Origin: a virus
Length of the DNA: 25,718 nt
Virus record (IMG/VR): IMGVR_UViG_3300047444_000128
Coordinates: 1-25,718 of that record
Reading direction: 5' to 3' (one strand)
Position 1 is the stretch's first letter. Each line of letters begins with the position of its first letter. Below the pieces are notes generated by a model. The model saw only the letters and a program-made list of their open reading frames with translations, did not search any database and had not been told where the DNA came from. Position numbers and translations under genes: made by a program. This document shows positions 1-25,718 of the stretch, piece by piece.

Positions 1-317
1 GCCGTGATGAAGGTGTTCGATATCAGCGCCGTAATGCTGGCATTGGAAATCAGTGTTGTCAGGCTTGCATTGGATATAAGTGCCGTCAGACTTGCGTTGT
101 TTACCGTTACAGTTCCGCTGACAACTGACGTAAGCGCGATAGACTGCGTTATGTTTGCCGTAATGCTGGCATTGGAAATTAGCGCCGTAATGCTGGCATT
201 GGAAATGCTGGCCGTTAAACTCGCGTTCGTTATGCTGGCCGTCAGGCTCGCGTTTGTAATGAGTGTCGTAAGGCTGGCGTTAGTGATCAGTGCAGTCAGA
301 TTGGCGTTGGTGATAAG
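1..317 (-). repeat. 27-bp tandem repeat inside the appendage gene
   Basis: Units of 27 nt encode LI(T/S)NAS(L/I)TA-like nonapeptides. Six consecutive recognisable units cover residues 64-117. A degenerate stretch follows, then three more units (residues 143-168) reach the window edge. Units differ mainly by silent or conservative changes. The same repeats create a misleading open frame on the plus strand at 4-333. Confidence 0.85.
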
Positions 318-506
318 TGTCGAGACAACCTGATCTGTCGGCAATGCAACAGGCATTGATAAAGCAATCGTGGCTGGCGCACTGTATGCCGTGCCATCGA
401 TCTTCGACGGTATCGAGTAAGTGACATATGTTCCGCCAGCCAGCTGTATGGCTCTAATGAAGGAGGTGACTGCACCGCCATCTATGATTTTGACATTGTC
501 AACCAT
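1..506 (-). CDS. Repeat-containing structural/appendage protein, 3' end off the window
   Basis: An open frame starts at the ATG at 506 and has no stop before base 1, giving 168 visible residues. Residues 1-63 are non-repetitive. From residue 64 onward the protein is built of 9-residue units such as LITNASLTA and LISNASITA, broken once by a degenerate stretch (about residues 118-142) where the register shifts. The alternating hydrophobic and Asn/Ser/Thr pattern suits an elongated fibrous or beta-structured virion appendage, but that role is inferred from pattern and from its place after the capsid genes. The start lies 3 nt after the stop of the upstream gene. The best Shine-Dalgarno, GGAGG, is about 13 nt upstream, which is long. 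I recognise no family. Confidence 0.75.
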   Translation of the reverse strand, partial: MVDNVKIIDGGAVTSFIRAIQLAGGTYVTYSIPSKIDGTAYSAPATIALSMPVALPTDQVVSTLITNANLTALITNASLTTLITNASLTASITNASLTASISNASITALISNASITANITQSIALTSVVSGTVTVNNASLTALISNASLTTLISNASITALISNTFIT

Positions 507-509
507 GGC

Positions 510-743
510 CTATGGAAATCCTCCGAAGAGCACGATGTATACGGCAGACGTACCCCTAGTGAAGTCTAGTATGCCGGTGGACCCAGCCGGTGGTGCCACC
601 GTAAAGATTGTCGTACCAAGAGAAACCTGTATTCCTAGAAGTGACTCGCCTCCGTAATTGAAGTATGGCGTTGCCGTACCAAGCGAGGCACCGCAGGCAA
701 GAGATACTCCAACGCCCGGTATCGTAACGCCAACTGCAGGCAT
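510..743 (-). CDS. Small hypothetical structural protein (77 aa)
   Basis: A 77-residue Gly/Val/Thr-rich protein without charged clusters. It begins MPAVGVTIPGVGVSLACG and contains the alternating small and hydrophobic residues usual in beta-rich virion proteins. The ATG directly follows the TAA of the upstream gene, with a good GGAGG about 4 nt before the start. Its neighbours are a similar beta-type protein upstream and the repeat protein downstream, so a minor structural role is likely. No family was recognised. It could instead be a small adaptor or decoration protein. Confidence 0.7.
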   Translation of the reverse strand: MPAVGVTIPGVGVSLACGASLGTATPYFNYGGESLLGIQVSLGTTIFTVAPPAGSTGILDFTRGTSAVYIVLFGGFP

Positions 744-1124
744 TTAACCTCCACTTGGCGGATTCCCCTGAAGAACGGTAAATACCGCCTGCAGCGTTCC
801 TGTTGTCGATGCTGACTGAATACTGCATCGAAGAGCCCTGACCGGAAACATGTAGTTTCCAACAGCAGCGACTGTCGTTGCCGCAGTGACGTTTGCGTCC
901 GTAATCCACGTCACCGTCGAATTGACGAATGAACTCAGATAACCCGGAGCACCGTAATCAATGGCGGCATTCGGATTATCGAGCGTGAACTGAACAGTGT
1001 AGGCACACGTTCCGCCGTTGATGGCAAGACCAAAAGACACATTGAATGGCGTCTGCGCAGCATCGAGAATGACGGCAGTGCCTGTTGTCGTTCCGGTTAT
1101 CTGCTGCTGAATTGGGTTCGCCAT
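744..1124 (-). CDS. Hypothetical virion structural protein (126 aa)
   Basis: A 126-residue protein rich in Thr, Ala, Val and Asn, beginning MANPIQQQITGTTTGTAVIL. It has no signal peptide, membrane helix or catalytic motif. The composition suggests an all-beta fold. Its position after the capsid gene and before the repeat-containing appendage points to a head-tail or decoration protein, but I cannot assign it to a named family. The ATG has an AGGGG element 3-7 nt upstream. The gene ends directly before the next start. Confidence 0.75.
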   Translation of the reverse strand: MANPIQQQITGTTTGTAVILDAAQTPFNVSFGLAINGGTCAYTVQFTLDNPNAAIDYGAPGYLSSFVNSTVTWITDANVTAATTVAAVGNYMFPVRALRCSIQSASTTGTLQAVFTVLQGNPPSGG

Positions 1125-1132
1125 TGGCCCCT

Positions 1133-1381
1133 CTAGTGTTTGCGCGAGGCCCGGTCAGCCCTCTGATGAACTGACCCCCCGTCCATCTTCATGGCGATGC
1201 CGGGATACTTCTTGTGGACCTTGGCGCGGATCTTCTTTTGCAGCTCGGGCGAAGCATGTTGTGAAGCCCGCGCCAAGGCATTGCGAGCATGACCCGGATC
1301 TTCGATCGGGTACGACCTGTCAGGACCGGCGAAGGATTTAGCCGGAAGGGCATTCCTCCGCTTTGATGACAGTTTGGCCAT
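1133..1381 (-). CDS. DUF6582-like small basic phage protein
   Basis: An 82-residue, strongly basic protein. Residues about 15-60 read FAGPDRSYPIEDPGHARNAL followed by an ARAS-QHAS segment and a lysine-rich helix (KKIRAKVHKKYP). From memory this is the compact domain catalogued as DUF6582, common as a short protein or as a C-terminal part of phage head and protease proteins; its function is unknown. The ATG at 1381 has a purine-rich GAGAGA a few nt upstream. It lies between the GGK-motif protein and a structural protein, which fits a minor head component. The family name is recalled, not searched. Confidence 0.8.
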   Translation of the reverse strand: MAKLSSKRRNALPAKSFAGPDRSYPIEDPGHARNALARASQHASPELQKKIRAKVHKKYPGIAMKMDGGSVHQRADRASRKH

Positions 1382-1387
1382 GTCTCT

Positions 1388-1753
1388 CTACTTAGGAGTA
1401 CCGCCGTATGTGTCGGTCGGATTGGATGAACCTGCGCCACTGCTCGTCGTATTGTGCGCAGTCGACAATGGCGATGAATTTGCGCCAACCCCGCCACCAG
1501 CCCTGCGACCCGGTCGATCTAGGCGCGGACGCACATTGCCACCGGTCATAAGACCAATAACCTTGCCACCCTTGTTCTTCTTCTTGGCGCGTCCACCCTT
1601 CTTGTGGTCATCTACTGTGTCCTTGTCGCCGATCTTGTCTTCTTCGGCCTCGTCGATGACGTTCTTGTTTCCGGAAATGACTTGTGGCGTCTTCCCCCCC
1701 TTGGCCCGCTGCACGGGTGCAACGACCTTGGCGCTCTTGCCGATAGCTTTCAT
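1388..1753 (-). CDS. Lys/Gly-rich GGK-motif protein (121 aa)
   Basis: A 121-residue, highly charged low-complexity protein. Short motifs recur: AKGGKT (residues about 17-22), KKGGRA, NKGGKV and LMTGGNV. An acidic segment (DEAEEDKIGDKDTVDD) lies between them, and the C-terminal third is Gly/Ser/Asn-rich. The same KGGK/TGGxV motif style appears in the Pro/Gly-rich protein at 17011-17814, suggesting the two share a binding mode (DNA, capsid or scaffold) though not an alignable domain. The start has GGAG 8 nt upstream. It is probably a real virion-associated or assembly protein; function unknown. Confidence 0.75.
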   Translation of the reverse strand: MKAIGKSAKVVAPVQRAKGGKTPQVISGNKNVIDEAEEDKIGDKDTVDDHKKGGRAKKKNKGGKVIGLMTGGNVRPRLDRPGRRAGGGVGANSSPLSTAHNTTSSGAGSSNPTDTYGGTPK

Positions 1754-1768
1754 TGTCAGTTCTCCTTA

Positions 1769-3061
1769 TCAGGTCGTAGCAGTATATTGAGAGACGCCGA
1801 ACATCGGCACCAGATTGACAGGATTGGCGTAGACGCGGCTGAGAGTTGTCTTGCTCATCGTCACCGCGAGACGGCCAGTACCGTTGGAGGCAATGACCGA
1901 CATCGCTGTCGCCAGACCGCCAGTGATGATCGATGTCGATAGTTGCAGTGTTCCTCGTACGTCTGCCGTGCCGTTGGAAACGGTCGTTCCGGTTATTCCC
2001 GGCACAAAACCGCTGAAGTTGGCCATGGCAACGCCATTCCATGTGGCGTAGATCTCTTCCCAGTAGTCTGCTCGCATCGGAAGACCAACCACATCACCAA
2101 TGCCGAAGGCAACAGCCTGCGAGGCGGGAACCGTGGTGCCAGACGTGATGCTGGAAATATACTTGAATGCCTTCTTCCCCATGAAGGCGGTCTGACCGGT
2201 AGCAGCAGAGATGATTTCCGTCATCGGGTTGCCCCACACATCCCATCCGGAAACCACTGCGCTGTAAGCCACCGCAATGGCCGTTACGCTCTGGATGGAG
2301 ACGTTGCGCGATGACATTTCCTTTGGATTGTAGGTACGGGCAAGACCGGCACCAAGAGGACCGCCGAAGGCATGTGCGTTGGCTACTGGATTAGACGGCC
2401 CGAATTGCGTACCGAGTGGAAGATCTCCGCTTGCAAACAGGTTGGCCTGACCGATTGGAACGTTGGACAAACCTGTGGCCGCGACCGGCAGAATGCCGAT
2501 GGTGAGGGTTCCGATCGTTGTCTGAACCTGCGTAACAAGCGAGCGCGATGCACTCGAATTTCCCGCACCGCCGATGACGATCCATTGTCCGACACGAAAC
2601 AGCGTGTTGTCGACAACCGTGACGGTCGAACTGTTGGAAACGGTCGTTCCTGTCGAATAGCCAAAATCAAGAGCAATCGCGGCAAAGGTCGCGACCGTGG
2701 TTCCGATCGGAATAATGGGAACGCCGATGGCGATGTTGGCCGCACTTGCTACACCGGCAGGCTGTGCCGTTACGAGAGAGACGGCTACAGCGGATGTAAC
2801 AATCTGGGCAGCAGATATCGATGTCGATGCTCTGGCCTGAACGATCGTGTCGATGACAAAGATGTCAGAGCCTTCAAGAAAGGCAGGCTGTTGTGCCGGA
2901 CGGAAACCGTCCTTGGCAAACGGGGCAGAGCGCAGATCCGGCTGCGCATTGCCCTGATAGAGCATGCTGGGGCCGTCGAATGGCTGCACTGCGGTCGTTG
3001 CACCATCGACCTCAAGAGCACCCATCGAGTTGACGGGACCGCGAAAATTAGTGTCAACCAT
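1769..3061 (-). CDS. Large beta-rich structural protein (430 aa)
   Basis: A 430-residue protein rich in Ala, Val, Thr, Ser and Gly, with no enzyme motif or membrane segment. The N-terminus (MVDTNFRGPVNSMGALEVDG) is followed by long alternating hydrophobic/Thr stretches. A TGTTVSN-type motif occurs twice, encoded by an identical 18-nt stretch, and related GTTV motifs occur elsewhere. It starts 18 nt after the stop of the major capsid gene. That position and size suggest a decoration, spike or second major head protein. I did not recognise a named family, so the structural role rests on context and composition. Confidence 0.8.
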   Translation of the reverse strand: MVDTNFRGPVNSMGALEVDGATTAVQPFDGPSMLYQGNAQPDLRSAPFAKDGFRPAQQPAFLEGSDIFVIDTIVQARASTSISAAQIVTSAVAVSLVTAQPAGVASAANIAIGVPIIPIGTTVATFAAIALDFGYSTGTTVSNSSTVTVVDNTLFRVGQWIVIGGAGNSSASRSLVTQVQTTIGTLTIGILPVAATGLSNVPIGQANLFASGDLPLGTQFGPSNPVANAHAFGGPLGAGLARTYNPKEMSSRNVSIQSVTAIAVAYSAVVSGWDVWGNPMTEIISAATGQTAFMGKKAFKYISSITSGTTVPASQAVAFGIGDVVGLPMRADYWEEIYATWNGVAMANFSGFVPGITGTTVSNGTADVRGTLQLSTSIITGGLATAMSVIASNGTGRLAVTMSKTTLSRVYANPVNLVPMFGVSQYTATT

Positions 3062-3078
3062 GTTGCGAAGCTCCTAAC

Positions 3079-3993
3079 TTATGCGGTCGGGAATTCGCCC
3101 CAAGCAGCGCGTGGATCATTGATGCCGAAGCTGTAGCGTTCGTAGGCCTTGACCAGCAAGTTGTCGGTCACGTTATCGACCCACATGTCGCTCTCGTACG
3201 GAATACGAAGCATGTGGATAAGGCCCTCGATATTCGTGGTCAGGAACCATGCAAAGTTTGAGGTGAGGAAGTCGAGAACGATGTGGCCTTCCGGAAGACC
3301 GCCGGACAAGGTCAGGATCGCGTTGACATCGTTATCCGCCGTGCCGGGACGAAGCTCGGTCTTTGTAAGACGGATAGCAATGCCTTCCAGATTCGGCGGT
3401 ACAACAAGGCGTCTGGCTCGAGCCAGAATTCTTAGACCGCGCTCGTTGACGAACTGAACGCGGACGTTGGTCATGTCGGCAAGAAGTGTCGATTCATTGA
3501 GTGATTTCGGCACCGATGATGTATTCGCCCATGTGCCACCGTCGAAGGGATGAACAGGCGAGAAGAAGGGCTGACCGTCGCCAACCTGAGCCGAATTGTA
3601 CGTCGTGCCCAGATTGAAGATGTTGGCCGCCTGAATTTCCTTAAACTGCGCGAAGGCTTCCTGCAGTTTGAGGTTCGTCGGATTGAACTGCGCCTTGTAG
3701 AGAAGATCGTCGATCGCCTTTCGGGTAATCGCGTAACCGAGAGCGACCTCGATATGCACGAATGCCCAAGTGAAGCGTTCGCCCGCCGCATTGTCGAATT
3801 GAGTTGCTGCGCCTTCGTCTTTCAAAAACGGCAGAGCGACAAACGCCATCTGCGTCGATCGTTCCACGGCCATCGAAGACTTGTGCGTCTTGAAGACCTT
3901 GTCCCACTGTCGCGGGATCATGTCGTAGCTGCCCCGGACGTCGAACAATCCGGGGAGCAACTCTGAGCGAATATTTGCCAGTGCGACGGGCAT
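3079..3993 (-). CDS. Major capsid protein (probable)
   Basis: A 304-residue protein with the look of a phage major head subunit. An N-terminal segment (MPVALANIRSELLPGLFDVRG) is followed by a region with FTWAFVHIEVALGYAITRKA and DDLLYKAQ, resembling the N-arm/P-domain area of Mu gpT-like capsid proteins. Later come RLVVPPNLEGIAIRLTKTEL and RPGTADNDVNAI, a pattern often seen in capsid subunits, and it ends at EFPTA. It forms the protein shell. Gene order (portal, GroES-like, scaffold candidate, then capsid) supports the call. The ATG has GGAG about 9 nt upstream. I assume the HK97 fold from general knowledge; no cleavage site is evident, and no separate protease gene is visible in the window. 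Confidence 0.85.
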   Translation of the reverse strand: MPVALANIRSELLPGLFDVRGSYDMIPRQWDKVFKTHKSSMAVERSTQMAFVALPFLKDEGAATQFDNAAGERFTWAFVHIEVALGYAITRKAIDDLLYKAQFNPTNLKLQEAFAQFKEIQAANIFNLGTTYNSAQVGDGQPFFSPVHPFDGGTWANTSSVPKSLNESTLLADMTNVRVQFVNERGLRILARARRLVVPPNLEGIAIRLTKTELRPGTADNDVNAILTLSGGLPEGHIVLDFLTSNFAWFLTTNIEGLIHMLRIPYESDMWVDNVTDNLLVKAYERYSFGINDPRAAWGEFPTA

Positions 3994-4013
3994 GGTTCAG
4001 TTCTCCTGTTGGA

Positions 4014-4604
4014 TTACGCCACGCCAGACGTAAGGGCCACGCGGTAGCGTTGGTTGTTGAAGCCGACAATCACCCAATTGTAATTCGTCGTCGTATCGGA
4101 ACCGTTTCCGATGCCGGGGAAGAACGAAATCAACTGGAAGGCTGCGGTTGTATTGACAAGGGATTGATCGACAGTGAACGTCGAAAAACCTTGACCGACT
4201 GTCGTGCCACCCGCGCCGGTCGAGTAACCGATGCAGTTTCCCATGGCAGTTGCAGGAACGGGCGTCAGAAGAGCCGCAACGCGGAACAGCGCATTCGGCG
4301 CATCGATGACGTATGCAACGGCATCCGATCCGACAGTGCCGGGAAAGTACGGCGACCATGCTGGCGTACCGCCAACTGGCGTGTACTGGCATCCGTAGAA
4401 GATACCTGAGATTGTCGTCAGCGAACCTGTACCTGTCGCTGGCGTGATGTATGGCGATGATGCAGATTTGACGACAGGGTCGCCAAACCAGATCTTCGTC
4501 GCGAAGGACGACTGGATCGCATACTTTGAAAGCTGATAGTCCGGTGCGCCACCGGGAAGGTATCCAAAGTGCTGGAACCCAAACTGTGATTGTGTATTGG
4601 CCAT
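4014..4604 (-). CDS. Virion structural protein preceding the capsid gene (196 aa)
   Basis: A 196-residue protein beginning MANTQSQFGFQHFGYLPGG, rich in Gly, Thr, Tyr and Phe, with no catalytic motif. It lies directly upstream of the capsid gene, separated by about 20 nt, and is the first gene after the structured non-coding stretch, so it may be expressed together with capsid. The start has only a weak purine-rich SD (GAAAGA). A 5-bp hairpin (4605-4619) sits against the ATG. A longer open frame on the same strand (3997-4635) has unnatural composition and is its shadow. Likely a head or decoration protein; family not recognised. Confidence 0.8.
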   Translation of the reverse strand: MANTQSQFGFQHFGYLPGGAPDYQLSKYAIQSSFATKIWFGDPVVKSASSPYITPATGTGSLTTISGIFYGCQYTPVGGTPAWSPYFPGTVGSDAVAYVIDAPNALFRVAALLTPVPATAMGNCIGYSTGAGGTTVGQGFSTFTVDQSLVNTTAAFQLISFFPGIGNGSDTTTNYNWVIVGFNNQRYRVALTSGVA

Positions 4605-4681
4605 CCGAATATCTTTCGGTCTGGCTCTGTCTCACGCCTGCGCGAGACTGAGAGTCCTGTTACCTAAGCGGCTCGCTTCGG

Positions 4682-4718
4682 TTAAAAATCCGGGTCGCGG
4701 ACTCCGCTGACCGGGATT
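4682..4718 (-). terminator. Rho-independent terminator candidate
   Basis: On the minus strand an imperfect GC-rich stem (AATCCCGGTC paired with GACCCGGATT, one mismatch, with an inner GCGG/CCGC stem) is followed at once by TTTTTAACC. A stem plus U-run is the classic intrinsic terminator. It could end or attenuate transcription coming from the sugar cassette before the capsid genes. Confidence 0.6.
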
Positions 4719-4776
4719 GGCTCAACCCATACGGCGCGTATGGGGAACATGCGAATCACAATAGATACACAAATGT

Positions 4777-4800
4777 GCGGGATGGCAAGTGCCATCCCGC
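4777..4800 (-). terminator. Perfect 10-bp hairpin after the glycosyltransferase gene
   Basis: GCGGGATGGC at 4777-4786 pairs perfectly with GCCATCCCGC at 4791-4800 around a 4-nt loop, 7 nt downstream of the stop at 4808. On the minus strand it is followed by ACATTTGTG, which is only weakly U-rich. It may therefore be a weak terminator or a 3'-end stabilising hairpin. Confidence 0.55.
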
Positions 4801-4807
4801 CTCTGTA

Positions 4808-5677
4808 TTACTCTGCAGCCTGAAGAGCCGGTATCGGCGGTAGCTCTGGCGTGACCGGAACTGCCGTAACAGGCTCCTGCGGAGGAGCGGCAATCGGCAT
4901 CGGCCCAATTGGCGTACCGCCCGAAACGCCAATGTTCTCTATCGTTTTGTCATCGAGAGCCTTGACTTCGCCCATGGGCGGTGCCTGCTCATACATGTCG
5001 AGATATCGACCGGCGTAGTCAAATGGCCCAACATGGCTCATCCTGTAGCCGATCGCTGCCCAAGTTTGTCCACCGCATTTTTGCCAGCGAAGGCAGAAAG
5101 ACAGGTCTTCCGACACAACACCACGCTCCGGTAGATCAAGCTTTTCAAAGCAGCGTATGAGACGGTTAGTGCCTGCCTGCTGCAGTGTCTGGCCTGCCGG
5201 GTGAAGTCCTAGCCGTGTGTCGATCAATTCAGGCATCTGCTCGATCATCTTTGTCACAAGATCACGCCTGATGAGTGTACATCCCATGCCAACACCCTCA
5301 ACCAGCATGAAATTGCCCCTGCGCTCCGTCTGTGTAGCGCCGGTACCTGATCCGGCCCATGAGAGAGGCATCTTTCGCTGCGGATAGATTGCACCGATCA
5401 GAGGCTCGTCGAACAGGATCATATCGGTAACGATTTCCGGCGCAAATCCCATATCGGCGTCAATGAAAAGAAGATAGTCGACAGTCGGCATGGTGTCGTA
5501 CCAAATCGTCAGTGCCATGCCACGCAATTCGGCAATATCCGGAAACGACAGTGTACTGATTCCGCCGCCCATGCCCTTTGAATTGAGATGCTGTCGCAGT
5601 GCGTGGGTGGTGAGAAACGTGGTCGCTGTAACAATCTGACCGAATGCTGGAACGAAGATAAAAACATTCTTAGACAT
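4808..5677 (-). CDS. GT-A glycosyltransferase (289 aa), end of the sugar cassette
   Basis: A soluble glycosyltransferase-like protein that would transfer a sugar from a nucleotide donor. The N-terminal strand MSKNVFIFVPAFGQ is followed by VDYLLFIDADMGF, whose DAD (residues 73-75) is the DXD metal/nucleotide-sugar motif. A later VSEDLSFCLRW provides the acidic ED pair often seen near the acceptor site of GT-A enzymes. The last 45 or so residues are Pro/Ala-rich and probably disordered. No membrane segment is present. The start overlaps the methyltransferase stop by 8 nt (ATGTCTAA). The acceptor is unknown. As the cassette gene nearest the capsid gene, a virion protein is an attractive but untested acceptor. 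Confidence 0.85.
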   Translation of the reverse strand: MSKNVFIFVPAFGQIVTATTFLTTHALRQHLNSKGMGGGISTLSFPDIAELRGMALTIWYDTMPTVDYLLFIDADMGFAPEIVTDMILFDEPLIGAIYPQRKMPLSWAGSGTGATQTERRGNFMLVEGVGMGCTLIRRDLVTKMIEQMPELIDTRLGLHPAGQTLQQAGTNRLIRCFEKLDLPERGVVSEDLSFCLRWQKCGGQTWAAIGYRMSHVGPFDYAGRYLDMYEQAPPMGEVKALDDKTIENIGVSGGTPIGPMPIAAPPQEPVTAVPVTPELPPIPALQAAE

Positions 5678-6425
5678 TTGCAGGCTCTTTCGGATTTGCG
5701 GTTAAGCTCGGTAGCGCACCTTGGCTTATTTGCATCTTGTCTGGGATCTCTTGCCAAAAGAGGCCGCTCGAAAGTGATGTTTGATCCATTGCGTTCTTGA
5801 GGATCGATGAGTAGTCGCGGGTAATCACGAAGTCAGGACCGCTTTCTATATGCTTGAACCTGATCTTGTCCTCCCACAAAAAGTAAGTATTCCACAGCTT
5901 GGGGCCCTCACGAAGCCATCCCATGATGTCTGTCTCTGTGAAGCGAATGTATTCGACAATGGGATATTTCGCGATTATCCTTAGTTCCCCCTCGTACACC
6001 CAGCAGATATTCCTGTGGTGGTGATAGCCTCTAAACGGAGGTGAAGCACCATCTACACCTCGACCCAATTCGGCGATCGGTGACGGTGTTTCGATATATC
6101 CTGCCTTCGCTACCCGTTCCATTTCCTTGATGAGAAAGAACGGATTGTACATGTCCTCGATCACATGACGGCAGTAAATGAAGTCAAAACTCTTGTCGGG
6201 AAACGGCAATGGCGTCGTATTGAGATCTAGACTGACGATCTTGTCGTTTGGCACAGGGACCGGCCTGTAATCCACGAACATCGTTGCTCGTGGAAACGGA
6301 ACATAGCCGGGACCAATTTCGAGGACTTTAGCGTCGGCTGGAAGTCTCTTGCAGAGCCAATTGACTAGCGCGTCAATCGGACCCCAGTTCTTTTTGTCGA
6401 GGTCGTTCAGAGCGTCTGACGACAT
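5670..6425 (-). CDS. Class I SAM-dependent methyltransferase (251 aa)
   Basis: It carries the Rossmann SAM-binding signature VLEIGPGY (residues 34-41), an acidic residue after strand 2 (FVDYRP) and the post-motif segment FPDKSFDFIYCRHVIEDM (about 75-92) typical of Methyltransf_11-type enzymes. The substrate is not visible; a sugar or sugar-linked group is likely given its neighbours. The ATG at 6425 has a strong AAGGAG with 6-nt spacing, which fixes the start even though it overlaps the last 53 nt of the thiamine-diphosphate enzyme gene. An imperfect hairpin (6402-6423) covers the first codons and could modulate translation. Its stop overlaps the next glycosyltransferase start. Confidence 0.85.
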   Translation of the reverse strand: MSSDALNDLDKKNWGPIDALVNWLCKRLPADAKVLEIGPGYVPFPRATMFVDYRPVPVPNDKIVSLDLNTTPLPFPDKSFDFIYCRHVIEDMYNPFFLIKEMERVAKAGYIETPSPIAELGRGVDGASPPFRGYHHHRNICWVYEGELRIIAKYPIVEYIRFTETDIMGWLREGPKLWNTYFLWEDKIRFKHIESGPDFVITRDYSSILKNAMDQTSLSSGLFWQEIPDKMQISQGALPSLTANPKEPANV

Positions 6426-8202
6426 TAAGCACTCCTTCGTTTGTGTTCATGCAGTTCGCATATTCCTCGCGTGGGAGATGCGGCCACATGTCGGATATAT
6501 CGGCGGGTTTGAATTTCCCGTCTTCCATTGCAGCCTGCACACGGGGAGCAATCAATTCATTCGGGTCCATGTGCATAACGATTACGATCGGCCCCTGATG
6601 GGATATGTCGAATATCGTGTCCATCGCATGGGATAATGCATTCAGTGAATTGAATTCCATGGTGGTGATATTGAATGCCTTCGCCACCTTCACAAAGTCA
6701 GGAAGGCTCATGCCAGATCGAGGACCGGACATCACTTCACGCTTGAAGTGATTGTTCTGTGCGATCTTCATCGTGGCATAGCCATCATTCTCGTAGACGA
6801 ATATGGCCATCCGCAAACGGTGGTGCGCAATGGTCTGCAACTCCTGCAGGTTCATCATCGCACCACCGTCACCGGTAAGGCATATCACTGGGCCACATCC
6901 GGTGAATGCCGCACCGATCGCTGCAGGTATACCCCATCCCATTGGAGATACTCCACCAGAATGGATGAGACGCTGACCTGATCGCAACTTCAGTGTCTGG
7001 AATGTCGGTATGAAGCAAAATCCAACATCAGTAACCACGATCGCATCATCGGGCATTTGATCGGCTAACTGCTCGACAACTCCGTATGAACTAATGCCAA
7101 TAGAAGGAACAGGTATTACTATTTTCTCATATTTCTTTTTCATTCCCTCGCAATGCAATGCCCACTTTTCAAATCCGGGAAACGTATATTTTTCCTTGAA
7201 AAGCGTCAGAAACTCTTTTGCATCTGCGATAACACCAATGTCAGCCCTGATGGTTGGTTTCTTGTATATTTCCGCACCGTCTACATCAACGATGATCAGT
7301 TTTGCATTAGGTGCGAACAGATCAGATGCATGGCCTATCTGCGCAACAGTCAATCTCGTTCCTATCGCAAGTATCACATCGGCATTCTGAACTGCGAAAT
7401 TACTGGCTCGATCTCCAAAGATACCACATCGACCGATATATCGGTGATGATCTGTCGGCATGATATCTGCCGCACCCCATGATGATACGACGGGAATTCC
7501 AGCCAGATAAAATACAGTCCTGAATTCCTCGACGGCATCTGCGAGCCTCACACCATTACCAACGATAACAACTGGCCTCTTTGCAGAAGACAGAACATGA
7601 ATAACTTCATCTACTGCATTGGATAGTACGTCATCTTTCCATTCCAACAATGGAGCGATTAACTCTCCCCAAAGTTCATCTGGATCAATTTCCGCAGCCT
7701 GAATGTCCAGAGGTATCTCGATTAACACTGGACCCTTGCGTCCTGTATTTGCAATTCGAACAGCTCTCTCAAGCTCAAGTTTGAGATGATTTGTCTCCTT
7801 AATAGTCGCCACATATTTTGTGATCGGCCTCATTAGAGATGGCGTGTTTAGCTCATTCATACCAACCTGACGGCAACCACTGCGACCCTTCATGGTATGG
7901 CTTGTCACCTGACCGGCAATGATCAGCATCGGAATACTGTCGACGTATGCGCAGGCAACACCAGTCATCGCATTAGTGCCGCCGGGACCAGCCGTAACAC
8001 TGACGACCGACATCTTGCCGGTAACCCTCGCTTCTGCCTCTGCCGCCATGGCCGCAGCCTGCTCGTGCTGCATCGATATGACGTGGATATTGGGATGGTT
8101 GGCTATGGCATCATTGAGATGCATCGCGCCAGCACCGCACACCCCATAGACGCGGGGGGATAGTTTGGCGATGAAGTCTGCAACGTATTCTGCAACCTTC
8201 AT
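6373..8202 (-). CDS. Thiamine-diphosphate enzyme, acetolactate-synthase-like (609 aa)
   Basis: A full-length three-domain ThDP enzyme of the acetolactate synthase/pyruvate oxidase group, normally about 550-600 residues. The Pyr domain has the catalytic Glu in ISMQHEQAAAMAAEA (E47) and TAGPGGTNAMTG. The middle domain has RPVVIVGNGVR and ILAIGTRL. The PP domain has the metal-binding motif GDGGAMMNLQEL followed about 25 residues later by ENDGY. The chemistry is decarboxylation of a 2-keto acid, possibly with carboligation. In sugar pathways the relative YerE adds a two-carbon branch to a keto-sugar, which makes a branched-sugar role conceivable here. The start overlaps the radical SAM stop by 4 nt. 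A short C-terminal extension (last 30 or so residues) overlaps the methyltransferase gene. Confidence 0.88.
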   Translation of the reverse strand: MKVAEYVADFIAKLSPRVYGVCGAGAMHLNDAIANHPNIHVISMQHEQAAAMAAEAEARVTGKMSVVSVTAGPGGTNAMTGVACAYVDSIPMLIIAGQVTSHTMKGRSGCRQVGMNELNTPSLMRPITKYVATIKETNHLKLELERAVRIANTGRKGPVLIEIPLDIQAAEIDPDELWGELIAPLLEWKDDVLSNAVDEVIHVLSSAKRPVVIVGNGVRLADAVEEFRTVFYLAGIPVVSSWGAADIMPTDHHRYIGRCGIFGDRASNFAVQNADVILAIGTRLTVAQIGHASDLFAPNAKLIIVDVDGAEIYKKPTIRADIGVIADAKEFLTLFKEKYTFPGFEKWALHCEGMKKKYEKIVIPVPSIGISSYGVVEQLADQMPDDAIVVTDVGFCFIPTFQTLKLRSGQRLIHSGGVSPMGWGIPAAIGAAFTGCGPVICLTGDGGAMMNLQELQTIAHHRLRMAIFVYENDGYATMKIAQNNHFKREVMSGPRSGMSLPDFVKVAKAFNITTMEFNSLNALSHAMDTIFDISHQGPIVIVMHMDPNELIAPRVQAAMEDGKFKPADISDMWPHLPREEYANCMNTNEGVLNVVRRSERPRQKELGSD

Positions 8203-9341
8203 AGAAATCCCATATGCGGTGGAGCAGGCGATGTCGGGAAACTAACCTCGCCTTTTTGCAATTTATCCAGCCATGAATTCGTATTCGTCTGCAGGCAATT
8301 CGGGCCGCAATTCTTCTGCGCATCGAATTCATCGCTGGCGAGATAGTTCAGAACTTCCCAGTAACGATCGCTCTGGTAGATGTCGCGAAAACGATGCGTA
8401 CAGATATTTCCGATATGGAATTTCTTGTACCGCTCATTGAATAGCTGTCCGCAAGGTGCAATCAATCCATTGCCTGACATCTGGATAATGAACGGTGGTC
8501 CGTAGCATCTCTTGTAGTCTCTACGCCCTTCATCTGCGAGGCGTGACCACTTGACGGCAACCCTGAAGCCTTCATCGCTATACGTTTCTGCCTCTTGGAA
8601 TACAGGAAAGAGCGCATCGTACTTGCGATAATCGACACCAAGATCATTATCGCGACTATCAGCCGTGTGCTTGAAGATAAGGTAGTCGGGTCGCAGCGTC
8701 TTCGCCAAGCGACATAAAGGTATAATCTGGTCAGCATCTTGTGGCATCAGGACCATCTGCATATTGATATTCACAGGCAGATTGTCTCTGTGCTTTATCT
8801 CCATGGCATCCTTGATGTTCTGAACCACGCGATCGTAGTCCCGCTGCTGCAGGCCCATGATCTCGGAATAACGCTTTCGATCTCCACCGGAGAAATTGAA
8901 CCGGAGATACGTCAGGTGCGGGAGAATTCTCTCCAGAACCTTTTTGGTCAGGCGCACACCATTTGATGACATGCCTATCTGGATGCCAAGACGTCCACCA
9001 TACTCAATCGTCTCATCGAACCACGGCACAACCGTAGACTCACCATCACTGATAAGACTGATGCCCTTGACACCGATCTCAGCAGCATCATCAAGATAGT
9101 CTAGCGCATTCTGCTTGGTAATGACCTCGCCCTCGGATGACTGCAGCTGGGCGTAACAGAAATTACACGCCGCATTGCACTTGCGCGTCCAAGCCACATC
9201 CATGGTGATGGGCGCTATGCGCTCGCCACGCTGCCATGCCTCGACACGATCGCGATACCAGCCAACCTTTGTGCCATCGAGTTGCAGATCGTGGGGAGAT
9301 CCTACGATCTTGTCGACCAGTTCCGGCATGGGTGATGTCAT
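8199..9341 (-). CDS. Radical SAM/SPASM-type enzyme (380 aa)
   Basis: The [4Fe-4S]-SAM motif CNAACNFC (C55, C59, C62) is clear, followed by GISLISDGES, MSSNGVRLT and YLRFNFSGGD, matching the beta strands of a radical SAM barrel. The C-terminal part has further cysteines at C279, C297 (NGLIAPCGQLF) and the pair C345/C349 (CGPNC), as in SPASM or twitch auxiliary-cluster domains. Such enzymes perform oxidations, epimerisations or peptide and sugar modifications; the substrate cannot be read here. It is translated with the ThDP enzyme (ATGA overlap), so the two may act in sequence. The ATG has GAAAGG 7 nt upstream. It follows a gap with a hairpin after the small gene at 9399-9782. Confidence 0.88.
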   Translation of the reverse strand: MTSPMPELVDKIVGSPHDLQLDGTKVGWYRDRVEAWQRGERIAPITMDVAWTRKCNAACNFCYAQLQSSEGEVITKQNALDYLDDAAEIGVKGISLISDGESTVVPWFDETIEYGGRLGIQIGMSSNGVRLTKKVLERILPHLTYLRFNFSGGDRKRYSEIMGLQQRDYDRVVQNIKDAMEIKHRDNLPVNINMQMVLMPQDADQIIPLCRLAKTLRPDYLIFKHTADSRDNDLGVDYRKYDALFPVFQEAETYSDEGFRVAVKWSRLADEGRRDYKRCYGPPFIIQMSGNGLIAPCGQLFNERYKKFHIGNICTHRFRDIYQSDRYWEVLNYLASDEFDAQKNCGPNCLQTNTNSWLDKLQKGEVSFPTSPAPPHMGFL

Positions 9342-9363
9342 CTTGAAACCTTTCAGGAGAATG

Positions 9364-9385
9364 CCTCCCGCATTTGCGCGGGAGG
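9364..9385 (-). terminator. 8-bp hairpin between small gene and radical SAM gene
   Basis: CCTCCCGC at 9364-9371 pairs perfectly with GCGGGAGG at 9378-9385 around a 6-nt loop, 13 nt downstream of the stop at 9399. On the minus strand CATTCTCC follows, so the U-run is poor. It is a terminator-like, attenuating or 3'-stabilising hairpin. Confidence 0.5.
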
Positions 9386-9398
9386 GGACGCGAGCGAT

Positions 9399-9782
9399 CT
9401 ACTTTTTCTTCTTGCCGTTCTTGATGAAGTCTATTGCTGCCTTGCCAGTGAGCGGCATCTTGCTCCGCTCCTTTGCTTCAGAGGCCTTGCGAGCCTTTGT
9501 CATCTGTTCAGCAACCACCGGATCTCGGCGATCGAGGAAGGACGGTATCTCAGTCTCGACCGGAGGATAGCCGATGGCTTCTGCAACCATAGCCCTGACC
9601 TCAACCGGAACCGGTTTTGGCTTGGCCATGTCCTGCACAACCAATCCAGTCTTGATCTGGGCTTCCAGCCTTCGCCTTTGCCTTTCCAGCTTTCTCAACT
9701 CATTGCTGGCACGGGTGAGGCGCTTTAGCCAACGCTTGCATGCCGCATCGACAGCACTGTGCTTTTGCTCTAGTGTGAGCAT
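9399..9782 (-). CDS. Small basic coiled-coil protein (127 aa), hairpin-flanked
   Basis: A 127-residue, Lys/Arg-rich protein. The start chosen is the ATG at 9782 (MLTLEQKHSAVD) because GGAGAAGACA lies directly before it; an in-frame upstream ATG at 9872 would read through the hairpins. Residues about 10-47 form a strongly helical segment (KRWLKRLTRASNELRKLERQRRRLEAQIK). A Pro-rich linker follows, and the end is a lysine run (NGKKKK). It has no enzyme motif and could bind nucleic acid. Hairpins lie on both sides, an arrangement like that of phage morons, although no promoter was recognised. Function unknown. Confidence 0.75.
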   Translation of the reverse strand: MLTLEQKHSAVDAACKRWLKRLTRASNELRKLERQRRRLEAQIKTGLVVQDMAKPKPVPVEVRAMVAEAIGYPPVETEIPSFLDRRDPVVAEQMTKARKASEAKERSKMPLTGKAAIDFIKNGKKKK

Positions 9783-9805
9783 TGTCTTCTCCTGATTTAC
9801 GGTTT

Positions 9806-9854
9806 CAAACAACCCGGCGGCGTCAACCGCCGGGCCAGCCGGTGATTCCGGCTG
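9806..9854 (-). terminator. Double hairpin, terminator-like
   Basis: Two perfect inverted repeats sit side by side: CCCGGCGG 9813-9820 with CCGCCGGG 9827-9834 (loop 6), and CAGCCGG 9836-9842 with CCGGCTG 9848-9854 (loop 5). On the minus strand the second stem reached is followed by TTGTTTGAAAC, a modest U-rich tail. It lies after the stop at 9866 and before the gene starting at 9782, so it may limit read-through between the heptose-like and radical SAM halves of the cassette. Confidence 0.6.
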
Positions 9855-9865
9855 ACAGGAGAAGT

Positions 9866-10054
9866 CTACCATGAGGGGTCCGTGATTTTTCCCAATTTGA
9901 TGTTTGTGGTCACGCCAGATAAGGACAACTTGCGTGTTTTCGTAAACTTGACATCAGGCTTACCAAGCTTAACTCGTGCGTTTTCCGTCGTCAGCCAGTG
10001 AAGAAACATAAGTAACTCGGGCGTATAATCAGCAATAATATTTTTATTTTGCAT
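9866..10054 (-). CDS. Small hypothetical protein (62 aa)
   Basis: A 62-residue basic protein, starting MQNKNIIADYTPELLMFLHW and ending KITDPSW. It begins 1 nt after the stop of the sugar O-methyltransferase gene and ends just before the double hairpin, so it is the last gene of that transcript segment. There is no membrane span or known motif. Tight spacing supports it as a translated gene. The function is unknown; an accessory role in the sugar cassette is only a guess. Confidence 0.55.
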   Translation of the reverse strand: MQNKNIIADYTPELLMFLHWLTTENARVKLGKPDVKFTKTRKLSLSGVTTNIKLGKITDPSW

Positions 10055-10055
10055 T

Positions 10056-11429
10056 TTAGTACGTCCCGATTTTTTCCACGCCGGACAGGGCGTCGACGAG
10101 TTTCTTAAGAGCAGGATCTCCTGTTGCCTTGTGAGCGCATGCGGCTATCCACAATATCTCTTTCGGACACAGTATGCGTCTCAGATCATTGTTCTTTGTA
10201 ACGATGCTGAGAAACATCTTTGCATTATCGACCGTCATGTCCTGACGCAGCAACTCGAGCCCTTCCAGATATGTCTCACGATTGAAAAAGCATCCCTTCA
10301 GGACTGACCAGTCGGAGAATTTCTGAACCGGAGTAGCTCGTTCGTATATCGTTTCCACAAAATCACGTCCGCAACACATCATCTTGACGAGAGTAACATC
10401 TGCAGTCTGCGATCGTGTTGCCCACGCCATGGACGGCCTTGGTGCCCAGAATGTACGGCTCTCGTGCATTGCCGTAATGGCCTGACCCATGTAATTGAGA
10501 GAATAGAAAAACCTTGGCTTATACTGATCAAGCCACGTCATATAGAACGACACCCAAGTATCGCTCATCTCCTGCATTGATCCGACATTAATAACCAGAT
10601 CGCTCATGGCTGTGTATTCGTGCAGCCTGCCGATCGGCACAAGAACAATGCGCGTTCCGGGATCTTTTCCTTCCCAGTATCCTATGTCGTCGCCCAGTTC
10701 AGCCCTTAAGCAAACTTCCGAATAAAATAGTGACTCTGGCAGATCGACGATGACGTAGCGCCGAATCTTTGCCGTCTTGTTTATCATCCAGAGGCGAGCC
10801 AGAGCGCCATAGCCGCCACCAATCTCAAGTATCCTGTCAAGCATTGGTACGTCTTCCTGACATCGGAACATGATCCGCATGTGCCAGTAGAAGACGTTAC
10901 TTGTCAGTCTCTTCTCCCCGTAACACCAGTGCAGTGTGTCTGGAATTGACTTTACATTGTCATGCAGACTGAATTGAGTTTCCAGCCTGTGCGGAAATTC
11001 CTCATTCACAAGCTTTTCGAATATCAGAAACTCAGACTTGCGTGGCTTGGCTGGTTCCCTGTGATCAAACGGTATCTTCGCCTGCGCATAATGAAGAACG
11101 TCACGGCATGTCGTGAACTGCTTTGTGTTCTCGTAGAAAGACTTCGACCATTCCAGCCATCGCGAATCCAGACATCCATCTATATCAACGACCGGAGGAT
11201 CTAGTAATCGTGCAGCCTCCAGATGCCTTCTGGCATCGGATAGAATTGTTTCGTCCCTGCCATCCCTTGGATCGCTTGCAATTGCCTCTGCCATCCACTT
11301 TTCATGCGATGCCTCAGAGTCATTGAACTTATTGCGGGCAACTGCTTCCTTCTCATAGAAGGCATCCATGTCTTCGTCATCGGCGAGCATGTAACGGTCG
11401 CCGGTATGATCGGAAACGGCAACCTTCAC
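10056..11429 (-). CDS. Putative sugar O-methyltransferase (457 aa)
   Basis: A large SAM-dependent methyltransferase. The SAM motif ILEIGGGYGALARLW (around residues 200-214) is followed by the acidic strand-2 motif YVIVDLPESLFYSE and then DLVINVGSMQEMSD. This set matches the family annotated as putative sugar O-methyltransferase (TIGR04371/NanM type, from memory), found in polysaccharide clusters. The N-terminal 170 or so residues are helical and precede the catalytic domain. I chose the GTG at 11429, whose GTGA overlaps the stop of the previous gene; an ATG at 11390 is an alternative, and the longer frame to 11510 starts inside the upstream gene. It would methylate a sugar hydroxyl during or after assembly of the glycan. 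Confidence 0.82.
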   Translation of the reverse strand: MKVAVSDHTGDRYMLADDEDMDAFYEKEAVARNKFNDSEASHEKWMAEAIASDPRDGRDETILSDARRHLEAARLLDPPVVDIDGCLDSRWLEWSKSFYENTKQFTTCRDVLHYAQAKIPFDHREPAKPRKSEFLIFEKLVNEEFPHRLETQFSLHDNVKSIPDTLHWCYGEKRLTSNVFYWHMRIMFRCQEDVPMLDRILEIGGGYGALARLWMINKTAKIRRYVIVDLPESLFYSEVCLRAELGDDIGYWEGKDPGTRIVLVPIGRLHEYTAMSDLVINVGSMQEMSDTWVSFYMTWLDQYKPRFFYSLNYMGQAITAMHESRTFWAPRPSMAWATRSQTADVTLVKMMCCGRDFVETIYERATPVQKFSDWSVLKGCFFNRETYLEGLELLRQDMTVDNAKMFLSIVTKNNDLRRILCPKEILWIAACAHKATGDPALKKLVDALSGVEKIGTY

Positions 11430-11629
11430 AGTTTTTGTCTTTCTTCCTTGGTCATGTGCATACGGAGCTTTGAGTCGTCGCCTTTGTTTTCCTTGAACAC
11501 CTCGACCCACTTACCCGGCATCAAGGCGCGAAGCAGTCTCTCATACTGCAGCATTGATGCACCCTGTACATCAGCAGGTATGTCAGATCCAAACTTGATG
11601 ACGACGTGAAGAGGATGATCAAGCGCCAT
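11426..11629 (-). CDS. Small hypothetical protein in heptose-like cluster (67 aa)
   Basis: A 67-residue protein, starting MALDHPLHVVIKFGSDIPAD and ending in a charged tail (MTKEERQKL). The ATG at 11629 has GAGG 7 nt upstream and overlaps the end of the isomerase gene by 11 nt. Its stop overlaps the GTG of the methyltransferase. The linked overlaps on both sides argue that it is translated. It has no recognisable domain and could be an adaptor for a neighbouring enzyme. Confidence 0.65.
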   Translation of the reverse strand: MALDHPLHVVIKFGSDIPADVQGASMLQYERLLRALMPGKWVEVFKENKGDDSKLRMHMTKEERQKL

Positions 11630-12164
11630 CGATAACCTCAAACAGAAAATCATGCAGGATGGCTAGGTGAACATTCTCGACAACGCCATAGCTGTGCGAG
11701 GGAACGTAGAAATTCACTCCACCCTTGCCGCGAATTTTATTATCAGGCTCAAACCCGCTCAACGTAACCACATTCATGTGCAGGCTACATGCCGTGTCGA
11801 CGGCCCTTACGATGCTTGAACTGTTTCCTGAACTGGATATGGCAAACAAAACGTCTCCAAGCCTGCCATGGCTCATCATTGGCACCCTGAACACGCTGTC
11901 ATAGCCAATATCGTTACTGATGCATGTCAATGACGCGGGATCATTGAAGCATAGCGTGGGCAAACCACCATTCTTCTGATAGTCCGCTGCCATATGGCTG
12001 GCGATCGATGCAGACCCTCCATTGCCTATGAAGATAAGCCTCGCACCGTGCGGACCAGCTGTGTCTCTCGCCATCTTGAGATAACCAGCCACAGACCCGT
12101 AGCCGTGTTCCTCGACCTCGACATGCTCCAGCGCGGATACGATGTCGTTATAGAATTGTCTCAT
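11619..12164 (-). CDS. SIS-domain phosphosugar isomerase, GmhA-like
   Basis: A single SIS domain of 181 residues, close to GmhA (about 190). The phosphosugar-binding motifs are present: FIGNGGSASIASHMAADY (residues 45-62) and ISSSGNSSSIVRAVD (109-123), with a C-terminal helix VENVHLAILHDFLFEV. GmhA converts sedoheptulose 7-phosphate to D-glycero-D-manno-heptose 7-phosphate, the first step to nucleotide-activated heptose. By-eye alignment puts H57, D61, E163 and H171 where E. coli GmhA has its zinc ligands H61, E65, Q172 and H180. Two of the four are therefore conservative changes, and a related ketose phosphate substrate is possible. It is coupled by ATGA to the upstream kinase-nucleotidyltransferase gene, the next enzyme in the pathway. 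Confidence 0.85.
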   Translation of the reverse strand: MRQFYNDIVSALEHVEVEEHGYGSVAGYLKMARDTAGPHGARLIFIGNGGSASIASHMAADYQKNGGLPTLCFNDPASLTCISNDIGYDSVFRVPMMSHGRLGDVLFAISSSGNSSSIVRAVDTACSLHMNVVTLSGFEPDNKIRGKGGVNFYVPSHSYGVVENVHLAILHDFLFEVIDGA

Positions 12165-13579
12165 GCCAAGAGCGCCTCGACAGTCTGTATGATTTCCTGA
12201 CGGTTTACATGCCGCCGATGACCTACGATCGATGTCTTGATCGCTCCTGCTATATTCCCAACGAATGCAGCCATTTGAACCGGCAGACCAGTTGCTACCA
12301 GAGGCGCACTAACCGCCATAACGGCATCACCGGCACCCATCGTATCAATTCCCCCAGACACAAATGCTGGTGCAAGACCGGCACCCTTGAGATCCATCCA
12401 CCTAGACCCAAACTTGCCGTGCGTTACGACCATCTGGTTGCACCCGGTAAGGCCGCGCAATCTCTCAATAACAATATCGATGGGATCTATCTGCATACCA
12501 GCAGCAAGTCTTGCCTCTGGATCATCAATGCATATGAATTTTGGCTTTAGATACTTGGTGACAGTATTAAAACCGTAATTCCCTGCATTGCTTTGCGAAT
12601 TAACCGCGAGAAAACGCGCCCACTCAAGAGTGTCACGCTCCTTCACTTCCAGAAGACCATGCCCAAAGTCCATCGCAATGACGACATCAGATCCTGCAAC
12701 CACTTCACTAAGTTGCTCCTGAAACTTCCTTCTCCTGACGCTGGAGAGGCACAATCTCTGCTGCGAGTAGACATCGAAGATCTTCCTGTTGAAGTCCTTG
12801 TCGACGTATCGCGTCTTCTTGACGTATTCGGTCGGTGAAATTCCCTCGGAGAACTTCCATTCACCATGTTTGCTTGCGGCAATCGCGCCGCCCTCGAATT
12901 GCTCGCATCCAACCTCTACTACGGCAAGCATCATCTCCTTGGATGATTTGCCAAGACCCTGCACATACCGGTATTCGTCGACGATCGTCTCGCCGACAAA
13001 CGATATTCTCAGCTTGTCTGCCTCGTCGAATGCCGCAAGTATGGCGCTCCTGAAATCAAGATTCTTTGCATGCTCCAGATACTTGACCACGTCCTCGGAG
13101 AACATCTCCGATTTCAGGATTGCACTTGACGATAGCTTCTCTGTGTCTGTGACCACGAGCCTGCCCCCCACTGACTCCACGGCCATTCTTTCAAGATCCA
13201 GCCCTGCATCATTGCTGCCTTTGTAATCGATTCCCTTGACGTAGATGGCGGGTTTGATTCGAGAAATGACTTCCACTGCAGATGGGCTGGAATTAATGAC
13301 GACCTCATCAACGCATGATAATGCCTTAATGGCTGCCGCCCTCTGCTCTGCTGTGAACCTTGGCCGTCCAAGTCCCTTGTCGACATATTTGTCATCCGTA
13401 ATGCTCACTACAAGACGATCGCCAAGCTTTCTGGCTTCCTGCAAATGCCTGATGTGACCGACATGCAATAGATCGAAGCAGCCGTGCGCAAGGACCGTGC
13501 GCGGTGCCGTGACGAGATGGTCGACAGACCAGACGCCGTTCAAGACCTCTTGCGCGGTTCCCACCACGCCCTCGCGCAA
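12161..13579 (-). CDS. Bifunctional nucleotidyltransferase-PfkB kinase (HldE-like, reversed domains)
   Basis: Two fused enzymes. Residues about 27-160 form an RfaE2-type nucleotidyltransferase with GCFDLLHVGH (HxGH at 39-42), GRPRFTAEQR and YVKGIDYKG. Residues about 190-470 form a PfkB/ribokinase-type kinase with VGETIVDEY, ICIDDPEAR and the catalytic GIDTMGAGDAV (D418). HldE phosphorylates heptose 7-phosphate at C1 and later adenylylates heptose 1-phosphate. Canonical HldE has the kinase first; here the order is reversed. The donor nucleotide (ATP or CTP) cannot be read. The start is uncertain: TTG at 13579, GTG at 13564 or TTG at 13543 are all possible and none changes the domains. It pairs with the GmhA-like gene downstream. 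No GmhB phosphatase or HldD epimerase is in the window. Confidence 0.87.
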   Translation of the reverse strand: MREGVVGTAQEVLNGVWSVDHLVTAPRTVLAHGCFDLLHVGHIRHLQEARKLGDRLVVSITDDKYVDKGLGRPRFTAEQRAAAIKALSCVDEVVINSSPSAVEVISRIKPAIYVKGIDYKGSNDAGLDLERMAVESVGGRLVVTDTEKLSSSAILKSEMFSEDVVKYLEHAKNLDFRSAILAAFDEADKLRISFVGETIVDEYRYVQGLGKSSKEMMLAVVEVGCEQFEGGAIAASKHGEWKFSEGISPTEYVKKTRYVDKDFNRKIFDVYSQQRLCLSSVRRRKFQEQLSEVVAGSDVVIAMDFGHGLLEVKERDTLEWARFLAVNSQSNAGNYGFNTVTKYLKPKFICIDDPEARLAAGMQIDPIDIVIERLRGLTGCNQMVVTHGKFGSRWMDLKGAGLAPAFVSGGIDTMGAGDAVMAVSAPLVATGLPVQMAAFVGNIAGAIKTSIVGHRRHVNRQEIIQTVEALLA

Positions 13580-13695
13580 CCATTTGGCAAATCTTCTGAC
13601 TTTAATTCCACATCAGAAGCGTCTTCCCATCCATTAAGGTTTTTAGCGGCAACCTTTGCCGCAATCTCTGCAATTTCCCTCATTGATAACATCAT
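13540..13695 (-). CDS. Small hypothetical protein (51 aa)
   Basis: A 51-residue frame with ATG at 13695 overlapping the stop of the glycosyltransferase (ATGA); a second ATG follows at 13692. It begins MMLSMREIAEIAAKVAAKN, an Ala/Glu/Lys amphipathic helix, then an acidic linker and a Trp pair near the C-terminus (ARAWWEPRKRS). It fills a gap of over 100 nt between the glycosyltransferase and the kinase-nucleotidyltransferase and overlaps the start region of the latter. The coupling and natural composition favour a real gene of unknown function. Confidence 0.6.
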   Translation of the reverse strand: MMLSMREIAEIAAKVAAKNLNGWEDASDVELKSEDLPNGCARAWWEPRKRS

Positions 13696-14597
13696 GCAAA
13701 CGCCTGCTTCAGTGCCGGTATGCTCGTCGGTGGCGTCAGAATACGCTGGAATGCATTGGCCAAGGCTGGATCATATCCGGGATCAGCAAATATCGCAGGC
13801 AGCATGTCCATGGCTCTCTTCTTCAAGCGAATATAACGAGGATCTTTCATGTTCATGGATGTTGATGGCATCGAGCGCACATGATCATTGAGAATGATCG
13901 ATCGCTGGTCGATCATAGAGAAATTCGCTGCCAACATGTTTTTGCGCCAGTCATCATCGGAAAGGGCAACCAGAACCTTCATGGCCTCGGAGTGCCTTAC
14001 CCTATAGCAGGCATCAAAAAAAGTCGCCCACCAAGCAGGCTCACGCATTTCCTGTGTCGGTGCAGCACGGCTCTGATCGGTTCTATGGCCGCCATAAGCA
14101 ATGCGACCAATCATCTTGCCGATGTCGTCCGTCCAGTGATCACAGAACCAGTACGGAAAATAATCAGGCTGGATATATCCCAGCAGATCCACCAGCTTTC
14201 TCGTCATTGATAGCGAACCGGTAAAACTCAGGTTGGCCATGTTGGCGTAGACAAAGCCAATTCCGTCAGGAAACCTCTTCGCCGCCTCTAGGATCTTGTC
14301 GTCGTATCCGGGTGTTACGTACGGATCGTCGTCAGCCGCTACCGTGTAGACATCGGCTGGAAGCGTCATCGCCCTGTTCCACTTTGCAGCAATCGTATCC
14401 TCGCGCTGCTGCACGTTGATCAGAACACGTTCGTGGATTTTCTGCTGTACGAGGTAGTCATATGGTGCCGGATCATCGTGATCCAGCTGAACCTGCATGA
14501 CTGTCTCTTTGTTCGTCCAGTTTGCTACTGATTTTCTGATTGTATCGCAGAGTAACTCGGGGCGACCGCGTGTCGCCAGCGAGATGACAAGCTTCAT
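13692..14597 (-). CDS. Family-2-like GT-A glycosyltransferase (301 aa)
   Basis: The N-terminus MKLVISLATRGRPELL is the first beta-alpha unit of GT2-type enzymes, followed by VYTVAADDDPYVTPGYDD with the DDD motif (residues 89-91) that binds metal and nucleotide-sugar. It has no membrane helices, so it acts in the cytoplasm. The C-terminal half (WFCDHWTDDIG, and a helical tail) is likely acceptor-specific. It opens the sugar cassette: its ATGA overlaps the stop of the probable head protein gene upstream, tying cassette expression to head-gene expression. Donor and acceptor are unknown; a heptose-type donor made by the next genes is the simplest idea. Confidence 0.85.
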   Translation of the reverse strand: MKLVISLATRGRPELLCDTIRKSVANWTNKETVMQVQLDHDDPAPYDYLVQQKIHERVLINVQQREDTIAAKWNRAMTLPADVYTVAADDDPYVTPGYDDKILEAAKRFPDGIGFVYANMANLSFTGSLSMTRKLVDLLGYIQPDYFPYWFCDHWTDDIGKMIGRIAYGGHRTDQSRAAPTQEMREPAWWATFFDACYRVRHSEAMKVLVALSDDDWRKNMLAANFSMIDQRSIILNDHVRSMPSTSMNMKDPRYIRLKKRAMDMLPAIFADPGYDPALANAFQRILTPPTSIPALKQAFA

Positions 14598-15361
14598 TCA
14601 CCCGGCTCCGCTAGCTTGTGTGACGGGGCTGGAGCATCCAGTGCCCGGTCGATCGACATGCGAATATCGCCACCAGTACCGCGATATTGCTTTCCCATCT
14701 CAAAACCGTCACCCATGCTCTTGCGCAAACCGGAAAGCTTGAGAGACTCGTTTCGATCAGAGATCAATTGCTTTGCAAGACGCAATTCTTCGGCGCGAGC
14801 CTGATTTCCCATCTCTTCAGGACGCTCCTCAAGCCGCATGCCTCCGCGAACAATCTCACCCTTTGCACCCGGCTGTATGAGAATTCCTGCATGCCTTTCG
14901 GCAGGAACAGATCGCCATCCGCTTTGATACATGTACTGCATCTGGTCGCGGGCGATATCGTTATTTCCAGTTACAGAAACAGTATTCCACTGATATTCCC
15001 AGCCTTTTGGTATCATACTATTTGGCACATCGAACTGATCATGCGAGTGAAGATTGCCGCGAGTAAGAACCTCGCCGCCGCGACCAATAAACTCAGTCCT
15101 GCCATTGGAGCGAACAGGAATGGCTCTGGCCGCAGCGACGGGCTCTGCAGGGGAGGCAACACCCTGCACACCCTCATTAAACTTGTCAGCTAACTTCTTC
15201 TCGATCTCTTCGCGTTGCGCTGCTTGCATTGCTGCATACCCATCATCGGCTGGCTGCTGTACCTCCGCTGCACGTTTTGCAGCCTTGGCCGCTCTGGCCT
15301 TTTCTAGATTGGCACCGCGTACCTGCTTGATGTCTGTGGTCTTCTGGATTTCGTCTTCCAT
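14594..15361 (-). CDS. Probable head-associated protein (255 aa)
   Basis: I chose the ATG at 15361 (MEDEIQKTTDIKQVRG), with GAGG 6 nt upstream; the longer frame to 15535 runs through the previous gene. Residues about 15-60 are an Ala/Lys/Glu helix. A central globular part follows, with NSMIPKGWEYQWNTVSVTGN and QMQYMYQSGWRSVPAERHAG, a pattern I associate with unnamed proteins encoded next to portal and capsid genes in many phages. The C-terminal third is helical and charged. It sits directly before the sugar cassette. A virion or assembly role is likely, but no precise function can be given. Confidence 0.72.
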   Translation of the reverse strand: MEDEIQKTTDIKQVRGANLEKARAAKAAKRAAEVQQPADDGYAAMQAAQREEIEKKLADKFNEGVQGVASPAEPVAAARAIPVRSNGRTEFIGRGGEVLTRGNLHSHDQFDVPNSMIPKGWEYQWNTVSVTGNNDIARDQMQYMYQSGWRSVPAERHAGILIQPGAKGEIVRGGMRLEERPEEMGNQARAEELRLAKQLISDRNESLKLSGLRKSMGDGFEMGKQYRGTGGDIRMSIDRALDAPAPSHKLAEPGE

Positions 15362-15368
15362 GACAACC

Positions 15369-16361
15369 TCACTGCGTGTCGTAGGTGCGGTCGTATTGAC
15401 CGGATGCTTCCATTGCTCTCTTGCGGCGGGCGAATTCCTCAACACCGATCGGATCGCCCTTCTTGAACCGCTTTTTCCCTGTCGGATCGTCATAATTCCA
15501 GATGTGAGTACCGTCGACTGCTGCCGCTGCCTCAAAGGCCCGCAGCGTCACTATCTTCTTTTCCACGGCACCACCTGATCCAGCTGATCCATTCACTGGA
15601 GCCACCGCACGTTGCGCCTGTTTCTTCGGCTGCTCCGCACCCGGCCTTCGAACATCGTCGCCCTCCGTCACCGGAGCTTCTGCCTTCCTGATCCCGATAA
15701 ATTTCTCAACATGCTCGAAATAAGCCGCCGTATCCGGTGTCAGACCCTCCGCAACGGCATCATGATGACCGGCGGTAAGCTTGGCATTCTTCCTGCCATC
15801 GAGGATGTATTCCTTGTGCTCTCGCAGCCACTTTGCTGTCGGCTCAGAACGGTTAGCAACGTACGACTCGACGATGTCGACCGGAGATGATGGCGCATCC
15901 CGTCTAGGCGCATTCTTTCTCGCCTCGATATTCGATTTTGCTTCATCGTAAGTGCGCAAATCAATGCGGGCCTGATTCATTCGATCGGCTGCGTCGACCT
16001 CTGCCTCTGCGTCTCCGCTTTGTTTTGCTGCGAGCACATCGCGTTTTGCGGTATCGAGCGCAGCCTGTGCGCCAGCCAATGCTGTCGTAATTGTATCCAG
16101 ATTGGACGATGTCGCTGCCTCACGAGCCGCCTGTACTTCACGTCTCGCAACTGCTGCTGCATTCTCTGCCTCCGTAGCGCGGACTAATGCAGCATCTCTA
16201 GCCTCCTGATCGGCCTTCGACCTTGCCTCAAGTTCCTTGTACTGCTCCGATAAATCCTTGACCGGATCTTTCGTGGCAGCAGGCTCAACAGGATCAGGAT
16301 CGATCTTGATAATTACATCAGGGAGACTGTCGGAAGTCGGCACATTCGGTTCTTCTGGCAT
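15369..16361 (-). CDS. Candidate scaffolding protein, coiled-coil (330 aa)
   Basis: A 330-residue, highly charged protein. The N-terminus is acidic and Pro-rich. Residues about 38-150 form an almost continuous Ala/Glu/Arg coiled coil (EARSKADQEARDAAL and onwards). A mixed region with KWLREHKEYILDG follows, then a basic C-terminus (GKKRFKKGDPIGVEEFARRK). Internal scaffolds usually have a long helical rod and a basic capsid-binding tail, and they are encoded between portal and capsid, as here. The ATG at 16361 is favoured over the GTG at 16364 because GGGAGG lies 5 nt upstream of it. The assignment is by composition and context, not by sequence family. A tape-measure-like or internal virion role is less likely at this length. 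Confidence 0.6.
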   Translation of the reverse strand: MPEEPNVPTSDSLPDVIIKIDPDPVEPAATKDPVKDLSEQYKELEARSKADQEARDAALVRATEAENAAAVARREVQAAREAATSSNLDTITTALAGAQAALDTAKRDVLAAKQSGDAEAEVDAADRMNQARIDLRTYDEAKSNIEARKNAPRRDAPSSPVDIVESYVANRSEPTAKWLREHKEYILDGRKNAKLTAGHHDAVAEGLTPDTAAYFEHVEKFIGIRKAEAPVTEGDDVRRPGAEQPKKQAQRAVAPVNGSAGSGGAVEKKIVTLRAFEAAAAVDGTHIWNYDDPTGKKRFKKGDPIGVEEFARRKRAMEASGQYDRTYDTQ

Positions 16362-16371
16362 CACATCCTCC

Positions 16372-16800
16372 CTAGTAAATCAGGGACGGATCTCTTACCC
16401 GTCCCTTGATGAGAACATCCTCGATCCACCTGCATGACAGACCGTCGTTGCTCGTTCCTGTATGATCCTTGATGAACATTTCAGAGCCGTCACTTGGCCG
16501 GAAGACCACCCAGTCTCCAACCTCGATGGTAATGCCGCCAAACTTGGCTGCGCTGTCGTCCTTGAAGGCTAGAGGGCCAATCTTCAAAACGAGAAAAACC
16601 TTTCCCTGATACCTAGACTCTGCCAGCGATCGATCCGACAGGATAATCCCACCCTTTGTTCTCTCCGGAGGAATGTATGTCGCCACCAGAACGCTATTGT
16701 GAAACACCTCGTAATCCGTAAGAGGACCGGCAGCATCAAACAAAGCCTTGCGCGGATCGCGGCTCGCGGCCTGCGCAATAGAACGCAAATTGGCTCTCAT
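16372..16800 (-). CDS. GroES-like co-chaperonin domain protein
   Basis: A 142-residue protein with a Cpn10-type beta barrel. VLVATYIPPERTKGGIILSD (residues 37-56) is followed by a flexible segment like the GroES mobile loop, then GKVFLVLKIGPLAFKDD, VGDWVVFRPSDG and CRWIEDVLIKGRV. GroES caps GroEL during folding, and phages such as T4 (gp31) encode their own version for capsid folding. An N-terminal extension of about 34 residues is unlike host GroES (about 97 residues in total). Its place between portal and capsid genes suggests help in folding head proteins. It is linked by ATGA to the upstream gene. A role as a structural protein that merely reuses the fold is possible. Confidence 0.8.
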   Translation of the reverse strand: MRANLRSIAQAASRDPRKALFDAAGPLTDYEVFHNSVLVATYIPPERTKGGIILSDRSLAESRYQGKVFLVLKIGPLAFKDDSAAKFGGITIEVGDWVVFRPSDGSEMFIKDHTGTSNDGLSCRWIEDVLIKGRVRDPSLIY

Positions 16801-17018
16801 TTTCTCTCCGCTTTTTCCATTTCGTCACAGAACTCAAGTGCCTGTTTCAATCCCTCAATCATGCCGAGACGCTCCTTGTAGTCAGCCCAGTCTTTTACAT
16901 AAGGGCTGGCAATCTGTATCGACATGTCGTCAATGCGGGCCATAAGCATCTTGCGTATCGAGCGCACCTGATGCGGTGGCTCGATCGCAAACGTACGGAA
17001 TGCAGCAGGATCAGCCAC
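16797..17018 (-). CDS. Small helical protein (73 aa)
   Basis: A 73-residue protein with a GTG start at 17018 (GAGAG 7 nt upstream), overlapping the upstream stop by 8 nt. It is mostly helical: RSIRKMLMARIDDM, then KDWADYKERLGMIEGLKQALEFCDEMEKAERK. It resembles short helical phage proteins placed between portal and scaffold genes; no function is known to me. A perfect 7-bp hairpin covers its start codon. Confidence 0.7.
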   Translation of the reverse strand: MADPAAFRTFAIEPPHQVRSIRKMLMARIDDMSIQIASPYVKDWADYKERLGMIEGLKQALEFCDEMEKAERK

Positions 17019-17814
17019 GAGGATCTCTCGTGGGGTTCATGGCCTTGCGTGTGGCACCGCCATAACCTGACTTCTCTGCTCTCCTCATCTTCTGCAGTTT
17101 TGCTACGCCGCCCATCGAGCCGCCGATGAACTTCGGACCCATCTGGCCCTTTGCCTTGGAGTAAATGGGACCGCCTGTTGCTTTTGTAACAACAGCATCG
17201 CGACCGATATTCTGCGTATCCGACTTGTTCGACGGATAACTTTTCTGAATGCCGGTGCGGCCTTTGCCAATACCTGCATTCGATGAGTCCTCAGACGACA
17301 TCGACATGGCCGATACCTTGCCGCCTCTCTTGCGAGGCATTCCCGGAGGAGGAACGCCCGGTGGCATGCCCGGTACGCCGGGAGGACCGCCCATTGGGCC
17401 GGGAGGAGGAGGTGCCGCGCCCATCGGGGGACGCGGAGGCATCGGAGGTGGTGCGCCGGGAGGAGCCCCAGCCGCAACGCCGGGAATCATGGGAGGATGC
17501 ATGGGCATCGTGGGTGCCGGTGGATGCTGGCCGCCAACAATCACATTGACCGTGTGGCCTGATTTCTTCTTGCCGCCACCTTTCTTGAGCCTGCCACCAA
17601 ATGCACGGGCAGGACGATCGGATCTTGCAGTCACCTTGCCGCCGGTAGCTCGCATGATGTTCTTCTTTGCGAGAGAGCCAATCAATGTCTGCTGCTTGGA
17701 TACTGCATCTGCAGCGCCACCACTCGCCATTCCACCACCACATGCCTTTGTGATGTCCGCAACCCGGCTGCGCTGAACCTTGTGGTCACGCAGATGGTTC
17801 ATTGGATGTGCCAT
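17011..17814 (-). CDS. Pro/Gly-rich GGK-motif protein (267 aa)
   Basis: The start chosen is the ATG at 17814 (MAHPMNHLRDHKVQ), with GGAAG 8 nt upstream. The N-terminal 90 residues are basic, with RATGGKV and RAFGGRL motifs. Residues about 97-160 are almost entirely Pro, Gly, Ala and Met (a collagen-like but non-periodic run). The C-terminal third is basic with KRGGKV, KATGGPI and FIGGSMGG. It is probably largely disordered. Its motifs match those of the GGK protein at 1388-1753, hinting at a shared partner. It is encoded just after the portal, so an assembly or internal head role is likely. No catalytic motif is visible. Confidence 0.75.
   Translation of the reverse strand: MAHPMNHLRDHKVQRSRVADITKACGGGMASGGAADAVSKQQTLIGSLAKKNIMRATGGKVTARSDRPARAFGGRLKKGGGKKKSGHTVNVIVGGQHPPAPTMPMHPPMIPGVAAGAPPGAPPPMPPRPPMGAAPPPPGPMGGPPGVPGMPPGVPPPGMPRKRGGKVSAMSMSSEDSSNAGIGKGRTGIQKSYPSNKSDTQNIGRDAVVTKATGGPIYSKAKGQMGPKFIGGSMGGVAKLQKMRRAEKSGYGGATRKAMNPTRDPRG
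17015..17033 (-). promoter_or_regulatory. Hairpin across a start codon
   Basis: CCACGAG at 17015-17021 pairs perfectly with CTCGTGG at 17027-17033 around a 5-nt loop. The stem contains the GTG start codon (17016-17018) of the gene at 16797-17018, and the purine-rich SD lies in the loop and distal stem. Ribosomes finishing the upstream gene would melt it, so it may enforce translational coupling. Confidence 0.5.
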
Positions 17815-17815
17815 G

Positions 17816-18004
17816 TTATTTTCTTCCTTTTTCCACATAGGTGGCTTCGTCGATGGCGGACCTGTCGCCTCCGCTGTAGCGAACGGTAGCCGCATTATCT
17901 CTCTTCTCGCAGTCTTCAGAGGCCGGTTTCACAACATACTTCTGCAAGCCATCAAGCCACTTCGGTCCATTGTTCTTGTCGTAGATCTTGTACGGATTTG
18001 GCAT
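17816..18004 (-). CDS. Small hypothetical protein after portal (62 aa)
   Basis: A 62-residue charged protein, MPNPYKIYDKNNGPKWLDGL at the start and EATYVEKGRK at the end. Its ATG overlaps the portal stop (TAATG) and it ends 2 nt before the next start. There is no membrane segment or metal motif. The composition and coupling support a real gene. It may be a head-assembly accessory protein; no family recognised. Confidence 0.7.
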   Translation of the reverse strand: MPNPYKIYDKNNGPKWLDGLQKYVVKPASEDCEKRDNAATVRYSGGDRSAIDEATYVEKGRK

Positions 18005-20373
18005 TATTTTTTTCCTTTTGGTGCTGCTGGCGTCGGCGGGTTCAGTGCCTCGTGGGTTCTGATCGCAATATCCGCCGCATCCTTCTGCGCTTGGCGAGCG
18101 TGGTCAGCAATGCCAAGAGCATGATCGCGGTCTGCCGTCTGACTTTCGAGTTGATGCTGTGCCACACCAAGTCCATGTTCCCTGTCCGCTTGTTGCTGGT
18201 TGTGCTGATGCTCACGATCGGCCTGTCCCGCAGCCACGCCATGCTTGACCAACTCGAGCCCCTGCTTCTGCTGTTCTCTTATTCCAGCCTGCTGCTCAAG
18301 ATGCATCTTGCCTTGCATGGCAACATCGTCACGTCTTTCCTGCGACTTTATCTTGTCCTGATCGGCCTGATGGATGATCAGTTCTTTCGTAATGTCGGCG
18401 TCCTTGATATCCTTCTGCGTCTGCAGTTCTTGAGCCTTCAATTGGTTCTTTGAACTGTCGCCCTGTGCATCAGCCTGCAGCTTGCCAACCTTGGCATTCA
18501 CATCTGCCATCTTTGCATTGGCCGTGATCAATTTGGCCTGATCGTCCGGAGACGTCTGCTGCGGAGGCGCGGCTACAACAAGACCCACCGGATCTTCCTT
18601 CATTGCCGCCAATACCCTGCGCAATACCTCGTCGGGATCTAGCCTAGGCGCAAATTGCGGCATGGCACTCAACTGAACCAATCCCAATGCCTTTGCCACA
18701 CGATGTACATGGCTCGGTACGTTGGGATCTGAAACCGGAACCAGCTGGCAGGTATCTAAAGCCTGAATAAGTTTAGCTCCATCCCAGAAATCTGGCGGGC
18801 AATCCTTGTTGTTTGTCCAGAAGTCTTCCGGATTGCGCCTGAACAACTTTATCAGCAATCCAAATTCTTCCGTCTGCGCCGTATGCATGCCCTTGTGAGC
18901 GGCAGACATGACCTTCGTCGCCTGCTCGACTTGCGCCAGCATCGTGCCAACCGGAATATTAGCCAGCCCCTCACCGGCAGGAACCTCCGCGCTCGCACCC
19001 AATGCGCGACACTGCTCCGTCACCTTGTCGATCAGTGCAAGCAATCCGGGAGTGACGTCTTTGTAAGGAAGGCCAGTCACGATCTGGTTTATCGGCTGTC
19101 CGTTGCATTCAACAGGCTCGAATTGTCCCGGTGCCAATCTAAACGTCGCTGAATTCTGCCTGCCTCCAAGCTTCGCCATCAACCCAGCCGGAAAATTCGC
19201 AAACATGCCTGCATCGAGGGCTTCCCGCCAAGCCGCCGTCATGGCCATGGACGCATTGCCAAGGATATTGAGCATCCCCGTTCCATAAAATCCGGGCCCC
19301 GGCACATACGGGTAGCGAACATACATCGTCTGACGTTCGCATTCCTCGTCCTCCTCTTCCCAGTCCCTCGTAATAGAGAGGATTTCTCTCGTATCCTTGT
19401 CCAATGTCACGAGATACGGAATAGGAATGCCTTCATCCTCGAATTTACCCGGAGCGTACTCCGGAATATCCAGTTCGCACTGCGATTCCCAGATCGTATA
19501 TGGCTGATCTTCAGGCCTTGTCGGCTTTGATACTCCCTGAATTGTTGCGATCTTCTCCGTCACCACGTTGGGCATGGGAGTAGGCTGCGTAAGAGTAGTG
19601 TCCCTGTATACCCCAAGCAATTTCATCCGTTTGAACACACTTGGTCGCATCGGGATCTGGTGCGTAATCCTCGCGCAGGCACTCAAATCCTTTGTAGCAT
19701 CCGATACGATCAGATCCTTGGCATCGACACTCTCTGAAACAGGTCGTCTGCGCATCGGACATCGGTACACCTTCTTGAAGCCTGATCCCCTGAAATAAGT
19801 CCCCCACAAAAGCATATGCGAAGTATCCGGATAGTATTCCTTCGCCGTCTTGGTGAGATAATGATTGAAACCACGCTCAAGAGCCTCCGCAAGTTCGTCC
19901 TCACCCTTCGTCTCCGTCCCGTCATCCTTGATCTTGGCCGGTCCATTTGCTGGCAACAACTCGGCCTGAGAATTCGCCCATCCCTTCAATACGGCCTCAA
20001 GCAATAGCGGGTTTGTCACCCTGCTCATGCCCTCGACCATGTCGTCGACGCCAGATGCCGGTGCCTGCAATTTAATGCCCAGAACATCCATGCCGCGAGC
20101 CGTCGTCTGCAGCCATTCCTGACGTGACTGATCATCGGCCTCGATCGCCGAGAACAGATCGTTGGCGATAACGCCAAGAGCAACGCTGTCCATGTCCTCG
20201 GCTAGGTTCTTGTACCAGCCATTGTCGTCATCGGCATCCTTGGATTTCTTCTTTGCATCGAGGTGAACAACGACGCCTCCGTCCCCCTGCTGCTCCGTCA
20301 CCGTCCCTGTTTCGGGATTGACGTGAACAGTTTCGTCGTCGTCTTCTATGACGATCTTGATTGGATCAGCCAT
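18004..20373 (-). CDS. Portal protein, P22-like, with long C-terminal coiled coil
   Basis: The portal forms the dodecameric ring at the capsid vertex through which DNA is packaged. The start chosen is the ATG at 20373 (MADPIKIVIEDDDE), with AAGG upstream; two other in-frame ATGs lie just before it. The N-terminus is acidic. The core has SRVTNPLLLEAVLKGWANSQ, HMLLWGTYFRGSGFKKVYRC, DLIVSDATKDLSACARITHQ and YGTGMLNILGNASMAMTAAW, typical of P22-type (PF16510-like) portals of about 700-790 residues. The last 160 or so residues are a Gln/His/Asp/Ala-rich helix, like the long barrel of P22 portal but more repetitive. It follows the terminase genes in the usual order. Confidence 0.88.
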   Translation of the reverse strand: MADPIKIVIEDDDETVHVNPETGTVTEQQGDGGVVVHLDAKKKSKDADDDNGWYKNLAEDMDSVALGVIANDLFSAIEADDQSRQEWLQTTARGMDVLGIKLQAPASGVDDMVEGMSRVTNPLLLEAVLKGWANSQAELLPANGPAKIKDDGTETKGEDELAEALERGFNHYLTKTAKEYYPDTSHMLLWGTYFRGSGFKKVYRCPMRRRPVSESVDAKDLIVSDATKDLSACARITHQIPMRPSVFKRMKLLGVYRDTTLTQPTPMPNVVTEKIATIQGVSKPTRPEDQPYTIWESQCELDIPEYAPGKFEDEGIPIPYLVTLDKDTREILSITRDWEEEDEECERQTMYVRYPYVPGPGFYGTGMLNILGNASMAMTAAWREALDAGMFANFPAGLMAKLGGRQNSATFRLAPGQFEPVECNGQPINQIVTGLPYKDVTPGLLALIDKVTEQCRALGASAEVPAGEGLANIPVGTMLAQVEQATKVMSAAHKGMHTAQTEEFGLLIKLFRRNPEDFWTNNKDCPPDFWDGAKLIQALDTCQLVPVSDPNVPSHVHRVAKALGLVQLSAMPQFAPRLDPDEVLRRVLAAMKEDPVGLVVAAPPQQTSPDDQAKLITANAKMADVNAKVGKLQADAQGDSSKNQLKAQELQTQKDIKDADITKELIIHQADQDKIKSQERRDDVAMQGKMHLEQQAGIREQQKQGLELVKHGVAAGQADREHQHNQQQADREHGLGVAQHQLESQTADRDHALGIADHARQAQKDAADIAIRTHEALNPPTPAAPKGKK

Positions 20374-20473
20374 CATCATCCCTTCCGTCATCCCACAGCA
20401 TATATGCCATCACGATCATCGACGGCAGCATTACCGTGCTCACACCCACCAACCACCACTTCCACCAATTCAA
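20366..20473 (-). CDS. Possible tiny membrane peptide (35 aa, TTG start)
   Basis: A short frame fills the gap between two genes and ends 8 nt inside the portal start. With the TTG at 20473 it reads LNWWKWWLVGVSTVMLPSMI then VMAYMLWDDGRDDDG: a Trp-rich hydrophobic span followed by an acidic tail. The start is uncertain because the SD is weak and a GTG or ATG further in is possible. The membrane-like composition makes it more than random sequence, but the evidence is moderate. Its function is unknown. Confidence 0.4.
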   Translation of the reverse strand: MNWWKWWLVGVSTVMLPSMIVMAYMLWDDGRDDDG

Positions 20474-20474
20474 T

Positions 20475-20771
20475 TTATTTCAACCACTCCGCTGCCTTCT
20501 GGCTTCCTGCCTTCTCGACAGTTTCGAGAATGGCAAGCTTGAGACTATCGCACCCCATGTTCAAATCAGCTGCCTGACGCCCTGCCATGACATGGGCATA
20601 GCCACCCTTCATGCAAGCCACGATGCCAACCGATGTGATCTCGCCAGCCAATGCCTGCGCCAATGTTTCCTTGCACAGTTCGATGACCGCGATCTGGTCC
20701 TCTGATAGCTTCGGCTTTGCGCCGATGATCTTGCTTCCAGCACCATTCGTTCCGTAAAGACTACTTGTCAT
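20475..20771 (-). CDS. Hypothetical protein (98 aa)
   Basis: A 98-residue protein starting MTSSLYGTNGAGSKIIGAKP. The ATG at 20771 overlaps the upstream stop (TGATG) and is preferred over a GTG at 20786. After the Gly-rich start come helices: LSEDQIAVIELCKETLAQAL, and DSLKLAILETVEKAGSQKAA. No catalytic motif or membrane span is present. Placed between terminase and portal, it may be a head-assembly accessory protein. I know of no named family. Confidence 0.75.
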   Translation of the reverse strand: MTSSLYGTNGAGSKIIGAKPKLSEDQIAVIELCKETLAQALAGEITSVGIVACMKGGYAHVMAGRQAADLNMGCDSLKLAILETVEKAGSQKAAEWLK

Positions 20772-20917
20772 CACCACATATTCCACGGTGGCCTGTTATG
20801 ATGCGGATCATTCGGATCGCCACCAGCCCACCCGAATTCGTAAAACGCCCAGACTATCACCATGGCGATAAACACCAAAGCGGCAATCCGCATCTCAAGT
20901 GTAACATGTGTGATCAT
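20771..20917 (-). CDS. Small single-pass membrane protein (48 aa)
   Basis: From the ATG at 20917 the protein reads MITHVTLEMRIAALVFIAMV then IVWAFYEFGWAGG and a His/Pro/Asn-rich tail. One clear transmembrane helix covers residues about 10-32. The start overlaps the stop of the preceding tiny frame (ATGA), and the stop overlaps the next start. A GTG at 20953 would add 12 residues. Small holins and spanin components look like this, but no partner is identified, so the lysis role is only a possibility. Confidence 0.65.
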   Translation of the reverse strand: MITHVTLEMRIAALVFIAMVIVWAFYEFGWAGGDPNDPHHNRPPWNMW

Positions 20918-21006
20918 CTGGTGGACCGTCGCAGCCCCATGAAACTTCCGCACACAACTGGGGGGTCAAGAACGGAAGAAGCCACAACGGCCCGCCACAT
21001 GATCAT
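20914..21006 (-). CDS. Possible tiny gene (30 aa)
   Basis: The frame MIMWRAVVASSVLDPPVVCG plus SFMGLRRSTR fits exactly between two genes, with ATGA overlaps at both ends (21003-21006 and 20914-20917). Precise double coupling is the pattern of this operon. The peptide itself shows no motif and could be chance. Low confidence. Confidence 0.35.
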   Translation of the reverse strand: MIMWRAVVASSVLDPPVVCGSFMGLRRSTR

Positions 21007-21212
21007 TCGTCTACGAGCGGTACATCACGCCATTCAATATCTGTCTCATTCATCGTAATCCACTTCTGCTGCAGGATCTTTCCACGCGGAACGCGATGAA
21101 CGAAACGCAGGTTAGCCGTGATGTAAAAAGTCTTCGTGCCTTCCTTCGGAGGATCAGAAGGCTTCCATGTCGGATCGAATTCACCAACTAACCGTTTTCG
21201 ATCTTCGCTCAT
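21003..21212 (-). CDS. Small hypothetical protein after terminase (69 aa)
   Basis: A 69-residue charged protein, MSEDRKRLVGEFDPTWKPSD at the start, with a beta-like central part (TKTFYITANLRFVHRVPRGK) and an acidic end. It is coupled by ATGA to the terminase large subunit. It has no membrane span or known domain. A packaging accessory role is possible from position only. Confidence 0.7.
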   Translation of the reverse strand: MSEDRKRLVGEFDPTWKPSDPPKEGTKTFYITANLRFVHRVPRGKILQQKWITMNETDIEWRDVPLVDE

Positions 21213-22906
21213 ACCGGATACAGAGCCTTCTCTTTCGGTTTCAGTTTAATCGCCTCGTGCTCCTGATGCAGGACTTCCTCATCAGTCGGGGCATGACCGT
21301 TATCTCTCAACCACTTCACGGCCTGTGTCGCACTGTCCGTCAGATCCTTGTACTTGCCATTCGGAAACACGGCCATTTCCTGAATGACCATGTCGCTCCA
21401 GTCACGAACCGGAGCATACACCCCCAGATTGGAAAACACAGCCTGTACACCCGTCGCCCTCGCCACCTTGTCACCCTTGACCGGGCATAACTGTGTGTTC
21501 CAGTCCTGCATGCCATAGCGGTTTCGCAACTCCTGCGCAGCACTGATGCCGCTCGCCTTGGCCTCTATCAACAGCTTGTCGACCTTGAAACGCTCGCAGG
21601 TATGCTGAACCCACTCCATAAGGCCCCATGTTTCCTGAGTTCTTCGATTGTATTGCTGCTTGGTTTCCCCGGCCAAGTATGGCGTACGCACTCCCGAGAA
21701 CTCCAGATGCTTCCGCCAAGCATTGACCAGCATCAATCTCCTTTTGCCCTCCAGATGCCACACGCCCCATACCGTCATGCCGGTAGGATCATTCATTTCA
21801 TTCTGGGTAAAGGCACTGTCGACCGATGCAATAATCAGATCGAACATCGGAAACTTGCCGTCCACGCCTTCCCATACCTGCCACCACGCGCTCTTGAATA
21901 TACCACCACCGCGAGGCGCGGGAGACTGCTGGTACTGACCGGCCCACTTGTATGGACCGCCTTCCTTCTTCAGTCTCTGTATGACCTCCAGTGGAAATCT
22001 CTCATCCCATGCCGGTTCTAGATCACACCCATCGAGATCAGCAACGTCAAGACGGGGGTCGATCCAGCCGATGGCCGTTTCGATGGCTTGCCCCTCATCA
22101 TTGAAGGCGCGGCTGATGTCGTATTCCATCGGAACCATGAGGTGACAGTAGTCAAGCCCAAGCGAAAGAATTGCGCCGCTGACGTCATCTTCGTGAACCC
22201 TCTGCATGATGATGATGATGGCACCGCGCTTCATGTCATTGAGACGATCGCTCATCGACTCACGAAACCACCTCACAGTTTCTGTTCGTACGATATCGCT
22301 CTCTGCTTCTTTAACATTGTGCGGGTCGTCAAGAATGACACGATCACCACGCTCGCCAGTACCAACACCGCCAACAGAACTAGCAAGCTTCCAGCCCTTT
22401 CTCGTATTTGTAACAAGCGTGTCGCCCTTTTTGACGATCTTGACCTTGGTGCCATATAAATCCCTGAACTGAATGCTGGTGACCAGATCACCAAACCGCC
22501 TGTTGTCTCGTTCTGTTAATGAGGCGCTGTAAGAGAACGTCACGTACCGTAAATGGCTTTTGCCTGCACACGCCCATTCCCATGCTGGCCAGAACACATC
22601 GACAAGAAGGCTTTTGCAAAAGCCGGGTGGCACATTGATCAGAAGCCTTCTGATCTCTCCGTATGTTACGGCCTCCAGATGCTCGCATATCGCCTCCATC
22701 GGCCAGCCCGGAACCATCGGGCTCTCAGGCTCAAGGATGTGCCAGAAGTATTTGACGAATGCATAAAGGCCGCCAACCCACTCGCCCGTCTCTTTGTCGC
22801 GATAGCCGCGCTGGCACTGCTCTGCCCTGTGCTGTCGAGCCACATACTTCGATAGCATCTCGGCGTATTCGACGTGTGCCTTACGCTGCTGCGGATCTAA
22901 CTGCAT
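21209..22906 (-). CDS. terL: Terminase large subunit
   Basis: The ATP-driven DNA packaging motor and headful or end-cutting nuclease. The ATPase domain has a Walker A variant VPPGFCKS (residues 92-99), FSYSASLTERDN and Walker B VILDDP (190-195). The RNase H-like nuclease domain has acidic residues D363 (IASVDSAF), E448 (LLIEAKASG) and D524 (KDLTDSATQAVKWL). The 565-residue length is usual. The pattern fits the TIGR01630-like terminase group, from memory. It docks on the portal encoded 0.8 kb downstream and works with the small subunit encoded 1.7 kb upstream. The start overlaps the stop of a tiny membrane gene. Confidence 0.96.
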   Translation of the reverse strand: MQLDPQQRKAHVEYAEMLSKYVARQHRAEQCQRGYRDKETGEWVGGLYAFVKYFWHILEPESPMVPGWPMEAICEHLEAVTYGEIRRLLINVPPGFCKSLLVDVFWPAWEWACAGKSHLRYVTFSYSASLTERDNRRFGDLVTSIQFRDLYGTKVKIVKKGDTLVTNTRKGWKLASSVGGVGTGERGDRVILDDPHNVKEAESDIVRTETVRWFRESMSDRLNDMKRGAIIIIMQRVHEDDVSGAILSLGLDYCHLMVPMEYDISRAFNDEGQAIETAIGWIDPRLDVADLDGCDLEPAWDERFPLEVIQRLKKEGGPYKWAGQYQQSPAPRGGGIFKSAWWQVWEGVDGKFPMFDLIIASVDSAFTQNEMNDPTGMTVWGVWHLEGKRRLMLVNAWRKHLEFSGVRTPYLAGETKQQYNRRTQETWGLMEWVQHTCERFKVDKLLIEAKASGISAAQELRNRYGMQDWNTQLCPVKGDKVARATGVQAVFSNLGVYAPVRDWSDMVIQEMAVFPNGKYKDLTDSATQAVKWLRDNGHAPTDEEVLHQEHEAIKLKPKEKALYPV

Positions 22907-22995
22907 TATCGCGGCATATTCTCTTCATTCGCCAGCACCAGCAGACACACCACGAACATAGCAATGCATACAGCGTAGAATACCGTGACGTCCAT
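22906..22995 (-). CDS. Tiny membrane peptide upstream of terL (29 aa)
   Basis: The frame MDVTVFYAVCIAMFVVCLLV then LANEENMPR occupies the gap exactly: its ATG overlaps the upstream TAA and its TAA overlaps the terminase ATG (TAATG both times). GGAAAG lies 7 nt upstream. One transmembrane helix spans residues about 4-22. Tight coupling, an SD and clear membrane character make it credible. Its function is unknown; it could be a lysis regulator or membrane tether. Confidence 0.6.
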   Translation of the reverse strand: MDVTVFYAVCIAMFVVCLLVLANEENMPR

Positions 22996-23246
22996 TACCG
23001 TTCTTTCCAGTACGGAAATGGCGGACCATCGTGCGGTCCCGGTTGCTCGACAGTTGTTTCATACCGAGGCTCAAGATCACCACGCACATATTGCCGGATC
23101 AATTCCAACTCCCTGTCTGGCCATTGCTTCTGAACACCATTGAGTTGGAAGACTGTACATAGCCGCTCGATGGCCGCCTCACAGCGTTTGATCCGTTCTT
23201 CTGCATTTATAACATGGTGCATTGCTAAATTTGCAGTGTCTGTCAT
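22995..23246 (-). CDS. Small helical protein (83 aa)
   Basis: The start chosen is the ATG at 23246 (MTDTANLAMHHVINAEERIK), whose ATGA overlaps the stop of the lipoprotein gene; the longer frame to 23375 is inside that gene. A helix (INAEERIKRCEAAIERLCTVF) is followed by a polar C-terminus with GPHDGPPFPYWKER. No enzyme motif. It is encoded between the SGNH lipoprotein and the terminase. Function unknown. Confidence 0.7.
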   Translation of the reverse strand: MTDTANLAMHHVINAEERIKRCEAAIERLCTVFQLNGVQKQWPDRELELIRQYVRGDLEPRYETTVEQPGPHDGPPFPYWKER

Positions 23247-23818
23247 GGCGTCAGTATCCTGCTCACTATCGCCGAATAACCCGCTCCATTCGGATGCAAG
23301 CCATCCAGCGTCAATCCAACCATCGAACCCGTCTGTGCCACCAATTGCGGATGACAATTTGCATGCGCTGCACATACCGCATTGAGCCTAGCCACTACGG
23401 CATCAATCTTCATGTTGTTCAGTGGACTGCCGGGTAACGTAGTGGCTAGTTGCACTTCATCCAGCTGAATAATGCCGAGAAAGAATATCGTGATGGCAGG
23501 CGAGATAGCACTGAGCATATTCACATAGTCGGAAACGATCGTATCCGGATCATCCAGATTATTGATCCCGCCTTCCAGCAACAGCAATTGCGTACCAGCC
23601 GGGATTGTCCCAACTCGAGCCGCTATCTGCGTCGATGTCTGCTGGCCAATACCTAGATTGACTGCAGTGTTGAATGGTGGCGCAAGACTTGGCTGGAACG
23701 GAGCCATGAGGCTGATGACACTGTCACCAAGCATGGCGAAGTTTGATGATGATTGCTGCTTGTCATTGCAGCCAGCCAATACGATCGCGAGCGCAAGAAG
23801 GCTATTGCGGATTATCAT
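23243..23818 (-). CDS. SGNH/GDSL hydrolase-like lipoprotein (191 aa)
   Basis: From the ATG at 23818 the protein starts MIIRNSLLALAIVLAGC, a signal peptide with lipobox LAGC (C17), so the mature protein should be lipid-anchored. The SGNH blocks follow: LGDSV (S33 nucleophile), GIGQQTS (block II glycine), EGGINN (block III, about 83-87) and DGLHPNGAGY (D172, H175, block V). Such enzymes hydrolyse esters, often O-acetyl groups on cell-wall or surface polysaccharides. An anchored esterase could modify the host envelope during lysis or block superinfection. The longer frame upstream overlaps other genes and lacks a signal peptide. It is coupled at both ends. Confidence 0.8.
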   Translation of the reverse strand: MIIRNSLLALAIVLAGCNDKQQSSSNFAMLGDSVISLMAPFQPSLAPPFNTAVNLGIGQQTSTQIAARVGTIPAGTQLLLLEGGINNLDDPDTIVSDYVNMLSAISPAITIFFLGIIQLDEVQLATTLPGSPLNNMKIDAVVARLNAVCAAHANCHPQLVAQTGSMVGLTLDGLHPNGAGYSAIVSRILTP

Positions 23819-23957
23819 CGCGCAACTTCTCTGCCAATGCCTGCAATGCCCATTCGATCTCCTCAAGCTTGCGAACAATGTCTGCATTACCCGGTGTCTG
23901 AAATACATTGCTGGCCCTATGCCGCGTAATGCCTTCCAATATTTCCTGATAGGTCAT
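23802..23957 (-). CDS. Small helical protein (51 aa)
   Basis: An ATG at 23957 overlaps the upstream stop (ATGA) and opens a 51-residue frame, MTYQEILEGITRHRASNVFQ, then a helix DIVRKLEEIEWALQALAEKL and DDNPQ. It ends 17 nt inside the lipoprotein gene. Natural amphipathic composition and coupling support it. Function unknown. Confidence 0.6.
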   Translation of the reverse strand: MTYQEILEGITRHRASNVFQTPGNADIVRKLEEIEWALQALAEKLRDDNPQ

Positions 23958-24163
23958 GACCGCGCCCAATTCGGCAGCAAACCAGTCTTGCCAATCTTGG
24001 ACACCTCAACAAATGTCCCCGGCTTTTGCTTGGCGCTATTGCAGAGTGCTGCCACCTGAGAATGAAATGCGACGGCCTCATCGTGCGTACTAAATACTGC
24101 CGTCAGTACGACCCTGTTCTCGTTGTCCTTGCCGGTGGAGATCGAGAGATTCAGTTCGTTCAT
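23954..24163 (-). CDS. Small hypothetical protein (69 aa)
   Basis: The start chosen is the ATG at 24163 (MNELNLSISTGKDNENRVVL), with GGAG 9 nt upstream; the longer frame to 24337 would lie inside the Tat-signal gene. It has a strand-rich N-terminus, then a helix (STHDEAVAFHSQVAALCNSA) and a basic end. It overlaps the preceding gene by 74 nt, more than is usual here. No family recognised. Confidence 0.6.
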   Translation of the reverse strand: MNELNLSISTGKDNENRVVLTAVFSTHDEAVAFHSQVAALCNSAKQKPGTFVEVSKIGKTGLLPNWARS

Positions 24164-24359
24164 CCATGCGCTCCATGACTTCCTTAAACGAGTGCCACCG
24201 ATCACCAAGAAAGATGTGCCCGGTATTGGGGCTGACGTCGCCGATGAATGGCCTTCCGTAGAATTGTTTGTCATCAGCAACAAATTGTATGGCAGGCAGA
24301 ATTGGTATGGCTGCAGCAACCACAGCAGCAGATCCAAGCAACAATTCGCGCCGGTTCAC
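24090..24359 (-). CDS. Small exported protein with Tat-like signal (89 aa)
   Basis: A GTG start at 24359 has GGAGG 8 nt upstream and overlaps the previous stop. The N-terminus MNRRELLLGSAAVVAAAIPI has the twin-arginine, hydrophobic-stretch pattern of Tat signals, though no clear AxA cleavage site follows. The rest (FYGRPFIGDVSPNTGHIFLG) is short and polar, and its 3' part is shared with the next gene in another frame. Membrane anchoring without cleavage is an alternative. Function unknown. Confidence 0.6.
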   Translation of the reverse strand: MNRRELLLGSAAVVAAAIPILPAIQFVADDKQFYGRPFIGDVSPNTGHIFLGDRWHSFKEVMERMDERTESLDLHRQGQREQGRTDGSI

Positions 24360-24601
24360 TTCTTAGCCCTCCAACGCTTTTGCGCTTGAGCCTTTGCCTT
24401 TCGGCGAGCCGCGCATACCGGGCATGTAAACTTTGCAGCCGCAATAGTCGGCTGTGGGGTCGAGGCCTGAGATTTCTTTTTGGAAGGCAATATGCGTGGC
24501 GTAATCTTGGTGGCATCGGATGCAACAGAAACCGATGAGGTCGCCGCCGGACACGCTCCCCAATGCCTGTCTCCGCATAGCCTGCATTTTGGCGCTTCCA
24601 T
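24356..24601 (-). CDS. Small Cys-cluster (zinc-ribbon-like) protein (81 aa)
   Basis: An 81-residue protein with CRLCGDRHWGAC near the N-terminus (C6, C9, C17) and CPVC near the C-terminus, separated by a Ser/Thr/Pro-rich linker, followed by a basic tail (RRKAKAQAQKRWRAKK). The Cys spacing suggests metal binding and the tail nucleic-acid binding. It lies between the terminase genes. Its start abuts a nested hairpin that overlaps the TerS stop. A frame at 24363-24587 is its shadow. Confidence 0.72.
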   Translation of the reverse strand: MEAPKCRLCGDRHWGACPAATSSVSVASDATKITPRILPSKKKSQASTPQPTIAAAKFTCPVCAARRKAKAQAQKRWRAKK

Positions 24602-24637
24602 GTAGTCTCTACCGTAGATGCTACATGTAGATACTAC
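24602..24637 (-). promoter_or_regulatory. Nested hairpin between terS and the Cys-cluster gene
   Basis: GTAGTCTCTAC (24602-24612) and GTAGATACTAC (24627-24637) are inverted repeats with one mismatch, and GTAG-ATG-CTAC (24614-24624) forms an inner stem. The element covers the terS stop codon and ends right at the next ATG, whose SD-like GAG is in the stem. It may couple translation of the two genes. Confidence 0.55.
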
Positions 24638-25104
24638 GCTTCGCCCTCATTATCAACCACCAGCCGGGGCCCGACACCGATCTCCTGCCCCTTCTTTTCG
24701 ATCTCGCGCAGCAACTCTTCATCCGTCATGCCATCAAATGCACCAGCATCACCAACCTCACGCCGATCGATAATGAGCCCTAATATGCGGGCCTTTCCAA
24801 TCGATGCTGATACCGCAGCAGAAGTCTGCTTGTTTTCGAGAGCGATCGTTCGCGCTTCATCGAGTTCGGCCAGCAGCATTTCCCTTGTGTATAGGATTTC
24901 CGTTGTGGTCTTTTGCAGTGTGTTATCTGCACGTTTTTCCAGTAATTCGGCTATTCTGTTTTGAACTTCTGTTTTCTGTTTTAGCGACGATGAATTGCCT
25001 TTATTCCGTTTGTATCCTGCCTTTACATATGCTGCATCCTGACCAACTCCAGCTGCAATATTCTGGGCGAAAATTTCATATTTTGGATTGCGTAGTGCTG
25101 GCAT
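24634..25104 (-). CDS. terS: Terminase small subunit
   Basis: TerS binds the packaging site on the DNA and regulates the large subunit. The N-terminus (ALRNPKYEIFAQNIAAGVGQ, then AYVKAGYKRNKGNSSSLKQK) is the helix-turn-helix-like DNA-binding part seen in many terminase small subunits, including the RNKGNSSSL motif. A helix (RIAELLEKRADNTLQ) and the oligomerisation region with SIGKARILGLIIDRREVGDA follow. A 156-residue length is usual. It lies 1.7 kb upstream of terL, separated by small genes, which is unusual but not rare. The start is 2 nt after the previous stop. Confidence 0.88.
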   Translation of the reverse strand: MPALRNPKYEIFAQNIAAGVGQDAAYVKAGYKRNKGNSSSLKQKTEVQNRIAELLEKRADNTLQKTTTEILYTREMLLAELDEARTIALENKQTSAAVSASIGKARILGLIIDRREVGDAGAFDGMTDEELLREIEKKGQEIGVGPRLVVDNEGEA

Positions 25105-25106
25105 CT

Positions 25107-25298
25107 CTACACCCGGCTAAACATAGCATCGGCTGGCTCTAATATTGGCTCGTCTTTTACTTCGATTGTTTTCAAGCCAATCCACACATCTGAACTACAT
25201 AACTGTGTGGCCTCAAATCGAGCCTTGTCCTCGCTGAAATATGCAGACACCTCTTCAATCATCTGATCTTTCTGGCGAAGAATAATCCAGACTTTCAT
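25107..25298 (-). CDS. Small hypothetical protein (63 aa)
   Basis: A 63-residue protein, MKVWIILRQKDQMIEEVSAY followed by FSEDKARFEATQL and a beta-like end. It is coupled by ATGA to the upstream gene and ends 2 nt before terS. The alternating strand-helix pattern looks like a compact alpha-beta domain. No family recognised. Confidence 0.7.
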   Translation of the reverse strand: MKVWIILRQKDQMIEEVSAYFSEDKARFEATQLCSSDVWIGLKTIEVKDEPILEPADAMFSRV

Positions 25299-25489
25299 GG
25301 CCCCAGCCTGTCGATGACATTCGCTGCTATTGTCTGCAAACTATCATTAGATCCGTCATCGTCATTCGCCGCATCTGCAATTGCGCTGATCATGTTTGAT
25401 ACATCATTTGCCATCCTGCCGGGTGGCAATTGGCGCAATTTCTGTCGAGCGGCTACCAGTCTGGCTAATACGATTGGTCTTACCGGCAT
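25295..25489 (-). CDS. Small hypothetical protein (64 aa)
   Basis: The start chosen is the ATG at 25489 (MPVRPIVLARLVAARQKLRQ), overlapping the previous stop by 10 nt with GGGA upstream; an earlier ATG at 25534 would overlap more. An Arg/Leu helix is followed by an Asp/Asn-rich segment (ADAANDDDGSNDS) and a C-terminal helix. Function unknown. Confidence 0.6.
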   Translation of the reverse strand: MPVRPIVLARLVAARQKLRQLPPGRMANDVSNMISAIADAANDDDGSNDSLQTIAANVIDRLGP

Positions 25490-25707
25490 AACTTGTCCCA
25501 GTTCATGCGAGGCTTCTGTCCCCGCCTGCGCCATGCCTCATTGAGCCTGTGCGCCAGTAGCCAAACATTGAGCCCGTTTTCGACCATGTAGGCTCGATAT
25601 AAGCTGCGGGCCGCAACCTGTTGTCGATAATTGCGACCCGCTTGCGACTGCACCGGGGGCGGTGTGGATCGCAACTGTGTAGGCAATGCTTCGCAATCGT
25701 AGGACAT
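25480..25707 (-). CDS. Small basic hypothetical protein (75 aa)
   Basis: A 75-residue Arg-rich protein: MSYDCEALPTQLRSTPPPVQ, then helical AARSLYRAYMVENGLNVWLL and RLNEAWRRRGQKPRMNWDKL. The start is only 11 nt from the window edge, so the upstream context is unseen and the frame may begin earlier. It could be a nucleic-acid-binding regulator, by charge alone. Confidence 0.55.
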   Translation of the reverse strand: MSYDCEALPTQLRSTPPPVQSQAGRNYRQQVAARSLYRAYMVENGLNVWLLAHRLNEAWRRRGQKPRMNWDKLCR

Positions 25708-25718
25708 CGATCCGTCCC

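Follow-up and report, generated by a model that had tools for sequence, protein, structure and literature searches.

The window considered here is a virus record of 25,718 bases, in which the genes surrounding positions 4605-4807 lie on the minus strand. This non-coding stretch, hereafter the leader, separates the stop codon of an upstream gene (289 aa) from the ATG of a downstream gene (196 aa), with the major capsid gene next in line; on the minus (coding) strand it can be read as six hairpins, H0 to H5. From upstream to downstream, the features are:

4808..5677, minus strand: gene that precedes the leader and encodes 289 aa (phrog_1574 / glycosyltransferase-like), given as context only
4777..4800, minus strand: H0, a 10-bp hairpin, GCGGGATGGC-ACTT-GCCATCCCGC, just past the stop codon that ends the preceding gene
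4720..4748, minus strand: H1, GTTC-CCCATAC-GCGCC-GTATGGG-TT-GAGC, with an RNGCY loop, a two-base bulge and a conserved GTTC/GAGC foot
4687..4718, minus strand: H2, AATCC..GCGG-AGT-CCGC..GGATT, then a short T run (the terminator form of the original prediction)
4662..4682, minus strand: H3, ACCGAAGC-GAGCC-GCTTAGGT, with an RNGCY-type loop
4625..4654, minus strand: H4, GTCTCGCG-CAGG-CGTGAGAC, with outer pairs CTCT/AGAG
4605..4619, minus strand: H5, CCGAA-AGATA-TTCGG, abutting the start codon
4014..4604, minus strand: 196-aa predicted head decoration protein, first gene past the leader (phrog_37556, function unknown)
3079..3993, minus strand: major capsid protein (phrog_371 major head protein; Mu gpT-like, with annotated capsid proteins in isolates)

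The original prediction, made from the letters of the sequence, held that six consecutive stem-loops precede the capsid genes and that one of them touches the start codon. All six are indeed found on the coding strand, H5 ending at position 4605 with the ATG directly adjacent at 4604-4602, and the genes that follow are the predicted decoration gene and then the major capsid gene. The minus strand of the leader folds at -91.8 kcal/mol, compared with -62.0 +/- 4.4 kcal/mol for dinucleotide shuffles (z -6.72, 0/200 shuffles as good), and the plus strand reaches a z of -4.07 relative to shuffles. Folding against shuffled controls and compensatory changes in relatives had been put forward as checks, and both speak for a real structure, with compensatory stem changes in the window's own clade (clade A) and strongly covarying stems in a sister clade (clade B).

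The 196-aa protein is conserved alongside the capsid protein in relatives, and its structural model (pLDDT 83) has a beta-rich fold. Nearly every top-ranking solved fold belongs to a protein that decorates or stabilises the head, namely those of HFTV1, TW1, FCWL1, T1, Sf11, Pam3, P21 SHP and lambda gpD. The structural Z values, of about 5-9, are not decisive in size alone, and the list is consistent; a role as head decoration protein is predicted on this modelled fold, and the predominance of such matches would place the leader in a decoration-capsid operon. Neither the profile of the decoration protein nor the capsid protein matched any PDB sequence, and prokaryote genomes, queried with an alignment of the decoration protein, yielded a single relative, on a Rhizobiales MAG contig. 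Portal and GroES-like genes are among the conserved upstream neighbours in isolates. In the window, a block of sugar/surface-modification-like genes (4808-15535: TPP enzyme, radical SAM/SPASM, methyltransferase, cytidylyltransferase and PfkB kinase, glycosyltransferase-like) separates the GroES-like gene from the decoration gene; cultured relatives lack it at this place and have a few smaller genes instead. A GDSL-type lipase/acylhydrolase gene also lies between the small and large terminase genes of the window (23243-23908).

Relatives were collected by searches with the capsid and decoration proteins, and the sequence upstream of the decoration gene was taken from 238 loci, leaving 146 non-redundant leaders after removal of those at least 90% identical. 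Hairpin arrays occupy the same place in these 146 homologous leaders, with a mean of 2.96 hairpins per leader against 1.44 in dinucleotide shuffles, and the same loops recur from one leader to another. Two loop classes can be distinguished: a pentaloop R-N-G-C-Y in clade A, and an 8-nt loop CYCGGYGY closed by C-G in clade B, neither of which is among the top loops of shuffled leaders. The global folding z, strong in the window, was set aside as evidence across relatives, being moderate in clade A (median -1.6) and uninformative in clade B (median -0.45, not unusual), where the signal lies in the loops and in covariation rather than in overall folding energy. DNA similarity between the window and GenBank phages was not detected, and the metagenomic MW202675.1 is the one GenBank record seen carrying a clade B leader; this record (L101:2300-2800) also harbors a tRNA-like stretch and several further hairpins ahead of the leader. 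In the cultured relatives HTVC023P, HTVC027P, CRP-902, QDWS535, DSL-LC04, Pag-Yong1 and RLK, gaps of about 15 to 80 nt replace the leader, the capsid-protein relatives in culture with such a short gap comprising Pelagibacter, Roseobacter, Alcaligenes, Planktothrix and Caulobacter phages. Three GenBank records of differently named phages, OQ594354.1, OL906435.1 and PP438419.1 (Synechococcus MinM2, Planktothrix Pag-Yong1 and Pra-JY27), share an equal length of 65,014 bp and an equal match score, and possibly represent one phage recorded under three hosts.

In clade A, comparison of the H2 and H4 stems with those of the two closest relatives that are distinct from the window (L112 and L115) reveals how the structure is retained. 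The outer stem of H2, AATCC/GGATT, becomes ACTCC/GGAGT and AGTCC/GGACT in L112 and L115, where the T run is not kept, and H4 shows compensatory stem changes to GTTACGCG-CTGG-CGCGTAAC in the former and TTCACACG-CTGG-CGTGTGGA in the latter. The H5 stem CCGAA/TTCGG adjoins the ATG in both, and H0, which has no U-run and could possibly form the 3' end of the upstream transcript, has a weaker counterpart there. Loops of the window are of the RNGCY class in H1 and H3, with a close variant (GAGTC) in H2 and other loops in H4, H5 and H0. More widely, among pentamers with flanking stems of at least 7 bp in 60 clade A leaders, RNGCY accounts for 40/46, versus 10/540 elsewhere in the same contigs, and the first hairpin follows a layout GTTC-stem-loop-stem-TN-GAGC common to 19 leaders, whose stem changes are compensatory. 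The last codons of the upstream gene in L084/L115 also hold a hairpin of the clade A loop class, CTGCAAGCYGCAG, just before the stop codon.

Loops are also alike within a single clade A leader, since 24/45 pairs of pentaloops are identical (10.5 expected) while the stem bases are mostly not alike. This agreement could partly reflect shared ancestry. Once near-duplicates were removed, 14 leaders were left for this test, and with leaders sharing hairpins removed, the second loop base still agrees in 12/20 pairs (6.3 expected, p 0.006), the stem bases show no agreement, and the whole pentaloop reaches p 0.07 in the same filtered set.

In clade B, two hairpins with the common loop C[CYCGGYGY]G are found at approximately -85 and -44 from the ATG. 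These hairpins were chosen by their loop alone, with no stem required, before covariation was scored; paired cells nevertheless reach 92.8% and 86.6%, and covariation 0.797 and 0.681, a level attained in 0/500 shuffles for each. When the pairing partner was slid by 1-3 bases, covariation fell to at most 0.31 and 0.14, and the signal was gone. The loop hairpins of this clade are almost confined to leaders (95, versus 7 in the remaining ~1 Mb on both strands), and the ribosome-binding site falls within a third hairpin in 67/70 leaders, versus 20.8 expected when the upstream 25 nt are shuffled. As an independent test, a viral collection was scanned with the DNA pattern of the -44 hairpin alone, and at least 120 stretches matched; among the matches listed, a homologue of the decoration gene lies downstream in 80/80 loci, the motif stands 20-30 nt from the ATG in 76/80, and a second copy of the loop is present upstream in 64/78. 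Kissing loops, considered in view of the CCGG of clade B loops, found no support, because the palindrome-breaking change at loop position 2 (C to U) has no matching change in a partner.

Several features suggest that these elements act as RNA. A conserved structure with compensatory changes immediately precedes the members of a single gene family, the loops, which are asymmetric, lie in sense orientation, and G-U pairs outnumber A-C mismatches in the stems when read on the sense strand (16:3 in clade B, 50:20 in clade A), an A-C on this strand being equivalent to a G-U on the opposite one. Sigma-70-like sites with at least 9/12 matches end just ahead of the first hairpin in 21/58 leaders of clade A, where shuffles give 0.9, and in 36/70 of clade B, where they give 1.4; the window itself has no good promoter match ahead of H1. 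In L023, L029, L043, L061 and other clade B loci, three elements stand in a row, namely a canonical intrinsic terminator (AAGGGAGCTTCGGCTCCCTTTTTTTT in L029), a TTGACA..TATAAA promoter-like site and the leader, which makes a clean operon boundary. With regard to operators acting at a start codon, clade B displays both a conserved-loop hairpin near the ATG and a ribosome-binding site enclosed in a hairpin; in the window, the hairpin next to the ATG is H5, whose loop falls outside the conserved class, and the leader has no clear ribosome-binding site of at least 4 bases.

Taken together, these comparisons identify a genuine RNA leader family, conserved and not yet named, with related leaders in well over 100 phage contigs, whose function we infer. 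The structured capsid-mRNA leader of the original prediction is backed by covariation, conserved loops, the fixed site before the decoration gene, the promoter-like sites of relatives and the ribosome-binding-site hairpin of clade B. The reading that we favor, with a probability of roughly 0.55, is that positions 4605-4807 form a structured 5' UTR of the decoration/major-capsid mRNA that would control translation or stability via a candidate loop-binding factor. In many relatives, a promoter just upstream would place the first hairpin close to the start of the transcript. Loops that are conserved while their stems vary freely are as expected of ligand binding sites, and the likeness of loops, and not of stems, within one leader suggests a shared trans-acting ligand with a lineage-specific loop preference. 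Such a factor would recognise the loops at several copies; it would most likely be an RNA-binding protein encoded by the phage, although a host protein is possible, and autogenous control by a head protein that binds its own mRNA is a guess. Recognition of the loops would in turn set the translation and/or the lifetime of the capsid mRNA, for example if the factor stabilises or opens the hairpin at the ribosome-binding site. Translation control, as named in the original prediction, is plausible but an inference.

Plain stabilisation of the mRNA is the first of the alternatives to be weighed, and we consider it distinctly less probable: the structured 5' end would block a 5'-end-dependent RNase and make the capsid mRNA long-lived with no specific ligand. 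It fits the promoter-like sites that end shortly ahead of the first hairpin in many relatives, the high expression expected of capsid genes and the arrays of stable stems with short loops, but mere stability needs no common loop sequence on differing stems, nor does it call for loop likeness inside one leader. Next in order, and unlikely in our view, comes an antitermination element acting on the nascent RNA of the head operon, like HK022 put RNA or lambda nut boxB. Hairpins just behind promoter-like sites in many relatives, the two conserved-loop hairpins of clade B and the intrinsic-terminator-like hairpin just upstream in several loci (L023 and L029, for example) would all suit this mechanism, whereas the position fixed to the start codon (-85, -44), together with a further hairpin that holds the ribosome-binding site, points to translation.

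The U-run terminator form of the original prediction is real but weak, and a terminator or attenuator between two operons, the role that it evokes, ranks third and is improbable. The run GGATTTTTAACC does follow H2 with its TTTTT, and H0 lies directly past the upstream stop codon; the run is, however, partly paired inside H2 and absent from relatives, in which loops and stems are kept, and H0 and most other hairpins have none. The G+C-rich hairpin with an unpaired, conserved U-run that defines an intrinsic terminator was thus not found in the leader of the window, H2 being the sole hairpin with a U-run. Last in order, and very improbable, is an element without an RNA role, either a dispersed repeat or one that works as DNA, such as a palindromic repeat or a site of packaging or replication. 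Repeated palindromes do occur, such as the CGCAGCGAGCCGCAGCG repeats in L020/L123, but clade B hairpins are nearly leader-only within their contigs, they always precede the decoration gene among the matches listed, and both the sense-strand G-U bias and the asymmetry of the loops run against it. The packaging site also proposed in the original prediction is unlikely: it is the start codon of the decoration gene, and not the terminase genes, that fixes where the element lies, and the stems tolerate G-U pairs on the sense strand.

A structured 5' UTR read by a loop-binding factor might further represent, although we would put this somewhat below even odds, an undescribed family of phage RNA operators, made of tandem hairpins with one loop code per lineage (RNGCY or CYCGGYGY) and a phage protein that co-evolves with them (the decoration or capsid protein, perhaps) and would set head-protein synthesis in dsDNA tailed phages. 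Capsid and decoration proteins have to be supplied in balance for a head to assemble, and a widespread leader with repeated loop-specific hairpins before these genes suggests that capsid supply may be controlled at the RNA level in a large, mostly uncultivated group of tailed phages. The two distinct loop codes also provide a compact set of RNA hairpins that is directly testable.

How does this leader compare with known systems? At gathering score, no Rfam 15 family matched in the window or in 13 relatives, and a relaxed threshold gave sub-threshold, chance-like matches only (E 0.17 or worse); phage non-coding RNAs of Rfam resemble the leader as structured RNAs adjoining phage structural genes, with no family match here. 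We found no description in the open-access literature of a tandem-hairpin leader before dsDNA phage decoration and capsid genes. The coat-protein operators of MS2 and PP7 are conserved-loop hairpins near a start codon that are bound by the capsid protein. The leader is alike in its conserved-loop hairpin near the start codon, but these operators belong to RNA phages, whereas the leader belongs to a dsDNA phage and has several copies upstream of decoration and capsid genes. HK022 put RNA and lambda boxB are small hairpins close behind a promoter, in which the loop is the specificity element (a pentaloop in boxB), and they act in antitermination of early transcripts; small hairpins near a promoter are a shared trait, and RNGCY differs from the GNRA-like loop of boxB. 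ANTAR target RNAs likewise place a tandem pair of conserved-loop hairpins in a leader, but these carry hexaloops, in which the conserved bases are different. Among known mechanisms, the nearest is the translational operator of T4/RB69 gene 43 (DNA polymerase), a hairpin with conserved loop bases located ~40 nt before the start codon (PMC3014915). This operator is a single hairpin that precedes a replication gene, whereas the leader described here carries 2-5 hairpins with different loop sequences and precedes a head operon.

Follow-up and report, generated by a model that had tools for sequence, protein, structure and literature searches.

The window analysed here is the whole of an IMG/VR virus record of 25,718 bp that comes from an uncultured tailed phage and is probably a fragment, and nearly all of its genes lie on the minus strand. 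Genes for TerS, a GDSL-like lipase, TerL, a portal-sized protein (which found no match in a PHROG search), GroES and scaffold-type proteins lie upstream of a cassette of about 9.8 kb (4808-14597), a run of coupled genes on this one strand with scaffold-type genes on one side and capsid genes on the other. Downstream of it are preMCP, the major capsid protein (3079..3993; phrog_371) and more probable structural genes. At the end of the window lies g35 (3..506), the start of a repeat protein with ITNASLTAL repeats that is cut there. All genes of the window for which coordinates are given here are on the minus strand.

The initial annotation had placed eight enzyme genes between scaffold-type and capsid genes, and all of them are present on this strand at or near the positions given there, with assignments that are backed by Pfam, PHROGs and NCBIfam. 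The coupling overlaps that it had described at the upstream edge are not limited to that edge but run through most of the cassette, where neighbouring genes overlap by 4-53 bp. The cassette does lie on the side of the capsid gene, as was claimed, but it does not adjoin it directly, for the 196-aa gene preMCP (4014..4604), the right neighbour of the insertion site, stands between them. The left neighbour is g17 (14594..15535), of scaffold type or unknown, whose homologues adjoin preMCP in relatives without a cassette. The annotated start of g17 is probably too early.

The first cassette gene, GT1 (13692..14597), overlaps the stop of g17 by 4 bp with its start and encodes a glycosyltransferase with a DDD motif (phrog_14945, glycosyltransferase, E 1.8e-9). 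It is followed by an HldE-like fusion (12161..13579), a SIS-domain enzyme resembling phosphoheptose isomerases (11619..12164) and F1 (11426..11653), a 75-aa partner of the radical-SAM enzyme (profile match 5e-31) that overlaps the SIS stop. Small unknown genes had been counted in the cassette before, but F1, a real small gene, had been missed. The sugar O-methyltransferase MT1 (10056..11510) matches TIGR04371 over residues 182-336, above the NCBIfam cut-off; its true start is later than annotated, after the F1 stop. Two small ORFs, g22 (9866..10054; no match in a family search) and g23 (9399..9872; no family match above threshold), precede the radical-SAM enzyme (8199..9341), a thiamine-diphosphate enzyme (6373..8202), the class I methyltransferase MT2 (5670..6425; PF08241) and GT2 (4808..5677), a phage glycosyltransferase with a DAD motif (phrog_1574, phrog_34859). 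Motifs and PHROG names suggest a GT-A fold for GT1 and GT2; the profile of GT2 gave no match in the PDB. A GC-rich, terminator-like inverted repeat of 10 pairs (4777..4800) closes the cassette after GT2.

Insertion site and distribution of the module

Relatives were collected by a capsid search (n=80) and split at 75% capsid identity, with 45 below and 24 at or above this value. In the 45, the median gap between g17 and preMCP is 277 bp, the site being empty in nearly all; only L031 has a gap of more than 1.5 kb, filled by an unrelated-looking insert of 6.8 kb whose proteins found no match in a Pfam search. The cassette core occupies the gap in 17 of the 24 close relatives, and two further ones have GT1 and GT2 there. 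Others hold GT2 alone (L015), GT2 with an FkbM-type methyltransferase (L016) or one gene without assignment (L017), and no cassette gene was detected in the gaps of L018 and L027. These contents therefore mark an insertion site whose most persistent gene is GT2. An assembly chimera, which had been named as a finding that would undo the earlier interpretation, is excluded by this shared synteny in 17 of 24 relatives together with L001, another IMG/VR record that is identical from TerL through part of MT1.

In conserved codons of the cassette genes, 49-83% of fourfold-degenerate positions differ, and the proteins are 50-90% identical. Near-saturated synonymous sites combined with conserved proteins indicate that the enzymes have long been kept by selection. 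A recent transfer of the capsid gene, considered as an explanation for its high identity, is not favoured, as synonymous sites are strongly diverged.

A search for the same gene set in other phages, which had been proposed as a check, found that the core, made up of the inverted HldE-like fusion, the GmhA-like isomerase, the thiamine enzyme, F1 and the radical-SAM enzyme, turns up in phages unrelated to this one, in most cases next to genes for the head or for packaging. The radical-SAM enzyme is present in 49 viral contigs, many with unrelated backbones, where it is accompanied by the nucleotidyltransferase, by the SIS isomerase, by a thiamine enzyme and mostly also by the kinase; we refer to this set as the module. 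It lies between portal and scaffold, near the capsid gene, in the podovirus-like L109, adjoins TerL/portal in L114 and L096 and the portal in L143, and adjoins capsid/protease genes in L116 and L119. In a tree of the radical-SAM enzymes a single change separates those of F1-bearing phages from all others, and at least four changes are needed for the backbone and as many for the thiamine type, figures that are approximate because a quick method was used and some branches are long. Among the isolated phages of INPHARED no phage with such a module was found: radical-SAM matches did not exceed 30% identity where they covered a short stretch, nor about 24% where they spanned most of the protein, and F1 was not found.

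A pattern scan of genome contigs had suggested that the module is nearly absent from bacteria, a view overturned by wider HMM searches. Bacterial forms are nevertheless uncommon, with 16 of the 392 genomes sampled from Planctomycetota and 6 of the 385 sampled from the class around a Rhizobiales MAG, counts at E 1e-60 in which many matches are distant and one is a phage contig. The closest bacterial homologues that were found belong to polysaccharide operons, and several of those examined sit among glycosyltransferase, SDR and DegT genes in surface-polysaccharide clusters. A plasmid operon of Azospirillum oryzae (HUE56_RS00850-RS00795) carries the module set: an inverted HldE-like protein, SIS, E1-alpha, E1-beta, an F1-related protein and radical SAM. 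It differs from the phage form in being bacterial and in adding SDRs, two DegT aminotransferases and a NUDIX gene, and its partner protein has 360 aa as against about 66 aa in phage. In view of these clusters and of this operon, the phage module is probably a streamlined bacterial surface-glycan pathway. Azospirillum oryzae is a cultured bacterium, and the chemistry could be approached there through its homologous operon.

Heptose-type, radical-SAM and thiamine enzymes

Enzymes of the GmhA and HldE kinds take part in making LPS heptose, and the cassette resembles that activated-heptose pathway in the families of its isomerase and kinase/nucleotidyltransferase. The SIS isomerase is above the cut-off for PF13580 and its best PDB matches are phosphoheptose isomerases, but with NCBIfam PRK00414 it scores 90 bits against a cut-off of 265. 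The HldE-like fusion (PF01467, PF00294; HxGH at 39, GAGD at 415) contains both of the domains attributed to it before but not in the usual order of kinase and then nucleotidyltransferase: the nucleotidyltransferase (residues 31-155) comes first and the PfkB kinase (345-450) second, and the protein scores 111 bits against an NCBIfam equivalog cut-off of 521. An HldD-type SDR epimerase (PF01370) is missing from 23 of the 25 phage records with the module, some of which are fragmentary. The family matches thus speak for the modified heptose-like sugar of the initial annotation, while the low scores, the inverted fusion and the missing epimerase speak against it. If the cassette did no more than boost an ADP-heptose-like donor, with the thiamine and radical-SAM genes serving something unrelated, the GmhA- and HldE-family matches would be accounted for. 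The same three departures from that pathway, however, and the co-occurrence of thiamine, F1 and radical-SAM genes with isomerase and nucleotidyltransferase, across phages of unrelated lineages as well as in one operon of a bacterium, make a plain activated heptose improbable.

The radical-SAM enzyme (PF04055/PF13186) has invariant cysteines at C55/C59/C62 (CxxxCxxC) and at C279/C297/C345/C349 in an alignment of 44 rows. The full set of SPASM cysteines, with two auxiliary clusters, is not present, and as there are only four extra invariant cysteines the C-terminal domain is twitch-like, so that the radical-SAM half of the earlier radical SAM/SPASM assignment holds and full SPASM has to be given up. 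The nearest fold to its AF2 model (pLDDT 90.6) is DesII, followed by SuiB, SkfB, BlsE and BtrN. DesII dehydrogenates TDP-quinovose, turning a hydroxyl into a ketone (PMC11434129), and BtrN oxidises an aminocyclitol and has one four-Cys auxiliary cluster (PMC9012708), as is predicted for the window enzyme. The three enzymes DesII, BlsE and BtrN, which have its fold in common, all act on carbohydrate substrates; they differ from it in that the window enzyme has an F1 partner, and at 13-15% identity, with 13-14% for DesII and BtrN, the kinship is one of fold only.

F1 has a strand-helix-strand core and a C-terminal motif, DDSKLRxxMTxEQRxKL. Its profile matches 68 of 73 fetched radical-SAM stretches, some of which overlap on one contig, and stretches without the radical-SAM enzyme lack F1, except on contigs that end before that enzyme. 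In relatives the end of F1 is often the start of the radical-SAM gene. No match was found for F1 in Pfam, PHROG or fold searches, with nothing below E 0.3 in the PDB fold search. In bacteria an unannotated protein of about 360 aa precedes the same radical-SAM enzyme, and F1 matches it at E 1e-8 to 4e-5. In these searches, which covered six sequences, the match lay each time at the very end of the C-terminus. Because of this relationship F1 looks like a partner domain, and we infer from these alignments that it may be a reduced form of the bacterial protein. It could also be imagined that F1 serves as the precursor of a RiPP-like peptide, which the radical-SAM enzyme would mature, the sugar genes then decorating the peptide or a metabolite. 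The position of a small gene beside a SPASM/twitch enzyme, its strongly conserved C-terminus and the presence of the peptide-modifying SuiB and SkfB among the high-ranking fold matches, which counts against a sugar substrate, would fit this. F1 is, however, kin to the C-terminal domain of a much larger protein upstream of the same enzyme in bacteria, and no Cys, leader or protease was noted for it; we consider a RiPP-like role very improbable.

The thiamine-diphosphate enzyme (GDG motif) is predicted to be a YerE/JanthE-like carboligase. Its best match in the PDB is JanthE (8rph, E 3.6e-112) with 379 bits, followed by 292 for 5ahk and 239 for E. coli AHAS I, and it is closer to YerE-like than to AHAS sequences; an AHAS function is less likely, since YerE-like matches outscore it and a small subunit was not noticed. 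JanthE, one of the YerE-like enzymes, acylates ketones, and YerE introduces a branch into a CDP-keto-sugar (PMC12247030). The ThDP enzymes known to accept ketones are only of the decarboxylase (YerE-like), E1-alpha/beta and transketolase types, and it is the YerE-like and the alpha-keto-acid-dehydrogenase-type (E1-alpha/beta) enzymes that make branched sugars (PMC12247030). In the module the thiamine slot is filled either by a YerE/JanthE-like enzyme or by an E1-alpha/beta pair, each replacing the other. L005, for example, has PF00676 and PF02779, a paired E1-alpha and E1-beta, and the pair is present in many loci. Both of the enzyme types represented by YerE, JanthE and KbDH (E1-alpha/beta) are therefore found in this one slot. 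The known branching enzymes of these types serve LPS or antibiotic sugars, whereas the module is phage-borne and its substrate only predicted, and no phage report of YerE-like or E1 sugar-branching enzymes was found in the literature.

Taken together, the thiamine and radical-SAM enzymes, which the initial annotation named without drawing on them, would point to carbon branching of a keto-sugar and not to a plain heptose, and an economical reading may be that the radical enzyme makes the ketone on which the thiamine enzyme then acts. Of the 25 phage records with the module only 2 contain SDR and DegT genes, which counts against the full pathway, since the sugar may be less elaborate or host-dependent. 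Their scarcity would be expected if the radical enzyme supplies the ketone on its own, or if the phage relies on its host.

The predicted sugar and its possible acceptor

From this gene content a pathway can be proposed in which the SIS isomerase and the kinase/nucleotidyltransferase would provide an activated sugar that probably derives from heptose. Together with F1, the radical-SAM enzyme would convert one hydroxyl of that sugar to a ketone, and the thiamine enzyme, YerE-like here and E1-alpha/beta in relatives, would add an acyl unit to that ketone to give a carbon-branched sugar. After capping by methyltransferases, the product would be attached to co-produced virion proteins by soluble glycosyltransferases, which are GT1/GT2 here and in some relatives GT41. 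The sequences themselves establish the anatomy of the cassette, its conservation and spread, the homologies and the pairing of F1 with the radical-SAM enzyme; substrate, branching, the function of F1, acceptor, timing and benefit are predicted. To this explanation as a whole, with the cassette as a phage-adapted, horizontally moving sugar module inserted in the head operon, we give slightly less than an even chance. Somewhat more doubtful is the further proposition that it is an exchanged pathway specialised to phages, in which a radical-SAM enzyme with a shrunken F1 makes a branched sugar solely for virion proteins and two unrelated thiamine types are repeatedly swapped for the branching reaction.

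Glycosylation of virions by phages is known. In mycobacteriophages such as Che8 a glycan is carried covalently on the major capsid protein and is reported to shield it from antibodies (Freeman et al. 2023, as cited in PMC11256854). Phage-encoded glycosyltransferases are common to Che8 and the present system, but in the Che8-related Maravista they are placed near the 3' genome end (PMC11256854) and here inside the head operon, with a predicted, dedicated sugar-synthesis pathway. No branched-sugar pathway of a phage, and no ADP-heptose or radical-SAM glycosylation cassette, was found in the literature. If the proposal is right, some environmental phages spend about 10 kb, in this case of a genome of probably 65-70 kb, on a rare sugar for their own particles. 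Phage virion glycosylation would then be chemically richer than now recognised, and this would suggest that virion sugars serve functions unconnected with the immunity of animals. Enzymology would gain a naturally occurring series of thiamine carboligases exchanged for one another, and a new pairing of a radical-SAM enzyme with a partner protein.

The virion as the site of attachment, already proposed in the initial annotation, is favoured by several features, the glycan itself being only predicted. The phage glycosyltransferases adjoin structural genes, as would be expected of enzymes that glycosylate the virion, and the module keeps such a position near head or packaging genes in other, unrelated phages. 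PF13844 (GT41) is present in 9 of 25 module-bearing records, three of them from the lineage of the window, which itself has no GT41; TPR repeats and PF13844 were confirmed in the two GT41 proteins tested (L109, L116). Members of GT41 characterised so far glycosylate proteins (PMC3012730). In these 25 records, which may be incomplete, GtrA was found in none, a tyrosine integrase in 3 and the thymidylate-synthase/hydroxymethylase family in 1, figures that weaken readings centred on the envelope and on DNA.

Alteration of LPS or another surface glycan of the host in infection, for instance to block superinfection or to release virions from receptor-bearing debris, would agree with the surface-polysaccharide clusters around the bacterial homologues examined, with the place of GmhA-/HldE-like enzymes in LPS heptose synthesis, and with the fact that most of what is known of YerE-like enzymes concerns LPS sugars (PMC12247030). 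It is less easily reconciled with the missing GtrA flippase and few integrases, with a cassette in which no clear membrane protein was found and which is placed with late head genes, or with the protein-type GT41 of relatives, and we hold it to be unlikely. A sugar put on modified bases to evade restriction has a precedent in phage glycosyltransferases that act on DNA (Pyle et al. 2024, as cited in PMC12619734). The rarity of the thymidylate-synthase family, a Tet/JBP search without a match (and without a positive control) and the placement with head genes leave DNA hypermodification with a very small probability. On the comparative evidence, glycosylation of the virion appears to be favoured over envelope remodelling.

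As to which virion protein might be modified, no obvious added domain was seen in the capsid genes of cassette-bearing phages. A repeat protein, F3, abuts the sugar module in several loci and has 26-32% Ser+Thr in the four that were measured; it is a putative virion protein. In the window, g35 has 10 NxS/T motifs against 4.3 in shuffles and could, speculatively, be a glycan acceptor. Enrichment of NxS/T as a signature of N-glycosylation was dropped as support because it is raised in g35 but not in the F3 proteins. In L116, L117 and L119 the GT41 gene starts within 25 bp of where F3 ends.

Capsid conservation and neighbouring genes

Between phages, the capsid proteins of the window (3079-3993) and its relatives are 89-97% identical, despite strongly diverged synonymous sites and only 35-80% identity, in the same phages, for the packaging protein TerL, the portal and postMCP. 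It is for this reason that, judged from sequence comparison, the capsid protein appears to be under exceptional constraint. The head operon also contains a GroES-like co-chaperonin gene (16372-16800), found in most relatives, and a gene for a GDSL/SGNH-type lipase-acylhydrolase (23243-23908) lies upstream of TerL.

Variation at the cassette site and in sugar genes of other phages

A different insert of 6.8 kb occupies the same site, between g17 and preMCP, in the related locus L031 (1132-7963), and six ORFs tested from it gave no Pfam match. The extended cassette of another phage, L007, includes a TROVE/Ro60-like protein with a vWA domain (7081-8385). In two other phages a nucleotidyltransferase and a SIS isomerase are fused in a single reading frame (L150, 4855-5853; L152, 870-1829), and no radical-SAM gene was detected near either fusion.

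Repeat proteins

Large repeat proteins (F3) are encoded in the phage loci L098, L111, L116, L117, L119, L124, L127, L129 and L131; the one tested had no PHROG match, and Ser/Thr content was 26-32% in the four measured. Their genes frequently adjoin the sugar module and the protein glycosyltransferase gene GT41. Separately, an ITNASLTAL-type repeat protein, in which NxS/T motifs are abundant, is encoded at the window end (3-506) and in the phage locus L003 (5350-6261).
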